Shown in pieces: positions 1-64,000 of a stretch of 64,000 nucleotides of DNA; within the stretch, counting starts at the first letter, position 1; each line of letters opens with the position of its first letter. The notes under the pieces are model-generated. The model did no database searches. It saw only the letters and a list, made by a program, of their open reading frames with translations, and had not been told where the DNA came from. Source of the stretch: Mariniblastus sp. (GTDB lineage: Bacteria; Planctomycetota; Planctomycetia; Pirellulales; Pirellulaceae). A program made the translations under genes and the position numbers. The stretch covers positions 1-64,000 of the forward strand of contig JAPKBL010000013.1 of the NCBI GenBank assembly GCA_028823415.1, read 5' to 3'.

Positions 1-35
1 GATAAGGCATCGGTTGATAAGGCATCGGTTGATAA
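1..35. repeat. 15-bp tandem direct repeat at the window edge
   Basis: The unit GATAAGGCATCGGTT occurs twice back to back (1-15 and 16-30) and a third copy begins (GATAA, 31-35). The array may continue to the left, outside the window. It lies about 80 bp before the first gene. Its role is unknown. It could be a short tandem repeat tract or part of a regulatory region. Confidence 0.7.
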
Positions 36-114
36 ATTGTTCTTAATCGCAAGGTGCTGAAACGGATTCGATTGTTAAAGAGTTTTCTTGTTTATTTTGA
101 CCGGTTGGATAACT

Positions 115-660
115 GTGGGTGAGATTCTAAAGCAAAAACCAGTTCTGCTGATCGCGGCTGTAACCAGTCGCTATCCCGCCGCATTGGATTGGACCATTGA
201 AAAGACAACTGCTGCCTGGGGCGAAGTGGCGCTGCGAAGTTCAGTATTCGACTTTACAGAAACCGATTTTTACACCGAGTCGATGGGGACTGATTTAAAG
301 AAGCAGTTTATTGTTTTTGATCGATTGCTCGACCCGAGTGAGCTGCCTCCCAAAAAAATCCAATCTAATAGGTGGGAAGTGGAGTATTCGGAGCACGCTC
401 AATCTGAAGAGATTCGTCCGCTAAACATTGATCCTGGTTATATTAGCGAAGCTAAATTAGTACTGGCGACGACGAAGGATCGCGATCATCGCATCTACTT
501 GTCTGAAGGGATTTTTGCGGAGGTCACCCTGCACTTCCGGGCGAAGCAATGGACCAGCAGTCGCTGGACCTACCCCGATTATCAGCGGGAAGATTTTCAA
601 GAGTTTTTCACCAAGTGTCGAAATTTACTCCGCGAACGAATAAAGAAATTAACTCGTTGA
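115..660 (+). CDS. DUF4416 family protein
   Basis: About 181 residues. The second half carries the hallmark stretch of the DUF4416 family: RPLNIDPGYI, then KLVLATTKDRDHRIYL and a segment ending in EVTLHF. The N-terminus has the usual family opening (KPVLLIAAVTSRYP). No biochemical function is established for the family, which is found in diverse bacteria including planctomycetes and deltaproteobacteria. I chose the GTG at 115 because family members start just before this conserved KPV segment. An upstream in-frame TTG at 88 would add nine residues and cannot be excluded. No signal peptide or membrane segment is seen, so a cytoplasmic protein is likely. It stands alone, 236 bp before the cytochrome gene. 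Confidence 0.8.
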   Translation: MGEILKQKPVLLIAAVTSRYPAALDWTIEKTTAAWGEVALRSSVFDFTETDFYTESMGTDLKKQFIVFDRLLDPSELPPKKIQSNRWEVEYSEHAQSEEIRPLNIDPGYISEAKLVLATTKDRDHRIYLSEGIFAEVTLHFRAKQWTSSRWTYPDYQREDFQEFFTKCRNLLRERIKKLTR

Positions 661-896
661 ACACCGGTAGTCGTGCTCAGGTTTATCTTAGTTTCCTTCC
701 CGGGACAACTTGCTAATCTCATTTCAGTGATGTCGTTCACGTTTATGCCGGCTAAATTGAATCGTTGCCATTTACCCAATCGTGACGTCCCTGTATCCTT
801 TCGAGAGTGGTTTCAGGGGTGATTCCTGATTGATCACACGTTTTAATTTCATTCGTGATTTCCTTTGGCGCAGTGAGACCTGCGAGCGTAGATTCC

Positions 897-2699
897 ATGA
901 AATTTGCTTGGATTACGGGACGTTTTTTACTAGCCGGGGTCGGCTTGCTTTTTGCCTTTGTTTCACTTGGGAGCAAGCAACCGGATTCCAGTTTGGTTGC
1001 CAGCAGATTAGCTGGGCGGATCGATGCTAGCGAAAATCTTCAAGCTGATGACAAAACTGCGGAAGACTTGGTGAAGGACTGGGAGAAACCGGAGTTCGTA
1101 CTTTTCATTTCGGGCCGTCAGCACGGCTATATCGAACCTTGTGGTTGCGTCACGCTTGCTCGACAAAAAGGCGGGCTGATGCGTCGTCATGCAGTTCAGA
1201 AAATATTGCAAGCGCGGGATTGGGATGTCGTTTCGATTGATGCGGGCAATCAAGTTCGAAGATTCGGGCAACAGCCATTAATTAAGATCCGAAAAACTTA
1301 TGAAGCGTTATGCGATCAAATGGGGTACGAATTTATTGGGCTTGGTCCCGATGATTTAAAGTTACCTGCGATTGATTTAGCTCAAACCATTGCCAATGTC
1401 GATAACGGGGCAAGCCCTTTCACCTGTGCCAACGTCAACCTGCTCGGAATGACTAACGATCATTTAATTGTCGAGAAGGGTGGAAAGCGAATTGGAATCA
1501 CGATGATTCTTGGTGACGAGCATCTTGAATCGATCAAGCAGGAACACGTTGAGACTCAAGCCGCTGCAGCTGGGTTAAAGAAGGTGATTCCAAAACTTGC
1601 CGATTGTGATTTCAAAGTGCTGGTTGCCTTTGCAGACTTGGAAGCAAGTCGAAAGTTAGCTAATCAATTTCCCGAATTTGATGTTTTGGTCACGGCTGGC
1701 GGATATGGTGATCCAACTTTACGTCCAGAGATAGTCACCGCTGCCGATGGGCATCAGACAGCGATTGTCCAAGTTGGCGTCAAGGGGATGCATGTGGGGC
1801 TGATTGGTTACTTCGAAAAGGATGGTAAATCTCGAATCGAGTATGAGCGGGTCGAGCTGACTGATCGATTTAAGGATTCCGATGAGATTAGAAAAGTCTT
1901 TAAGTCTTATCAGGATGAATTAAAGACTCTTTGGGAAACTGGTAATTTCAAGGACATTGTCGAGCGGGATCATCCCAGTGGAAATCAATTCGTTGGATCG
2001 AGCACTTGTGCAGACTGTCACGACGAAGAATATGCCATTTGGGAGGACGGTGCCGAGGGAGGTGGCGGCCCTCACGAAGAAGCGACGCGTGATTTAGAGT
2101 TGAATCCGAATGATGATCGAGTTTGGGTGCAACGACATTTTGATCCTGAATGTGTGAGTTGTCATGTTACCGGTTGGAATCCACAAGATTTTTATCCGTA
2201 CAAGACCGGTTATTCGAAACTGGCCGACGAAGATCTTCATGGAAACGGTTGTGAAAATTGTCATGGCCCAGGGTCAGCCCACGTTGCCATGGAAGAGTTG
2301 GTTGCCAAAGGGCAAGCGGTGGATCCCAAGGAACGGGTCCGTACGATACGAGAAATGTATCTCTCTGTTAGTGAGGCACGATTAAATTCGTGCAAAGAAT
2401 GCCACGATCTTGATAACAGCCCTGATTTTCTTAAAGAGGGAGCATTTGACGACTATTGGCCTCAGGTTGCGCATGGACGTCCTGCGATGGATAAGATTGA
2501 GGGATTGTTAAACTCGGTGTCGAAGGGGACGCGCCCGGTCGAGGCGCTTAGTTTAATCGAGGATTGGACTGCCGATCTTGGGGATCAAGAGCCTACCAAG
2601 GTTGCTGAGATCGAAGCGATGCTAAATGTTCTCAGTAAAAATCCGAACAAAGCACTGGAGATTGTTAACCAAACGCTTAAGGGGCTTGGGAAGCAGTAA
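897..2699 (+). CDS. metallophosphatase-like / tetraheme cytochrome c fusion protein
   Basis: About 600 residues with an N-terminal signal or anchor segment (residues 1-25), so it is exported. Residues about 60-340 resemble the calcineurin/5'-nucleotidase metallophosphatase fold: the ISGRQHGYIEPCGC entry, DAGNQ, and GLGPDDL in place of the usual GNHE. Residues about 365-510 resemble the cytochrome c554 domain and hold four CXXCH heme sites, CADCH (371), CVSCH (419), CENCH (452) and CKECH (499). A short helical tail follows. The start is the ATG at 897, directly before the hydrophobic segment. Proteins of this two-part type are known from planctomycetes but their reaction is not established. 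A periplasmic redox role is inferred from the hemes. The classical GNHE and downstream His motifs of active 5'-nucleotidases are not intact, so phosphatase activity is doubtful. Confidence 0.8.
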   Translation: MKFAWITGRFLLAGVGLLFAFVSLGSKQPDSSLVASRLAGRIDASENLQADDKTAEDLVKDWEKPEFVLFISGRQHGYIEPCGCVTLARQKGGLMRRHAVQKILQARDWDVVSIDAGNQVRRFGQQPLIKIRKTYEALCDQMGYEFIGLGPDDLKLPAIDLAQTIANVDNGASPFTCANVNLLGMTNDHLIVEKGGKRIGITMILGDEHLESIKQEHVETQAAAAGLKKVIPKLADCDFKVLVAFADLEASRKLANQFPEFDVLVTAGGYGDPTLRPEIVTAADGHQTAIVQVGVKGMHVGLIGYFEKDGKSRIEYERVELTDRFKDSDEIRKVFKSYQDELKTLWETGNFKDIVERDHPSGNQFVGSSTCADCHDEEYAIWEDGAEGGGGPHEEATRDLELNPNDDRVWVQRHFDPECVSCHVTGWNPQDFYPYKTGYSKLADEDLHGNGCENCHGPGSAHVAMEELVAKGQAVDPKERVRTIREMYLSVSEARLNSCKECHDLDNSPDFLKEGAFDDYWPQVAHGRPAMDKIEGLLNSVSKGTRPVEALSLIEDWTADLGDQEPTKVAEIEAMLNVLSKNPNKALEIVNQTLKGLGKQ

Positions 2700-2830
2700 T
2701 CTGAGTGCGCGCTTGGCGGATTGGAGTCATCGTTAGGGGTTGGATAACCGATGGAATAGGTTCCAAACTTGACGACCTGGCGGGTGCGGCCTACCTTAAG
2801 TATTGACGATTCCTAAACATTGAGGTCGCA

Positions 2831-3817
2831 ATGAACCCAAAACACATTGATTTTGTGCCGTCGAAACAAGCGAATAAAAAAATGTCCCGCCGGGATTTTG
2901 TGCATAGCTCTTCTGCTGCACTGATCTCTTCATCCGTTCTAGCCGGTGGTGCATTGGGTTGTGTTGGAGTTGCCAATGCTTCGACAAATGTGCTGGAGGC
3001 ATCGCTCGAGGGTCGAATCTACAAGACCTTGAAAATTGGAATGGTCAAGGTTTCAGGATCTTTAACCGAGAAATTTGCAGCTGCCAAAGAAGCTGGCTTT
3101 GCCGGAATTGAGATGAATTCACCGGGTATGGATGTGGCTGCGACTCGACTCGCAATAACTGAATCCGGATTGCCTGTAGACGGTACGGTTTGTTCCACGC
3201 ATTGGAATAAGACGCACACAAGTGCTGACAAAAAAGTTCGGGCGGAGGCTTTAAAAGACCTGCAAACTGCCATTCGCGATACCCATGCGGTGGGGGGTAA
3301 CACTGCGTTACTGGTTGTCGGACATGGGAAAGATGGTCCTGAAAGCGAAATTTGGCCGAGAGCGATTGAGAATATCTCGAAGGCTTTGCCGTTGTGTGCG
3401 GAACTGGGAGTTTATATCGCGATCGAGAATGTCTGGAATCATTTCTTATACGATCACGATGGAGACCATCTTCAGACGGCTGGTAAGTTTGTCAAGTTTG
3501 TCGATGACTTGAACTCGCCATGGGTGGGGATGCAGTTTGATATTGGGAACCATTGGAAATACGGAAGCATGGGTGACTGGATTCGTGCCTTGGGAAAACG
3601 CGTTGTCAAATTGGATCTAAAGGGGTATTCGCGAGCCAAGAAAAATTGGGTCAAGGAAATAGGAACCGGTGATATTGACTGGGTGGATGTTCGGAAGGCT
3701 TTGATCGAGATTGATTACTATGGTTGGGCTGCGGCAGAGGTCGGCGGTGGTGATCTGGCTCGTTTGAAGCAAATATCAGCCAATATGGACCGTGTTTTCG
3801 GGCTTTCGGTTAATTAA
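2831..3817 (+). CDS. Tat-exported sugar phosphate isomerase/epimerase-like protein
   Basis: 328 residues. A twin-arginine signal (SRRDF at residues 19-23, followed by a hydrophobic Ala/Ser-rich stretch ending in VANAS) sends the folded protein across the membrane. The mature part is a xylose-isomerase-like TIM barrel (AP_endonuc_2 superfamily): AIENVWNHF and MQFDIGNHW supply the expected metal-binding Glu and Asp, and the last strand holds WAAAEVGGGD. Planctomycetes encode many such secreted isomerase/epimerase-like proteins, often near DUF1080 proteins, and they are thought to act on sugars. The substrate here cannot be told. The ATG at 2831 has GAGG five bases upstream. The ATG at 2882, just before the Tat motif, is an alternative. 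A monocistronic gene is likely. Confidence 0.85.
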   Translation: MNPKHIDFVPSKQANKKMSRRDFVHSSSAALISSSVLAGGALGCVGVANASTNVLEASLEGRIYKTLKIGMVKVSGSLTEKFAAAKEAGFAGIEMNSPGMDVAATRLAITESGLPVDGTVCSTHWNKTHTSADKKVRAEALKDLQTAIRDTHAVGGNTALLVVGHGKDGPESEIWPRAIENISKALPLCAELGVYIAIENVWNHFLYDHDGDHLQTAGKFVKFVDDLNSPWVGMQFDIGNHWKYGSMGDWIRALGKRVVKLDLKGYSRAKKNWVKEIGTGDIDWVDVRKALIEIDYYGWAAAEVGGGDLARLKQISANMDRVFGLSVN

Positions 3818-4087
3818 GTTGATATATAATGCTTATTCCCGTGTTTTTAAGCAATGCAGCTCTTCGCAAAGCGAATGGGCAACTAGGTTCGACCTTGAGA
3901 ATATTTGAATTGCCATTCGGTGTTTTTGAGTTGAGCAATTAAAATGTATTTCTGCAAAAGATAGGCCACTGAGTAAGTCCCTCAAAATAGTAGGCCTTTA
4001 ATCGAAGTTGTCCTTTGGTTTTCGGCTCGCGACTCAAGAGTTTGGGAGCAAAGAAAACTCCAACTCATTGCCCCGTTATTATTTCTA

Positions 4088-5779
4088 ATGCCAGAATCGA
4101 AAATCCAAACAACCTCACAACCTGTCGATCTGACAGGGCAACAACTGGGCGATTACCAGTTGCTGCGGCGATTGGGTCGTGGTGGCATGGCGGATGTTTA
4201 CTTGGCCAAACAGGGATCACTTCGAAGAAATATCGCCCTCAAAATACTGAAACCGGATCTCGCGAAAGATGTTTCTTACGTTCAGCGATTTCAGCGCGAA
4301 GCACAAGCTGCCGCTAATCTGGTGCAGGCTAACATCGTGCAAATCTACGAGGTCGGTGAGGTTCAGGGGTTTCACTACATCGCCCAAGAATACGTTCAGG
4401 GGAGGAACCTTAAGCAGTATCTTAATCGTTATGGGGCAGTCGAATCGGTGATGGCGATCAATGTCATCCGGCAGTGTGCCCTTGCCTTGCAGAAGGCGGG
4501 TGAATTGCACGTCATTCATCGAGACATTAAGCCTGAAAATATCATGCTCTCGACCAAAGGCGAAGTGAAGATCACAGATTTTGGGTTGGCGCGAATCAAC
4601 AACAGTGCAGCGAAGCAGGCGTTGACATCGGTCGGCATTACGATGGGAACACCGTTGTATATGAGTCCGGAACAGGTCGAGGGATCAGCGATTGACCAGC
4701 GTTCGGATATCTACTCACTGGGAGTAACCGCCTACCACATACTTGCTGGGCATCCACCGTTTCAAGGTGATACTGCTTTGGTGATCGCGGTTCAGCATGT
4801 AAAAGACACGGCGACTCCACTGAATGAATTACGCCCGGATATCCCACTTGGGCTCTGTCAATTGATCGAAGAAATGATGGCGAAAAATCCATCCGATCGG
4901 GTTGATAGTGCAACTCAGTTGATCAAGAACTTGAGGCGAATCAAAATTGATCTCGACGAAGATTGGGAGATGATTGTCGAAAAATTGGCAACCTCCGAAC
5001 AATACGTCATGGAGAGTTCGATTGGTTGGAGCCAGGCGAAGCTTGAGGCAACTCGTCAATTGCAAACGGTAATGAAGGGTAATTTAAGGCCATGGTGGCG
5101 AAGCAGTGCTACCTTTGCAGCATTACTTTTGTTGTGCATTGTGGGAATGGCTGGTGGCTGGGTGTTAGCCACTCAAACGGTCCCTCCAGCTTTATTGAAT
5201 GTGGAGCAAATTGCTCAGAGCGATGTTCCCAAGATGAAAACAGCGGAGCAGCAATACACTGCAGCACAGATGGCAAGTGACCGATTCAGCAAAGTGCTTC
5301 AAGAGAAATATTGGCTTGCTGTGGAACAGAATTTTCCAATCGCAGAAGCCCCTATTAATGCAAAAAATAAACGAGAATTAATTGTTCGTCGATCGAAGGA
5401 GCGACTCGCGGAATTCTACATGAAGGATGGGCAATGGGATAACGCACTTTCTGTTTTTAATGAGTTTGTTCAGTACGATGAACTGCTTGGGAAAGAGTTT
5501 CGGGACATTGGCTATGCCGGGCAGGCGGTTGTCTTCGACGAGATGCCGGTGGAAGGATTTGAAGGCGGCGAAGAAGAGAGGGCGGCGAAAATCAGAACTG
5601 CAATCGGAAATGTCAAAACGACCTCGTCCCTGAACAGTCTAATGAAGTCTCTCTTTGAAAAGGTCAAAAAGAAAGTTGATCGGAGCTTGGATAGCTTTGA
5701 GGATTTAGATATTCCCAGCGAAATTAAAAACGACTCTTCTCGATTTCTGCAATTTTTTAGAATGAGTCAATTGTCTTAA
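4088..5779 (+). CDS. membrane-anchored serine/threonine protein kinase
   Basis: 563 residues. A Hanks-type kinase domain spans residues about 18-290: Gly-rich loop RLGRGGMADVY, lysine in NIALKIL, catalytic HRDIKPENIM (from about 143), DFGLAR, the APE-equivalent SPEQ, and YSLGVTAYHILAGHPPF. A single membrane segment lies at about 340-361, so the kinase domain is cytoplasmic and the last 200 residues are probably periplasmic. That C-terminal part is mostly helical and charged, with no recognised sensor domain, although it contains a TPR-like stretch (FYMKDGQWDNALSVFNEF). All key catalytic residues are present, so activity is expected. The partner is unknown. The gene converges with the M50-HlyD gene 124 bp downstream. 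Confidence 0.93.
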   Translation: MPESKIQTTSQPVDLTGQQLGDYQLLRRLGRGGMADVYLAKQGSLRRNIALKILKPDLAKDVSYVQRFQREAQAAANLVQANIVQIYEVGEVQGFHYIAQEYVQGRNLKQYLNRYGAVESVMAINVIRQCALALQKAGELHVIHRDIKPENIMLSTKGEVKITDFGLARINNSAAKQALTSVGITMGTPLYMSPEQVEGSAIDQRSDIYSLGVTAYHILAGHPPFQGDTALVIAVQHVKDTATPLNELRPDIPLGLCQLIEEMMAKNPSDRVDSATQLIKNLRRIKIDLDEDWEMIVEKLATSEQYVMESSIGWSQAKLEATRQLQTVMKGNLRPWWRSSATFAALLLLCIVGMAGGWVLATQTVPPALLNVEQIAQSDVPKMKTAEQQYTAAQMASDRFSKVLQEKYWLAVEQNFPIAEAPINAKNKRELIVRRSKERLAEFYMKDGQWDNALSVFNEFVQYDELLGKEFRDIGYAGQAVVFDEMPVEGFEGGEEERAAKIRTAIGNVKTTSSLNSLMKSLFEKVKKKVDRSLDSFEDLDIPSEIKNDSSRFLQFFRMSQLS

Positions 5780-5903
5780 GTGCTTGCCAGACGAGCGCGA
5801 TTAGTGACGGATTTGATTCCTCTTCCGGTCTGATTTCCCAATGCCGTGCGCGGCTAGAATAGTTAAATCCATCTGCGGTGAGGTTTGCAAGGCACGCCTT
5901 GAG

Positions 5904-8177
5904 TTAGGCTCTGAAGTTCTGGTTGAACCACCACCAAATTCGGTAGCCGATCGAACGATAGCCGGTGGACACGCGGGCTTGACCACCAATTCCGATTTTG
6001 GGCGCAATGGTTGCCGAATCGATTGGAACGCGGGCAAAATACTGAAAATCCTGATGTTGATAGCCTGCCACCATTTCAATGACCGGGTCGGGGGCACTGG
6101 AGTTATTTCCACCCATCGAGGGTTGCATTAGATCGTAGTCTTCCCGGTTGATCGCAACATCAGTCTCGCCAATCCATTCAATTTTAGAGTGGTAGGTATG
6201 GCCTGGATCTGAGTACAGTTTTATTTTCGTAGATTGATCAAGTTTCACAAATTTAACTTGATGCTCGGTCAAAATAACGATGGCGTACCATTTTGAAAGA
6301 TCGGCAATTTCACAAAACCGTTGTCCCCGCTGGGCGGAAACATTGTTGTGCTGGCCGTAAAGTAAGGGTCGCATATCAAAGTCTTCTGTTTCCGCCGATT
6401 GTTGTCCCGAATGTTGATAAGGTGTTGCCAAAACGGTGCCGGCGATATTGCTTTTAAGTGTTAGACTTGCGGCGCGTTCAGAAAGTTGAGAGTAGTTCTT
6501 TTTAAGTTTCGCGATATCGGCAAGGATAGATTTGGTCGGATCATTGGGTGTCGGTTGGGCGAGGTTTCGCTTTGCGATTTCTAATTTGAGGGCCGCCTCT
6601 TTTTCTTGAATCTTTCCCTCTGCGGTTATCAGTTGCATTTCGAGCTCTAAGTTTTTGAGCTGTGCCAGGGTTTGACCGGCCGCAACGGACTCTCCAGGGC
6701 TGACCTCGAATGATTCCAGCAATCCAGATTCTTTAACCCAGACGGTTTCTATTTCACTGGGCATCACGATCAGATTGCAACGCAATGTATGGGGGAGTGG
6801 AATAAACAAGATGAACGCAAGCACGAAGCCTGCGACTCCTAAGACAACAAAAAATCTAACTTTTTTCACTTGATGCATTCGTCCGGGAACCGCCATGTAT
6901 TTGTACAGTTTGTAGCCGGGCATTCCGAGCATGCCGACCATGGAAAATAGAGCAATCCCAATTCCGATGGATTCAAGATTGTAAGGTTCTAGCATTTTCG
7001 TCAAAAAGACAATGATCGAAAGCATGATGAACCAGCGATAGCAAAATGCTGCCACAGTAAACATGGCAAAGGCCCACGGTCGATTCGAGGGCATGAGTTG
7101 GTCGTCGGGAATTTCTAATCCCAGCCAATTTCGACCCAGAAGGGTCGTCAACGCTTTGGTCGATTTCTGATTGAGGTTGGGGATTTCGAGAATGTCACTA
7201 AGGATGTAGTATCCGTCAAAACGGAGTAGCGGGTTACCATTGAAAAGAATGGTACTGATGGAACTGACCAGCATGACTCGGAGGCAAACGTCTTGGACGA
7301 GTCCTGGCTGGACAAACCACCAGACAAAAGTCGCTAGCGTAGCGAGGATGATTTCTACATACATACCCGCCGCCCCGATCGCGGCGCGGTGCCACTTGTT
7401 GGGAAGCCGCCAGCTGTCGGAAACGTTGCAATAGAGACAGGGCGTCAGAACCAGAAGCATGAAACCAATTTCGTGGCATTCCCCCCCTAAACGTTTGCAG
7501 GCAAGGCCATGTCCAAACTCATGGAATATTTTCGTAACGCCAAGAACGATTCCGAACAGGTACCATTGTTTGGGGTCGAAAAAGGCGTCGAAACCGGGGA
7601 GTTTTGCCTGGAACAGACTCCAGTTCATCACTACCGACAACAAGGCAATGGCGGCACAAAACAATGTAATCCACATCGCAATCTTGGTGAAAATCCACCA
7701 AGTGTAGGGAAGCAGCCAATTTAGAATTCGCTCGGGATCAAATCCCTTGTAGCGAATTGCCAAAACATTGGAATAGGTTCCTACCCGTTCCATCATTTTG
7801 TTCTTATTGCCTCGCTTGAGGAGTTCGGCACCCTGCCCCGGAACGCTCGAAGTTACGAGGCTGTCTTGATGGAACCGAGTTAGCAATTGCTGAAGGTCCT
7901 GCCGCGTGATTCGCTTGGGGGCAAATTTTTCGTGGTAGCCATCCTGAAGCTCGTCAATTGATTTTTTTCCATCGAGTTCCTGCAGCAGGTGAAACACATG
8001 GGGAGGGAACTGAAAGTACTTTTGGCCAAGCGGTTCTTTAATAACCCAGTACTCAACGCCTTGATAGGTCATGCGATCGAACGTTAGGTCCGAACGCATT
8101 TTCATTTGAATGGGCGGACTACTCGGAGGCGGGGTATGCCTGGCCGGTGGATCGGAGGGAGGCGGGATGATCGACAT
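5904..8177 (-). CDS. PqqD-like / site-2 protease M50 / HlyD-like membrane protein
   Basis: 757 residues. Residues about 30-115 resemble a PqqD/RiPP-recognition fold (EYWVIKEPLGQKYFQF, then HLLQELDGKKSIDEL). The middle is a polytopic membrane zinc protease of family M50, with HEFGH at about 217-221 and the third metal ligand in LLRFDGYYIL near 317. The C-terminal third carries one more membrane segment, then a lipoyl/barrel-sandwich and coiled-coil HlyD adaptor (VWVKESGLLESFEVSPGESV). Related proteins are annotated as putative peptide zinc metalloproteases (YydH type). It begins 9 bp after the GAF-HlyD gene and is surely co-transcribed with it. An export or maturation role for a peptide or protein is inferred. 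Substrate unknown. Confidence 0.88.
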   Translation of the reverse strand: MSIIPPPSDPPARHTPPPSSPPIQMKMRSDLTFDRMTYQGVEYWVIKEPLGQKYFQFPPHVFHLLQELDGKKSIDELQDGYHEKFAPKRITRQDLQQLLTRFHQDSLVTSSVPGQGAELLKRGNKNKMMERVGTYSNVLAIRYKGFDPERILNWLLPYTWWIFTKIAMWITLFCAAIALLSVVMNWSLFQAKLPGFDAFFDPKQWYLFGIVLGVTKIFHEFGHGLACKRLGGECHEIGFMLLVLTPCLYCNVSDSWRLPNKWHRAAIGAAGMYVEIILATLATFVWWFVQPGLVQDVCLRVMLVSSISTILFNGNPLLRFDGYYILSDILEIPNLNQKSTKALTTLLGRNWLGLEIPDDQLMPSNRPWAFAMFTVAAFCYRWFIMLSIIVFLTKMLEPYNLESIGIGIALFSMVGMLGMPGYKLYKYMAVPGRMHQVKKVRFFVVLGVAGFVLAFILFIPLPHTLRCNLIVMPSEIETVWVKESGLLESFEVSPGESVAAGQTLAQLKNLELEMQLITAEGKIQEKEAALKLEIAKRNLAQPTPNDPTKSILADIAKLKKNYSQLSERAASLTLKSNIAGTVLATPYQHSGQQSAETEDFDMRPLLYGQHNNVSAQRGQRFCEIADLSKWYAIVILTEHQVKFVKLDQSTKIKLYSDPGHTYHSKIEWIGETDVAINREDYDLMQPSMGGNNSSAPDPVIEMVAGYQHQDFQYFARVPIDSATIAPKIGIGGQARVSTGYRSIGYRIWWWFNQNFRA

Positions 8178-8186
8178 CGCAACCTC

Positions 8187-10271
8187 TTAAAAGAATACTT
8201 TGGTTCGGAGGAAATCATAGATCTGATAGAAACATACGAATCCAAGTGATCGTGTTCCACAGCGAATTTTTGCCGTCGCCCCGGCACCACTGCGAAGTTC
8301 GTTATGGAGGTCGGCGAGTTGCGAAGATTCGATTTCTACGAAAGCTCGAAATTCTGGTGCACCTTCTGCCGTCGGCACTCCTCGGTCGTCAATCGCGATT
8401 TTTGCGAGCGTACCCTTGAGGTTTAGATTTGGGTTGGTGCCAATTTTAAATTCTACATCAAGTAATTTACCTGGGTCTTTGGCAAATGCTTGATCTACAT
8501 AGGTCATTTTGTTTTGTGGAATTTTAAGTTCCAGTTGCCATTGTCCTTCGAGATCAACGACTTCGAGTAACGCCATATTGGAAACCGTAGGGAAATCCGT
8601 ATACCGCCGTTTTAAGCGAGGCGTCGTGACGGTGCCGTCGATTGGACTTACGATTTCATGTTGGCTTTGTTTGAACATCATCAGTTCAAGCTTGGACGAG
8701 AGAGTTTTACGTTGCTTTTTAAAGAGATCGATCGCCATGCCAATTTCGGCACTTTCCGAAGGATCTTTGAGGCCGCTGGCCAATTGGGAGTTGGCATTGT
8801 CAATTTGATGATTGATCGATTCGATTTCATATTCAGCCGAGCTGATTTGCATCTCTAGATCTTGGTTTTCAAGACGCAGCAACGGCTGACCCTTTTTTAC
8901 TTTCGCTCGTTCATCAATCAAAATTTCTCGGATAATGCCGTCGGTTTGTGCGTAAATGGTGTTTCGAATCGTCGGATGCATTACCCCGTCGATTTTCATT
9001 TTGAGTTCTTTGGGAAAGAACAGCATGACAAGGATTAAGATGCCCAACGCGACAAGACCGGTGTTGGTTTTAGCGCGATGATCGCGAAATAAGACCTGTT
9101 GTAACCAGCCGAGGCGTTGCCAAACTGGCAGTAAGAATATTTCACTGTGTTTCCTGGCATTTTCTAACGCAATTTCCGACTGGCCGACAATTAGTTGAGT
9201 GTCGAATTCAATTTCGTTTTCGGGAACGTCAGTGTCAAAGTACTCGAGAATTAAGACACCGAGTTTTTGTGAAACCTGCTGTTGGTGGCTTTTCATTTCC
9301 AAGTCCGGCAATGCCTGGGCACGCGCCAACAATGGAATCACGATCAGAGTCCGACTGTGGGATTCATCGAGATAGTCGTTGATTTTTAGAGCGACTTCGG
9401 GTGCGATTCCGTCTGTGCTGCCGGTGATCCAAAACGTTGACTCGGCACTCACACTGGCCGTCGCAACGGCCGAAAGCAAGCGAACGACATTGGAACGGTT
9501 ATCGAAACGATCTTGGCTGCTAATCGCCGAGATTTTGCATTTGGTGCCATCCCATTGCCCGACACTGACTCGATCGCAATTGAGTAAACGTCGCGCTTCG
9601 TTGGCAATGGCATACGAAGTGTCAATCGTGTCGATCGAGCGATGAGTTTCGTTAATGAACTCGAGTCGGTTAGTCCATGAGTCAGTCGAGAGTGTCTTGA
9701 CGACCTGATTTTGTTCCTCTTCTTGCTCCTCATGCCAGCGCTGAAACAACTGCGATATTTGAGAAAGGAACCTTAGATAACCTTCCTGTGCCTGAGGCGA
9801 AATGTCACCTCGTTGCAATAGTTCCAGCGTTCCGCAGCATTTCTTGGTCCGGTTATAGACCGGAGAAAAAAGCATGAGGAATGATTCATCCCGTTGGCTG
9901 TTGGTGTCATCCTGAGGGCTTGGTGCCTTAGTGAATGAGTCCGACGTCAGTCCCATCGGTCGCTCTTTGGTGACCACTTCCATGACTGCGTCGCTGTGTT
10001 GCGAATTCTCTTGAGACAAAACCTCTGTGGCATTTGCGTTGGGATGACGGCCGGTTTGGTGAGTCAGTTGCGGCGTCTTGTTACCGTTGACCTGCCACAG
10101 CAACGCCCCGTGAGCTCCCGTTATCTTGACAACGCGGTTGAGGACCGTATCGCAGAACTGGTCAAAGTCCTTTTCCGTACTCGCCATTTCATTCAACTGC
10201 TGAACCGTGCGGCGAACTTCATCGCGAATGGCAGAAGGGGATGGGTTGTTTTGTTGTTCGCCAGTGGACAT
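8187..10271 (-). CDS. GAF-GAF-TM-HlyD adaptor protein
   Basis: 694 residues. Two GAF-like domains (about 15-185 and 205-390) form a cytoplasmic N-terminal half, followed by one membrane segment (about 401-419, rich in Leu/Ile/Val). The C-terminal half is a periplasmic HlyD/membrane-fusion adaptor: a lipoyl half-motif (IYAQTDGIIREILIDE), a coiled-coil hairpin, the second half-motif (IVSPIDGTVTTPRLKRRY) and a beta-barrel region. Ordinary HlyD adaptors have only a short cytoplasmic tail, so the double GAF is unusual and suggests ligand sensing coupled to export. It lies between the SecA-like gene (193 bp upstream) and the PqqD-M50-HlyD gene (9 bp downstream). No ABC or RND pump is encoded beside it. 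Confidence 0.88.
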   Translation of the reverse strand: MSTGEQQNNPSPSAIRDEVRRTVQQLNEMASTEKDFDQFCDTVLNRVVKITGAHGALLWQVNGNKTPQLTHQTGRHPNANATEVLSQENSQHSDAVMEVVTKERPMGLTSDSFTKAPSPQDDTNSQRDESFLMLFSPVYNRTKKCCGTLELLQRGDISPQAQEGYLRFLSQISQLFQRWHEEQEEEQNQVVKTLSTDSWTNRLEFINETHRSIDTIDTSYAIANEARRLLNCDRVSVGQWDGTKCKISAISSQDRFDNRSNVVRLLSAVATASVSAESTFWITGSTDGIAPEVALKINDYLDESHSRTLIVIPLLARAQALPDLEMKSHQQQVSQKLGVLILEYFDTDVPENEIEFDTQLIVGQSEIALENARKHSEIFLLPVWQRLGWLQQVLFRDHRAKTNTGLVALGILILVMLFFPKELKMKIDGVMHPTIRNTIYAQTDGIIREILIDERAKVKKGQPLLRLENQDLEMQISSAEYEIESINHQIDNANSQLASGLKDPSESAEIGMAIDLFKKQRKTLSSKLELMMFKQSQHEIVSPIDGTVTTPRLKRRYTDFPTVSNMALLEVVDLEGQWQLELKIPQNKMTYVDQAFAKDPGKLLDVEFKIGTNPNLNLKGTLAKIAIDDRGVPTAEGAPEFRAFVEIESSQLADLHNELRSGAGATAKIRCGTRSLGFVCFYQIYDFLRTKVFF

Positions 10272-10464
10272 GATTGATTTAATTTACCGTCGACGGAAAA
10301 ATGGAAGGGCGTTAACTAATTGTAGATTGCAGTTCTCGGTAGGAAATAGCGACGCAGCGGCGAAGGGCGAATGGAAAAGGTGTAGGCGGTGTCGCGATGA
10401 GGTAGTGACGAAGGCTGGATTGGCTCAATTAAAGGAAGTTGCGACGTCTTTCAAAAAAAGCAGA

Positions 10465-12558
10465 TTAATCGAAGTTGTCGAGAATCGGATCGAGTCCCAT
10501 TTCTCTTTGTGATTTGGCCAGCATCTTTTCATTATACATGAGTATGCGCCGCGAACGGTAATGTTGGTTCTCAACCTTTTGCTGTGCGCGGTTAAAAAGC
10601 GAGATCCAATATGAACTTGTGCGGGTTTTGCCGGTCCTCCGGTACCTTTCCGCGGTTTGCTTACCGAATGCAGATTCCAATATCTTATCTTCGGCTGCGA
10701 TATAGAGTTGAACCGAGCCGGGATCGCCCTGCCGACCGCAGCGTCCAAATAGTTGTTGATCAATCCGACTAGATTCGTGCATTTCGGTACCAATGACATG
10801 CATTCCGCCGAGTGTCAGAATCTGCTCGCGATCGGTTGCATCTTCGGATTCTCCTCCGATTTTAATATCGGTACCTCGGCCAGCCATGTTGGTGGCGACG
10901 GTGATTTTCCCCACTTCTCCTGCGGTCGCAATAATCTCCGCCTCACGCTCAATTTCTCTCGCGTTGAGGACTTCGTGCTCGATTTGATTTTGTCTAAGCA
11001 GATGGGAGACCTGTTCCGATTTCGCGATCGAGCGGGTGCCGATCAAAATGGGGCGGCCCGCCCGATGGATTTCAATCACGTCGCGAACCACCGCATCGAA
11101 TTTTTCCTGTTCAGAAAAGTAGTACTTGATCGGAAGGTCGAGACGTTGAATGGGTTGGTCGGTCGGAATGATCGAGACCCCCATGTGATAGATTTTTTTA
11201 AATTCTTTCTTTGATGAGTTGGCGGTTCCTGTCATCCCAGCAATATTCGGATAGCGGCTCACGAAAGACTGAACCGTGATTTTAGCTTGTGTGTTGGTAT
11301 CCATGGTGACTTCGACGGATTCATTGGCTTCGATGGCTTGGTGGATTCCTTTGCTCCATCGACGACCCTCTGAAATTCGGCCAGTGGCCTCGTCGACGAT
11401 AACGATTTCGCCATCGCGGACAACATAATCTCGATCCCGTTTGTAATCCCTATCGACCTGAATAGAGCGTTCGAGGAAGTCATACATTTCTAATAGCCCG
11501 ATGCCCGCTAACTCTTCGGGCTTAGAGATGGTGCGGACTCTTGCTGTTCCTTCGGGAGTGAGGTCAACACTTCGTTTTTCTTTATCGTACCAATAGTCGA
11601 TGTCTTCTTCGAATTGCCGTGCTGCATTGGCCGACCATTGGTAGAGGGATGTTTGTTGCTGCTTCGTCGATTCATCCTGCGCGGCGGAGATAATCAACGG
11701 CGTCCGGGCATCGTCAATCAAAATGCTATCGGCTTCATCGATCAGTAAGAAATGAGGTTTGCGGTGAACTGGTTTTGAAGCTGCTGACTCTGCTACGCCG
11801 GCTTGGCTACCACCGTACCAAAGCTCCCGCTGTTTTTGTTCTCGTTCTTGAGAGTGGTCGCGGAGGAAATCAAATCCAAACTCCTTCATCGTTCCGTAGG
11901 TAATGTTGCACTGATAAGCTGCCCTTCTCTGCTCGCGTGACATGTCAGATTGAATCACGCCGATGGTCATGCCAAGCGAATGGTAGACAGGTTGCATCCA
12001 TTCGGCATCTCGTTTGGCGAGGTAGTCGTTGCTCGTTGCCAGTAAAGCGCCTCGACCGGCGAGTGCGTGAACAAACATGGGAAGCGTTGCTGTCAGCGTT
12101 TTTCCTTCCCCGGTACGCATCTCAGCGACGTGGCCGCTGCACATCGCCTGCCCCCCCAAAAGCTGGACATCGTAGTGCTGCATATTTAATTGTCGCTGCG
12201 AGGCAACCTGAACCAAGGCAAAGGCCCGTTCAAGAAGTCCGTCGACGGAGTCGGTTTGGCGAGATTCAAAGCCAAGATTTAGCGCAATATCCGCAAGTTC
12301 CTTGTCAGACTGATCTCCGTACTGAGCAGCGAGTGATTTGATATGAGTGAGGACGGAACCAAATTTCACGGTATTGATCGGGATAAATGGGGGATTGGCT
12401 GATTTTTCTTCAATTGAAGTCGTGCAGGCGATGCGGGCGACAACCCTCAGTTTAACAACAAATGAAATCGTAATTTCTCTAAATATAGACAAGCCCTGGA
12501 GTTTGTGGGCGGTTTCAGGCAACGGATTCGTTAATGTCGGTTCGATCGTAACATCCAA
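10465..12558 (-). CDS. truncated SecA-like (accessory) preprotein translocase ATPase
   Basis: Up to 697 residues. The DEAD motor is complete: Walker A in RTGEGKT (about 148), LLIDEADSILIDDART, the GMTGTA motif, GRGTDI and FGRCGRQGDPGS. A preprotein-crosslinking segment between the two halves is recognisable. The protein stops soon after the second motor domain, near the first helix of the helical scaffold. It therefore lacks the helical wing, two-helix finger and SEC-C tail of the full SecA encoded at 35795-39490. The first 63 residues do not look like SecA. A GTG at 12369 (V64) may be the true start. It heads the HlyD/M50 block, which suggests a dedicated, non-housekeeping role. Conventional translocation by this protein alone is doubtful. 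Confidence 0.88.
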   Translation of the reverse strand: MDVTIEPTLTNPLPETAHKLQGLSIFREITISFVVKLRVVARIACTTSIEEKSANPPFIPINTVKFGSVLTHIKSLAAQYGDQSDKELADIALNLGFESRQTDSVDGLLERAFALVQVASQRQLNMQHYDVQLLGGQAMCSGHVAEMRTGEGKTLTATLPMFVHALAGRGALLATSNDYLAKRDAEWMQPVYHSLGMTIGVIQSDMSREQRRAAYQCNITYGTMKEFGFDFLRDHSQEREQKQRELWYGGSQAGVAESAASKPVHRKPHFLLIDEADSILIDDARTPLIISAAQDESTKQQQTSLYQWSANAARQFEEDIDYWYDKEKRSVDLTPEGTARVRTISKPEELAGIGLLEMYDFLERSIQVDRDYKRDRDYVVRDGEIVIVDEATGRISEGRRWSKGIHQAIEANESVEVTMDTNTQAKITVQSFVSRYPNIAGMTGTANSSKKEFKKIYHMGVSIIPTDQPIQRLDLPIKYYFSEQEKFDAVVRDVIEIHRAGRPILIGTRSIAKSEQVSHLLRQNQIEHEVLNAREIEREAEIIATAGEVGKITVATNMAGRGTDIKIGGESEDATDREQILTLGGMHVIGTEMHESSRIDQQLFGRCGRQGDPGSVQLYIAAEDKILESAFGKQTAERYRRTGKTRTSSYWISLFNRAQQKVENQHYRSRRILMYNEKMLAKSQREMGLDPILDNFD

Positions 12559-12582
12559 TGGGCGAAGGGCGCTTGTTGGATG

Positions 12583-12597
12583 CTAGCGATTCGCTAG
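12583..12597. promoter_or_regulatory. 15-bp palindrome between divergent genes
   Basis: CTAGCGA-T-TCGCTAG is a perfect inverted repeat with a single central base. It lies in the 187-bp divergent spacer, 25 bp upstream of the longest possible start of the SecA-like gene and about 150 bp before the rightward conserved hypothetical gene. Its length and symmetry would suit a dimeric regulator's operator. No promoter boxes could be assigned with confidence. Confidence 0.35.
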
Positions 12598-12745
12598 TTG
12601 CAGATTGCTTTGTCCGCGGTGAAATCGATCATGTCTTGAGAGCATTTGGGAAAAGCTCTAGTATTCCGAACCAATTTTTATTGGCCTGAAGCGACATGAA
12701 ATGGAATGGCGCCGAATGGTTGATGTGTGATTTACGGTGACTTTT

Positions 12746-13279
12746 ATGCTCAATTTTGAATTCAAAAAGAGTAGCCGGAAATGCTATCAGAGCGACAAGG
12801 AGTTCAAACCGGGAGACGGTTTTTATTCCACCTTGCTGGAGTGCGAGGGAGGGCAGACCGAACGACGAGATTACGCTTCGGACCAGTGGGAGGGACCTCC
12901 TGAGAATTGCATCGGATGGTGGAAGTCCAGCGTGCCGGAGTTGGGAAAGGGACGCGTTTATTGGGCTCCTAAAAAAGTGCTGATTGCCTATTTTGAACAT
13001 CTCCAAGCGAGTGAGCAAACGGCAGACATCGCTTTTGTCACGGGTTTGTTATTGATGCAAAAAAAAATATTAACACAACTGGACAGCGAGCTTGGGGAGC
13101 CGGCTATAGAGTTACATTGTCGATCCACAAATACAACTTATCCGCTGTCTGTTGTCGATATTAGTCCGGAACGACTCGCGGCAATACAACAAGAGCTTGC
13201 CGAAAAATTGTTTGTAGACCAACCGTTTTCGGGTGACATAGAAAGCGAAGAAGCTAACGGGGAAGTAAATTCAGAGTGA
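12746..13279 (+). CDS. conserved planctomycete hypothetical protein
   Basis: 177 residues from the ATG at 12746 (a GTG three codons upstream is possible). The sequence has a recognisable phylum-level pattern: an N-terminal Cys followed by KEFKPGDGFYSTLLE, then RRDYASDQWEGPPENCIGWW, and WAPKKVLIAYFEHL with a helical C-terminal half. I know similar proteins only as uncharacterised planctomycete families. No signal peptide or membrane segment is seen. Its stop codon overlaps a GTG that opens the downstream frame (GTGA at 13276-13279), so the two genes are probably translated as a unit. Confidence 0.75.
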   Translation: MLNFEFKKSSRKCYQSDKEFKPGDGFYSTLLECEGGQTERRDYASDQWEGPPENCIGWWKSSVPELGKGRVYWAPKKVLIAYFEHLQASEQTADIAFVTGLLLMQKKILTQLDSELGEPAIELHCRSTNTTYPLSVVDISPERLAAIQQELAEKLFVDQPFSGDIESEEANGEVNSE

Positions 13280-13359
13280 GAGATTTAGGCTTTCAGGAAA
13301 AGAATTTGGGATTTAAAACGACAGATTGTTCAATTGCGATAGATTACGTTTTCCCATTC

Positions 13360-14322
13360 ATGAGGATTCGAAAGTTGAAATTGTCAATGTCCTTCTTGGC
13401 GACGCTGTTCTTCATGAGCATTGCCGCGCATACCTCCTGCGCTCAAATTTTTGACAATTTCGGATTTGATCTGTTTAAGCCTAAGCGTGGAGTTTTCGCG
13501 GCGAAGTTAAAGTTGCCAACGCAGGTAGAGTTGTTGAAAAGGCAAAAATCCCGAGCGGAGTTGGCTAAACAGCTTCAGGCAAATGTCACTGTGAAAATGA
13601 CGGGTGTTCCGAAGATTAAAGGAACGATTCAGGTCGAGTTTCCAGATCGACTTCGTTTGAAAGCTGGTTTTCTGGGGCTCTCCGAATATGGAGTTGATGT
13701 CGGTTCTAATACGGAACTTTTCTGGATATGGATGAAGGCTTCAACCAGAGAGCAGCCGGAAGTCATGTATTATGCTGAACACGACGATTACGATCGAAGT
13801 GCCATGCGGTTATCGATCCCTTTGGATCCCAAATGGCTGCTCGACGGTTTAGGTTTGAGTCAATTCAGTCCGCAAGATCGGCACACTGGTCCTTATTCTC
13901 GGGCGGATGGCAAAATTGAATTATTGACTGAAAAGCAAACGTCTGCCGGAATTCAGAGGGTGATTACCTTATTTGATGAGCAATCTTTTGTGATTGTGCA
14001 ACAGGCTTTGTACAACTCGCAAGATAAGCTCGTGGCCTATATGAACTCTTCTGACCATCAGACGATCGATGCAAAAGATCGGACGATTGAAGTGCCGCGG
14101 AAAATTGAAATATTTATGGTTCAGGGAAATGGCGAAACTACGGGAATATCGATTCAACTTGGACGAATTTCTTTGGATCCCCTGTATGGTGATCCTAAAA
14201 AAATGTGGAGTTTGCCGCGAGCCGATGGCGTGGCGAAGGTAAATCTCGCCTCAGAATTGTCGATGCCCACACCCAAACTTAAGGCTACCTCGGGTAATTC
14301 GGGATGGAAATTTCAGGATTAG
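13360..14322 (+). CDS. secreted LolA/LppX-like hypothetical protein
   Basis: About 320 residues with a signal peptide (positive MRIRKLK, hydrophobic core, cleavage near TSCAQ). After cleavage the chain is beta-rich: VTVKMTGVPKIKGTIQVEFPD followed by RLKAGFLGLSEYGVDVG resembles the half-barrel fold of LolA/LppX outer-membrane lipoprotein carriers, but similarity is weak and inferred by pattern only. I place the start at the ATG at 13360 because it fits the signal peptide. A GTG at 13276, overlapping the previous stop and preceded by GGGGAAG, would add 28 residues ahead of it. The pairing with the upstream conserved gene suggests a shared envelope-related job. Function unknown. Confidence 0.7.
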   Translation: MRIRKLKLSMSFLATLFFMSIAAHTSCAQIFDNFGFDLFKPKRGVFAAKLKLPTQVELLKRQKSRAELAKQLQANVTVKMTGVPKIKGTIQVEFPDRLRLKAGFLGLSEYGVDVGSNTELFWIWMKASTREQPEVMYYAEHDDYDRSAMRLSIPLDPKWLLDGLGLSQFSPQDRHTGPYSRADGKIELLTEKQTSAGIQRVITLFDEQSFVIVQQALYNSQDKLVAYMNSSDHQTIDAKDRTIEVPRKIEIFMVQGNGETTGISIQLGRISLDPLYGDPKKMWSLPRADGVAKVNLASELSMPTPKLKATSGNSGWKFQD

Positions 14323-14402
14323 TTGATCGAGAGGGCAAAGTGTTCATTCGTGGAACATCGGAGGAGACGGTACCTTCGGCAAAGATTTACTAACTCCGTG
14401 TC

Positions 14403-14431
14403 TTGACACTGTTTTTGAAGAGAATTACGAT
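14403..14431 (+). promoter_or_regulatory. sigma70-type promoter of the ferredoxin gene
   Basis: TTGACA (14403-14408), a 17-bp spacer and TACGAT (14426-14431) form a near-consensus housekeeping promoter about 140 bp before the ferredoxin start. No other gene lies between. Confidence 0.6.
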
Positions 14432-14442
14432 TTTTCGTAATT
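14423..14442. promoter_or_regulatory. inverted repeat over the -10 box of the ferredoxin promoter
   Basis: AATTACGA-TTTT-TCGTAATT is a perfect 8-bp inverted repeat that covers the -10 box and the expected transcription start. It may be an operator, or it may form a hairpin at the very 5' end of the transcript that protects the mRNA. Confidence 0.45.
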
Positions 14443-14568
14443 GTTGGTTTTTCAACACGTATTTTACCGATATCAAATGGTGGCTAGTTTTTATTTTTCA
14501 TTGATCGCCTAAACACCCATCCATATTGAAAATTAGTCGGATCACGATCCGAAGACAGGAGTACTGAA

Positions 14569-14850
14569 ATGACACATGTTGTGGGAAATGCTTGCGACGG
14601 TTGCCGTTACACTGATTGCGTTGTTGTCTGCCCCGTGGAATGTTTCTACGAAGGTGAGACCATGTTGTACATTCATCCCGACGAGTGCATTGATTGCGAA
14701 GCATGTGTGCCCGAGTGCCCGGTGGAGGCAATCTTTCACGAAGACGACCTTCCCGAAGATCAAAAAGAGTACGTTCAGATTAACGCAGATCAGTCTGAGA
14801 CGTGCGAAGTGATTACCGAGCGGAAAGAGCCGCTGAAAAAAGAAGATTAA
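14569..14850 (+). CDS. fdxA: 7Fe ferredoxin (FdxA type)
   Basis: 93 residues, a soluble electron carrier. The cysteine spacing matches Azotobacter-type 7Fe ferredoxins: C9, C17 and C50 for a [3Fe-4S] cluster, and C21, C40, C43 and C46 for a [4Fe-4S] cluster, with the extra C12 and C25 also seen in that family. Motifs are [17 protein letters not shown] and [12 protein letters not shown]. An acidic tail follows. AGGAG sits seven bases before the ATG, one of the few clear ribosome sites in the window. The gene is monocistronic, with its own promoter (14403-14431) and terminator (14881-14909). The redox partner cannot be told from the neighbours. Confidence 0.93.
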
Positions 14851-14880
14851 ATTTTCGTTCAAGAATCGAGAGTTTTGAAA

Positions 14881-14909
14881 GCCGGCACTTTTTGTGACCG
14901 GCCTTTTTA
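14881..14909 (+). terminator. rho-independent terminator after the ferredoxin gene
   Basis: GCCGGCAC, a short T-rich loop and GTGACCGGC form a G/C-rich stem with one bulge, followed by CTTTTTAT. It begins 30 bp after the ferredoxin stop. Confidence 0.8.
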
Positions 14910-14981
14910 TTGGTATCCGATAGCCGTTTAGAATTCTTTGGAGATTAGCGATCGCTATTTCCCAACGTGATCACCATTTGG

Positions 14982-16841
14982 TTAACGCCTCTTGGCAGGC
15001 TCTTTTTGACCCAGGATTTCACTTGGCGTCTTTCCGTAGGTCGCTTTAAATGAGCTCTCAAACGAATGGCTTTTGCTGATGGACTTCATCAATCGTGCGA
15101 ATGATCCAGAATCCGATCTGAGCTTTTTTACAAACAAATACCCTACCAATGCGGCGCGATCGGAGGGCATTCGGTTCTGAATGAAATCATCAGGTTTTAC
15201 CATGTCAGCCATGGCCGACTCGGCCCGCATATCCAGCGATTTCATCGAATCCTCATTCGAGAATATCTTTTTAGCGGTCCACAGCCCAAGTCCATCTGCG
15301 AACCAGCGTGGCATATCCAAAGCAAGGTTTGCGACATGAAGGGATGCAATTTGATGCGCTAGGGCGACCTGTACATCTTCGGCTGATTGGCTGCGGGTCA
15401 TCAAGACGGTAGCGTATGCGTCGGTGATATTGTATCCCCAGTGTCCAGAGACGTCTTTTGGGAAATCTCGTTTCTCGATCATCTTTCCGAATTCACTAAA
15501 ATCATAGCGCTTATCGAAAACAAATACCGACGTATTTCCTTTCACGAGTGGTGTTTTGGAATTAGCGCGCAGCGCACTTGCGATTTTCGGCGCCATTTTC
15601 TCACAGAGCTGAGAAATGTCAGTCAGTCGACTTTCGTTGGTCGAACCGGTAACAAGAAAATTATCACTGGGAAGGACTTTGCTTTGGACACTATCCATGA
15701 CCAGTTTCCAGGTACGGGTCGCAAGATCGCCTCGGTCGGCTAATAGTTCTTCGTGGGTCTGTGATGCCGCTTTGGACCGAGCGACCACCATCGACGTTAC
15801 TAACCGGCTATCTCCACCGTCAAACGCTGCACCCTCATCAATCCACTTGGCAATCGTATCGATCAGTTTATCGTCAAGTTTTCCTGAGGGCGGCATGATT
15901 TCGACTCCATCTCCCCGCAAACGCTTGATGATTTGGCTTTCACCGGATTTTTTTGCTTCGATTGGTGTACCGCCATCACCGCCTCGCAGGATTTCACGGA
16001 AGCTTGCCATGCTGAAGTTTCCCCGAGGACGGTCGGTGATGTGGCAGCGAGCGCAGTTTTCAAGCAGGATCGGAGCGACATGCAGCCCGAAGGAAACGGT
16101 TTCTTTACCTGTTGGTAGATTGACGGTTGCGTTTCGCCTTGGTTGAGCAGGCGGCGGTGTGGTCGCGAATTCATTGAGGCTCTTTTTGGGATCATCGCCA
16201 TCAAATTTTGCGCCCTGTTGCATCCAGTCTCGCAGTAATTTCAATTCTTCTGGCGTTACCTTGGCTCCGTTTTTTGGCATTTCGCCGCTCTCAATTACCT
16301 GAATTAATCGAGCGTCATTAGGCAGACCGTAGGCGAGTGTGGTGCTGGCATCGAGAGCCGAAAACGTCGCTGCACTGAAATCACCTCGTTTCTGGTTCAC
16401 GTGGCAATTGCCACATTTGGCAACGATAATCGGTGCGATCGATTTTACGAAACTCACGGCCGCGGCGTCGCCATTGGTCGGTTGTGGGAGAGGTTGCATG
16501 GCCGTCAGTTTTTGCCCAGCATCACTTAGTAGCTTGTGAGCTTTTTCAAGCCGCGTAAATTCTGGTTTGAGTAATTCGATAACTTCAGGAGAGGCTTTCG
16601 CGGAGACGGCGGCCATTTGCGCAATGGCTTGATTAATGTATTGCCCGCTGGCGTCAAATTTATTGGCTTTGAATTGCTTGCCGGCGCGATCAATATTGGT
16701 TTTGATTTGTTTGACGGCCTGCTTTTGTTTGGGAGTCGGCGCTTGGCCGAAGGAGTTCGTTGTTATAAATAAAGCCAACACTGCAAGTGTTAATCGAACG
16801 ATCAAAGTCGCCTTTGTTGAACTGTGGCTAAGTATCTTCAT
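14982..16841 (-). CDS. secreted diheme PSCyt1 cytochrome with a degenerate DUF1570-like peptidase domain
   Basis: About 619 residues from the ATG at 16841, which directly precedes a signal peptide (hydrophobic core, cleavage near NSFGQ). A helical segment follows, then two planctomycete cytochrome domains with CGNCH (about 141) and CARCH (about 262). Each has the downstream MP-x-G pattern (GEMPKNG, EIMPPSG) that would supply the Met ligand. The last 200 residues resemble the DUF1570/peptidase-MA gluzincin fold (LALDMPRWFADGLGLW), but the metal motif reads HQIAS instead of HExxH and the downstream Glu is Asp. The domain is probably not an active protease. A start at 16937 would bury the signal peptide and is unlikely. 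Confidence 0.8.
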   Translation of the reverse strand: MKILSHSSTKATLIVRLTLAVLALFITTNSFGQAPTPKQKQAVKQIKTNIDRAGKQFKANKFDASGQYINQAIAQMAAVSAKASPEVIELLKPEFTRLEKAHKLLSDAGQKLTAMQPLPQPTNGDAAAVSFVKSIAPIIVAKCGNCHVNQKRGDFSAATFSALDASTTLAYGLPNDARLIQVIESGEMPKNGAKVTPEELKLLRDWMQQGAKFDGDDPKKSLNEFATTPPPAQPRRNATVNLPTGKETVSFGLHVAPILLENCARCHITDRPRGNFSMASFREILRGGDGGTPIEAKKSGESQIIKRLRGDGVEIMPPSGKLDDKLIDTIAKWIDEGAAFDGGDSRLVTSMVVARSKAASQTHEELLADRGDLATRTWKLVMDSVQSKVLPSDNFLVTGSTNESRLTDISQLCEKMAPKIASALRANSKTPLVKGNTSVFVFDKRYDFSEFGKMIEKRDFPKDVSGHWGYNITDAYATVLMTRSQSAEDVQVALAHQIASLHVANLALDMPRWFADGLGLWTAKKIFSNEDSMKSLDMRAESAMADMVKPDDFIQNRMPSDRAALVGYLFVKKLRSDSGSFARLMKSISKSHSFESSFKATYGKTPSEILGQKEPAKRR

Positions 16842-16999
16842 TTGCTTGTCTCGGATATTCTGGTGATCTGTATTACGAATTTTTTCGGCGGACGAGTGGA
16901 TAGCTAAATCTGAGCGAGCATTGAAAGACTCACGCAAAACCTAAACTATTTTTTCTAAACAACTTCAACTCTGATGAAAGCGTATGGCCGTGGGGGTGT

Positions 17000-18355
17000 T
17001 TAAACGAGGAAGCTCACTAATGTTAGCACGGCGATTAAAATAATAAACATCGCTGCAATGGCTGTCGGGACGAGCCATTTGGGTGGCGGTCTTCTTCTCT
17101 TTCGCGGTGGAGCCGGTGCGATTCGGTTGTTTTGTGATGTGCTCGCGTTGTTTACTGGCGAAAAAGTACTGGTCGGCTCTTCGAAGGCATACTCGATGCT
17201 GCTTCCCTCAATGGGCTCGATGACTCCGAGTGTTGTGTCATTGTCTGTCGATGACACAGTGGTCGAAGGCGTTTTTTTAAGTAGTGAGTCCTCAGGGGCG
17301 AAAGTAGCGATATTCTCAAGTTCGCCGGACTCAACCAGGGCCATTAGTTCCGTTTTTACCTCATCGCAGGTTTGATAACGATCGTTGGCATTTTTTGCCA
17401 TCATTTTTTCACAAATTTTAACCAGAGATTCTGGACACTCGGGTCGGCTCTCGTAAAGGCTTTTAGGCGCGAGTGACTGGTGCATGGCGATTCGTTGCGC
17501 CAAGCTGCCTTTCGGAAAAGGTGGATGTCCGGTCAACAAGAAGTAAAGCGTACATCCCAAACTATAAATATCGGCTCTCGAATCGACATCGTGGCTGTTG
17601 ACGGCTTGCTCTGGTGACAAGTAGTCGGCGGTTCCCATTACTTTTTCATTATGAAGAACGGTTAGCGACTGAGAGTCGTTTTGGTTAACTAAAGCAAGTC
17701 CAAGGTCTAGGATTTTGATAAGGCCTTGATCAGTTTTGAAAAGATTTGCCGGTTTGATATCGCGATGAACTAGGTCTTGCTCGTGAGCATGGATCAGTCC
17801 TTCAGCGGCTTGGGCGGTGAACTTAGCTGCTGAGTTAAAGTCGAGAGCACCGTCTTTTTTTCCAAGTTCGTAGAGGTCGGTTCCGTCGACATACTCCATC
17901 ACCATGTAATGCGTATCCCCTTCATTACAAATGTCGTAGATGCGAATGACATTCGGGTGGTTCAAACTCGCGGCGACACGAGCTTCAAGATAGAACCGGT
18001 CAAGATAGCTTCTATCTGCAACTTTTTTTCGCGGGAGGACTTTGATTGCTCGGAATTGTTCCGAGATTTTATGTTGAGCTAAGTAAACGCTGCTCATTCC
18101 GCCGGATCCGAGGTGTCCTAATAATTTGTATTTGCCTAGGAAAAATCCTTTGTGTTTTCCCGCCAAAAGCTTGTCGATGTGCCATTGAGTGATCAAGCCT
18201 GACTCTAAAAGGTGCCCGGCCAAATCATTCAGTTTTATTGGTTTGCCATCTGCCTTGGTAGAAAGTTTGGCCAAGGAGGACTTGAGTCGATCTTCGGCGA
18301 TAATACCGCTACGCTCTACCAGTTTTAGAAAGCTTTTGGCGCTGGGTTCCGACAT
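17000..18355 (-). CDS. tail-anchored serine/threonine protein kinase
   Basis: 451 residues from the ATG at 18355. An N-terminal helical module of about 75 residues (LAGHLLESGLITQWHIDKLL) is a common partner of planctomycete kinases. The kinase domain follows: HLGSGGMSSVYLAQ, the lysine in RAIKVLPRKK, catalytic HRDIKPANLF (about 195), DLGLAL in place of DFG (frequent in this phylum), and the SPEQ segment. After a Ser/Thr-rich linker and a Pro/Arg patch (APPRKRRRPPPK), one hydrophobic helix ends the protein, giving a tail anchor with the kinase facing the cytoplasm. No periplasmic sensor is present, so input probably comes through the N-terminal module. Confidence 0.9.
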   Translation of the reverse strand: MSEPSAKSFLKLVERSGIIAEDRLKSSLAKLSTKADGKPIKLNDLAGHLLESGLITQWHIDKLLAGKHKGFFLGKYKLLGHLGSGGMSSVYLAQHKISEQFRAIKVLPRKKVADRSYLDRFYLEARVAASLNHPNVIRIYDICNEGDTHYMVMEYVDGTDLYELGKKDGALDFNSAAKFTAQAAEGLIHAHEQDLVHRDIKPANLFKTDQGLIKILDLGLALVNQNDSQSLTVLHNEKVMGTADYLSPEQAVNSHDVDSRADIYSLGCTLYFLLTGHPPFPKGSLAQRIAMHQSLAPKSLYESRPECPESLVKICEKMMAKNANDRYQTCDEVKTELMALVESGELENIATFAPEDSLLKKTPSTTVSSTDNDTTLGVIEPIEGSSIEYAFEEPTSTFSPVNNASTSQNNRIAPAPPRKRRRPPPKWLVPTAIAAMFIILIAVLTLVSFLV

Positions 18356-18570
18356 GAATGAAGTGCCTTGGAATATTCCTTTTACGACAACCGAAAACAA
18401 TCCTGTCCGGTTGGTTGATTCTGGGGTAATTGCTACCCTTACTGTACTACTCAATTAGAAGATTACGGATTTTCATAAACAGGAGTCCCGAATCATGTTG
18501 TTTGTCAAATGGGTCACGAACCGTTTGATGCGATTATAACAAAAATCCGGTCATTTTGCCGTCGCCCACC

Positions 18571-19290
18571 ATGTCGAAAAATGCACAAAATCACTTGGGT
18601 CTCTTTGCCAAATTTTGGCAGCCTGGTCTTGTTAAAACAAGGCTTGCAGCAAGTATTGGGGACGAAAAATCCTGTGACCTATATTTTGCATTTTTAAACC
18701 ATTTAATCAATAAACTAAGTGATGTCGGTACCGACAGGCGACTTGTTTATTCCCCTCCGGAGCGGGAAACTTGCTTCCGCGAAATTGCCCCTAATTCATG
18801 GGAGCTTTATCCACAGTCAGCGGGAGGCCTGGGCGACCGTATGCACTCGTTTTTTTCCGATCAATTTAAGTTGGCCAAACCGCCAGCGCACTGCGTTCGC
18901 AACGTTGTCATTATTGGAGCTGATTGCCCCCAGATCAAATCCGCGACCGTGGAACGGGCTTTTGAAGAATTGGAGCGGGCGTCAGTTGTCATTGGCCCAA
19001 GTTTGGATGGCGGGTATTACTTGTTGGGCATGCGTGAAACGTGTTTTGATATCTTTGCGGATATAGAATGGAGTACATCGACTGTTTTAGGGGCGACGAT
19101 TGCTCATCTGCAACGGCAGGATTTAGATTTTACGATGCTCCCACCCATGGAAGATGTTGATGAGTTAAACAGCTTGTTAGCACTCGAAGAGAAAATGACC
19201 CATGGCGTTCATGAACAAGCGTCGCTGACCGATGCAGGAGAAGCGAAGTTGCTTGAGCAAGTACGTTTCGCACTTGGCAGAAGCGGATAA
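18571..19290 (+). CDS. DUF2064 / TIGR04282-type glycosyltransferase-like protein
   Basis: 239 residues. It matches the DUF2064 family (TIGR04282, annotated in arsenosugar biosynthesis): FAKFWQPGLVKTRLA at the N-terminus, the central IGADCPQI and the GPSLDGGYYLLGM motif typical of this nucleotide-sugar-transferase-like fold. The function is only assigned by homology in other bacteria, and no arsenic genes lie nearby. I chose the ATG at 18571. A TTG at 18556 is in frame upstream. The next gene begins seven bases after the stop, so the two form an operon. Confidence 0.85.
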   Translation: MSKNAQNHLGLFAKFWQPGLVKTRLAASIGDEKSCDLYFAFLNHLINKLSDVGTDRRLVYSPPERETCFREIAPNSWELYPQSAGGLGDRMHSFFSDQFKLAKPPAHCVRNVVIIGADCPQIKSATVERAFEELERASVVIGPSLDGGYYLLGMRETCFDIFADIEWSTSTVLGATIAHLQRQDLDFTMLPPMEDVDELNSLLALEEKMTHGVHEQASLTDAGEAKLLEQVRFALGRSG

Positions 19291-19297
19291 GAATAGA

Positions 19298-20482
19298 ATG
19301 CGAAAACCAAAAACCAAGCGAAGTGTAATTGTCGGTGGTGGGATCATCGGACTTTCTCTGGCTTACGAGTTGGCAAAACGCCAGCGCGAGGTTGTTCTGT
19401 TGGAGCAAGAAGGTTTTGGCAAGAAAGCATCCTGGGCGGGCGCCGGGATTATACCCCCCACTTGCCGATCCACTGCAATTCACCCGATGGAAGTTCTCGA
19501 AGCCATCAGCAGCGAGGTCCATGAGCTTTGGGCTGAAGAGCTGAAAGAAATGACCGGCATTGACAACGGGTTTCGGAAATGCGGAGGACTCTATATTGCG
19601 AGAAGTGCGGGTGAAGTTGCCGCACTAACGGGAATGCAATTTGAGTGGGAGAGTCGGGGTATTCTTTTTGAGGATCTTACGGTTGACGAGGCTTTGGATC
19701 GGCTGGGTTTTTTGAATACTAATTCAAGAGTGCGTCGCGACCCAATGGAGCCAAATATCTCCAAGGCCTTGTGGGTGCCCGGCGAATCGCAATTCTCGAA
19801 TCCGACTCATATCGCTGCGCTGGTGAAGGCCTGTCAAAATATGGGTGTGACCATGTGCGAGCATGTTGGAGTGTGTCAGGTGCAGGCTGCCCAAGGAAAC
19901 GTCATCGGTATCAGTGCAGGAAAAGAAAATTTTGTCGCCGACCAGTATTTCTTTACGGCGGGGCCTTGGACCGAGCGGCTGTTGAAACCTCTTGGGGTTG
20001 CGCTGCCAATGCAGCCGGTGCGGGGACAGATTGCCTTGTACAAAGTCGATCTGGTGTCGGTGGGAATCGACTTGCCTGTCATCAACGAGGGAAGTCGGTA
20101 TCTTGTTCCGCGAACAGATGGACATGTGCTCGCCGGGGCTACGATTGAAGAGGCGGGGTTCGATTGCAGAACCACTGAATCGGAAGTGAGAGAGCTAAGG
20201 CGTTGGGCTGAGAGTTTTGGTGGAATTTTAAACGACGCGACGTTTGTTCGTTCGTGGGCTGGATTACGCCCCGCGACTTACGATGGGTTTCCCTATTTAG
20301 GGGCGTTGGGTGACTCGGGAGCCGTGTTTGTTGCGACGGGGCATTTTAAAGGCGGATTGCATTTATCGACGGCCACGGCAATAGTCCTGGCAGACTTGGC
20401 AGAAGGGAAAAAACCGACCATCGACTTGCGACCGTTTTCTCCTGCCCGCGTAACTTGTCACCATTCGACGGAAATTAAATAA
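19298..20482 (+). CDS. thiO: FAD-dependent amino-acid oxidase, ThiO-like glycine oxidase
   Basis: 394 residues from the ATG at 19298. An N-terminal Rossmann FAD motif (VIVGGGIIGLSLAYEL) is followed by the DAO fold: KKASWAGAGIIPP, GPWTERLL, QPVRGQIALY, and the C-terminal GLRPATYDGFPYLG and TGHFKGGLHL segments. The order and length fit ThiO, which oxidises glycine to iminoglycine for the thiazole ring of thiamine. No thiS, thiG or thiE is in the window, so the assignment rests on the family alone and another D-amino-acid or sarcosine-type oxidase is possible. The 3' end overlaps the convergent glycosyltransferase gene by 25 bp. Confidence 0.75.
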   Translation: MRKPKTKRSVIVGGGIIGLSLAYELAKRQREVVLLEQEGFGKKASWAGAGIIPPTCRSTAIHPMEVLEAISSEVHELWAEELKEMTGIDNGFRKCGGLYIARSAGEVAALTGMQFEWESRGILFEDLTVDEALDRLGFLNTNSRVRRDPMEPNISKALWVPGESQFSNPTHIAALVKACQNMGVTMCEHVGVCQVQAAQGNVIGISAGKENFVADQYFFTAGPWTERLLKPLGVALPMQPVRGQIALYKVDLVSVGIDLPVINEGSRYLVPRTDGHVLAGATIEEAGFDCRTTESEVRELRRWAESFGGILNDATFVRSWAGLRPATYDGFPYLGALGDSGAVFVATGHFKGGLHLSTATAIVLADLAEGKKPTIDLRPFSPARVTCHHSTEIK

Positions 20483-22044
20483 ACGGGACTGTCGGGTGTT
20501 TCATAGAATTGTGATTTGATTGGCGATTTGGAGATAGGGAGATCCCGAGCCATTTCGTTTTCAAGTCTAAATTCAAGTTCAAACCCGATTCGCTCCGCCA
20601 GTTCTTTGGTTCCGCGGACGATAACCCAGCAGCCTTTGTTAGTGAATGCTTGTTGAATTTGGGTAGCACTGAAGTGAGGCTCTTCGAGAGTAGGCCCGGA
20701 GGAGACTTCTGGATAGACGCGGTCAAGCGGGTAAGGCCACGAAACCGGAAATAGTAAATATTTCTGAAAGCGCAGGTCGGCGATCTTCATCGCGTCCGAA
20801 TCTTCGATGATATTTGCGAAAACAAAAACTGGATAATTAGATTCTGCCTTTGCCGAGTTTATTTTTTCGATGGGAGTTTGCCAATTCTCAACGCGAAAAT
20901 GTGGCAACGTATCGCTGCCGACAAAAGGGTTGATGGTATTGCCTGTGACAATCACGCCCAAAAAAATCAGGCCGACAAAGGTGGTTTTCTCCAATGTGGA
21001 CGGTAAGCAACCAACGCAACACCCTGCAAAAATAGGAATCGCAGCAGCGCCGACGAGGGTATAGCGGTGGAGCGCTAGTGGGGCGATGTTGAGCAAACCG
21101 GCAATGATAACGCAGAGGAATGGAATAAAAGCCCAGAGTAGGATCAAACCAAGTTGTTGGAGTTGCTGAGTCGTTGGCCGCAGTTTCGGTTTTTTTAAAC
21201 TGAAATAAACGGCCAGCAGGACTAGAGGTAGGCAAACCGTAACGAGAAGATCAGGAAGAATATTTGCTAACAAGTTGGAGACAGAGGAAACTGCTTCCCA
21301 GTTGTCGCGTCTAGAGTAGATGTTCCGTGTAATGATTGAGAATGGAAGAAATCCAAGACAGATAACGACAATCGCTGGTAGCCAAAGCGAAACGCGGCGA
21401 ATAAGTGCTGGGGAGTGAAAGAAGCAAACGGCTAACAGGATCGCTTCGGTGACCAATAACCAAACCGATGTAAGGTGGGTGTAAATCAATAACAAAGATA
21501 GAAGTGCAAATGCAAGCTGAAGTTTAAAACGTGATCCAGACGTCCGGATTTTGCGAACATTTTCACTCGCCGATGACGGCCAAATAATCTGGAAGAGAAT
21601 ACCGAATTGCACGACGCTCAAAAATTCAATCAGCGCATAGGGCCTGGCTTCGGTACTGTAATAGATGAAACTCAGATCCAATGCGATCAGCACTCCGGTT
21701 AATAAGCCGCCCAGTCGGCTGCCGGACCATTTCCAGACTCCAATAGCTGCAATCGGGATCAGGGCGATCCCCGCAATCACGGAAGTTAAGCGGAGTCCCA
21801 ATTCTGATTGGATCGGCAGCTGGACAAAACAGCGGGTAAGCCAAAAAAAAACTGGGGTCTGGTTGCCATCGGCAGCGCGCGTGGCGACGTCAGACCAGGA
21901 GGGAGCGTCGACCACCCAGCCTGTGTGGAGTTCATCCAGCCAAAGCAAATCCTGAGTTGCAATTTGGAAACGCAACCAACCGCCAACTGCCGCGACAAGG
22001 GCGAGGGCAGAAACTGCGATCCACGGTTGGAGGGTTGATTTCAC
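20458..22044 (-). CDS. GT39/ArnT-like membrane glycosyltransferase
   Basis: 528 residues, with about ten membrane helices. The first periplasmic loop holds LLWLDELHTGW, matching the acidic catalytic motif of the PMT/ArnT (GT-C) superfamily. The next helix-loop pattern and a C-terminal soluble domain agree. These enzymes move a sugar from a polyprenyl-phosphate donor to a lipid or protein on the outer side of the inner membrane. Donor and acceptor are unknown. It ends convergently with the ThiO-like gene (25-bp overlap) and starts 41 bp after the CpsD-like ATPase, so the pair may be one exopolysaccharide or glycosylation unit. Confidence 0.82.
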   Translation of the reverse strand: MKSTLQPWIAVSALALVAAVGGWLRFQIATQDLLWLDELHTGWVVDAPSWSDVATRAADGNQTPVFFWLTRCFVQLPIQSELGLRLTSVIAGIALIPIAAIGVWKWSGSRLGGLLTGVLIALDLSFIYYSTEARPYALIEFLSVVQFGILFQIIWPSSASENVRKIRTSGSRFKLQLAFALLSLLLIYTHLTSVWLLVTEAILLAVCFFHSPALIRRVSLWLPAIVVICLGFLPFSIITRNIYSRRDNWEAVSSVSNLLANILPDLLVTVCLPLVLLAVYFSLKKPKLRPTTQQLQQLGLILLWAFIPFLCVIIAGLLNIAPLALHRYTLVGAAAIPIFAGCCVGCLPSTLEKTTFVGLIFLGVIVTGNTINPFVGSDTLPHFRVENWQTPIEKINSAKAESNYPVFVFANIIEDSDAMKIADLRFQKYLLFPVSWPYPLDRVYPEVSSGPTLEEPHFSATQIQQAFTNKGCWVIVRGTKELAERIGFELEFRLENEMARDLPISKSPIKSQFYETPDSPVYLISVEW

Positions 22045-22084
22045 TTAACTCTCAAGTCAGTACGCAACCCCTCAAGGCAGTGGC

Positions 22085-23662
22085 TCAGGCGGCGTTTTGC
22101 GTCGGTAATGTTGCCCGATTTTGAGCAATAATCAAGTTGCTTAACCCAAACATTTTTATGCGGTTTTGGGCGGTTTTTAGCGTCCCCGATTGTACTCCAT
22201 CGTGGACCAACACGGTAGCGTCGGCGATGCCGCTGGGGCGGCTTAGTTCAGCCATCATTTGTTCCACTGGCCCAACATCGGTAATGATTAGATCAAAATC
22301 GCCCTGTGCTTGGTCGATGATCTTTCCCAGTTCGTCGTAGATGAATCTTGGCCACTGACTTCTTGATTCCACGGAGGCTAGTGGCATGATACACAGATTC
22401 GATTTTTGAGATCGTACTGTCAGTTCGGCATTGGGAAGTGAATGGCTAACTGAATTAAGCCATGAAATATCTTTTGCCATCCCGGCTTGCCGACTGAGGT
22501 CTGTTTTTGTGAGATCACCGTCAACCAAAAGTACTTTTTTCCCACGGGCTGCAATCCAGCGGGCAAGGCTGATTGCAATGGAAGTCGTTCCTTCGCCGCG
22601 ACCGACTCCGCCAACGATGATACGGGATTTTTGTGGACGGATTATATCGGCGAGACTTTCATGGAGACGGTTTAGCGCGTTGCCGCCCGAGACGATCATC
22701 TGATTCGTGATCTCTGGCCAGCGAAAATCTTCGACGTCCCACGCGGCAACATTGCTGGGAACCTCTTCCTGACTGCCGTGAAGAAACTCCTGAGTCACTT
22801 TCTCGGCTTCCGCCTGAATTGTCTCTCGCGAATGACTGCTTGTCTGGGCCAACCAGTCGAGGTCTGCCCGATCCGATCGAGGTTGGTCGGTGGCTGCGGT
22901 CGATTGGCTGTCAGCAAGCCGCGACTGGCCTTCGGCGTCGAGTCGCGCCTTTACTTTTGCCTCAAATTTCTGATCGATTTCAATCGCTGACTGTTCACGT
23001 ATGTTTTGTGATACCAATTGATCGGCGCGATCGGATCCGCTTGCCGATCGTAAGGAGTGTTCACTCAGAGCGAGCGCAACCCGCGGCGCCGAACCAATAC
23101 CCTCGGTGAGTTCTTTGAAATTCGGAATGACGTTGGATTCAGGGAGTTGCCTTGTTGAAGTCGTCGGCGGTTGCGAGGGTGAATCTCTGAGGGAGGATGC
23201 GTTGGGGCTCAGAGTGGCCAGTAGGTCTAAGCATTGGTCTTCAGGCAGTGCGGTCGTATTCACGGTGGAATAATAGGGCGATGTGAAATCTGCTTGCGAT
23301 TGCTGGGGGGGAATATTTGGCGCTGCGGGCGGAGAGATTGGACGAATTTCAACTGGGATCGACCGCCGGGTACTTGGAGAGCGCTGCGAGGCCACTGAGG
23401 GGCGAAAATCGCCGAAATCTTGATCTGACTGGGGTGCCAATTCATTCATCTGGCGTTGGTCTCCCGTCCCGATGGCCTGAAAGTCTGACTGTCCAGCGGT
23501 TGTCGAATTGGGGTGCCTGCTCATCTGGTCGGACGAAGCCGTGACGGGCCGAATGACGGCAGCTTTTGAAGCGGTGGTAGCCGGTTGACCAGGCAATCGG
23601 TTTGCGGGTACTACGAGTTTGGAAAAGTCGTAGTTTTGCTGAACGATAATCGTTGGATTCAT
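22085..23662 (-). CDS. CpsD/CapB-like tyrosine-kinase or ParA-like ATPase, Walker A lysine missing
   Basis: About 525 residues. The first 320 are Pro/Ser/Gln-rich and probably disordered, with a few helical patches. The C-terminal 200 resemble the BY-kinase/MinD family: a Walker A region GGVGRGEGTTSIAISLA, Walker A' VLLVDGDL and Walker B DLIITDVGP. Where active enzymes have GEGKS/T, this one has GEGTT, so the catalytic lysine is absent. No tyrosine-rich tail is seen. It may be a non-kinase regulator of polysaccharide assembly. The ATG at 23662 is preferred over one 36 bp upstream. The GT39-like gene follows 41 bp downstream. Confidence 0.75.
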   Translation of the reverse strand: MNPTIIVQQNYDFSKLVVPANRLPGQPATTASKAAVIRPVTASSDQMSRHPNSTTAGQSDFQAIGTGDQRQMNELAPQSDQDFGDFRPSVASQRSPSTRRSIPVEIRPISPPAAPNIPPQQSQADFTSPYYSTVNTTALPEDQCLDLLATLSPNASSLRDSPSQPPTTSTRQLPESNVIPNFKELTEGIGSAPRVALALSEHSLRSASGSDRADQLVSQNIREQSAIEIDQKFEAKVKARLDAEGQSRLADSQSTAATDQPRSDRADLDWLAQTSSHSRETIQAEAEKVTQEFLHGSQEEVPSNVAAWDVEDFRWPEITNQMIVSGGNALNRLHESLADIIRPQKSRIIVGGVGRGEGTTSIAISLARWIAARGKKVLLVDGDLTKTDLSRQAGMAKDISWLNSVSHSLPNAELTVRSQKSNLCIMPLASVESRSQWPRFIYDELGKIIDQAQGDFDLIITDVGPVEQMMAELSRPSGIADATVLVHDGVQSGTLKTAQNRIKMFGLSNLIIAQNRATLPTQNAA

Positions 23663-23853
23663 CTCAAGACCTGATGGCGAGTTTGCAGATTGGTGCACTT
23701 CTTACTCATCGGCCAACCCTGAGATTGTCTTGAGCCTTCGGTTTCGGAGAATGCGTTTCTGAACTAAAATAAGTGCTGTCATCTGCTGCCGTTTTGCCTA
23801 CCTGACCTGAATTAACACCGCAATTGATTTTGCGGCGAAGGGAACAACCAAAA

Positions 23854-26800
23854 GTGTCTGTGGTTAACCAAAAAAGTAAAACTGAATTGTTTCTTAAGCG
23901 GCTTGAAAAAGAGATTTTGGTGCTTGATGGGGCTATGGGGTCGATGATTTTCGGGCTCGGTTTGACCGAGGCCGAAGTTCGTGGTGAGCGGTTCATCGAC
24001 TGGCCTCATGATTTGAAGAACTGCACGGATGTTTTTGGACTGACTCATCCCGAGAAGATTACCGAGCTTCATCGTCAATATCTGGAAGCCGGCGCGGATA
24101 TTATTGAAACCAATACGTTTCAAGCGAGTCTCGTCGGATTAAGTGATTTTGAATTCCCCGAAGATATCGTTCGTGAAATAAATTTTGCGGGAGTTGCCAA
24201 CGCGAGGCGCGCGGCCGATGAGTATACCGCGAAGACTCCTGATCAACCGCGTTTTGTCGCTGGCTCGATTGGTCCAACCTCAAAACAAACAGCCATCAGT
24301 ACTAATGTCGAAGATGCGGCATTTAGAAATACCACTTTCGAAGAGATGGAAGCATCGTATTTCATCCAGGTAAAGGCACTGGTAGAAGCCGGAGTCGATA
24401 TTTTATTCCCGGAAACGGTGATCGACACTTTGAATCTAAAAGCCTGTTTATTTGCGATTGCGAGATACTTTGATGAATCCGGTAATGTTGTTCCGGTGAT
24501 GGTGTCGGGGACGTTTGCGGAGTCGGGGTCAACCTTTGTCTCCGGCCAGTTGGTGGAAGCGTTTTGGAATTCTGTTTCTCATTTTCCGATGATCAGCGTC
24601 GGCATGAATTGCGCGCTCGGTCCGGATATCATGAGATCGCATATTGAAGAGCTTTCTAAGATCTCGACGCCTTACATCAGCTGCCATCCAAACGCGGGAA
24701 CGCCCAATGAGATGGGTGAGTTTGATCTGGGGCCAGATCAAATGGCGGCTACGATTAAAGAATGGGCTCAAAGTGGCTGGTTGAACATCGTTGGAGGATG
24801 TTGTGGAACGACGCCCGCTCATATCGCCGCAATCAGTAACGCCGTCCGCGGGTGTAAGCCTCACCAACGTAATGAAATCACGCCTTTGACACGGCTGTCG
24901 GGTTCCCGACCGTTAAATTTGCGTGACGATGCAAATTTTTTGATGGTGGGTGAGAGGACGAATGTTACCGGTTCCCGTAAATTTGCAAGATTGATTCGTG
25001 ACGAACAATTCGAAGAGGCCATCGAAGTCGCGAGAGACCAAGTAGAGGGTGGTGCTGCGGTCATCGACATCAACATGGACGATGCGTTGCTTGACGGCGA
25101 AGAAGCCATGACGAAGTTCCTCAGGTTGATCGCGGGAGAATCGGACATTAGCGCTGTTCCGATCATGATCGACAGTTCTAGATGGTCGGTCATTGAAGCT
25201 GGGCTTCGCGCGGTTCAAGGAAAAGCGATTGTTAATTCTATCAGCTTGAAGGAGGGGGAGGCAGAGTTTCTTGAGCGTGCCAAGTTGGTCCGGCGTTATG
25301 GAGCGGCTGCGGTTGTGATGGCGTTCGATGAGCAAGGACAAGCGGTTGAAGCCGATGACAAGGTTCGAATTTGCAAGCGAGCTTACGACCTCCTAACGCA
25401 AGAGCTCGGTTTTCCGCCGGAAGATATTATTTTCGACCCGAATATCTTAACCATCGCTACAGGGATGGAAGAGCACGATAATTACGCGGTCAACTTTTTT
25501 GAGGCTACGCGGAAGATCAAGGCCGTATGCCCGAGGGCAAAGATTTCGGGTGGTGTTTCCAATGTCAGTTTTAGCTTTCGAGGGAATAGTGTCGTTCGAG
25601 AGGCAATCAATTCTGCTTTTCTGTTTCATGCAATTGAAGCAGGGCTCGATATGGGAATTGTAAACGCTGGTCAATTAGAGATTTATGAGGAAATTCCGAA
25701 GGACTTACTCGGGCATGTCGAGGACGTGCTGCTGAATAGACGGGTGGATGCAACCGACCGCTTGCTTGATTTCGCTGAAACGGTAAAGGGCAGCAAGGGG
25801 AAGAAAGCGAAAAATGAAAATTCAGAATGGCGAAGTCTCTCGGTGGAAGAGCGTCTGTCGCACGCACTGGTGAAAGGAATTGACAAATTCGTTGTCGAGG
25901 ATACCGAAGAAGCAAGACTCGCCTACGATCGTTGCCTGAGTATCATCGAGGGCCCGATGATGGACGGGATGTCGACGGTCGGAGACCTTTTCGGCAGCGG
26001 CAAGATGTTTCTGCCGCAGGTCGTCAAATCGGCGCGAGTGATGAAGAAAGCGGTAGCTCATTTACTTCCATTTATGGAGCAGGAGAAGCTCGAATCCGGC
26101 CTTGAGAGTCAGAGTTATCGCGGGAAAATTTTGCTGGCAACCGTCAAAGGAGACGTGCACGATATTGGGAAAAACATTGTCGGTGTGGTACTGGGGTGTA
26201 ATAATTATGAGATTGTCGATCTGGGTGTCATGGTGTCCTGCGAAAAAATTCTTGAGGCTGCCGTGAAGCACGATGTCGATTTGATTGGGCTTTCAGGGCT
26301 GATAACCCCGAGTCTTGACGAAATGGTTTACGTTGCCAAAGAGATGACACGATTGAATATGACCATGCCGCTTCTGATTGGTGGAGCTACAACCAGTGAT
26401 AAGCACACTGCCGTGAGGATTGCGCCCGAGTACGAACCTGGAGTGATCCATGTGCTCGATGCTTCCCGTAGTGTTGGCGTAGTGGATCGTTTGATCAATC
26501 GAGATTTGAAGCCAAAGTTTATCCTTGAAAACTCCACGTTGCAGTCGAAGTTAGTTGCAGGATACGAAGAACGGCAGATGACCCTGGTTCCGTACCAAGA
26601 AGCATACGAGAAACGATTTCAAATCGATTGGAGCTCTGCGGACTTGGCGAAACCAGTGTTTACCGGAACACGGTCTTTGGGGACCCTCGCCAAGGAGCAT
26701 TCGTTTGCTGAAGCTCCCAATGGGCACGTGGAGATTCAACTCGATGACATCGCGAGGTTCATCGATTGGACGCCATTTTTCATGTCTTGGGAATTGCACG

Positions 26801-27603
26801 GCAAATATCCGAAAATACTCCGAGACAAGATTGTGGGTGAAGAGGCAACTCGCCTGTTTGCCGACGCTCAGGCGATGCTGAAAAAAATAACCGACGAAGG
26901 CTTGTTAACGGCACGGGGCATTTATGGTTTTTGGCCTGCCAATAGTGACGGCGATACGGTCATTCTTTATGAGGATGAGTCTCTCGATAAAGAGGTCGCG
27001 AGATTTCCGATGCTCCGTCAGCAATGGCAGCGAAAAGGCATCGATTGCTTTCGGTCGCTCGCCGATTATGTTGCACCCGTCGAGAGTGGGCGAGTCGACT
27101 TTGTGGGCGGTTTCGCGGTAACGACTGGGCACGGTTGTGATAAACTGGCTCAAAAGTATCGCGAAGAGCTTGATGATTACAACGCCATCATGGTGGCTGC
27201 GTTGGCCGACCGATTGGCGGAGGCGTTCGCCGAATTGTTGCATCACAGGGCGAGAGTTGATTGGGGGTTTGGTGCGGAAGAGGATTTGTCAGAAGAGCAG
27301 TTGATTAAGGAAAAGTATCGTGGAATCCGCCCGGCCTCCGGGTATCCCGCCTGTCCGGATCACACCGAGAAACAAACGCTTTGGGATTTAATGGACGTTG
27401 AGCCTGTCACGGGAATCAAGTTGACGGAGTCGTTTGCCATGTGGCCTGGCGCTTCCGTTAGCGGACTATATTTTGCTCATCCCCAAGCGCGTTACTTTTC
27501 GATCAACAAGATTACTAAAGACCAAGCAGAGCATTATGCTGGATTAAAGGGGCAGGCGATTGACGAAATTGAACGTTGGTTGTCGCCCGTGCTAGGGTAT
27601 TAA
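23854..27603 (+). CDS. metH: cobalamin-dependent methionine synthase
   Basis: About 1249 residues, close to E. coli MetH (1227). It transfers a methyl group from methyltetrahydrofolate to homocysteine through cobalamin. Modules in order: the homocysteine domain ([14 protein letters not shown], with zinc ligands in VGMNCALGP and [11 protein letters not shown]), the pterin domain ([24 protein letters not shown]), the B12 cap and Rossmann domain ([11 protein letters not shown] holds the axial His) and the AdoMet reactivation domain (near [11 protein letters not shown]). I chose the GTG at 23854, with GAAGGGA ten bases upstream. A TTG at 23824 is in frame. No cobalamin riboswitch is recognisable in the short upstream region. 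With metK it covers two steps of the methyl cycle. Confidence 0.97.
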
Positions 27604-27662
27604 CCGATGTTTGGGCCGTTTTGAAATTAATTGAACACACTCAGGTATAACGGGATTTAGTC

Positions 27663-27950
27663 ATGGCGGATTACGAACTGCCTCCGGGGCAAAATGAAGA
27701 TGAAATTGAAGACCTAGCCGAAATGATCGCTGAGAATCTAGAAGAGGGATTGGATCCCGGTCTAATCATCGGACAGTTGGTCGATAGCGGGTGGCAGGAA
27801 GATGATGCTGTTTCCTTTGTTATTTCAATTGGTAAAAAGAACGAGCATCCAGTGGAACTCGTCTCTCAATCTGGAGAGAAGAATGGCTATGGTTGGTTAA
27901 TCTGGATTGGGTTTTTATTGTTTAGTTTACTAAGATACTTTTTTGAATAG
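27663..27950 (+). CDS. small acidic protein with a C-terminal membrane helix
   Basis: 95 residues. The first 55 are very acidic and helical (EDEIEDLAEMIAENLEEG, then QLVDSGWQEDDAVSFV), reminiscent of a UBA-like three-helix bundle, though this is only a visual impression. The last 20 residues are a membrane helix (GWLIWIGFLLFSLL), so it is probably tail-anchored. It lies 59 bp after metH and may share its transcript. Function unknown. Confidence 0.65.
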   Translation: MADYELPPGQNEDEIEDLAEMIAENLEEGLDPGLIIGQLVDSGWQEDDAVSFVISIGKKNEHPVELVSQSGEKNGYGWLIWIGFLLFSLLRYFFE

Positions 27951-28028
27951 TGAGCTGAAACTTAACAGGCTGATTTTTTTGAACCCATACTTGAAATCGG
28001 CATCAACCAGGCCACTTGTGAACTCGGC

Positions 28029-28535
28029 TCAATTTTGATTCAGGTCTTGGATGTCAACTTCCGCTCCGGATTCAAGAAAAGTAGCCAGCAAGATTTGAGC
28101 TGCCAGTTTATCAAGTTGGGCTTTCCGCTTTTTTCCAGAGAGAGGTGACTGACGAAGCATTTCTCTTGCCATCGATGTGGTGTACCGCTCGTCGACCCAG
28201 ATCACGGGCCGATTGGTTGATTCGTTGAGCCATTGACCAAACTTTACGGCTTCTCGAGATTTTTCACTTTCGTCGCCCGACATGTGAACCGGGAGACCCA
28301 CTACCAAGCCAACAATTTTTTCGTGTTTAGTTAAGTCGACAAAATAATCGGCATCGAGTTTTTTATTTCGGCGAGTGTAAGTTTCAAGCGGGCTCGCAAT
28401 TGTTTGAGAAGGGTCACTGATGGCTACGCCGACTCTTACCGTTCCGTAGTCAATCCCCAGAAGTCGTCCACTTGAGGGGAACGACTGCGGCGAGGTTGGT
28501 TCTTCATTACCTGAAATTGAGTTGGGTGGAATCAT
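28029..28535 (-). CDS. ruvX: RuvX/YqgF family nuclease
   Basis: 168 residues, typical length plus a 22-residue N-terminal extension. The RNase H-like fold is clear: RLLGIDYGTVRVGVAISD (first catalytic Asp), VGLPVHMSGDES, VDERYTT and DKLAAQILLATFLE (last Asp). The family is an essential or near-essential cytoplasmic protein linked to 16S rRNA 5'-end maturation and to Holliday-junction resolution in some bacteria. It ends a long leftward series and lies 21 bp after the lipase-like gene. Confidence 0.94.
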   Translation of the reverse strand: MIPPNSISGNEEPTSPQSFPSSGRLLGIDYGTVRVGVAISDPSQTIASPLETYTRRNKKLDADYFVDLTKHEKIVGLVVGLPVHMSGDESEKSREAVKFGQWLNESTNRPVIWVDERYTTSMAREMLRQSPLSGKKRKAQLDKLAAQILLATFLESGAEVDIQDLNQN

Positions 28536-28556
28536 GATTGGCTATCCCGGAGAAAG

Positions 28557-29585
28557 TTACTTGAGGCTCATCAACGGGTTGCGTACCGACTCTGATTTGA
28601 AATGCCCATTTTCCAAAAACTTAAAGGTGTCCTTCAAGACTTCTTTATCTTTCATCATGGTGGAATGGATCAAGGGCTGGGTTTGGAAATCAGTTGCGCC
28701 GATTAATTTTGTCTCTTCGACGCTGACTGTAAAGTCGTCTTTTCCACTTAAAAAGACATTGTTGAGCTTAGTTGGATCAGTCTGTCCACCGGCAATGATG
28801 CCGAATTCAAATTCTGGAGTCGCTAGAGTCGGCTCTAGTTTTCGCCAAGCGTTTGAAAGTTCAGCGCCACTTGCACCGGCAATAACTTTAAAACTGACAC
28901 TGGATTTGAGCATCCGGGCCATGCGCGAGCCCTGATTAGGAGGTCCGAGCATTACCATTCGATTGAGTCGTTTGTCGAGAGGCTGATTCGTCGCCGCTTG
29001 ATCTCCAAGGTAACGACGAACGACGATATTCCCAAGCGAATGGCCAACGAAATTGATCTCCGTGACTTCGGGCCCAAGATTGTTAATTATTTGCCTAAGA
29101 GCATTTGCGTGATTTTCCACGTGCTTCCGCGTACTGGCATATTGGAAATTCACGATTTCATAATTGCCCTTCGCCTTAAGATACTTTCCCAGAGGCGCCA
29201 TCGACACATGAGTTCTCATCAGCCCGTGAAGGAGAATCACGATTCGCCCTTTAGGGGAGAGAGTTTTTTCCTCCGAAAGAATCTTGTCCAATGCGTCATC
29301 GCAATTTTCGCGACTTCCAAAGGCAAATCGAACGTCAGCAGGGTTGATTAAACGAAAATGACCGGTCTCTGAATTTTGCTGAATTCGCCATCCGCTCAAA
29401 TTTTTTAAGTCGGTCCAAAACTGCATTCCACCGAGGGTCTTGAGTTGCCAATTGTTGGGCGCCAGTGGCAGAGTCGTTGGCGCAATATCATCGGTTTTTG
29501 AATTGGAGGTTTGAGCAAGCGTCAACGATGAGAAACCGCTTATTTCCAATAGGATAAGAGTGAAGATAAAGGAAATGATTTTCAT
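28557..29585 (-). CDS. secreted alpha/beta-hydrolase, lipase-like
   Basis: 342 residues with a signal peptide (MKIISFIFTLILLEISG, cleavage near TLAQ). The hydrolase core begins with the oxyanion-type segment IVILLHGLMRTHVSM and contains the nucleophile elbow GHSLGN, as in triacylglycerol lipases and PGAP1-like esterases. A late His is expected from the family, and HSTMMKD is a candidate. Substrate unknown. It is placed 28 bp after the mannose-1-phosphate guanylyltransferase gene and 21 bp before ruvX, so it is probably in the same transcript. Confidence 0.82.
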   Translation of the reverse strand: MKIISFIFTLILLEISGFSSLTLAQTSNSKTDDIAPTTLPLAPNNWQLKTLGGMQFWTDLKNLSGWRIQQNSETGHFRLINPADVRFAFGSRENCDDALDKILSEEKTLSPKGRIVILLHGLMRTHVSMAPLGKYLKAKGNYEIVNFQYASTRKHVENHANALRQIINNLGPEVTEINFVGHSLGNIVVRRYLGDQAATNQPLDKRLNRMVMLGPPNQGSRMARMLKSSVSFKVIAGASGAELSNAWRKLEPTLATPEFEFGIIAGGQTDPTKLNNVFLSGKDDFTVSVEETKLIGATDFQTQPLIHSTMMKDKEVLKDTFKFLENGHFKSESVRNPLMSLK

Positions 29586-29613
29586 TGTGATATCCCGCAG
29601 TAAAGCTTGATGC

Positions 29614-30693
29614 CTAGAGGTATTGATCCAAGCCGCGACGTTCTAATTCTGCAACTATCTGTTTGATGGATTGTTCTTGATTTTTATCGGCCACCAGGGT
29701 GGCGTTGGAAGTGTGTACGACAATGCAGTCTTTCATTCCTATCGTGACAATCAAGTGCCCGCTCTCGGTCCGAATTAACGAATTTTCAGTTTCGATCCCG
29801 AGGTGTTCGCCGTCGATGGTGTTCCCTGCTTCGTCGATTCCTTTTAGTCTTGGAATCGCAGACCAATTGCCGAGGTCATCCCATTGAAAGGGGGCTTCGA
29901 CAACCACGACGTTTTCGTGTTTTTCCATTACCGCATAATCAATGGAAGTGCCCTCGATTGCGGTAAACTCTCTTTGCAAAGTTTCGGCAAAATCGGGCGT
30001 GCCAATGGCATTAGCAATCTTATTAATTCGAGCTAACATGGCCGGTTGGAACTCTGCTAATGCATCTAGGATTGTTTTCACCTTCCAAACGAAGATACCT
30101 GAATTCCAGTAAAAAGATCCGGCCTTTAGGAATTCCCGTGCTGTTTCAAGATCCGGTTTTTCACGAAAACGATTGACTGAAAAACTTGGTAGCCGTTTCT
30201 GAGGAAACGCTTCACCTTCCCGTTCGATGTAGCCAAACGCTTCAGCTGGATAACTTGGTTTGATGCCGAATGTAACGATGCGTGTAGGATCTTCGTCTAC
30301 TAATTCAGAGGCATGTACCAGCGCATCTTGAAAGACATCGTCAGGCCCGATGACATGATCAGCAGGCATGACGACCATCGTCGCTTCTGGATCACGAGCC
30401 GAGATCCAGGCGGCGGCTAGTCCGATACAAGGGGCTGTGTCGCGTTTCGCGGGTTCGCCAATGATTGACTCTCGCGGCACCTCTGGCAATTGCGCGGCGA
30501 TCGGTTCGACGAGTGATTGATTTGTGACGATCAATAAATTTTCTAAGGGGCAGAGGCCGCTCAATCGATCCGCCGTCGATTGAATCATGGAGCGCTGTCC
30601 GGTCAAGTTAAGGAGTTGTTTGGGATTATGTTTTCGACTGGCTGGCCAGAAACGCGTCCCCGAGCCACCGGCCATTATCATCGCGTGCAACAT
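29614..30693 (-). CDS. manC: mannose-1-phosphate guanylyltransferase
   Basis: 359 residues. It makes GDP-mannose from GTP and mannose 1-phosphate. The nucleotidyltransferase signature MIMAGGSGTRFWP and HNPKQLL opens the protein. VMPADHVI, FGIKPSYPAEAFGYIE and the WNSGIFVWK and DDLGNWSAIP motifs follow. It is the short, single-function form and lacks the phosphomannose isomerase domain of bifunctional ManC. It follows the UDP-sugar pyrophosphorylase gene by 78 bp, so two nucleotide-sugar enzymes for envelope glycans sit together. Confidence 0.94.
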   Translation of the reverse strand: MLHAMIMAGGSGTRFWPASRKHNPKQLLNLTGQRSMIQSTADRLSGLCPLENLLIVTNQSLVEPIAAQLPEVPRESIIGEPAKRDTAPCIGLAAAWISARDPEATMVVMPADHVIGPDDVFQDALVHASELVDEDPTRIVTFGIKPSYPAEAFGYIEREGEAFPQKRLPSFSVNRFREKPDLETAREFLKAGSFYWNSGIFVWKVKTILDALAEFQPAMLARINKIANAIGTPDFAETLQREFTAIEGTSIDYAVMEKHENVVVVEAPFQWDDLGNWSAIPRLKGIDEAGNTIDGEHLGIETENSLIRTESGHLIVTIGMKDCIVVHTSNATLVADKNQEQSIKQIVAELERRGLDQYL

Positions 30694-30771
30694 TCGATTC
30701 CTGCTGGAGTCAGATTTTCTAAACGGAAGATTTGGATTGGTTTGAACGTTTGGTCTTTCGGTTCAACTTGA

Positions 30772-32181
30772 CTACTGAAAATATGTAGTTTCGCTAATTT
30801 CGGTTCCTGCTGGAATCTTATTTTCTAAAGACTCGACGTCCGCTGCAAACATCGGATTGATTTCGATCATTACCTTGGGGGCAACCTTTGCCCCGATGGC
30901 TAGAAGCCAGCGGGTATGAAGGTCGGAGATCGCTTTTTTAACATGCTGCGGCGTCTCTGTTTTTGCTGGAGGCGCATTTTTAACGGCGCAAAATCCATCC
31001 TCGGCTTTAACCTCACATACGATGGCATTTTTGGCCAACGGAAGGAGGTCAAAAATGAAACGTTCAAATTTTATCGCGTTGGGTGTGTCCGGTTTAACTT
31101 GCTTGCCGGAGGCATCGAGATAGGGGACTTTTTTGTTGGCGAGATGAAATGGTAGAGATCCTGCCTGACCTAGCGAATGGTTAAGAAATTCAAGTTTAAA
31201 TAGGTGAACTGCAATACTCCCCGCCCAAAGTTTGAGTGCGCCATCGGCTGTCGTTTGTTTAGCATATTTTTCAGGAAGATCACTATATTCGATGATCTGC
31301 ACCTTGCCGTTGATCGAGACAACGTTTCCGACTTTTTGCGACCAGTCCGTTTTTCTGACAACTTGAGAAGTCATTTCTGAATCGGAATTGAGATGGTAGC
31401 CGACGAGCGCCGGGTCGCATGTTTGGATTAAGGGATTGTCAACTTGTCCATAAAAGAGATGCTCAATCCCTCTTGTGTTTGCATCCTCAAGGCATCCACT
31501 GCGGGCGAGTGCTTCGAGTGTTCCACCGTGACCATCGGGGCTGACAAAAACACGGGACTTTGTTTCAAGGAGCAGCTTGCCTTCTTTGTCGACCGCTGGC
31601 ATGACACCTTGGCAAAATATTTTCACATCAGCCGGATCCATTCCAAAGAACTGATGATCGGTTAAGAATTGTGTTGTTTCATCGTGGGTGGGAGGGCTGG
31701 TCATCACATAAAGAGGAATCTGGACACCGAATTGACGAGATCGGCCAAGTACCTGTTCGAAGTGCATTTGGTAGAGAGATCGTTCACTGACGGGGCCAAT
31801 CGGAAACATCCCTTTTGGGTGGTCGAATCCGAGTCGGGTCCCCTGCCCTCCGGCGACGAGGATCATGCCGACTTTACCCGCTGCCAAGGCTGCGGTTCCC
31901 GTTGCTCTTGCGCGTTGGTACGGGGCTTCTCCTGCTGTTTGCTGGTCGAGAGTGATCGCCGGTGGGACCTCAGCATTCTGGGCAAGTTTTTCCCAGGGTG
32001 ATTGGATTGCCGCGAGTCCCGTGAGCTTTTCGATAAGCTCAAAGTCGAAGCTCTCAAGTTGTTTTATCAACTTGTTTTTTTGAACGGACTCAAGTTCATT
32101 CCAAAACTGTAACACGTGAGACTGACCAAATTTATGCAGTCGATTAACTAGGTCTTGGTTTTCGATATTTTCGATCTGCAT
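30772..32181 (-). CDS. eukaryote-type UDP-N-acetylglucosamine/UDP-sugar pyrophosphorylase (UAP1-like)
   Basis: 469 residues of the UDPGP family. The UTP-binding signature LVAGGQGTRLGFDHPKGM (about 105) is that of eukaryotic UAP1 rather than bacterial GlmU or GalU. Further UAP1-like motifs are YVMTSPPTHDET, SPDGHGGTLEAL, VDNPLIQTCDP and VEYSDLP-type IEYSDLPEKYA. The enzyme couples UTP with N-acetylglucosamine 1-phosphate or a related sugar phosphate. The exact sugar cannot be fixed from sequence by eye. Adjacent genes (GDP-mannose synthesis, WaaA further upstream) suggest supply of precursors for lipopolysaccharide or surface glycans. Confidence 0.88.
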   Translation of the reverse strand: MQIENIENQDLVNRLHKFGQSHVLQFWNELESVQKNKLIKQLESFDFELIEKLTGLAAIQSPWEKLAQNAEVPPAITLDQQTAGEAPYQRARATGTAALAAGKVGMILVAGGQGTRLGFDHPKGMFPIGPVSERSLYQMHFEQVLGRSRQFGVQIPLYVMTSPPTHDETTQFLTDHQFFGMDPADVKIFCQGVMPAVDKEGKLLLETKSRVFVSPDGHGGTLEALARSGCLEDANTRGIEHLFYGQVDNPLIQTCDPALVGYHLNSDSEMTSQVVRKTDWSQKVGNVVSINGKVQIIEYSDLPEKYAKQTTADGALKLWAGSIAVHLFKLEFLNHSLGQAGSLPFHLANKKVPYLDASGKQVKPDTPNAIKFERFIFDLLPLAKNAIVCEVKAEDGFCAVKNAPPAKTETPQHVKKAISDLHTRWLLAIGAKVAPKVMIEINPMFAADVESLENKIPAGTEISETTYFQ

Positions 32182-32335
32182 GATTCGTTTCGATTTTGTT
32201 GGCGAGAACCGAGAGTTTGAGAATCAATAACTGATCGAGTGCCAAGAGACTGGTTATTGATTGCCCGTCGATAGAATCAGTATAGCCAAGTGGTTGTTCA
32301 TTGCGATGGAATCCTCGGGAAGCCCATTCAACTGA

Positions 32336-32731
32336 TTATTGTATATCGGTTATTTCTGATGCAATCGTTTCAATAATCATATGCTGGCTCGAATCGGCAG
32401 TTTGAGGGAGAATGACTTCCATTCGCAGGCCGAATTTTTGGCGGTCGGTGATTCGGATTCTTGCCTCTTGTTCGCCAAGTGTGTTGGTTTCAACCTGAGG
32501 AATCGTCTTGAAGGGTGGGGAAAACGGGATATGTAAAATGTGTCGCTGGCTGTTCGGTTCAAAGTCGATCCGAAAGTAACCGACGACGGTTTCTAAGCCT
32601 TCTTGGTCACTTCGAGTGACATGTTGAAATAGTCCAGGAGTCTCGAGGATCTGCTGGAGAGCGATCTCACTATCGATGGAATTCTTGTCCCCATCAATTT
32701 CAAATAAGTTATTAATTACTTCGTCGGTCAT
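32336..32731 (-). CDS. small conserved hypothetical protein
   Basis: 131 residues, acidic, without signal peptide or membrane segment. A central beta-rich part (VGYFRIDFEPNSQRHILHIP followed by FSPPFKTIPQVE) and RIRITDRQKFGLRMEV look like a regular folded domain. I recognise it only as a planctomycete hypothetical. It lies between metK and the UAP1-like gene with 154-173 bp on each side, so co-transcription is uncertain. Confidence 0.65.
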   Translation of the reverse strand: MTDEVINNLFEIDGDKNSIDSEIALQQILETPGLFQHVTRSDQEGLETVVGYFRIDFEPNSQRHILHIPFSPPFKTIPQVETNTLGEQEARIRITDRQKFGLRMEVILPQTADSSQHMIIETIASEITDIQ

Positions 32732-32805
32732 GGTTTTCGAGGGGATAGGTTTGCCGCAAGCGAATGCTTCCCTTTCGCCCTCGATTTTGTCTAGCTAGAA
32801 GACAC

Positions 32806-32830
32806 AAAAAAAGGGCAACTTGCGTTGCCC
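32806..32830 (-). terminator. rho-independent terminator of metK
   Basis: On the minus strand GGGCAAC-GCAA-GTTGCCC is followed by seven T residues, a textbook hairpin 75 bp after the metK stop. It separates metK from the downstream hypothetical gene. Confidence 0.88.
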
Positions 32831-32904
32831 TCAGAGTAGATTAATTGCCCCGTTCGACAAATGGCAATGTCAAATCAGGAAACAGGAAAGTGCATGGAAT
32901 TGGC

Positions 32905-34065
32905 TTAAGATGCCGATGCTGATGCAACTTTTTCTGCGATTTTTTCGACTGCATCGGTACTTTCCCATGTAAAGTCGGGGTCATTTCGACCAAAGTGGCC
33001 CCCTTCGGCAGTTTTGCGGAAAATCGGACGTTGAAGCTGTAGGTATTCAATAATTCCCTTCGTCGAAAGCGGGAATACTTCTCGCACGATTGCACAAATT
33101 GCTTCGTTGGGAATTGTCCCCGTTCCCTGGGTATCAACGTTGACGCTGACGGGATCGGCGACGCCGATCGCGTAGGCGAGTTGAACTTCGCAACGCTTTG
33201 CAAGTCCAGCAGCAACGATGTTTTTGGCGACATGGCGCGCCATGTAGGCGGCACTTCGGTCTACCTTCGTGGAGTCTTTTCCGCTGAATGCGCCTCCGCC
33301 GTGTCGGCCAACGCCACCGTAAGTATCGACAATGATTTTTCGGCCGGTCAAGCCACAGTCACCGTGAGGACCGCCGATGACAAAGTTCCCCGTTGGGTTG
33401 ATGTGGTAGGTCACATCGCCTTTGTTGAGTTCGGTCGGCAACAGTGGGTCGACGATTTCTGCTTTGATGAACCTTTGGATTTCTTCGTGACTAACGTCGG
33501 GGCTGTGTTGAGTTGAGACAACAACGGTATCAATTCGAATCGGGGTGAACCCGTCGTATTCGACGGTGACTTGGCTCTTGCTATCGGGACGGAGCCAATT
33601 GACTTCGCCATCGAATCGGGCTTTGTTGAGCCGAGCAAGGATTTTGTGTGAGAGTGCGATCGGAAGCGGCATCAGTTCTTCGGTGTCGTCACAAGCGAAC
33701 CCGAACATAAGCCCCTGGTCGCCGGCGCCATCCCTGTCAACGCCCAGTGCAATGTCTGAGCTTTGCTGGTCCAGCTTGACCATGACTTCGCAAGTGTCTG
33801 CACCAATTCCAATTTCATCAGAGGTATAACCGACCTCTCGAATGACATCGCGTACGATTTTTTCGATATCAACTTCGGCTGTTGATGTAATCTCACCAGC
33901 GACCACGGCGAGGTCTGTTGTGACCATGGTTTCACATGCCACGCGGCTGGTCGGATCCTGCGCCAGCATGGCATCAAGAATACTGTCAGAAATCTGATCG
34001 GCCAGTTTATCGGGGTGCCCCATACTGACGGATTCACTTGTAAACAGGTACTTTTCAGAGGCCAC
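32905..34065 (-). CDS. metK: S-adenosylmethionine synthetase
   Basis: 386 residues, the normal length. It joins methionine and ATP to make SAM. Signatures: [54 protein letters not shown] and the [16 protein letters not shown] segment, all intact. It has its own promoter (34165-34193) and terminator (32806-32830), so it is probably a single-gene unit. No SAM riboswitch fold is recognisable in the roughly 90-nt leader. Confidence 0.97.
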
Positions 34066-34164
34066 TTCGCTCTCCTAGCTTTCAGACAACAATGGGTGAT
34101 GGCCAGTTGGCCGTGTTTCGAAAAATTAGTTTAATTGCAACTAATCTCTTAATGTCGGATCGAA

Positions 34165-34193
34165 ATTATAGTCGAAATTTATAAAACGCTCAA
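34165..34193 (-). promoter_or_regulatory. sigma70-type promoter of metK
   Basis: On the minus strand TTGAGC (34193-34188), a 17-bp spacer and TATAAT (34170-34165) lie about 100 bp before the metK ATG. The -10 box is consensus. Confidence 0.6.
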
Positions 34194-34319
34194 CTGAGTC
34201 GAAGCCGGCTTGGAAAAATTGGTTTCTTTGCCAATCCCATTTTGCTGCAAAATATGAGGGATTTATTGGATTCGGTTTGCGATTGCGATGAGTTCGCTTC
34301 ATTGCCGGATACTAGCGAT

Positions 34320-35720
34320 TCAAGCAGCCTGATTGGGCTTTTGAGTGGAACGTATCGCTACGGTGCTGTGATGGTTTTCGAGGACCGTCCAAAGGAGTTT
34401 TGAAGTGCGTAGCGAGGCGCCCTGGTGGCGGATTACGGTGTTTTTGGCTCGATTGCCAAGGGCGCTTGACCAATCTGGTTGGGTGAGTGCCTGATCGACA
34501 AACTGTTTCAGGCTAGACTTGTCTCTAATCACGCGCGCCGCATCGTTGGAAAGCAATTCTTGGACGATGTCTTTAAAGTTATGGGTATTGGGGCCAAAAG
34601 AGACTGGAATCCCGAAGGCGGCGGGTTCCATCATGTTTTGCCCTCCCCTTCGCCCCAAACTACCGCCAACGTAGGTTGCCGATGCACAGCCCCACCAAGC
34701 TCCTAGCTCTCCGATGACGTCAACGATGACGATCGGGTATACGTTAAAAATGTTGCCGCTCGATTGCATCGGGCGAGGTTGAAGCAATGACTCGCAGGCA
34801 TGTGTGTTGGGTGGTTGATTTAATGGAGCAAGCTTGGATCGTAAAAGGCAAGGAATGCCGAGCTGGTCAATTTGCTTTGCGAGCGCAGCGCAACGCTCCG
34901 GGTGCCTTGGAACTAAAATTAAGCGAAGCTCCGGAAACTTGATAGCCAGTTCTTGAAAGGCATTGACCGCGAGCAAGTCTTCCTCGAGTTGGGTGCTACC
35001 GGCAACAAAAACCGGAGCACCGGGTTTCAGGCCGATCGCATGCGAGAGTTTCTTAGTTGCGGGGTTGTCGCGAGCCGTTTCCAGACCGTCAAATTTTACA
35101 TTGCCGGTAACTGAAACCTGTTCAGGATCGCAACCAAGTTGAATAAAGCGATTTCGGTAAGTCTCATTTTGTGAGCCGATCATGGAAATCTGTTTAAAAG
35201 TTCTCTGCACGAGCCACCGGCATTTTTGATACCCGCGGAAACTTTTCTCACTCAATCGACCGTTGATTACGACCACCGGAATTTCTTTTTTTCGGCAGGT
35301 GCTAATTAGGTTGGGCCAAACTTCCAGTTCGGCAAGAACGAGCATGTCCGGGCGAAGCCGAGTGATCGTGTTTTTTATCGCCCATGTCAAATCAAAAGGG
35401 CAAAAAAAAGTATATAAGTCGGGGAATCGTTTTTGAGCGAGATTGAACCCTGTCTCAGTCGTCGTTGATATCACAAATTCGACATCCGGTTCTTGTTGCT
35501 TGAGCCTTCTCAAGACCGGTACCAATAAATTCACTTCACCAACGCTGACGGCATGCAGCCAGATACAAGGATTTTTAGATTGCCGTCGTTGGACACGTCC
35601 GAGAAGCTTGTGATGCCAGCCTCTTTTGTTTTTCCCCTGAACGAAAAAACGCCAAAGTAACCATGGTGATGTCACCAATAGAAACAGCGTGTAATTCAGG
35701 TTGAGCAGCAATCCGGCCAA
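34320..35720 (-). CDS. waaA: 3-deoxy-D-manno-octulosonic acid (Kdo) transferase
   Basis: 466 residues, GT30. It attaches Kdo to lipid A precursor on the cytoplasmic face of the inner membrane. One N-terminal membrane anchor (LLLNLNYTLFLLVTSPWLL) is followed by WLHAVSVGEV with the catalytic Glu, VISTTTETGFNLAQ, VLAELEVWPNLI and, in the C-terminal lobe, VAGSTQLEED, LVPRHPER and GGSLGRRGGQNMMEPAA. All landmarks are present. It starts 74 bp after secA on the same strand. Its presence supports an LPS-containing outer membrane. Confidence 0.95.
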   Translation of the reverse strand: MAGLLLNLNYTLFLLVTSPWLLWRFFVQGKNKRGWHHKLLGRVQRRQSKNPCIWLHAVSVGEVNLLVPVLRRLKQQEPDVEFVISTTTETGFNLAQKRFPDLYTFFCPFDLTWAIKNTITRLRPDMLVLAELEVWPNLISTCRKKEIPVVVINGRLSEKSFRGYQKCRWLVQRTFKQISMIGSQNETYRNRFIQLGCDPEQVSVTGNVKFDGLETARDNPATKKLSHAIGLKPGAPVFVAGSTQLEEDLLAVNAFQELAIKFPELRLILVPRHPERCAALAKQIDQLGIPCLLRSKLAPLNQPPNTHACESLLQPRPMQSSGNIFNVYPIVIVDVIGELGAWWGCASATYVGGSLGRRGGQNMMEPAAFGIPVSFGPNTHNFKDIVQELLSNDAARVIRDKSSLKQFVDQALTQPDWSSALGNRAKNTVIRHQGASLRTSKLLWTVLENHHSTVAIRSTQKPNQAA

Positions 35721-35794
35721 TGGAATCCTTTCAATGGCGGGTGTCTCAGGTTGTGAAAACGAAAGGGATATGAGTTGTCTTTGAAGAAAAAGCT

Positions 35795-38700
35795 TTACGC
35801 GCGTTTTCTAAGGCAGCAGGATTTATATTTTTTCCCACTTCCACACGGGCAAGGATCGTTGCGACCCACTTTGTCATCCCGGTTTCGAATGGGTTCGACT
35901 GCCTGCTGCCCCCCACCGCTTCGGTCAATTGCGTCCGATTGTTCCTGTGACTGTTCGGATTGTTGTGAATTGGCTCCGGCTGCGGAGGCGTCGTCGTGAC
36001 GAGCGCTGGTTTCTACAAGCGTGTTGCTGACGAAGTCCTCGTTCATTTGTTCCATGCGGAATACAAGATCAGTCACACGTTCGCCAATCGAGACCCAAAG
36101 TCCTTCAAACATCCGCATACCTTCGCGCTTGTATTCAACTTTTGGATCAAGTTGAGCCATGCCTCGTTGTCCTACGGCACTGCGGAGGTAGTCCATTGCG
36201 AGGAGGTGGTCTTTCCAGGCCGAATCGACGATTTCGAGTAAGACCATTCTCTCCATACGACGGAATTCAGGATGATAGTGGTCTTCGACGATCGCCTCGA
36301 GCGCCTGCTCGAGTTCCTCTTTGCCGAGAGACTCGACTCGCTCGAGAGAGAGGTCGTGGTTGATGGTTTCCATAAACCAGTCACTGAGTTTCGCCGCTTC
36401 GCCGTTGGCATTGCTGAGAGGCACGCCCCCTTGATTGGAAATCGCATCGATTTGCCCGTGGAGTGCTTCGATTTTTATCTGAGCGAGTTTTTGTGATTCA
36501 CGGCTTTTGCCAAGCAGGTACGTGTGGATTTCATCACGTTGCTTGTTTTTCAAATCGTCCAGTGTGAGCGGCGTGTCGAATCGTCGACTCGCCCACTGGA
36601 CAAGACCTTCACGGTCAATCCTTCCTTGGGCGCCACCTGCAGCTGGTATGACGAATTGGTAGAGGCCTGCCATAACTGGATAAACGGCTTCTTTTTCGTC
36701 ATATTTTTCAATTGCCTGAGCTACAATTATGTCAACGGTTTCTTCGAGCGAGAGATCTTGAACTGGATCTAACTCAGGTTCCACACCGAATTTTGCGAGG
36801 CACCAACTTGCTGCGGTTTTGATGCCATAATCCTCATCGAGCATCTGTTCGGCACCTTCGATTTTGACTTTGCGGATCGCCGCTCTCGCCTTGTTGATAA
36901 GGAGTTCGTCTACAAAATCACGCCCCGTACTCTTCATGTCTTTTTCTCGGATTCCCAAATTCCACCGCGTGTTGCAGAAGTGAGCTAAGGCCCCCCAGTT
37001 CCATTCCGATTCTTCTTCGCCTTCCGCGAGGCAGACATCAATCTGTGCAAGAATATCTGTCTCGGCGTTTCGTTCCGCTTCATCCAGACAGATTTGAATT
37101 GCCTCTTCAGGAGACGTCTTTCGAAATAATCGCGGATCAAGCGAGATCGTAAGTTGTTTTCCGGCGAATCCAGCGAATGAGTCTCTGCCAAAATCATCGG
37201 CAAGGCAGGTGTTGAGGTTGGTGTCGACTTGGTCTCGGACCATGTCCTGAACGATTTCACGGCAACTGACACCGTCGAGAACTTGCTGGCGGAACCGATA
37301 GATTCGCTTTCGCTGTTCGTCCATGACCTCGTCATATTCCAACAGGCTTTTTCGAATTTCGAAGTTGTATTCTTCACGCTTCTTTTGGGCTGCATCGATT
37401 CTGCGCGATACCATCCGGCTGGTGATTGGGTGGTCGTCTTTAAAGCCTCCCATTTCGAGCATTCGTTTCACAAATGGACCGGCGAAAATTCTCATTAGAT
37501 CGTCGTCGAGACTGAGATAGAAACGGCTACTTCCCGGGTCACCCTGACGACCGCAGCGTCCACGAAGCTGGAGGTCGATTCGCCTGGCGTCGTGTCGTTC
37601 GGTACCGATGACATGCAGCCCGCCAATCTTTTTGACTTCTGTTCCCATCTTAGCCATCTGATGTTCCAAGTCGATGGATTTCACCAGTTCATCCCATTCT
37701 TCACGGGGCACGTCCAATCGCGTCGAATATTTTTCCTGAAGTCGCGCCCATGCCATGTTTTCAGGGTTTCCACCGAGGACAATGTCGGTACCCCGTCCAG
37801 CCATATTGGTGGCGATCGTGACCGCTCCAAGTCGCCCGGCCTGGGCGACGATCTCGGCTTCCCGTTTGTGATTTTTAGCGTTCAAGACTTCGTGTTTAAT
37901 TCCGCGACGTTCCAACAGCCCGGACAGCACCTCGCTTTTCTCGATGGAAACGGTGCCGACCAGCACGGGGCGTCCTTTGTAGCTCACGGTCTCGATTCGA
38001 TTGCGCGGGATGCGAACTTCCCCGTCATCTTTGTCGGCTATTAGGATTTCGTCGTCGGAGTCTTCTTTGATTTGACCCACGTACCGTTCTTCATTTTTTA
38101 GCTCGACAAAGTCCCACTTGTGATAGCGTTCGATTTCCTCAGCGATCGCAGACCATTTGAATTTTTCGCCGCTGAAGATGCAGTCGGGATAAGGGATCCG
38201 CTGGAGTTCACGATTGGTCGGGATAGCCACCACATTTAATTCGTAAATTTTGTGAAACTCTTCGGCTTCGGTCATCGCGGTACCGGTCATTCCGCAAACT
38301 TTTTCGTACAGCTTGAAGTAGTTTTGCAGGGTAATAGTCGCGAGCGTTTGGGTTTCTTCTTTGATCTTCACGCCTTCTTTGGCTTCCACAGCCTGGTGTA
38401 AGCCGTCACTCCACTGGCGGCCCTCCATGAGTCGGCCGGTAAATTCATCGACGATGATGATTTCGCCTTCCTTCACCACGTAATTGACATCTTTCTTGTA
38501 AAGGCCATGAGCCTTTAAAGCATTGTCAATCATATGCGGCCAATCCATATTGCCCGCGGTGTAGAAACTTTCCACACCCGCTAATTTTTCTGCGTGCCTA
38601 ACACCTTCGTCGGTTAGTGTGGCCGTGTGATCTTTTTCGTTCACTTTATAGTGAACTTCTCGGGATAGTTGCGTTGCAATTCGGTTTGCTTCGGCATACC

Positions 38701-39490
38701 TCGCCGGGTTTTGGTGCGCGGGTCCCGAAATGATGAGCGGCGTTCTTGCTTCATCGATGAGGATATTATCGACTTCGTCAACAATCGCAAAAGCGAGCGG
38801 CCCTTGCGACTGCTGGTAGCGTTTGGAAAATCTTTCGTCACCTCGCGCCGCGGGGCGCATGTTATCACGAAGATAATCAAATCCGAATTCGTTGTTTGTG
38901 CCGTAAGTGATATCTCGATCATATGCCTCTTGGCGTTCCTTGACCGGCATGTTGCTTTGGATCGCACCCACGCTTAGTCCGAGCCCCATGTAGAGAGGGG
39001 CCATCCATTCCATGTCGCGTCGAGCGAGGTAATCGTTGACCGTGACGACGTGAACGCCTCTGCATTCGAGTGCATTAAGGTACGATGGAAGTGTGGCAAC
39101 GAGAGTCTTTCCTTCACCGGTTACCATCTCAGCGACGGCGCCGGAATGCAGAACCATGCCACCAATCATCTGGACGTCGTAGTGCCGCATGCCAAGGAAT
39201 CGTTTTCCCCCTTCGCGACAAACGGCGAACGCTTCGATCATGATATCGTCGGTAGTTTCCCCGTTTTTCAGCCGTTGTTTAAATCCCTCGGTCACCTCAT
39301 GTAATTCTTCGTTAGAAAGCGATGAGTAGTTGGATTCAAGCGCATTGATGGCGTCGACTTTTGATTCCAGTTTTTTTACATATCGCGCATTGGAAGAACC
39401 AAAAACACCGGTAACTGCTTTTTCAAATCCGGAAACAAGCCCACCAAAAAAGTGAGTGGTGGCGTCCCAATATCGTTCCAGTTGTTCCAT
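35795..39490 (-). CDS. secA: protein translocase motor SecA, enlarged form
   Basis: 1231 residues against about 900 in E. coli. It drives Sec-dependent export at the inner membrane. Intact parts: Walker A VTGEGKTLVATLP, FAIVDEVDNILIDEART, GMTGTAMTEAEEF, GRGTDIVLGGNPEN, RGRCGRQGDPGSS, the helical scaffold EYDEVMDEQRKRIY, the wing and two-helix finger (SAWKDHLLAMDYLR) and a C-terminal zinc tail (DPCPCGSGKKYKSCC). Two insertions explain the extra length: an SH3-like 45-residue element near residue 460 (RYVGQIKEDSDDEI) within the second motor domain, and roughly 200 residues in the wing region. It is the housekeeping SecA and differs sharply from the shortened paralogue at 10465-12558. Confidence 0.96.
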   Translation of the reverse strand: MEQLERYWDATTHFFGGLVSGFEKAVTGVFGSSNARYVKKLESKVDAINALESNYSSLSNEELHEVTEGFKQRLKNGETTDDIMIEAFAVCREGGKRFLGMRHYDVQMIGGMVLHSGAVAEMVTGEGKTLVATLPSYLNALECRGVHVVTVNDYLARRDMEWMAPLYMGLGLSVGAIQSNMPVKERQEAYDRDITYGTNNEFGFDYLRDNMRPAARGDERFSKRYQQSQGPLAFAIVDEVDNILIDEARTPLIISGPAHQNPARYAEANRIATQLSREVHYKVNEKDHTATLTDEGVRHAEKLAGVESFYTAGNMDWPHMIDNALKAHGLYKKDVNYVVKEGEIIIVDEFTGRLMEGRQWSDGLHQAVEAKEGVKIKEETQTLATITLQNYFKLYEKVCGMTGTAMTEAEEFHKIYELNVVAIPTNRELQRIPYPDCIFSGEKFKWSAIAEEIERYHKWDFVELKNEERYVGQIKEDSDDEILIADKDDGEVRIPRNRIETVSYKGRPVLVGTVSIEKSEVLSGLLERRGIKHEVLNAKNHKREAEIVAQAGRLGAVTIATNMAGRGTDIVLGGNPENMAWARLQEKYSTRLDVPREEWDELVKSIDLEHQMAKMGTEVKKIGGLHVIGTERHDARRIDLQLRGRCGRQGDPGSSRFYLSLDDDLMRIFAGPFVKRMLEMGGFKDDHPITSRMVSRRIDAAQKKREEYNFEIRKSLLEYDEVMDEQRKRIYRFRQQVLDGVSCREIVQDMVRDQVDTNLNTCLADDFGRDSFAGFAGKQLTISLDPRLFRKTSPEEAIQICLDEAERNAETDILAQIDVCLAEGEEESEWNWGALAHFCNTRWNLGIREKDMKSTGRDFVDELLINKARAAIRKVKIEGAEQMLDEDYGIKTAASWCLAKFGVEPELDPVQDLSLEETVDIIVAQAIEKYDEKEAVYPVMAGLYQFVIPAAGGAQGRIDREGLVQWASRRFDTPLTLDDLKNKQRDEIHTYLLGKSRESQKLAQIKIEALHGQIDAISNQGGVPLSNANGEAAKLSDWFMETINHDLSLERVESLGKEELEQALEAIVEDHYHPEFRRMERMVLLEIVDSAWKDHLLAMDYLRSAVGQRGMAQLDPKVEYKREGMRMFEGLWVSIGERVTDLVFRMEQMNEDFVSNTLVETSARHDDASAAGANSQQSEQSQEQSDAIDRSGGGQQAVEPIRNRDDKVGRNDPCPCGSGKKYKSCCLRKRA

Positions 39491-40136
39491 GGCTTATTTC
39501 CACATTTTTCCGAAAAAAACTTGTTCGGAATCAAAATTTTAATTGGTTGATGAGTGTTCGCTGAGTTCAAAAATCACCAACCGGAAATTCTGTCAGGTCG
39601 GCGATTGGATTATCACTAAAGGCGCACAGCTTCCGCCTCAGCAGTCAGTTGCATCAAGATTTACGTAAATTGGCTAATAGTAACAGATTATCGGGACACT
39701 CGATGCTGGTCAACGGAGATTGAGAGGAGCAAATTGCCACTAAACCCCCGTAAATTGCCGCTTTTTTGGCAGGCGTTTGAGTTCCTGAATCGGCTAATGT
39801 CACAAATGCCGCAATTCACGTGCCAAGATTGGCAATTCAGGGTGGTCAGAGTCAGAGATTTGCGGGAAATTAAAATCAAACCGCCTCCTCCGTGAATCAA
39901 GATCAATACCCCCAGCAACCGTATATCAGCCAATCTGGGGTGGTTTCCTGAGGCCGAAGATTTTCGACCCTTGAAGGATTCGAAATCTTGCGGGAGGATT
40001 TCCTGGCTCAATTCTAAATATTGACGATCCATCGACTCTATTCGGCTGAATGAGGTAGATTGAATTGAATTAGTTAGCAAGTGACCACTGGCTCAGTCCA
40101 GAGTAAATTGCAGAGACAAAACTCGTTGGGTAAAAA
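39491..40136. other. 646-bp spacer with repeated AAATTGCC-type motifs
   Basis: The spacer separates secA (leftward) from the MBL hydrolase (rightward) and should hold both promoters. I see a perfect palindrome ATTTACGTAAAT (39659-39670) and a recurring short motif: GTAAATTGGC (39665), GCAAATTGCC (39730), GTAAATTGCC (39750) and an inverted GGCAATT (39831). No convincing gene or RNA is recognisable. Open frames in it lack family features. Confidence 0.4.
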
Positions 40137-40943
40137 GTGAAAAAGCAAGTTAAGACAACTGATATTTCGGGAAAGATGATTCTGCTTGGCACGGGGACTT
40201 CGGTCGGTGTGCCGGCGATCGGTTGTAATTGTCATGTTTGTCAGGGCGGACATCCACGTAATCAACGGACACGCGCCAGCGCGATTGTTGGGCTACCCGA
40301 AGGCAATCTGTTAATTGACACTTCACCTGATTTGCGAACGCAATTGTTGAGAGAACAAATCGGCATTGTGCACTCGGTCATTTACACCCATGAGCATACG
40401 GATCACGTGATGGGGTTTGATGATCTGCGACTGTTTCAATTTTACTTAGGACATTCCGTTCCGGTCTACTGTAACGCTCGGGTCGAAAAAAGATTGAGAA
40501 TGGCGTTTGATTATGCTTTCAGTGACGAAGCTCAAACGCACCCTGGGGCGGCCCCCTCGGTCGATCTAATTTCAATTGAATCAAAGCCGATCCAAATTCT
40601 CGGCGCAGAAATCATTCCGATTCCCTTAAAGCATGGGCCGAAATTTGACGTGCTCGGTTTCCGTGTTGGAAACGTGGCCTATTGTACCGATGTAAGCGAA
40701 ATACCGGACTCAAGCTTAGAGTTGTTGCAAGGGCTCGACACGCTTATTCTCGATGCACTGCGAGAGGATCCTCATCCGACTCATTTTAGTATCGCGGAGG
40801 CTGTTGAGGTTGCGCAAAAATTAGGCGTGAGGCAGACGTACTTTACTCATTGTGCTTGTCGATTGGATTACGAATCAGTCAACTCGGTTTTGCCATCTGG
40901 AATTGCGGTCGGTTACGATGGCTTGCAGGTCGTCTTAACGTAG
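40137..40943 (+). CDS. metallo-beta-lactamase-fold hydrolase, PhnP-like
   Basis: 268 residues. The N-terminus ILLGTGTSVGVPAIGCNC with a nearby Cys pair resembles PhnP (phosphoribosyl cyclic phosphodiesterase) and related hydrolases. The metal motif THEHTDHVMG is complete, followed by KHGPKFDVLGFR, YCTDVSEIPD and the late FTHCACRLDY. No C-P lyase genes are near, so phosphonate metabolism is not supported by context. I use the GTG at 40137. The ATG at 40176, just before ILLGTG, is a possible shorter start. A terminator for the opposing gene lies in the 92-bp gap downstream. Confidence 0.85.
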   Translation: MKKQVKTTDISGKMILLGTGTSVGVPAIGCNCHVCQGGHPRNQRTRASAIVGLPEGNLLIDTSPDLRTQLLREQIGIVHSVIYTHEHTDHVMGFDDLRLFQFYLGHSVPVYCNARVEKRLRMAFDYAFSDEAQTHPGAAPSVDLISIESKPIQILGAEIIPIPLKHGPKFDVLGFRVGNVAYCTDVSEIPDSSLELLQGLDTLILDALREDPHPTHFSIAEAVEVAQKLGVRQTYFTHCACRLDYESVNSVLPSGIAVGYDGLQVVLT

Positions 40944-40973
40944 TCTGATTTTGCCGGAGTACGCTTCTGAAAT

Positions 40974-41010
40974 AAAAAACGCCCACACAATCCAAGATCG
41001 CGTGGGCGTT
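40974..41010 (-). terminator. rho-independent terminator of the Prc protease gene
   Basis: On the minus strand AACGCCCAC, a 15-nt loop and GTGGGCGTT form a 9-bp stem followed by a run of T. It lies 26 bp after the protease stop and may also act weakly on the opposing transcript. Confidence 0.82.
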
Positions 41011-41035
41011 GAGTGGATGCCGTGGGTCCAGGATC

Positions 41036-43180
41036 TCAACGTAGACTTAGTTGTTTTTGATTCAATATTTCTACATAATCCGCGGTGATTTTTAGAACTT
41101 CGTCCAGATAAAAATCCCGCTCAATGTCGTTGTTGGGAAGCATCTGCTTTTCGATCGTCTTTTCATCTTCTTTTTCCGCATTGAGTTCTTTTCGCCGAGC
41201 GATGAACTTCGCTTCGTTGAGCGAAACCGATTTTTCATTTTTCAGTTCGATGTACTTATTGATCTTGCTAATTTCCTTTTGAAATTCGTCCGAGGAATCA
41301 ATTCTTTCCTTCGACTTGGTGCGAAGTGCGGCAGTGATATCTTGCCGATTCATCTTCAATTTTTCGAAGGAGGCCTCGGGCACGCGGTCAAATTTGACTG
41401 GGTAATCTAAATCTGCTTCACCAATATTGTCCATGTTGTCAGAAATCGAAGGGAGAACCAAGTCGGAAAGCACGCCGCGTTTTTGCGTGCTATCTCCGTT
41501 AGGCCGATAAAATTGCTGCGTTGTGATTTTCAACGCTCCAAATTCATTGGGGGGATTTTTTATCCGACTGAACAGGATTTGGTTGAGATTGATGAGGCTT
41601 TGAACGGTCCCTTTTCCGTGGGTTGTTGTGTCACCGATCACTAAACCGCGGCCGTAGTCCTGAATTGCACCCGCGAGGATTTCACTGGCACTGGCACTAA
41701 ACTTACTGGTTAAAACCACCATGGGTTTGTCCCATGCTGTTCCGCCGTTTTCGTCATTTAGCTTTTCAATCCGACCATAAGGGTCTTTGACTTGAACGAT
41801 CGGTCCGATGTCAATGAACAAGCCAGTGCAGTCGATTGCCTCGCGAAGACTTCCGCCTCCATTCATTCGAAGATCGAGGACCAGTGCGTCGACATCCTTC
41901 GTGTTGAAGTCGTCAAGGATTTTTTTAACGTCAGTGGTCGTACTGCGACCACCACCACCTCCCATGTTGGCGTAGAAACTTGGCAGTTCAATCACTCCGA
42001 TTTTCTGTGTGCCTTGCTCAAAAACTTCACCGTGAGCAGCGCTGTCTTCGAGTTTGATTTTCTCCCGGACAATCTCAACGGTGTGCAATTCACTTTCGTT
42101 TTCAGACATGACCTGCAGACGTACGACAGTTCCGGCTTTGCCGCGAATCATTCCGACAACATCGTCTAGTTTCATGCCAGTGCATTCAACGAATCCACCA
42201 CCGTGCTCTCTAAATAATTTTTCGTAGGCTCTCGATCCATCTTCTTCGCCTTGGCCGACCGCGACGATTTTGTCCTCGACTTTTAAGCCGCCTTGCGTGT
42301 AAGCCGCACCACCTGGGACGATCGCTTTGATGACCGTGTAGCCTTCGTCCATCAAAGACAGTGTAGCGCCGATGCCTTCTAGCTCGAGTCCCATCTGGAT
42401 TAAAAAGTTCTCGAACGTACCTTTGCTCAGATAGCTTGTGTGTGGATCGAAGCTAGTTGTGATTGCAGTAATGTAACGCTCGACAATGTCCTCGGCGTCT
42501 ATCTGGTGCATTCGGCGGGCGAACGACGAGTAGCGTTTGCGGAGACGGTCCTTGGGGTCCTCTTTCTTTTTGACTGTTTTGTTTTCACCTTCGTCGGTTT
42601 TGGCTTCAGTCTTTTCATCTTTGACGTCGCCTCGCAGCACGAGCAAACTGTACTTGATGCGCTTTCTCCAGTTATCTCGAGCCTCGGCGTTATTTTTTGC
42701 AAAACTGAGTAAGTCCGGATCGGTGATCATTTCTTCATCCAGTGTGAAGTCGTGATCTTCACCGATTAACTCCGCTGCGAGATCGGTTCGTTCGTCGACT
42801 CGTTGTATGAATCGATCGAAAACCTCAAAGGCCGCGAGGAACTCACCTTTAAGCATTTGGTCATCGAGCTCTGTCTTCCATTTCGAAAATTCGTCGATGT
42901 CCGATTGGAGAAAGTAGGACTTGGTTGGATCCAAGTTTTTGATAAACATTTCGAACGCGCGATTCGAAATAGTGTCGTCCAACTTTCGCTTTGATAAATG
43001 GTCATCCTGCATCAATTTGGCAACGATGCGGGAGACGGTTTTGGAGACCAGCTTATCGCTCGACGATTGATTCGCGGTCGTTGAATCTTGTGCATGTGAA
43101 ATCGTCACTGCGAAACAAGCCAACGCAAAAGCGAGGACAGAGAGTCGTTTTTTTGCGGGTGTCGGTTTTGAAGAAAGCAT
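41036..43180 (-). CDS. prc: carboxy-terminal processing protease (Prc/Tsp)
   Basis: 714 residues with a signal peptide (cleavage near ISHAQ), so periplasmic. An N-terminal helical domain (LDPTKSYFLQSDIDEF) is followed by a PDZ domain (GLELEGIGATLSL, GGLKVEDKIVAVGQGEEDG), the S41 protease core with nucleophile Ser in KFSASASEI and general-base Lys in HGKGTVQ, and a C-terminal DUF3340-like helical domain. It degrades or trims proteins from exposed C-termini, for example in lipoprotein and murein-enzyme quality control. Both catalytic residues are intact. A 60-residue charged linker (KTEAKTDEGENKTVKKKEDP) before the PDZ domain is unusual. It has its own terminator. Confidence 0.95.
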   Translation of the reverse strand: MLSSKPTPAKKRLSVLAFALACFAVTISHAQDSTTANQSSSDKLVSKTVSRIVAKLMQDDHLSKRKLDDTISNRAFEMFIKNLDPTKSYFLQSDIDEFSKWKTELDDQMLKGEFLAAFEVFDRFIQRVDERTDLAAELIGEDHDFTLDEEMITDPDLLSFAKNNAEARDNWRKRIKYSLLVLRGDVKDEKTEAKTDEGENKTVKKKEDPKDRLRKRYSSFARRMHQIDAEDIVERYITAITTSFDPHTSYLSKGTFENFLIQMGLELEGIGATLSLMDEGYTVIKAIVPGGAAYTQGGLKVEDKIVAVGQGEEDGSRAYEKLFREHGGGFVECTGMKLDDVVGMIRGKAGTVVRLQVMSENESELHTVEIVREKIKLEDSAAHGEVFEQGTQKIGVIELPSFYANMGGGGGRSTTTDVKKILDDFNTKDVDALVLDLRMNGGGSLREAIDCTGLFIDIGPIVQVKDPYGRIEKLNDENGGTAWDKPMVVLTSKFSASASEILAGAIQDYGRGLVIGDTTTHGKGTVQSLINLNQILFSRIKNPPNEFGALKITTQQFYRPNGDSTQKRGVLSDLVLPSISDNMDNIGEADLDYPVKFDRVPEASFEKLKMNRQDITAALRTKSKERIDSSDEFQKEISKINKYIELKNEKSVSLNEAKFIARRKELNAEKEDEKTIEKQMLPNNDIERDFYLDEVLKITADYVEILNQKQLSLR

Positions 43181-43538
43181 TATGAATTCCTGTTGGTTGC
43201 TTATAAGACAACTTAGCCTTCGTATTTTAACATACTAATCGTTACGAGAATCGTAGGGATTGGTTCATTTATAAGCAAGGGTGATCTAGCCGTTGGGAGA
43301 GGCCCTGATTTGATTTTTGGAACATTTTTTGGAGCATAAACGAAGAGTTGTCTATCCCCGCAGGTTGTACCGAGGAATCTCGCTGGTTACTCACAAGAAA
43401 AATCGTTTTAATGGTTACGAAGTAAAACATTGGTTACGTTTCAGTTGTGGGGGTCGTTTCAAATATGCCGTGAAACCTTGGTTATAAGCCGCTGGCGGAG
43501 GATAAAGCTAAGATTGCGGAGCAGCATTTGGTGAGTTT

Positions 43539-43599
43539 AGTCATCGTCTCAGTAATTCACTCTAAACCGTGGAGTGAATTGGTCGACTAGACGATAACT
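43539..43599. promoter_or_regulatory. large nested inverted repeat upstream of the FHA-AAA regulator
   Basis: Two nested palindromes share one centre region. Inner arms AATTCACTC (43554-43562) and GAGTGAATT (43572-43580) are perfect, with a 9-nt loop. Outer arms AGTcATCGTCT (43539-43549) and AGACGATaACT (43589-43599) match with one mismatch. The right side overlaps the -35 box of the predicted promoter (43583-43611). It could be an operator for an autoregulated gene, or a cruciform. Confidence 0.55.
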
Positions 43600-43611
43600 T
43601 GCCTTTATAAT
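43583..43611 (+). promoter_or_regulatory. promoter of the FHA-AAA regulator
   Basis: TCGACT (43583-43588), 17 bp and a consensus TATAAT (43606-43611) form a sigma70-like promoter 73 bp before the GTG start. Its -35 region lies inside the nested palindrome. Confidence 0.5.
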
Positions 43612-43617
43612 GAAGGA

Positions 43618-43642
43618 TCGTGAATCAGGTCTTGAATCACGA
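43618..43642. promoter_or_regulatory. inverted repeat at the transcript start of the FHA-AAA regulator
   Basis: TCGTGAATCA-GGTCT-TGAATCACGA has 10-bp arms with one mismatch and lies just downstream of the -10 box, in the predicted 5' leader. It could be a second operator or an RNA hairpin. Confidence 0.45.
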
Positions 43643-43683
43643 CCCTCCATCCACTTCCAACGACCGTTAAGAAAAATACTCTC

Positions 43684-45528
43684 GTGCCAGCCTTCCTTGT
43701 TATGAATGCCGGGGCCAATGCAGGCGCCCGCTTTGAATTATCTGTGCTTGAGGAAAATTTACTCGGGCGGGATTGGGAATGTAGGATTGTTTTAAATGAT
43801 CCGCAGTGTTCTCGTGTGCACGCCGCAGTTTATCAAGACGAGGAAGGGTGGTGGCTGCGCGATAATAAGAGCAGCAATGGCACTTACGTCAACGGACAGG
43901 CGGTAGATCAAGCCAGGTTGATGGAAGGTACGGAAGTTCGAATTGGATCCAGCTCCTTCGTGTTTTCGGAAGTCAATCACCAGAGTGTTTCTAAAACGCT
44001 TTCTGAGGAACCCGAGTCAGAAAGGTGTTCTACTGGTAATCTTACGATTGTTCTCGATCGTTCAATGAATCCAATGGAAACTGGGCAATACACGCTAGAT
44101 TTTCTGAAAGGTCATAATTGGGGGCAAGACTTTTTCTTTTTGTTCCAATTAAGTGTCAAATTGCTTTCCGTTGATGATCCTGATTCAGTAGCAAGAGTTT
44201 GCATGGATCGTTTGATGGAGAGAACGGACGCGTCGGTGGTTGGTATTTTATGGCTTTCGGACGACGGCATGCTGGCGCCAAAATCTGTGATCCCCAAAGA
44301 GGCCGCTAACAAGCTTCAATTGGATACGGATCTGACACGAAAAGTTGTCAAAGAAAAACGAGCGATTCGGATTGAGCATGACGGTTTCGATTCTCAGAAA
44401 CGGGCTGATTCGATCTGTGTTCCTTTGATCGTTGGGGACGAGGTTAAAGGTGCAATCCATTTGTATCGTAACGCCGAACCGTTTCGGGATTCGCATTTTC
44501 AATTAGCCTGTGCGATGTCAAACATCATGGTTCGCTCGTTAGCGCGAGCCAACCGTCACTCAACCTTAGCCGCATCGCATTCTCGGTTGGTTGAGAAGAA
44601 TGCCGCATTTGATGAAATGCTGGGTGAAAGCGATGCGATGCAGTCTCTGAAAACAAAAATCGGACGTGTGTCGAAAGCCTCTGGTTGTGTGTTGGTTCGG
44701 GGAGAGAGTGGAGCAGGTAAGGAACTTGTCGCTAGGGCAATTCACCGGTCGAGCCCACGAGCTGATCGTCCGATGCTTAGCGTAAACTGTGCTGCTATTC
44801 CAAAGGATCTGATTGAGAGTCAGCTCTTTGGTCATAAGAAAGGTGCCTTTACCAGTGCCGATCGAGATCACATTGGTTGGTTTGAACAGGCCGATCGCGG
44901 AACGCTCTTTCTTGACGAAATTGGTGAATTATCGCTTGAGGGGCAGGCAAAACTTCTCAGGACGCTGGAGGGACATCCGTTTCTTCCGGTTGGCGGGACG
45001 AAAGAGGTCAAGGTTGATGTCCGCGTGATCTGTGCGACTAACCGGGATTTGAAAGAATTTGTTGCAGAGAGAAAGTTTCGCGAGGATCTGTTTTACCGTT
45101 TGAGTGTTTATGAATTAATGATTCCTCCGCTACGTGACCGCGATAGCGACATACAACGATTGATTGATTTCTTCCTAGAACATTTCCGAAGTCAACATGG
45201 CCATTTAAAAATGAAGTTGTCGAAGAAGGCAAATTCGCGATTGCTCGCTTATCATTGGCCTGGCAATGTTCGACAACTCCGGAATGTCATTGACAGCTCG
45301 ATCGTCATGGCAGATGGAGATGAAATCCAATTAAGTGATCTTGGGATACGCGAGCCAAACAGTGACGAATTGGGCACACTCAATATCGCTGATTGGGAGA
45401 AGCGATTGATTCGAGATGCATTAAAACGGACGGGGGGGAATATTCCTCAGGCAGCCGAATTGTTGGGTGTCAGCCGTGCAACTCTCTATCGAAAACTGGA
45501 TGATCACGAAGAATCTAAGGACAAATAG
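43684..45528 (+). CDS. FHA-GAF-AAA+-Fis regulator of the sigma54-activator class
   Basis: 614 residues. Domains: FHA (about 20-95; LLGRDWECRIVLNDPQCSRV and NKSSNGTYVNG bind phosphothreonine), GAF-like (about 135-290), AAA+ (about 310-545; Walker A GESGAGKELVARA, Walker B GTLFLDEIGELS, arginine region FREDLFYRLSVYEL) and a Fis-type HTH (NIPQAAELLGVSRATLYRKL). The sigma54-contact loop, normally GAFTGA, reads GAFTSA (387-392). An FHA input suggests control by a Ser/Thr kinase, and two kinases are encoded in this window. Start is GTG at 43684. A nested palindrome and a second inverted repeat lie in its promoter region, suggesting autoregulation. Confidence 0.93.
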   Translation: MPAFLVMNAGANAGARFELSVLEENLLGRDWECRIVLNDPQCSRVHAAVYQDEEGWWLRDNKSSNGTYVNGQAVDQARLMEGTEVRIGSSSFVFSEVNHQSVSKTLSEEPESERCSTGNLTIVLDRSMNPMETGQYTLDFLKGHNWGQDFFFLFQLSVKLLSVDDPDSVARVCMDRLMERTDASVVGILWLSDDGMLAPKSVIPKEAANKLQLDTDLTRKVVKEKRAIRIEHDGFDSQKRADSICVPLIVGDEVKGAIHLYRNAEPFRDSHFQLACAMSNIMVRSLARANRHSTLAASHSRLVEKNAAFDEMLGESDAMQSLKTKIGRVSKASGCVLVRGESGAGKELVARAIHRSSPRADRPMLSVNCAAIPKDLIESQLFGHKKGAFTSADRDHIGWFEQADRGTLFLDEIGELSLEGQAKLLRTLEGHPFLPVGGTKEVKVDVRVICATNRDLKEFVAERKFREDLFYRLSVYELMIPPLRDRDSDIQRLIDFFLEHFRSQHGHLKMKLSKKANSRLLAYHWPGNVRQLRNVIDSSIVMADGDEIQLSDLGIREPNSDELGTLNIADWEKRLIRDALKRTGGNIPQAAELLGVSRATLYRKLDDHEESKDK

Positions 45529-45590
45529 TTTGGTCTTTAACGCTTTCGAGTCAGTCTGAATTCGTCGGAGAAAGTTGGGTCTCAGGGCAT

Positions 45591-45832
45591 TTAGGCAGCT
45601 TTCCGATCGTCTTGGCCTCGGTCGCCAAATTTGCCGAGGTTCTTGATGTAAATTTCCTGCTGAGGGAACGCGAATTCAATTTCTTCTCGGCGGAATTCTG
45701 CTTCGATCGCGACGTTGAACTCATGCAAATATATTGCGTGAGGGAATCAACCCACGAAGCTCAAAGTGCTGTCGCCAGATTCTTTAAAAAATACATCTGG
45801 CGATGGCCCAGTTTGAGCAAGCGAATGGCGTC
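45591..45832 (-). pseudogene. decayed MscS-family mechanosensitive channel, C-terminal remnant
   Basis: Reading the minus strand gives the end of an MscS-type channel in broken pieces. DAIRLLKLGHR is followed in another frame by PDVFFKESGDSTL, then in a third by FELRGLIPSRNIF, and finally EFNVAIEAEFRREEIEF and FPQQEIYIKNLG up to a stop at 45591. This order matches the family pattern (GDSSL, FELR, AFREAGIEIPFPQ, IHI). At least three frame changes and an in-frame TGA (45747-45749) interrupt it, and upstream sequence also carries stops. I could not recognise the membrane part in the remaining 300 bp up to the sulfatase gene. A sequencing artefact is unlikely given the number of lesions. Confidence 0.7.
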
Positions 45833-46139
45833 GCGCTACTGTGAGCAGTGGATCGCTTGGACGCTGGCTTCCATTGCCTGTTTTTTTCTAGAGCGCGATC
45901 TCTAAGTTCTGTTTTTGTTTGATCGGCAAAAGGGGGAGTGAACGTCGTTTTTTGCGTGGATGCCATTGGCTAAATGAACGCAGCAACGGACGGCAACCGG
46001 TCGCTTCCCGCTTAAAGACTCGATGCGATAGCGGATGGGGAGACAAACTAAGTGCTGTTGATCGCGGAATTTTTTTTGACAGGAAAATCGTTGGCAGCCA
46101 TGCCTTTTTTGCAAGCCATCGTAGCCCATTGCATTGAGA

Positions 46140-47660
46140 CTATTTTTTTATGTTATCCAAAAAAGGAACTGGAAAATCTGGCTCGGTGGTTCGTCCTTCT
46201 AGAAATTTAGATTCCAGACTTGCGACAATTTCAGGATGCTCACTGGCGACATCGCTAGATTCTGAAGGGTCGATTGAAAGATTATAAAGTTCCCAATCGA
46301 GCGGTTGTTTTCCTTTTTTCAAATTTCTTCGAAGTGCCTTCCACTTGCCGTCTCGGACAGCAACGATTCCTCCGTAACCATTGAATTCCCATATCATCGG
46401 TTGATCACGATTGGGGGCGGGGCCAGCTTGCATTGCGCCGGTAAGATCGATGCCATCGAGAATTTGTGTTGTTTGGATGGGTGCCTCGGCAATTTTTGCC
46501 AGTGTTGGAAACCAATCGGGGAAATAAGACGGGGTGGTGATTTCGGAGCCAGGCTTGACCTTGTTAGGCCAGCGAACAACGCAGGGTACTCGAATGCCAC
46601 CTTCGTAGCAGCTGCCTTTAAATCCTCTTAAGCCACCTGTCGAATTGAAAAAAGTGGATGCCGCTCCGCCAACGTGAAAGCGGGGGTCGCGACTGCCGTG
46701 TGTTGGTCCGTTGTCAGATGTGAAAATGACGATGGTGTTTTTTTCAAGGTCGTATTTTTTCAGGTTTTCTAAAATAGTCCCCACATGTTCGTCGAGATCT
46801 GAAATCATTGCCGCGTATCCGGCGCGTGGGCGTGGGTGAGGTAGGTAGCCATTTTGACCGCGGTAGACGCCGTTGTCTTCGTCCCATTCGGTTGGGTACT
46901 GATCAATCCACTCTTGCGGTGGCTGCATGGCGACGTGCGGTTCAACAAATGGCAGATAAAGAAAGAAAGGTTTGTTTTTGTTTTTTTCGATGAACTTTAC
47001 CGCTTCATCGAGAATTAGGTCGGGTGCATAATTTTCTGCTCGATAATCATCTGCCCGAACTTCGCCGGATGGTAATTTCAGATGCCCGGGGATTGGGAAG
47101 TTATTGATCTTCACCTCTTTTTCGTCGCTATCGAGAAATGGAGGGTAATAGCTGTGGGCATTGCGTTGACAGTTGTAGCCGTAGTAGCGATCGAACCCCT
47201 GCTTCATCGGAGAGCCGGTTGTATTGGAAGGGCCAAGGCCCCATTTTCCAAAAGCTCCATTGGTATATCCTGCTGTTTTGAGCACCTCCGCGATCGTTAC
47301 GATTTCGTCAGTAATAGGGAACTGCCCAGGGAAGATTCTTCCATTGCCGGAATCTCGGTTTCCCCGGATTTCCGCATGAGCCAAGTTTTGGCCGGTTAGC
47401 AGCGTGCAACGTGCCGGAGCGCAGACCGGAGCGCCCGTGTAGTGTTGAGTGAAGCGTGCCCCTTGGGATGCCAATTGGTCGATGTTGGGTGTTTTGATTT
47501 TTTCCTGACCGTAGCAACCGAGTTCACCATAGCCGAGGTCGTCAGCAAGAATGAACACAATATTGGGTGGCGTGTTTTGTTGGGCCATTGCGATACCACC
47601 CAATGGAAACGCCCAGAAAAGAGAAGCAATGACGAAGCATAGTTTTAGAAATAAATGCAT
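46140..47660 (-). CDS. secreted sulfatase (formylglycine type)
   Basis: 506 residues with a signal peptide (cleavage near GIAMAQ). The alkaline-phosphatase-like fold starts with NIVFILADDLGYGELGCYG (metal Asp pair) and has the formylglycine motif CAPAR at C80, with the LLTGQ continuation, so activation needs a formylglycine-generating enzyme. IFTSDNGPTHGS holds the later metal site (Asp-Asn). It hydrolyses sulfate esters, perhaps of algal polysaccharides, as is typical of marine planctomycetes. No matching anaerobic maturase or FGE is present here. It stands alone and no regulator is adjacent. Confidence 0.93.
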   Translation of the reverse strand: MHLFLKLCFVIASLFWAFPLGGIAMAQQNTPPNIVFILADDLGYGELGCYGQEKIKTPNIDQLASQGARFTQHYTGAPVCAPARCTLLTGQNLAHAEIRGNRDSGNGRIFPGQFPITDEIVTIAEVLKTAGYTNGAFGKWGLGPSNTTGSPMKQGFDRYYGYNCQRNAHSYYPPFLDSDEKEVKINNFPIPGHLKLPSGEVRADDYRAENYAPDLILDEAVKFIEKNKNKPFFLYLPFVEPHVAMQPPQEWIDQYPTEWDEDNGVYRGQNGYLPHPRPRAGYAAMISDLDEHVGTILENLKKYDLEKNTIVIFTSDNGPTHGSRDPRFHVGGAASTFFNSTGGLRGFKGSCYEGGIRVPCVVRWPNKVKPGSEITTPSYFPDWFPTLAKIAEAPIQTTQILDGIDLTGAMQAGPAPNRDQPMIWEFNGYGGIVAVRDGKWKALRRNLKKGKQPLDWELYNLSIDPSESSDVASEHPEIVASLESKFLEGRTTEPDFPVPFLDNIKK

Positions 47661-48360
47661 TGAGGCGGTCCGTAGTAATCAAAAAATGGTTGTTAGATCC
47701 ATGCTAAATTCTAACTAATATTTTAAGTCGATGTGTCTCGATAAAATCGAATCAGGGTATTTCAAGTTAAAATCAACCTGGAGTTGCGCCCGATCGTGCG
47801 TGTGTAGATACTGGAAAGCTACGCAAACCAGTAGGTTTCACAACGATGATTGTGATTTCATTATGGTTCAGTTTATTCTGCGAAATGTCTTAGGGCGGAA
47901 GAGTCAGCTCGGCCAAGGGACGTGCAGCAGTTGAACAAACCGAGGTCTACGCGCCGCACTCGATGGCGGTTGAGGGCGATCTTGATTTAGCGTGTGTGAG
48001 TTAGGTGCTCTAACCGGAATGAAGATTTGGAGCAAAACGCAGACAAACTTTTTGCCCGTTCTGAAGCGTCTGGTCAATGCGAGAGATGTCGACCGTGTCG
48101 ATTCGGAGCACGTGCTTTTTGCAATACCCAATGAATTGGTTTTTGTCGGTCGTATCCATGTCATTCCAATCGGCCGATTGCGGCTGTGGAATTACCGGGG
48201 ATTCGGCTGCATCAATGTTTGCGGGGAGCGTTTGCCGCGATCTGAGAAACATCTTAATTTCCAGTAAACGGTGTGTTGGATTCGCTATTTCTACGACGCT
48301 TAACAGGTCGGATTTGTTAGCTTGAAAAATTGAATTCTGGGTGTTTTTCTCAATTTAAAT
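47661..48360. other. 700-bp region without a supported gene
   Basis: Between the sulfatase start and the tRNA-Leu terminator both strands carry overlapping short open frames: leftward 48010-48252 (80 codons) and rightward 47992-48267 (91 codons). Both give plausible but unrecognised peptides and they exclude each other, so neither is called. No RNA structure, repeat or promoter could be assigned. The region may hold gene remnants near the tRNA. Confidence 0.3.
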
Positions 48361-48398
48361 AAAAAAGCCAGCAACCCCCGAGGTGTTGCTGGCTTTTT
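48361..48398 (-). terminator. bidirectional-looking terminator after tRNA-Leu
   Basis: GCCAGCAAC and GTTGCTGGC form a 9-bp stem with a run of A on one side and T on the other, so it can work on either strand. It starts four bases beyond the mature 3' end of tRNA-Leu. Confidence 0.85.
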
Positions 48399-48401
48399 AG
48401 T

Positions 48402-48484
48402 ACCGGTGAGAGGACTTGAACCTCCACGGGGTTGCCCCCAATGGATTTTGAATCCATCGCGTCTGCCAATTCCGCCACACCGGC
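48402..48484 (-). tRNA. tRNA-Leu (CAA anticodon)
   Basis: 83 nt, a class II tRNA with a long variable arm. The acceptor stem is GCCGGTG pairing with CACCGGT, with discriminator A. The anticodon stem ATGGA/TCCAT encloses the loop TTCAAAA, giving anticodon CAA. The T arm is intact (GGTTCAAGTCC). The 3' CCA is not encoded. It is followed at once by a strong terminator. Confidence 0.95.
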
Positions 48485-48591
48485 ATTTTCAATTAGCAGG
48501 CTCGAAATTGTAATCAATTCTACGCCGCAGCGACAAGTCCTAACTTTGCTCTCCAATGATTTTGAAAACAATCGCAGAGAAAAAGGCAGGC

Positions 48592-51500
48592 TTATGCGCG
48601 TAAAGATTCAAGAAGAGGTGTTTTTGAAATCACGCGTGAGGCATAAAAACCAACCAATAAACCGACGGCAACGATTCCGCCAAACATCAGGCTTAGTTCG
48701 AGCCAGGGGGCAGATGCCGTCCCGACAAGCCAGTGGGGAATTGTTGTAAAGAGAGCCGAAAAAATGCCAATCGCCAGTCCGATAATTAAAAGCCACGCAT
48801 TTTCTAAGACCACCATTTTCGCCAATGTGTTGCGTTGGAAGCCAACGGCTCGCATCAGGCCAAGCTCTTTTTTTCTTTCAAGGACACTTCGGATTTGGAC
48901 TGCGGCAAGACCGAAAGTCCCCAATAATAATCCGAGCGATCCAAGTGTTTGAAAGGTACTGATGTAGGTGTTTTGAACCGACATGAAATTATCAAGCAGT
49001 GCTTCTGCCGAACGAGCGTCAAATCCTTGATCGCTCAACCGATCCTCCAGCGTTGCGATGTCAGAAGCATGCTCAGATTCAGTCCCTTGTTCTTCGCGGA
49101 TTAAAAAGTACTGGTAGCCGCCAAGGGTTGGAAATGCTTTTTCAAAATCTTGTTCAGAGATGATGAGACTGCCCTGGAGGAGTGTATTTTCGAGGAAGCC
49201 TACAACCCGAATGTAGATCGACTCCCCAGAGTCATATTCAATTTGCTTGACGGTGTTAAGGGTGTAGATTTTCAAACTATAGTTGGCTGTATTCTTGTCG
49301 ATGACGACCGGGATTGGATCTTCTTGGGTGCCTGAATGGGGCTGAGCGGAATCCAGTAATCTCCAAGGGTTTTGTTTTTCTAGTTCTGTTGCAGCGCGCG
49401 ATCCACTCCATGCGAATTGCCCTGACTCTCCCTTGTCAAAATCGTCAATGAAGCGTGGGTCGACTCCGAGAATGCGCGGCTGCGAGGACTGGTACAAGTT
49501 ATTACAACTCGCATCCTCACCGGGTTTGAGTCGTAGCGCAAATATCTCGGTTCCCTCCCTTAGTTCATTTTCTGTGCCGAGCGCAAGTGCCTGCCCTTCA
49601 GGATTATTCAAATCGTAGTAAATGGGTTGGCTGCTTTGGGCGACCCAGTCGAAACCCGCTGTCCCTCGCTCAGAGGGAGTTAAGCGAAATGAGCTGACCG
49701 CAGCAATTAAGAAACAGGCGACCGCGACTAATCCTATCGTCAACGTGCTGCGCAGTGGGTTTCTCTGAAAGCTCATGATCGCCAGCACGGAGAGGTTTAA
49801 TCGACCGGATGAATTCCAATGGCGGGATTTGCCGAGGGTGCGATAAACCCACATTAGCAGAGAGGCGAGAATTAAAAATCCCGCCCCCAAGAATGAGCCA
49901 GCCTGTGCTTCGCCAGCAAGTTGCGTGGCGGCAATGGTCAAGCCGACGGCGGTTAATGCGAGCATGCCAATGATGACAAGGCCCGTTCTGCCAGTTTTCG
50001 ATGGGTATGTGCCGGGTGATTCTAATTGGCCATTGATCAGTAAATGGACCGGCTGGTTGCGAGTCCGTCGCAACGACCATGCAATCGTGAGTACGCAGAT
50101 TATCAAGCCACTGAAAAAACCGATCCCGAGACTTAGCGGTGAAATGTGTGTAGTCAAAAAGGGTCTAGATATTGCACCCACCCACCATGTCTTCAGGCCA
50201 AATATCATTAGCCATGCGTAGCCCATGCCCAGTGAGATTCCTAGGATGGCCCCTACGAACGAAACGGATGCCATTTCGTAAAGGCAAATGCGGCGGATCC
50301 CGGTTGGTGGGAACCCGATAGCTTTCATTAATCCCAGTTCACTGGCACGCTGCTGTAAACCGAGCCGGAATAGCAAGGAAACGAGAATTAAGGCGGCGCC
50401 GATCACAAACATGCTTAAGGCAAGAAAGAGGAAATCAAACGGTGTCGAACCGGAGGAGGCGGCAATTCCCTGGCGTTTAATCTGAATTAAATGAAGCCCA
50501 AGTTTGGCGTCGTCCTCGATGAATTGAGTCAACAGAATATCCGACACTTCTTCCGCGGATCCGGCGGAAAGTGGAATGCGAAAACTCGTAACGTTTCCAA
50601 AACGACTATCCCAGAGTTCTTGTCCTGTGGAGAGGGATACAAATGCTTTGGGCGTCGTTCGGTGGTTTCCCCAATAATCATCATCTTGAGGTCTGATTTT
50701 ATCGGCCGTATCGAAAGGTAAATCCCAATTTTCAATTGACTGAGCATCGGTGACTCCCGGGACTTCGGGTGTCAAATTTGGGTCGTTTGCCAGTGTCGGG
50801 CACCGGATGAATTCCGCGGGCGTGATTTGACCGCGGCGAGAGACTCGAAACGCTTTGTCCGGTTCGGTAAGTGTCGCGATGTCCGCGACGGTAAGTTCAA
50901 CCGATTTTTCTTTTTGAGAGCCGTGGGTCGTTTCGGGCTCGAAAAATGTAACGACGACTGGGTCCCCTTGGGTGACCTGTAGATCGTCGGCCGCCCATTG
51001 GTTAAGAACGATCTCATTGGCTTTGATTGGATTGATGGGGTCGCCGGTAAGTGCGGAGATGGGGTCGAATTTATTGTCGAAATCAACTGCCGCAATCATC
51101 GAAAACGGAATCCCTGAATCTGTGTCAGTTCTACGAATATCGTTAGCGAGGTAAGTAAAAATTGGCATAGCTGTTGGAAACGCCGAGGCCGTGGAATTCG
51201 CGACTGCTTCTCCAAGGACGAGGCGGTCGGAAGAAAGGCTCCAGTAATCAAAAACAGTCTTTTCAAGATTGCCGTCTGAAAATGTCTGCGTCGCGCGTTT
51301 GAGAGACAATCCATAATCTTCGAGCGAGGGGCGGAGAGACACGCGTAATTGTTCTGATTCAATTTCCGTGGGTAGGGTTTGTCCACTGCCGCTTATCAAA
51401 ATGATGTTAGCTTGAGCGGAATCGGACTTATGTCGAAGTACCGAGCGGGCAAGTGAATCTTGGAGAAGTTTGATCGAGACGTAAACGTTGTAGGGATCGG

Positions 51501-52140
51501 CCTGGGAAGGATAAAGCCCGAACCGACCAAGTCCGGACATTGGAACGATCTGAATGACTTTTAAATCGACGATGCTTTCGATTAAATCATTCTTTTTCCC
51601 AAGGGCGCTGTCGGCTGGCAGTTGGTTTCGTTTCGGGATCCGAACCGTGATCAGGGCGTTTCCAGATTCAACATCGACTTCGCTAATCTGCAGGTCGTCG
51701 GCCACAGCTTGGTTGATGATGATGCTACTTTCATCGAGCTCTTTCCGGTGGAGTCCGGCGCGTTGTTCGAATTGCCAAAATTCTGGCGAGATCCCAAGAA
51801 CGGATACTTGTCCCGCCCGCCGGGTCGAATCGGTGGCGTTTTGAACGGTGCCACCGGGGAACAGGATCGCCGGGCTAGCGAATTTATAGTTTTCCTTAAA
51901 TTCAGCGGTCTCCTGAAGAGTGTCAGCGAGCGATTGATCGAAGAAGCCATCGGAAAGCAGCAACTCGTCGATCATTCCGAGGCGTTCGAGAGTCAGCTCG
52001 CGGAGACTGTACCGCATGCTGTCGCCGACAATCAGTGCGCCGGTAAGCACAGCGGTGGCAGCAGCGACACCTAAAGCAATCGCCAGATTGGTTCGGCGAA
52101 AATAGAACAGGCTCTTGATAGCGATTTGCCAACGATTCAT
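48592..52140 (-). CDS. ABC transporter permease, FtsX/LolCE-MacB class, double-length
   Basis: 1182 residues. An N-terminal helix (LAIALGVAAATAVLTGALIV) leads into a large periplasmic domain of about 500 residues. Then come FtsX-type helices (near 565-700; FDFLFLALSMFVIG and LGLMKAIGFPPTGI), a central membrane part, a second periplasmic domain and a final FtsX block (ELGLMRAVGFQRNTLAKMVV). The duplicated layout resembles permeases that extract lipoproteins or act as mechanotransmitters. Substrate is unknown. It overlaps the ATP-binding gene by four bases (ATGA at 52137-52140), which is translational coupling. Confidence 0.88.
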   Translation of the reverse strand: MNRWQIAIKSLFYFRRTNLAIALGVAAATAVLTGALIVGDSMRYSLRELTLERLGMIDELLLSDGFFDQSLADTLQETAEFKENYKFASPAILFPGGTVQNATDSTRRAGQVSVLGISPEFWQFEQRAGLHRKELDESSIIINQAVADDLQISEVDVESGNALITVRIPKRNQLPADSALGKKNDLIESIVDLKVIQIVPMSGLGRFGLYPSQADPYNVYVSIKLLQDSLARSVLRHKSDSAQANIILISGSGQTLPTEIESEQLRVSLRPSLEDYGLSLKRATQTFSDGNLEKTVFDYWSLSSDRLVLGEAVANSTASAFPTAMPIFTYLANDIRRTDTDSGIPFSMIAAVDFDNKFDPISALTGDPINPIKANEIVLNQWAADDLQVTQGDPVVVTFFEPETTHGSQKEKSVELTVADIATLTEPDKAFRVSRRGQITPAEFIRCPTLANDPNLTPEVPGVTDAQSIENWDLPFDTADKIRPQDDDYWGNHRTTPKAFVSLSTGQELWDSRFGNVTSFRIPLSAGSAEEVSDILLTQFIEDDAKLGLHLIQIKRQGIAASSGSTPFDFLFLALSMFVIGAALILVSLLFRLGLQQRASELGLMKAIGFPPTGIRRICLYEMASVSFVGAILGISLGMGYAWLMIFGLKTWWVGAISRPFLTTHISPLSLGIGFFSGLIICVLTIAWSLRRTRNQPVHLLINGQLESPGTYPSKTGRTGLVIIGMLALTAVGLTIAATQLAGEAQAGSFLGAGFLILASLLMWVYRTLGKSRHWNSSGRLNLSVLAIMSFQRNPLRSTLTIGLVAVACFLIAAVSSFRLTPSERGTAGFDWVAQSSQPIYYDLNNPEGQALALGTENELREGTEIFALRLKPGEDASCNNLYQSSQPRILGVDPRFIDDFDKGESGQFAWSGSRAATELEKQNPWRLLDSAQPHSGTQEDPIPVVIDKNTANYSLKIYTLNTVKQIEYDSGESIYIRVVGFLENTLLQGSLIISEQDFEKAFPTLGGYQYFLIREEQGTESEHASDIATLEDRLSDQGFDARSAEALLDNFMSVQNTYISTFQTLGSLGLLLGTFGLAAVQIRSVLERKKELGLMRAVGFQRNTLAKMVVLENAWLLIIGLAIGIFSALFTTIPHWLVGTASAPWLELSLMFGGIVAVGLLVGFYASRVISKTPLLESLRA

Positions 52141-52811
52141 ACGGTTGCAAGCCTCCCGTCGACAAGCCGAGTTTTATTTTGGAAAACCGAGGCTAGTTTC
52201 GACGAGTGAGTGACACAGATCAGAATCATGTTGTGTTGCCTTTGGAGGTCGAGCAAGAGCTGTCCTGTTTTTTCAGCATTCACTTGATCGAGGCTGCCCG
52301 TGGGTTCGTCTGCCAATAACAGGATCGGTTCCTTGATCAATGCTCGCGCCACAGCAACTCGTTGTCGTTCACCGCCGGATAAAGCTGTTGGTCGGTGATT
52401 TAGCCGGTCGGACAGGCCGACCGAATCAAGTAAGTCTTTGGCGCGTTGAATTGAATCTGAGTCAGTCGCACCGGTGGCCACCATGGGTAGCAGCACGTTC
52501 TCGAGTACAGTCAGTTGCGGAAGTAAGTGGTGCTCTTGAAAGATAAAGCCAATGTTCTCGTTTCTGAAATGAGCAAGTTGATTTTCGTTGAGTTCAGTAA
52601 GGTCGCTCCCCATGAGGCAAACGTTTCCTGAGGTCGGCGAATCCAGTGTTCCTGCGATGTGGAGAAACGTACTTTTACCGCTACCACTGTCACCGATAAC
52701 TGCCATGTTTTGGCCTCGATCGAGTTTTGTGGAGATCCCGTCAAGAATTCGCAGCGGACCTGCTGGCGTGTCAAATTCTTTGGTGACTGCGTTGGCAACA
52801 AAATCGGGCAT
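52137..52811 (-). CDS. ABC transporter ATP-binding protein, LolD/MacB class
   Basis: 224 residues, the normal length for LolD-like proteins. Walker A GDSGSGKSTFLHI, Q-loop FIFQEHHLLPQL, signature LSGGERQRVAVARAL, Walker B ILLLADEPTGSLD and the H-loop CVTHSSKLA are all intact. It powers the coupled FtsX-type permease encoded just downstream with a 4-bp overlap. Confidence 0.95.
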   Translation of the reverse strand: MPDFVANAVTKEFDTPAGPLRILDGISTKLDRGQNMAVIGDSGSGKSTFLHIAGTLDSPTSGNVCLMGSDLTELNENQLAHFRNENIGFIFQEHHLLPQLTVLENVLLPMVATGATDSDSIQRAKDLLDSVGLSDRLNHRPTALSGGERQRVAVARALIKEPILLLADEPTGSLDQVNAEKTGQLLLDLQRQHNMILICVTHSSKLASVFQNKTRLVDGRLATV

Positions 52812-52977
52812 AGAAGCCTTCCGTTGGATGGGTTTACCGGTTTTTCAAAATTGGTTTCAGCGTTCAACAGTCGTCATCGAATCGGCTGAGAGATGATTGT
52901 CCTTCAGAGCCATTTTGTTCGAGCGGTTAGAGGAGAAACGATAACCAGCATAAGTGTTTCGGCCGCGAAGCTCAATT

Positions 52978-53916
52978 CTAATGGTTCTCAAGAAGAGCCA
53001 TACACCCCAAGCCATAAAATGAATACTCGACGTCATGGGCGGTGTCCCATGCAGCCGCCTGAAACCCCCCCTCGGGCCGCTCCATGGACTGCACGAATCG
53101 GCGATATGCCGCGACGTCTATTTCCTCAAAAGCTTTCAGGTCGATCAACGTCAGTGCCCCGGTGAAGGAGCTTAAGAGGTCGGCGATTGGGATCCGCGTA
53201 TTGGCTCGGAGACCTCCTTCATCGGTCTGCATCTCGACTAAAAAGTCGAGCGTCGTCGCGACCAATTCCGGGTCTTTGGATTCATCGATCGCATCGAGAA
53301 TTAACAGGCTTGCGACCGCTGCCGCCGTCGGATTGGTTCCTGGGCGTTTGCTGACGCGAATCTCGTGCCAGCCCCCCTCAGGGTCTCGTCTGGAATCCAA
53401 AAACTCAATCGCTTTTTCTGGATTGGGGATCGGGCATTCAAGCAGTTGCAAAACGAGTAAAACCAGAAAAGTATGGTAGGTGCTTCCGGCGTTCCCTTCG
53501 GGCGCTTTGGCATAGCCGCCGTCTTCGCGACGAAGGGTTTCAAGAAACGTCGCGACTTGCATTCGCCAACTTGGATCGGCGTCTTGAAATATATCTCTTC
53601 CCGACGAAATTTTCAGAAGATTCGCGGCATAAAAAAGTGAGAAAAAATCGACGATGGTTTGGTGGGATGTAAGCTGCGGTTTGAGGTAGGATTCGATCCG
53701 GTCAGCGACCTCACCATAGAGTTCGCCAAGAATCGAGAGCCCTCGCATCGCAAAGGTCGTGTAATAAAGATCGCTCCCCCCTTCCCTGCCAGAAAATCCG
53801 CCATCGGGTTGCTGGGCTGAGAGGAAGTAATTTTTGTGGAGTTCGCGGGTTTCTGGAGAGAGTTTACCAACGCCCTGAGCCAGTCGAACCGTCAGGTTTT
53901 GCAAATAGACTGACAT
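52978..53916 (-). CDS. prenyltransferase beta-subunit-like alpha/alpha-barrel protein
   Basis: 312 residues, no signal peptide. Five or more repeats with a GG-aromatic or similar core (QQPDGGFSG, RREDGGYAK, RRDPEGGWHE, MQTDEGGLRA, MERPEGGFQA) match the fold of protein prenyltransferase beta subunits and squalene cyclases, and the order resembles eukaryotic Rab geranylgeranyltransferase beta. The canonical zinc site (Asp-x-Cys, then His) seems incomplete: D246 is present, but L248 stands where Cys is expected and Y298 where His is expected. Catalysis as a protein prenyltransferase is therefore doubtful. No alpha-subunit partner is seen. It lies 35 bp after the thioesterase gene, so the two are probably co-transcribed. 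Confidence 0.75.
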   Translation of the reverse strand: MSVYLQNLTVRLAQGVGKLSPETRELHKNYFLSAQQPDGGFSGREGGSDLYYTTFAMRGLSILGELYGEVADRIESYLKPQLTSHQTIVDFFSLFYAANLLKISSGRDIFQDADPSWRMQVATFLETLRREDGGYAKAPEGNAGSTYHTFLVLLVLQLLECPIPNPEKAIEFLDSRRDPEGGWHEIRVSKRPGTNPTAAAVASLLILDAIDESKDPELVATTLDFLVEMQTDEGGLRANTRIPIADLLSSFTGALTLIDLKAFEEIDVAAYRRFVQSMERPEGGFQAAAWDTAHDVEYSFYGLGCMALLENH

Positions 53917-53951
53917 GGAAATAAGTCTCTCTTAAAGAAAGGCCACGGTTG

Positions 53952-54377
53952 TTAAGGATCTGCAAGAAAAGGTTTGATCGCATTGATAAACTCCGGCGGC
54001 GTTTCCACTGACTGGGGACGCTCTCCGTGTTTCATTAGACAACAAACCACCGTGATGGAACCGTCCGCGATAGGGACTTCTTCACGAAAAAAACGAAATC
54101 CGTAAGTGATACTCTTCGTTCCAATTTTTTCAACGACGACCTCGATGTCAATCAGTTCTTCAAATTGAATAGAAACGCGGTAGTCGCAGGTGGCACTCAC
54201 CCGAGGAAAGCTAATATCGCGACCGTCTATGTTGCACATTACACCCAGATCAAGACTGCGGAGTAACGCATGCTCAGCCTGTTCCATGTAGGCAAAGAAA
54301 TTCGAAAAGTGCACAATGCCCGCCATGTCGGTCTCGCGAAACTCAACTCTTCGTTTCGTTTTAAACACTTCCGACAT
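53952..54377 (-). CDS. YbgC-like acyl-CoA thioesterase (4HBT hotdog fold)
   Basis: About 141 residues from the ATG at 54377 (another ATG at 54413 is in frame). The hotdog-fold signature RETDMAGIVHFSNFFAYMEQAEH carries the catalytic Asp and the helix that packs on it. The later CDYRVSIQFEELIDIEV and YGFRFFREE strands fit. It hydrolyses acyl-CoA or acyl-ACP thioesters in the cytoplasm. The substrate length is not known. It precedes the prenyltransferase-like gene. Confidence 0.82.
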   Translation of the reverse strand: MSEVFKTKRRVEFRETDMAGIVHFSNFFAYMEQAEHALLRSLDLGVMCNIDGRDISFPRVSATCDYRVSIQFEELIDIEVVVEKIGTKSITYGFRFFREEVPIADGSITVVCCLMKHGERPQSVETPPEFINAIKPFLADP

Positions 54378-54424
54378 GTTGGCCTCACATAAGGGGGAGG
54401 TAGAGTCACTCAACTTGCAACTTC

Positions 54425-54458
54425 AAAAAAAAACCTGCCAGGAATAATCGGCAGGTTT
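54425..54458 (-). terminator. rho-independent terminator of rpsR
   Basis: On the minus strand AAACCTGCC, a 10-nt loop and GGCAGGTTT form a 9-bp stem followed by a run of T. It lies 63 bp after the rpsR stop. Confidence 0.85.
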
Positions 54459-54520
54459 GACTGATTTTTTGTTCTGTGGTGTGCGATTCCCCTTTTGGAA
54501 ATCGAGCACACACGCTTCGA

Positions 54521-54781
54521 CTAATCGCCTTTGAATGGTAGTAACGCCATGAACCGCGCCCGTTTGATTGATTCGGTAACGGCGTGTTGACTGATTGCTG
54601 TGCAACCGGTCTTGCGGCGTCCGACAATTCGGCCGTGACGGTTGATCAATTTTTTTAGCAATTCAACGTCTTTGTAATCGACGTACATTGGACGCGGGCG
54701 TTCACCGTCTACGTACAGCGGGTCTCTCCGCGCTGTTCGGGTTTTCGCTTTAACCTTACGACGTGTGGTTTTTCTTCGCAT
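54521..54781 (-). CDS. rpsR: 30S ribosomal protein bS18
   Basis: 86 residues from the ATG at 54781 (MRRKTTRRK). A basic N-terminus leads into the strongly conserved MYVDYKDVELLKKLI and NRHGRIVGRRKTGCTA segments. It binds 16S rRNA in the platform of the small subunit, paired with bS6. It is unusual in standing alone: most bacteria encode it in the rpsF-ssb-rpsR-rplI operon, none of whose other members is here. It is a monocistronic unit with its own terminator. Confidence 0.96.
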   Translation of the reverse strand: MRRKTTRRKVKAKTRTARRDPLYVDGERPRPMYVDYKDVELLKKLINRHGRIVGRRKTGCTAISQHAVTESIKRARFMALLPFKGD

Positions 54782-54998
54782 TTTCGCCAATTGACCGATA
54801 GCCTCATCTAAATCTGATTCCAACAAAAATTGGACGGGTTCGAATCACGAAACCGCCCTTAGCCCGGCTATTATGCAAATTTTTGGGATTCTCGCAAGAC
54901 GTTATTTTAAAGTCTTTGGCAGAGAGCAGAGGATTTGTTCGATTTAACTCGTTATACTGTGCCTTTTTAGGCTCCGTCGTCGTATTTCAGATAAACCA

Positions 54999-55910
54999 AT
55001 GAGTGTTTTTATGATCAAATCTATCCTGTTCAGTGTCATTTTTACCAGTTTTGTCGCGTTAGCGAGCGCCCAGGACTGTGCTGTGCAACATCCGAGCGAA
55101 ACATTTGTAAAGTCGGAAATTTCTGTCGAAACCCTAAAACGCTCGAAAAATGACGATTCCGAGTCTGAAGAATGGATACAGTTATTCAACGGAAAAGATC
55201 TCACGGGTTGGACTCCAAAAATTCGCGGTCACGAATTGGGGGTTAATTACGGCGATACTTTCAGAGTCAAAGATGGATTACTAACGGTTGGTTACGATCA
55301 GTACAAACCGGAAGATTTCTTGAGCATGGACGGAAAGAACCGTAAAGACTGGGAGAAATTTGGGCATCTCTTCTACAAAGATACTTTCTCGCATTACCGC
55401 CTGAGGGTTGAGTATCGATTCACCGGCGATCAGGTGGAGAACGGTCCGGGTTGGGCGTTTCGTAACAACGGTTTGATGCTGCATGGTCAGGACCCCGCAA
55501 AAATGAAACTTAATCAGAAGTTTCCCGTTTCGATTGAAGTTCAGTTGCTTGGCGCTGGCGATACTGGCGAGCGATCAACACTCAATTTATGCACGCCGGG
55601 AACCAATGTTGTCATGGATGGAAAGCTATTCAAACGCCATTGCACAAGCAGTAATTCTCCGTCGTTTCGTGGTGATCAATGGGTTACGGTCGAGGTGGAA
55701 GTCCGTGGAAATGACGTGATTCGTCATTGGGTGGATGGCAAAGTGGTATTGGAATACACCAAACCACAATTAGACGAACGTGATGGTGAAGCCCGTCCGT
55801 TGATTGTCGACGGAAATCTGATGCTCGAGAGCGGAACCATTTCTCTTCAATCCGAAAGCCATCCAACTCAATTTCGAAAAATCGAGTTGAAAAAAATTAG
55901 TGGTAATTAG
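54999..55910 (+). CDS. secreted DUF1080 (3-keto-disaccharide hydrolase-like) protein
   Basis: 303 residues with a signal peptide (MIKSILFSVIFTSFVALASA). The single DUF1080 domain is typical: WIQLFNGKDLTGW, FRVKDGLLTVGY, FGHLFYKDTFSHYRLRVEYR, NGLMLHGQDP, VEVEVRGNDVIRHWVDGK and GTISLQSESHP. The beta-sandwich belongs to the concanavalin-like class and some members cleave 3-keto-glycosides. The planctomycete members are numerous and mostly unstudied. The ATG at 54999 is used; one at 55011 is possible. Confidence 0.92.
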   Translation: MSVFMIKSILFSVIFTSFVALASAQDCAVQHPSETFVKSEISVETLKRSKNDDSESEEWIQLFNGKDLTGWTPKIRGHELGVNYGDTFRVKDGLLTVGYDQYKPEDFLSMDGKNRKDWEKFGHLFYKDTFSHYRLRVEYRFTGDQVENGPGWAFRNNGLMLHGQDPAKMKLNQKFPVSIEVQLLGAGDTGERSTLNLCTPGTNVVMDGKLFKRHCTSSNSPSFRGDQWVTVEVEVRGNDVIRHWVDGKVVLEYTKPQLDERDGEARPLIVDGNLMLESGTISLQSESHPTQFRKIELKKISGN

Positions 55911-56074
55911 TCTTTGCTCTTTGAGCCGCGATGAAAACCCTCGTGTCACTCATTTGACATCTCTCGCGAATAATTCCCCTCTAGGGGGGCGATGGGGGGA
56001 GTGTTATCATAGACGCTTAGTGAGATTTGATCGCCAGACGATCATTTAACTGAACCTTGAAAAGGATGACGAAG

Positions 56075-57100
56075 ATGTCTCAACGACGTGAATGTTTTTC
56101 GAATTTTTCAAATTGTGCGATTGGTATTTTGGCAATCTCTTTACTTATGCTGACGGGTTGCGAGAAAAAAGATGACGTCGCCGGCGGCGGGGCGAGCAAC
56201 GCGGGTCGTCAGTTTATTACCATTGGCACTGCCCCCGCTGGTGGAGCCTTTGCGCCAGTTGGAAATGCGATTTCGAGTGTTGTCGAAGCTAACAAAGGTG
56301 AACTGGACTGGGTGGTGACGTCTCAGGGAACCAAGGGCACGCAGGAGAACATCCGAAAACTGGAGTCGGGAGATATTGAGTTTGGCATGGCCAACGCCGC
56401 CATTTCCTACTTTGCCAATCGCGGAGACGGTGCATGGGGAACACCTCACGCGGTCCGCGCCGTGGCTACGTTGGCGCCGAACGTTGGGATCTTTGTGACC
56501 ACCGAAGGGTCGGGGATTGAGAAGATTTCAGATTTAAAGGGCAAACGAGTAGTGCTTGGGCCAGCAGGTGCCGGGTTTGATTACTTTTTGAAGCCTTTGC
56601 TCGAGGCACATGGCGTTTCTTATGACGATTTGGGCGATGTAATTCCAGGGAACTATCTTTCTGCGGCGGAAATGCTGTCCGATGGAAAGGCAGATGCAGC
56701 GTTTATGGGAGGGGCGATTCCGATTCCTGCGGTGACTCAGTTGTGTGCGTCTCAGGATGTGGTATTTGTTCAACTGGATAAGGACGCACCCGAAAAATTA
56801 AAAGCGTATCCTTTTTACTTTCCAGTACCCGTCAAAGCGGATGCCTATAGCGATCTCAGCGAAGACATGGTTGGATTGAATGTCGGTAACATGCATTTGA
56901 TCACCCACGCCAAAGTAGACGAGAACGTTGTTTACCAGTTGACGAAATTGATGTATGAAAATCGCGCGAAGATCGCCGAAATGCATCCCGCTGGAAAAGC
57001 TCTCAACCCTAAAAATGCAACGAGAGACACAGGCGTTCCTTTCCACCCCGGTGCAATTAAGTTTTACAAAGAAATTGGCATCTGGCCGAGTGCTGAATGA
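56075..57100 (+). CDS. TAXI-family TRAP transporter solute-binding lipoprotein
   Basis: 341 residues. A lipobox (LMLTGC) shows a lipoprotein tethered to a membrane. The mature part is the TAXI family: TIGTAPAGGAFAPVGNAISS, WVVTSQGTKGTQENIRKLESG, FGMANAAISYFANRGDGAW and the KRVVLGPAGAGFDYF segment. It captures a small organic solute, often a dicarboxylate or amino-acid-like ligand, for the membrane partner encoded 100 bp downstream. Start at ATG 56075 has AAGGA eight bases upstream. A TTG at 56057 and an ATG at 56066 are in frame. Confidence 0.93.
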   Translation: MSQRRECFSNFSNCAIGILAISLLMLTGCEKKDDVAGGGASNAGRQFITIGTAPAGGAFAPVGNAISSVVEANKGELDWVVTSQGTKGTQENIRKLESGDIEFGMANAAISYFANRGDGAWGTPHAVRAVATLAPNVGIFVTTEGSGIEKISDLKGKRVVLGPAGAGFDYFLKPLLEAHGVSYDDLGDVIPGNYLSAAEMLSDGKADAAFMGGAIPIPAVTQLCASQDVVFVQLDKDAPEKLKAYPFYFPVPVKADAYSDLSEDMVGLNVGNMHLITHAKVDENVVYQLTKLMYENRAKIAEMHPAGKALNPKNATRDTGVPFHPGAIKFYKEIGIWPSAE

Positions 57101-57199
57101 TCTAGGCTGTTCTGTTGGTTCTCTTTTTACTGACAAGTAAGTCATCGATTGTAGCTCTTGCAGTCGGTCGAAATCACAATTAACCAATCGATTCCACCC

Positions 57200-59158
57200 A
57201 TGACTGACCGGTTCGCCTCCAGCAAGAATTTTGTGTATTGCGTACTGGCGGTCGTGTTGTCGTTGTTCGTGTTGGCCGCGGCTAACTTCAACGTTTTTGA
57301 TCCGCAGCCCAACCTTGCCATGTTTGGAATGTTGGGATTGTTGCTCGTGTTTCTCAGTCGACCGCTGGTTCAGGAGAAGCCAGATTGGCGGTTCGGTCGC
57401 GCGATAGACGTTGCTTTGATGCTGTTGACCGTTGTCGTTTTTGGTTACATTTTCGTTCAAAGTGAGCAGAAGCTCGACGTGTTTTGGGTAGACGGGATCC
57501 TTCTGGGAGACCGCGCGGGTAGTGAAAAACCGATTGACTTTTTCATCGCGGGGATCGGCCTGGTTTTAATTCTCGAGGCAACGCGGCGAGCGATTGGGTG
57601 GACTTTGCCGATCCTCTGTAGCCTGTTTATTGCCTACGCAATTTTTGGGCAGAGTATGCCGGACTGGTTGTTCCCGCATCGGGGTTCGTCTTGGAGCCAA
57701 ATTGCTCAAAAGTCGTTTTTGCAATCGGGGGGTGTGTTCGGCGTAGCGCTCAAGGTGATGTTCAATTACGTGTTCTTATTTGTTTTATTTGGAACATTGC
57801 TGGAGCAGACCGGTGCGACTGGCTACGTCATTAAACTTGCCCGAAGCTTATTTAAAAACAGTTCCGGCGGGCCTGCGAAAGTGGCCGTTGTTAGTAGCGG
57901 ATTGATGGGGTCCCTTTCAGGAAGCGCTGTCGCTAATACGGCGACGACCGGTACTTTTACGATCCCGTTAATGAAGAGCTCTGGTTTTGATGCCGAGTCT
58001 GCTGCGGGAGTGGAAGCAGCGGCAAGCTCTGGAGGCGCTTTGATGCCCCCCATTATGGGCGCTGGCGCCTACATGATGCTTGAGTTAGTTGAGCCTGCGG
58101 TGACTTATGTCGAAATTATTAAAGCCGCACTTATCCCTGCGATTTTGTATTACACCGCTCTCTTGTTAACGGTTCATTTTCATTCCAAGAGAATTGGAGC
58201 CGAGGCGGAGAGCGAAATCGAGTCGGTGCCTGAGGGGCCGATGTCTGCCTATCAAGGTTTTGTTTTCTTTGGGGCTTTCGTGATTTTGATTGCGATGCTG
58301 CTGAGAGGTTTTACGCCCTATCGTTCGGTTAGCGTGAGCCTTATCGGAATTTTGATCTTGAGTCAGTTCAGTCAGTTGACCCGTTTAAGTTTTGCCAAAG
58401 TCATTCAGGCGCTCGTTGGAGCGGCGAAAGGTGGGATGGCGTTAATCGTGGCGGCATCCTGCGTCGGGATCATTCTCGGCGTGGTTGATATGACGGGTTT
58501 GGGTGCGTCTTTGCCGGCCAAAATTCAAGCCTTTGCTAACGATAGTTCCATTTTAGCCCTGCTGTTATTGATGGTGTCTACGATTGTTTTGGGGATGGGT
58601 TTGCCGTCGGCTGTTTGTTATTTATTGATGGCGATTTTAGTGGGCTCGGTTTTAACAACTTTGAAAACGCCCCCGTTAGCGGCGCACTTATTTATTTTCT
58701 ACTTCGGGATGATGTCGATGGTTACCCCTCCGGTCGCCTTAGCCGCCTATGCGGCGGCGGCAATCGCCAAGGCGGACGTGATGCGTGCGGCGTTTTCAGC
58801 GTTTCGATTTGCACTGGTCGGATTCGCCCTTCCCTTTGCTTTTGTGCTGAAACCGGAGTTGCTGATGCTGACGATCGATAATGAGGCGGCGTCGCCGTTG
58901 ATGGTCGTGACGATGGTAAGTCTTACTTTGGTTGGGATTTTTGGCCTGGCGGCATCGATTGCTGGATATGCCTATCGTGGTTTATCGCTGCCGCTGCGGG
59001 GCACGCTGCTGGGACTGAGTCTCTTGATATTCTTTACGCGTTGGCAGGAATGGCAGATTGCAATCCAGTTGGTTGCTGCGGTGTTGATACTCGTTTTGAT
59101 GGCGATTAATTTTTCGCAGCGAGAGCGCATTGTTTCCAGCCGACCTGTCAACGAGTGA
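57200..59158 (+). CDS. fused TRAP transporter permease (TAXI type)
   Basis: 652 residues with about 16-18 hydrophobic helices. It is a single-chain fusion of the small and large TRAP membrane subunits, the normal form for TAXI systems. The large part has the family signatures SGSAVANTATTGTFTIPLM and EAAASSGGALMPPIMGAGAY in its first transport half, and GMGLPSAVCYLLM with MVTPPVALAAYAAAA in the second. Transport is Na+ or H+ driven. The binding protein lies just upstream, so the two form a transport operon. The ATG at 57200 is chosen over a TTG at 57158. Confidence 0.93.
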   Translation: MTDRFASSKNFVYCVLAVVLSLFVLAAANFNVFDPQPNLAMFGMLGLLLVFLSRPLVQEKPDWRFGRAIDVALMLLTVVVFGYIFVQSEQKLDVFWVDGILLGDRAGSEKPIDFFIAGIGLVLILEATRRAIGWTLPILCSLFIAYAIFGQSMPDWLFPHRGSSWSQIAQKSFLQSGGVFGVALKVMFNYVFLFVLFGTLLEQTGATGYVIKLARSLFKNSSGGPAKVAVVSSGLMGSLSGSAVANTATTGTFTIPLMKSSGFDAESAAGVEAAASSGGALMPPIMGAGAYMMLELVEPAVTYVEIIKAALIPAILYYTALLLTVHFHSKRIGAEAESEIESVPEGPMSAYQGFVFFGAFVILIAMLLRGFTPYRSVSVSLIGILILSQFSQLTRLSFAKVIQALVGAAKGGMALIVAASCVGIILGVVDMTGLGASLPAKIQAFANDSSILALLLLMVSTIVLGMGLPSAVCYLLMAILVGSVLTTLKTPPLAAHLFIFYFGMMSMVTPPVALAAYAAAAIAKADVMRAAFSAFRFALVGFALPFAFVLKPELLMLTIDNEAASPLMVVTMVSLTLVGIFGLAASIAGYAYRGLSLPLRGTLLGLSLLIFFTRWQEWQIAIQLVAAVLILVLMAINFSQRERIVSSRPVNE

Positions 59159-59171
59159 ACTTTTACGGTCG

Positions 59172-61082
59172 CTAATTCTCAGTCCACACGCTCTGGTAGC
59201 CGGACATTAATTCGACGTATTCGAAAAAATCGCGGTAGAATTTATCAATGCCGAGTGTGGCGCTGTCGCCAATCACGATCAATTTTCGACGCGCTCGAGT
59301 TAAGGCAACATTCATTCGCCTTCGATCTGCGAGAAAGCCAATTTCGTTTTGAGGGTTACTTCGCACCAATGAGATGACAACCGCTTCTTTTTCTCTGCCT
59401 TGAAATCCGTCAACGGTATCTACTTCGGGGCCTTCCCCTTCGAAAAGGTCGCGCAGAAGGCGAACCTGTGCTGCGTAGGGCGCAATGACCGCGATATCTT
59501 TTTTCGGAAGCCCGGCATCAAGCAAAGTCTTTACTTTTTTCACAACGAGGTGTGCCTCGTTGGGATTTCTCTTGCTCAGTCCGTTGGGTTCCAATTCCTC
59601 TTCCCAGCCAGCCCCTGCGGTGTCAATAAAACTGATGATTTGCTTGGTCAATTCAGAGGGTGCAATCCCCTCGATCCCATGCAGTGTATGATCCACGACC
59701 GATGGGTGGGCTTGCAGTTCATGCTGGTAAAACTGCCCAGAAGAAAAATCCATAATTTGATGGTGCATTCGGTATTGAACCGTCAGCATTTTCGCAACAT
59801 CGTCGCCGTACAATTCTATTTGGCGCTCCATCATGCTTTTTGCGAAGCCTTGCTGGGCAGCTTCGCTCGAAAGGACCGTGGGGGGGAGTTGCTGGTGGTC
59901 ACCGGCAAGAACGACACGTTCCGATCGCAACAGTGGAACCCAACAACCCGGTTCTGTACTTTGGCAAGCCTCGTCGATGACTGCCAAGTCGAACCATCGG
60001 TCATCGAGGATATCGGGATTAAAAGTCGTGGTGGCACAGATCACATCGGCTTGGTCAAGGATCGAACTGATGGCCTGACGCTCTAGTCGTTTGGCATCGG
60101 CCATTAAGCGTTTTGCGTCTCGTTTCATGCTTTCGCGGACGCCCCGTTGTGGTTTTGCCCGAGTCCACTTTTCCGACTGACGGAAAAGTGCTTCTGCCTC
60201 ACGAATCATATCTTTGATGACGGTGGTGTTTTCGTGTTGTTCTACGAGGCCATCGAGTGAGTAATTCCGCAGTCGTTCGGTGATTCGGGCAGGATGGCCA
60301 ATGCGTACAACGCGCATGCCGGCTTGTACGAGTTTTTCTAGCAGGTTGTCGACCGCAGTGTTACTCGGAGCGCAGGCAAGTACTTTTTCGGATTGGCGAA
60401 TTGCCTGTACAATCAATTCCGCGACGGTTGTCGTTTTTCCGGTGCCCGGTGGGCCGTGAATAATCGCCAGATCTTCAGCGGATAATGCAAATTTCACGGC
60501 CGCTTTTTGCGATTCATTTAGCTGAGTTTTGAAATCAATTTCGGGCGACTTATCTGAGAATCGTGGTTGCTTTTCTCCCATCAGAATAGCGCGGAGATGT
60601 CCTAGTCGGCCTCGTGAATCTTTCGCCGTCGTGATCGCGGCGAGCTGCCGCTGGCGGGTCACTTCGTCGGCCGTCAGATCGATCCGCAATACCTCGGCTC
60701 GCGGGGTGCGATTGAGTGCGATTTGGATTGAGTCATTTCTTTTGCGACTGACAACGCCTGTCTCTGACTTGCCATCTCGACGGAAAGGCGAAACAACCAC
60801 TGGAGCCCCGACCCGCAGCCGATGCCATGGCATTTGCAACGTCTCATTCCGCCGTTTGAACGTAACCAGTTGGTGGCCGCCGAGTCCTCTTACTTCCTCG
60901 GTGACAACAACATCGAGAATTGTCTCACCGGATTTTTCTGCATCGCCTGTGTTTTGAATTCTCCGCCGCTCCTCCATTCTCTTAATTTCGGCAGCAGATT
61001 CCATGGCAAGCCAGTCTGCCATGTTGACAAAGTGTTGTTCAGATTCAGCCGATGTAGATTTTTGTCTTCTGCGGGATGACAT
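59172..61082 (-). CDS. UPF1/IGHMBP2-like superfamily 1 helicase
   Basis: 636 residues, SF1B. An N-terminal beta-rich domain (about 90-150) precedes the motor: Walker A HGPPGTGKTTTVAELI, CAPSNTAVDNLL (Ia), DLAVIDEACQSTEPGC (II), GDHQQLPPT (III), LTVQYRMHH (IV), VDTVDGFQGREKEAV (V) and NVALTRARRKL (VI). All helicase motifs are intact. Eukaryotic relatives act on RNA or DNA in translation and replication. The bacterial role is uncertain and may be in RNA quality control or DNA repair. No neighbour clarifies it. Confidence 0.92.
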   Translation of the reverse strand: MSSRRRQKSTSAESEQHFVNMADWLAMESAAEIKRMEERRRIQNTGDAEKSGETILDVVVTEEVRGLGGHQLVTFKRRNETLQMPWHRLRVGAPVVVSPFRRDGKSETGVVSRKRNDSIQIALNRTPRAEVLRIDLTADEVTRQRQLAAITTAKDSRGRLGHLRAILMGEKQPRFSDKSPEIDFKTQLNESQKAAVKFALSAEDLAIIHGPPGTGKTTTVAELIVQAIRQSEKVLACAPSNTAVDNLLEKLVQAGMRVVRIGHPARITERLRNYSLDGLVEQHENTTVIKDMIREAEALFRQSEKWTRAKPQRGVRESMKRDAKRLMADAKRLERQAISSILDQADVICATTTFNPDILDDRWFDLAVIDEACQSTEPGCWVPLLRSERVVLAGDHQQLPPTVLSSEAAQQGFAKSMMERQIELYGDDVAKMLTVQYRMHHQIMDFSSGQFYQHELQAHPSVVDHTLHGIEGIAPSELTKQIISFIDTAGAGWEEELEPNGLSKRNPNEAHLVVKKVKTLLDAGLPKKDIAVIAPYAAQVRLLRDLFEGEGPEVDTVDGFQGREKEAVVISLVRSNPQNEIGFLADRRRMNVALTRARRKLIVIGDSATLGIDKFYRDFFEYVELMSGYQSVWTEN

Positions 61083-61122
61083 GGGAGGCGGCGGGCTTTC
61101 CAGTGGCTCAATTCGACGTTGT

Positions 61123-62676
61123 CTAATCCTGTGAAGGAAAAAATTTATCGAGGGTTTTCTGAGAGGGAGGGGGCGTGATTAACGATGTGACAAACATCGC
61201 CAGCGTGGAGCAGAGGAGGATGCCGACGACTGGCATGATAGGATATTGAGTTCCAAAGGGGGAAAGTGCGAACTCGGTGTTCGCACCATAGCCGGATTGC
61301 TGGAATAAATAGAGCCAGCTGCCAACCATGGCTAACGTGCCCGAGAGAGCGCCTGCGGCCGTCAGTCGCTTCCAATACAGGGCGGCAAACACAATTGGGA
61401 ATAGCCCTGCAAATCCACTAAAGCACCAGACCGCCATCGTGAAGACACTGCGGTATCCCTGGAGGCTGAGTACATAGGTGATCGCAACGATTAAGATCAC
61501 AAAAATTCTCGCAATCCAAACTTGACGTTTTTCTGATATCTTTGATTGGTCCATGTAATGAAGCACAATGTCATTGGTAAATATCGAGCCAATGCATAAA
61601 AACTGACTGTCCAGAGAGGACATGATGGCGGCCAGGATTCCGGCGGACAGCAGCCCTCCCATGAAGGCACCGATTTTCATATTCACCATGTAGGCTAACA
61701 CGTCGTTAGGGCGAACATTAGTAAGGTCGAGGGTCGTCCCCCAAACCCCGATCAAGACGCAAGGAACCCAAACGATCATGATGAAAACGGGATGACAGAT
61801 TACCGGTGCCTTGAAGCTCGTAGCACTCTTGGCAGTTAGCCAGTGTTGAAAGAGGTGGGGGAACATTGCGACCGAAAGAGGGATGCACATATAGCTCAAA
61901 AAGAGTGTCTGGCTCATGCCAGACCGTGTTAATTTAGAGGGATCGACTTTTGATGTGACATTTTTCAAGCTGTCGAGTAACGTTTGACCTTCCCCCAGGC
62001 GGTTGGCAAGCATGACAAAGGTAACGAGGCCAAGTCCCATGAACACGGTCGTTTGAAAAGCATTGGCCCAAGTCGTTCCTCTCATTCCACCAAAGAAAAC
62101 GTAAATTAAAACAACACCACAGATCAGAAGTGAACCGTACTGAGACGGTATTGCGCCGTTTTCTGAAATGCCAAGATCGGGAAAGGCTCCCGCTGTCATG
62201 ACGGCAATCACGCCCCCTCCGGCCATGACTCCGATCAGCAAGTAGGGAATGATTAATCCGACGAGAATCGGAAATAGAACCAAGCCGATCAGATCGCTTT
62301 CGAGTCGATCGCGAAAGAACTGAATTTGAGTTGAATAACCGTGCTTCCTACCAAGCCGATATATTTTTACTCCGATGAGAAAAAAGCAAAGGGAATGGAT
62401 AATGCCACTGCTCGATGCGAGCATTCCATAAACGCCAATTCCCTTTTTGAAGGATTCCCCCGATGAACCGACCAATGCGAAGGCAGTCATGGTGGTACCG
62501 AACATGCTCATTAACAACAAGAACGGGCCAATCGAATGGCTGGCAAGGAGGTAGTCGTCCTTTGTGCCGCGGAAAAGTCGACTCGCAAAAAACCCCAAGC
62601 CGAGCAGCAGTCCGAGGTAGATTAAAATGATAGAAAAACGAATTTGACCATCATTCATTGCCAGGAGGTAGCTCAT
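61123..62676 (-). CDS. sodium:solute symporter (SSS family)
   Basis: 517 residues with about 13 membrane helices, the usual number for SSS/LeuT-fold symporters. The early helix MSMFGTTMTAFALVGSS and the helix-6 region FVMLANRLG, plus IMSSLDSQFLCIGSIFTNDI in helix 8, match Na+ site segments. It imports a small organic solute with sodium. The substrate is unknown. It overlaps the small partner gene by four bases (ATGA at 62673), so both are translated together. Confidence 0.92.
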   Translation of the reverse strand: MSYLLAMNDGQIRFSIILIYLGLLLGLGFFASRLFRGTKDDYLLASHSIGPFLLLMSMFGTTMTAFALVGSSGESFKKGIGVYGMLASSSGIIHSLCFFLIGVKIYRLGRKHGYSTQIQFFRDRLESDLIGLVLFPILVGLIIPYLLIGVMAGGGVIAVMTAGAFPDLGISENGAIPSQYGSLLICGVVLIYVFFGGMRGTTWANAFQTTVFMGLGLVTFVMLANRLGEGQTLLDSLKNVTSKVDPSKLTRSGMSQTLFLSYMCIPLSVAMFPHLFQHWLTAKSATSFKAPVICHPVFIMIVWVPCVLIGVWGTTLDLTNVRPNDVLAYMVNMKIGAFMGGLLSAGILAAIMSSLDSQFLCIGSIFTNDIVLHYMDQSKISEKRQVWIARIFVILIVAITYVLSLQGYRSVFTMAVWCFSGFAGLFPIVFAALYWKRLTAAGALSGTLAMVGSWLYLFQQSGYGANTEFALSPFGTQYPIMPVVGILLCSTLAMFVTSLITPPPSQKTLDKFFPSQD

Positions 62677-62915
62677 GATTGCTCTCCTGAGTCGGAAGAT
62701 TGCTCATCGAAAGTTTCGATGCCCGGTGGCCAAGCAAACGTGCAGGCGAACCACCAAACGAACGCTGCGCCCAATGAAATGCCGATATGATAGGTGAGTC
62801 CGATCGGCAGGAAACCGAAGGAAAGTGCTTCTCGATCCCAGTTCCAAAAATCCTGATGAAGAATCAGCAGGCTTGCCACCATCAAAATAATTATTAATTT
62901 CATCGCCGTGTCCAT
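62673..62915 (-). CDS. DUF3311-like small membrane partner of the symporter
   Basis: 80 residues with two membrane helices (LIIILMVASLLILHQ and ISLGAAFVWWFACTFAWPP). The spacing and the W/P-rich second helix resemble DUF3311 or DUF997 proteins that often precede SSS symporters. Its 3' end overlaps the symporter start by four bases. It may stabilise or orient the symporter. Confidence 0.75.
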   Translation of the reverse strand: MDTAMKLIIILMVASLLILHQDFWNWDREALSFGFLPIGLTYHIGISLGAAFVWWFACTFAWPPGIETFDEQSSDSGEQS

Positions 62916-63094
62916 TTTGAAAGGGGATCAGAACGCTGCGTGATTTTAATCCACGACACTTGATAGAAGTAGCACCCGCCTTGGCGAAAATTAAGAATCA
63001 GAAACCGAGGCATTGCGGGACATGATTTTGCTGGGAGCAGGTAGAAAGGACGAACGTTTTCTTTGGTTAAGAAAAGGACCAATCTTGGAATGGA

Positions 63095-63784
63095 TTAATC
63101 ATGATAGGTGACGGAGATCCCGCCGGAGAAACAGATGTCGGCATCGTGATTGGGTTTTCGGGGGCGATCATTATAAACACCGCAGTAAAGTAGCTTTCCG
63201 TCGGCTGTTTTAGTGTATTGGGCCGGTAGAGGTGCGGGGTCTAACTGGGTCTCTACTAGTTTCACCGTTGAGCAAGCATCCGATTCGATATCTGGGAAAT
63301 TGACATTCACCCAGCTGCGTTGTGGAATTGAACGATCCATGATCTGGGGAAGGACTTTTTCTGCCATACGAATTGTTTTTGACCAATCGAAGGGCTGCTT
63401 GAATTTTAGAAGGTGTTGCGACAACGCAATCGCCTTACAGCCGAAAAGGCTGGCCTCTCTGGCTGCGGCAACGGTCCCTGAGACACAGGTGTCAGAGCCC
63501 AGATTTGCCCCTTTGTTGACACCGGATAAGACCCAGTCAAAAGGCACATCGAGTTGTGTCATCGCAACGCGAACGCAGTCTGCGGGCGTTCCATCGAGAG
63601 CAAAGGAGCGATCTTGTTTTTGTGTAAAACGCATTGGGCGTTCAAACGTCAGTTGGTGGGAGATCCCAGACATGGGTTTCTCCGGGGCGACGGTCCATAT
63701 TTCACCAAATTGACGGGCCACAATTTCTAGGGCTGTGAGTCCTTCAAAACCCCATCCGTCATCATTGGTCAGAAGAATGTTCAT
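63095..63784 (-). CDS. surE: 5'/3'-nucleotidase SurE
   Basis: 229 residues. It dephosphorylates nucleoside monophosphates, and in other bacteria is linked to stationary-phase survival. The N-terminal motif ILLTNDDGWGFEGL gives the metal Asp pair, followed by VAPEKPMSGISHQLT (metal-binding Ser), DGTPADCVRVAM and the SGVNKGANLGSDTCVSGTVA segment (metal Asn). All are intact. The gene stops 180 bp before the DUF3311 gene's start and begins 39 bp after the window-edge gene stops. Confidence 0.95.
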   Translation of the reverse strand: MNILLTNDDGWGFEGLTALEIVARQFGEIWTVAPEKPMSGISHQLTFERPMRFTQKQDRSFALDGTPADCVRVAMTQLDVPFDWVLSGVNKGANLGSDTCVSGTVAAAREASLFGCKAIALSQHLLKFKQPFDWSKTIRMAEKVLPQIMDRSIPQRSWVNVNFPDIESDACSTVKLVETQLDPAPLPAQYTKTADGKLLYCGVYNDRPRKPNHDADICFSGGISVTYHD

Positions 63785-63823
63785 AAGTGAGTTCTGGTCG
63801 GAAGGCAGTGGAATGTCGGATTT

Positions 63824-64000
63824 TCAAGCGGTCGGGGTTGGTGGACATTCGCTGACAATTTCAAGTAGCTCAATCGCGGGTGATCCGTTGCAGTAAATGA
63901 GTGCGGTTCGACCATAACAAACGGAACCGGTTTCAAGTTCCAGCATATTTGCCAGTTCCTCGCCGCATTCAATTTCCAGCAAGCTCAGTAATTTAACGAT
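63824..64000 (-). CDS. C-terminal end of an unidentified protein, cut by the window edge
   Basis: The minus strand reads open from the edge (64000) to a TGA at 63824, giving 58 codons. The peptide includes LLSLLEIECGEELANML, GSVCYGRTALIYCNG and SPAIELLEIVSECP. The strand pattern (YGRTALIYCNGSPAIELLEI) recalls the last strands of chorismate-lyase/UTRA-type folds, but I cannot assign it. The frame, not the shorter ATG-initiated one in the same DNA, looks coding. It ends 39 bp upstream of surE on the same strand. Confidence 0.6.
   Translation of the reverse strand: MVKLLSLLEIECGEELANMLELETGSVCYGRTALIYCNGSPAIELLEIVSECPPTPTA

Follow-up and report, generated by a model that had tools for sequence, protein, structure and literature searches.

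A likely export cassette of a shortened SecA, a GAF-HlyD adaptor and a PqqD-M50-HlyD protease in Mariniblastus sp., with giant LEPR-XLL proteins as probable cargo

Several described machineries resemble the locus reported here, i.e., type I systems (HlyB/HlyD/TolC), whose secretion signals are usually C-terminal, SecA2 systems and the intramembrane M50 proteases of the daptide/epipeptide families. The closest is a module described by Kamneva, Poudel and Ward (2015; PMC4452313), which comprises a SecA_DEAD protein without the SecA_SW domain or with just a fragment of it, a Peptidase_M50-HlyD protein and a GAF-HlyD protein, with an outer-membrane OEP gene sometimes nearby. These authors named Methylobacterium extorquens AM1 as a carrier of the operon (META1p2402-2399), proposed SecA as the ATPase and the M50 protein as the pore, and called the broader role of the module "completely unknown". 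In a term search, the main text of that paper gave no match for PqqD, LEPR or giant proteins, and it names no substrate; this paper aside, the open-licence PMC literature (preprints excluded) yielded nothing later on the module or on how LEPR proteins are exported.

The window, i.e., the whole 64,000-nucleotide stretch of Mariniblastus sp. DNA analyzed here, carries three neighboring genes on the minus strand. These encode a short SecA, or secondary SecA_DEAD protein (10465..12558; 697 aa from a TTG start; recognized by Pfam, alignment and tree), a GAF-GAF-TM-HlyD periplasmic adaptor (8187..10271; 694 aa; Pfam, model and Foldseek) and a protease-adaptor in which a PqqD-like domain is joined to an intramembrane M50 protease and a HlyD domain (5904..8177; 757 aa; Pfam, profiles, model and Foldseek). 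The intergenic gaps are 193 bp (GAF-HlyD/SecA) and 9 bp (M50/GAF-HlyD), and scans for promoters (5 promoter-like sites versus 7.1 expected) and terminators (12 terminator-like versus 9.4 expected) were uninformative. A preliminary description of this DNA had proposed the same three co-directional genes, and this observation was confirmed; its view that such parts are not usually seen together was not supported, the module having been in print since 2015 (PMC4452313). As in that module, one of the two SecA_DEAD proteins over the cut-off in the genome is short, lacks SecA_SW, accompanies a housekeeping SecA and is encoded with linked M50-HlyD and GAF-HlyD proteins, a match of domain make-up and gene company. 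The trio is a likely export cassette that occurs in several bacterial phyla.

With type I systems the cassette shares HlyD-type adaptors and large repeat proteins as probable cargo, and a TolC-type OEP may be a further common part. It differs from them in that its proposed signal is N-terminal and in having no ABC transporter among the ten ORFs at 88-18454 of the window, a SecA-like motor being the predicted source of energy. The preliminary statement that no ABC or RND pump is present held in a Pfam scan of these ten ORFs. At 48592-52811, 36 kb from the cassette, a LolD/FtsX-like pair was noted by eye. The companion statement that there is no TolC-like gene was correct for the neighbors of the cassette but not for the genome, which has three OEP genes, one of them 254 bp from a LEPR-type protein; among homologous loci (the best 80 of at least 589 stretches), 15 include an OEP gene. 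As in SecA2 systems, the housekeeping SecA is accompanied by another SecA whose motor motifs are intact; unlike in them, this additional SecA lacks SecA_SW, is encoded with HlyD and M50 proteins and falls below the SecA2 model cut-offs. Finally, the daptide/epipeptide proteases (NF041824, NF058609) are also intramembrane M50 proteases, and NF041824 covers residues 42-419 of the window protein, including most of the PqqD-like region, at 5e-52, with 177.3 of 300 bits and hence below the equivalog cut-off. The window protein, in contrast, carries a HlyD adaptor, and its candidate cargo is giant rather than a small peptide.

The protease-adaptor matched Peptidase_M50 (4e-7; 30 bits, cut-off 27.2) and, slightly below the cut-off of 30 bits, HlyD_D23 (1.6e-6; 28 bits). 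Its M50 motifs, HEFGH at 219 and NGNPLLRFDG at 313, are intact, the PqqD-like domain spans residues ~20-115 and the HlyD adaptor residues ~460-757. In Foldseek, the predicted structure (pLDDT 80, pTM 0.63) matched MacA, MexA and AcrA; adaptors filled the 50 rows shown, among which there was no PqqD chain. PF05402 did not match the window protein even at E<=1; it matched 30 of 39 aligned relatives at that threshold (best 4e-7), and a profile built from 29 stretches of N-terminal sequence, one of them from the window, matched the solved PqqD structure 3g2b at 5e-4. The PqqD assignment is therefore a prediction drawn from the profiles of relatives and from model topology, not from a match of the window's own protein. 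The second adaptor matched GAF (6e-10) and HlyD_3 (8e-6; 27 bits, cut-off 22.2), and a membrane helix at ~400-420 is followed by a MexA/MacA-type adaptor with an alpha-hairpin. The model of this protein (pLDDT 77, pTM 0.38; weakest at about residues 60-130) places two alpha/beta domains ahead of the helix, and its Foldseek matches were again MacA, MexA and AcrA (best E 7e-14), with adaptors filling the 50 rows shown and no GAF chain among them. The first of the two putative GAF domains had no Pfam match in the window protein, and its assignment draws on this model and on a relative with a GAF_2 match at 31-160, below the cut-off.

We then compared 80 homologous loci, the best of at least 589 confirmed stretches. 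In 70 of these 80, the M50 gene is followed closely by a co-directional SecA-like gene, a proportion that describes one subfamily and not M50-HlyD proteins at large, since the loci were ranked by similarity to one SecA-linked protein. At 68 of these 70 loci the SecA frame starts at most 123 bp beyond the M50 match, and seven of the ten loci without a linked SecA are contig ends with less than 800 bp remaining. Complete frames were available for 68 linked SecAs, measuring 645-843 aa from stop to stop in 67 and 1436 aa in one (L154); at another locus, L124, the SecA match is weak. At 44 of the 80 loci a complete HlyD ORF of its own was called, a figure that is too low, since ORF calling misses genes where the DNA is GC-rich. 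The linked loci include members of the Spirochaetales, Elusimicrobia, Fibrobacter, Kiritimatiellae and Rokubacteria, which lie beyond the phyla in the title of PMC4452313, and an Omnitrophota locus has the M50 gene without a linked SecA. The scattering of unlinked homologues that the preliminary description had envisaged as a counter-argument was thus not what was observed for SecA and M50, and a chance or rare arrangement is rejected on the basis of these loci together with the published module. Conservation across planctomycetes, which the same description had suggested examining, was partial: of the 29 genomes having both genes, 17 have them linked and the rest unlinked, a looser association than in the 80-locus set.

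A giant-protein gene co-occurring with the cassette, which the preliminary description had also suggested looking for, was found in the form of LEPR-XLL proteins, whose N-terminal tag is modeled in NCBIfam as NF012209. Among the matches listed for 199 planctomycete genomes, NF012209 was over its cut-off in 22 of the 46 M50-positive genomes versus 3 of the 153 others (p 1e-13), M50-positive denoting a best E <= 7.3e-21 (56 genomes reached E <= 1e-3). The relaxed profile A7 gave 28 of 46 versus 4 of 153, counts that are partly circular, A7 having been built in part from leaders picked beside cassettes (56 leader pieces collected, 42 used), which does not apply to NF012209. Similar findings were obtained for the 229 genomes of the class of Dyella, with LEPR proteins in 15 of 16 strong-M50 genomes versus 8 of 213 others (p 6e-17); at least 12 of the 16 have a short SecA. 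Within the 46 M50-positive planctomycetes, and among the matches listed, NF012209 was present in 19 of 29 genomes with a short SecA versus 3 of 17 without (p 0.002), where G173 (a tail of 321 residues after the NBD2 motif) was counted as lacking one, G051 and G037, with the motif pattern unmatched, were counted as short by frame length (651 and 663 aa), and G030 was counted as short on a 24% match. For comparison, the tail measures 71-90 residues in planctomycete short SecAs. No short SecA was found in 46 M50-negative planctomycetes, hand-picked from the 153 and not random; the second SecA of G016 measures 831 aa, 236 of them past the motif, the one cut SecA of G129 has 306 residues there, and G113 and G150 gave no SecA match.

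LEPR genes were also close to the cassette. Among the matches listed, one lies within 10 kb of the M50 gene in 17 of 49 cassette genomes (from 50 of the 80 loci), against ~1.5 expected by chance if placing is random and the gene is 15 kb long, and the LEPR frames beside M50 genes reach 14,390 aa. In Massilia sp. Leaf139 (L134), the cassette immediately adjoins a LEPR gene of 11,426 codons. Short SecAs unlinked to M50 were within 4 kb of a LExR protein at 5 of 12 loci examined (L199, L200, L201, L205 and L207). The genome of the window has three LEPR-type proteins over the NF012209 cut-off among the matches listed, and five by A7, which incorporates the leaders of four of these five; the four that were fetched contain domains of the cadherin, SdrD_B, CBM96, laminin-G or reprolysin type. 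The contig of the window carries none of the LEPR-type matches listed, and for this reason the cargo in this genome is assigned by analogy. Against a strict correspondence, and again among the matches listed, 24 of the 46 M50-positive planctomycetes have no NF012209 match over the cut-off (18 have no A7 match), as have 10 of the 29 with a short SecA, and 8 of the 49 cassette genomes have no LEPR match. Conversely, LEPR proteins occur without M50 in 3 of 25 (NF012209) or 4 of 32 (A7) planctomycete LEPR genomes among the matches listed; of the 23 LEPR genomes from the class of Dyella, 5 lack any M50 match, strong or weak, and the control genome of Deinobacterium chartae has a LEPR match over the cut-off.

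What sequence comparison establishes is the gene content and its linkage, the intactness of the catalytic motifs, the folds of the domains, and the co-occurrence and proximity of LEPR genes. The interpretation that we favor, with fair but not high confidence, is that the trio forms a SecA-powered, type-I-like module, the usual cargo of which would be surface or extracellular proteins of very large size that begin with a LEPR-XLL (LExR-x-LL-S-A) leader. The identity of the cargo is probable on the grounds of co-occurrence and proximity. In such a module, the leader would be captured in the cytoplasm by the PqqD domain of the M50 protein, the short SecA would push the chain through the inner membrane, and the periplasmic conduit would be built from both HlyD adaptor domains and an OEP of the TolC type, whose gene may lie next to the cassette or elsewhere; cleavage of the leader may fall to the M50 site, and the GAF domains may gate the adaptor on a cytoplasmic signal. 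The export and maturation model of the preliminary description stands to the extent that this is an export system with SecA as its likely motor and PqqD as the likely leader reader, the combination of parts itself having been published already. More tentatively, we envisage as a possibility a one-step, SecY-independent secretion: a SecA lacking scaffold/wing and finger would take the place of the type I ABC transporter, the LEPR leader would be read by PqqD, the M50 membrane domain would act as channel and as leader peptidase alike, and HlyD-OEP would let through proteins of up to ~14,000 residues; this would be the LEPR-XLL export route in several phyla.

The short SecA matched SecA_DEAD (2.9e-97), P-loop_SecA (5e-59) and SecA_PP_bind (4e-29). 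Its layout is NBD1, PPXD, NBD2 and just the start of the scaffold helix, without the C-tail, and the Walker A/B and DEAD motifs are intact (GEGKT, DEAD, AGRGTD, GRCGRQGDPG). The start is ambiguous (TTG at 12558, or a later TTG or GTG), with homology from residue 65 onward. The two-helix finger of SecA is located in the SecA_SW part, i.e., the scaffold/wing. Pfam found no SecA_SW in the window protein, and in an alignment of this protein with 27 linked short SecAs and the housekeeping SecA of the genome, all 27 also lack it, as judged from where the alignment stops. In an unrooted tree built without a SecA2 outgroup, a 100/100 branch separated 33 of 33 short SecAs, two of them on very long branches, from 19 of 19 housekeeping SecAs; a recent truncation of the organism's own SecA is rejected on the basis of this branch. 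These data bear on a two-step route in which LEPR proteins would pass through SecYEG, driven in part by the short SecA in the role of an accessory, SecA2-like motor, the HlyD and M50 proteins being confined to the periplasm or outer membrane or to maturation. Both NBDs and the PPXD are retained, the best solved-structure matches by sequence are SecA2 chains (6sxh/6t4h), and SecA2-only systems using the canonical translocase are known (PMC4452313). The four NCBIfam SecA2 models, and likewise the SecA models, all scored below cut-off on the short SecA. Given the missing SecA_SW, the separation from housekeeping SecAs in the tree and leaders that mostly lack a Sec-like hydrophobic core, we consider this route unlikely: of the 41 leaders obtained from 60 LEPR loci scanned, 39 had no such core and two had an 11-residue hydropathy above 2 in a simple hydropathy window.

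Adhesins of the LapA type carry an N-terminal retention anchor. By the same token, LEPR could be such an anchor on giant proteins exported by an ordinary ABC-driven type I system, with the cassette just processing, releasing or sensing the retained protein. Giant ORFs upstream of the cassette contained RTX-type GGxGxD motifs at 11 of 15 loci examined, nearly all of these ORFs starting beyond the fetched flank, and a LEPR-XLL protein of Vibrio VB16 of ~8000 aa is reported to have C-terminal RTX and serralysin domains (PMC10868602). The motifs fit ABC-driven export too, which counts against our preferred SecA-powered module. ABC-driven export, however, leaves unexplained why the cassette has its own ATPase and two adaptors, and why LEPR proteins track the short SecA among M50-positive planctomycetes, and it appears improbable to us.

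Similarly improbable is a reading in which the cassette serves other substrates, either as a general exporter or as a regulatory M50/GAF module, and co-occurs with LEPR through shared lifestyle or lateral transfer in the same islands. This would accord with the M50-HlyD proteins lacking a confirmed short SecA that are common in planctomycetes (17 of 46), with two such loci (L043 and L046) near large ORFs that by eye resemble surface proteins and have no NCBIfam match, and with the lateral transfer of the locus inferred by Kamneva et al. (PMC4452313), but not with a LEPR association that recurs in two separate samples and extends to gene neighborhoods.

Taken together, what is new here is the cargo that the comparisons suggest, namely giant LEPR-XLL proteins. 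The module has been in print for years without a known role, and LEPR-XLL is a named entry in a domain library; if one serves the other, both gaps would close. The SecA-powered module, if true, would represent a new use of SecA, in driving a HlyD/OEP conduit, and one that tractable non-pathogens such as Methylobacterium extorquens AM1 would make directly testable.

Three co-directional genes on the reverse strand of the window make up the cassette: in transcription order, a short SecA (10465-12558; Pfam SecA_DEAD, P-loop_SecA and SecA_PP_bind), a GAF-HlyD protein (8187-10271; GAF and HlyD_3) and a PqqD-M50-HlyD protein, hereafter M50 (5904-8177; Peptidase_M50, with HlyD_D23 just below cut-off). 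The intergenic gaps are 193 and 9 bp, respectively. ORFs, strand and Pfam domains thus confirmed the trio seen in the preliminary description. Two ORFs of 180 and 348 aa lie upstream on the opposite strand (12737-14322, forward) and had no match in the Pfam scan. A Ser/Thr kinase-like gene occupies 4088-5779 (forward), and similar genes occur near the cassette or short SecA in loci L043, L046, L103, L204, L207 and L210; as such kinases are numerous in planctomycetes, these neighbors may be due to chance.

Using an alignment of 19 M50 proteins against one genome per species, we obtained the best 80 of 589 confirmed M50 loci, which came from Planctomycetota, Verrucomicrobiota, Kiritimatiellae, Spirochaetales, Elusimicrobia, Nitrospirota, alpha-, beta-, gamma- and deltaproteobacteria, Fibrobacter, Omnitrophota and Rokubacteria. 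A SecA-like gene was present downstream of M50 on the same strand in 70 of these 80 loci, bearing out, for SecA and M50, the proposed linkage of homologues across genomes; SecA is the first gene in the window, as in the relative L036, and follows M50 in the 70 linked loci. Seven of the other ten loci stop <800 bp past the M50 gene, and L086, L094 and L144 contain no SecA in 2.6-10 kb of DNA downstream of M50. OEP-like sequence (TolC-type outer-membrane factor) was found within 15 of the 80 loci. The parts had been described as not usually seen together, a view that did not hold: the main text of Kamneva, Poudel and Ward (2015; PMC4452313) reports secondary SecA_DEAD proteins that lack SecA_SW and whose genes are linked to those of M50-HlyD and GAF-HlyD proteins, so that the trio belongs to an already known module. 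Those authors proposed SecA as the ATPase and M50 as the pore, and termed the module's broader role “completely unknown”; PqqD, LEPR and giant proteins were all absent from that main text in a term search.

In the window's genome (5.45 Mb, 265 contigs), SecA_DEAD is over cut-off in two proteins, both encoded within the window, i.e., the short SecA, in which the Pfam scan gave no SecA_SW match, and a housekeeping SecA 23 kb away (35795-39490, reverse strand). At 1231 aa, the latter is longer than its counterparts in several of the other lineages in the comparison (868-960 aa), which fits the SecA_SW rearrangement reported for Planctomycetes in the same main text (PMC4452313). An alignment with the housekeeping SecA and 27 linked short SecAs shows that the short SecA retains Walker A (GEGKT), DEAD, AGRGTD and GR.GRQGDPG and ends shortly past NBD2, where the scaffold helix begins; cut to a start codon, 28 of the SecAs from the 70 linked loci measure 641-735 aa. 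We built an unrooted maximum-likelihood tree from 52 SecAs, with no SecA2 outgroup; one 100/100 branch divided all 33 short from all 19 housekeeping SecAs, and the window's short SecA grouped with that of its nearest relative, genome G121 (support 99/84).

The window's M50 protein retains HEFGH and NGNPLLRFDG, and H219, E220, H223, N313, N315, P316, L317 and D321 are invariant in 39/39 aligned sequences. Its model (pLDDT 80) combines a small beta/alpha domain at the N-terminus with a membrane part and an adaptor that resembles MacA/MexA/AcrA. On sequence grounds, the N-terminal region is PqqD-like: at E <= 1, PF05402 matched 30 of the 39 members (best 4e-7), and the solved PqqD 3g2b was matched at 5e-4 by a profile built from 29 N-terminal stretches. 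The earlier PqqD assignment therefore stands through the relatives, but not through the window's own protein, which was not among the members matching PF05402 at E <= 1. The GAF-HlyD model (pLDDT 77, pTM 0.38) shows two alpha/beta domains linked via long helices, a single membrane helix (around 400-420) and a MacA- and MexA-like adaptor. A scan of ten HlyD partners gave at least a weak GAF match in nine and none in that of L089. The window's genome also encodes M50-HlyD paralogues at G000:C164:33745-35955 and G000:C153:2410-3945 (L034, L035), with no adjoining SecA; the C153 copy has a HlyD gene upstream. In L043 and L046, M50-HlyD genes lie near kinase-like ORFs of 1836-2004 aa as well as further large ORFs, and the substrates of such branches may perhaps be another protein class.

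ORFs starting with a LEPR motif adjoin the cassette in L037, L051, L114, L131, L134, L144 and L150; that of L051 is a near-cut-off match to NCBIfam NF012209, the LEPR-XLL domain that tags the N-terminus of large proteins. Among 199 planctomycete genomes, LEPR-XLL was over cut-off, among the matches listed, in 22 of 46 with M50 relatives at E <= 7.3e-21 (M50+) vs. 3 of 153 others (p 1e-13; this and the following Fisher tests assume independent genomes, an assumption that related genomes violate). Across 229 genomes from the class of Dyella sp. OK004, LEPR was present in 15/16 strong-M50 vs. 8/213 other genomes (p 6e-17), and in 14/15 strong-M50 genomes without the centre genome; three of the eight have a weaker M50 relative and five have none. 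Among the matches listed, 41 of the 49 genomes behind the named loci had LEPR over cut-off, and open frames reached 14,390 aa. A LEPR gene lay <=10 kb from M50 in 17 of these 49, compared with 1.5 expected from random LEPR placing, and similarly close in seven genomes of the Dyella class. Fourteen named control genomes gave LEPR matches in seven at a loose E <= 1 (one over cut-off), in Deinobacterium chartae alone at E <= 0.1, and in none at E <= 0.02. The suggested search for a co-occurring giant-protein gene was thus positive, and these sequence data argue strongly for a genomic link of the module to LEPR-XLL giant proteins, repeated across samples. A variant order, with the LEPR gene 0.5-1.6 kb after M50, occurs in G233:C10, G328:C11 and G453:C42 (genome:contig); SecA is on another contig in G328 and was otherwise not seen among the matches listed.

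A second, short SecA was detected in 29/46 M50+ planctomycetes (one, G030, as a 24% match), being linked to M50 in 17 of these 29, and in 0/46 hand-picked M50-negative planctomycetes. Among M50+ planctomycetes, NF012209 was found in 19/29 with vs. 3/17 without short SecA (p 0.002); the relaxed leader profile A7 gave 25/29 vs. 3/17, counts that are partly circular because A7 contains leaders chosen near cassettes. Short SecA unlinked to M50 yet <=4 kb from a LExR protein occurred in 5/12 such loci (L199, L200, L201, L205, L207). At least 12 of the 16 strong-M50 genomes in the Dyella class have short SecA, 11 of those 12 with LEPR among the matches listed.

The core common to 41 leaders resembles E-x-L-E-P-R-[LIV]-L-L-S-A, preceded by 3 to >70 residues as counted from the first ATG of the frame, which may be wrong. 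Net charge was positive in 33/41, and 11-residue mean hydropathy exceeded 2 in only 2/41, making most leaders unlike Sec signals. Among the matches listed, three in the window's genome are over the NF012209 cut-off; the relaxed profile matched five proteins there, whose leaders include variants such as LEDR and MEQR, and it was itself built in part from four of these. The four of these LEPR-type proteins that were examined carry DUF4347, SdrD_B, cadherin-like, CBM96, laminin-G-like and reprolysin domains, and one of them is separated by 254 bp from an OEP gene that points away from it. An [IV]DW motif recurs <=150 residues from the C-terminus of giant ORFs in 5/15 loci (L125, L135, L146, L154, L155), possibly a second sorting element.

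Our best model comprises a PqqD-read leader, a short SecA motor and an HlyD/OEP conduit. The PqqD fold binds leaders in RiPP systems, and by analogy the PqqD domain would read the LEPR leader; short SecA would power export through a putative conduit of two HlyD adaptors and OEP, M50 may cut the leader, and the GAF domains would act as a gate. One main rival, in which an ordinary ABC type I secretion system exports the giant proteins and LEPR is a retention anchor, is kept alive by RTX-type GGxGxD motifs in 11 of the 15 loci with an upstream giant ORF examined, and by the RTX/serralysin end reported for a Vibrio VB16 LEPR protein (PMC10868602). The other is two-step export via SecYEG. Two findings are new here: the module is repeatedly linked, at the genomic level, to LEPR-XLL giant proteins, and a PqqD domain has been recognized in it; together they provide a testable function for the module.
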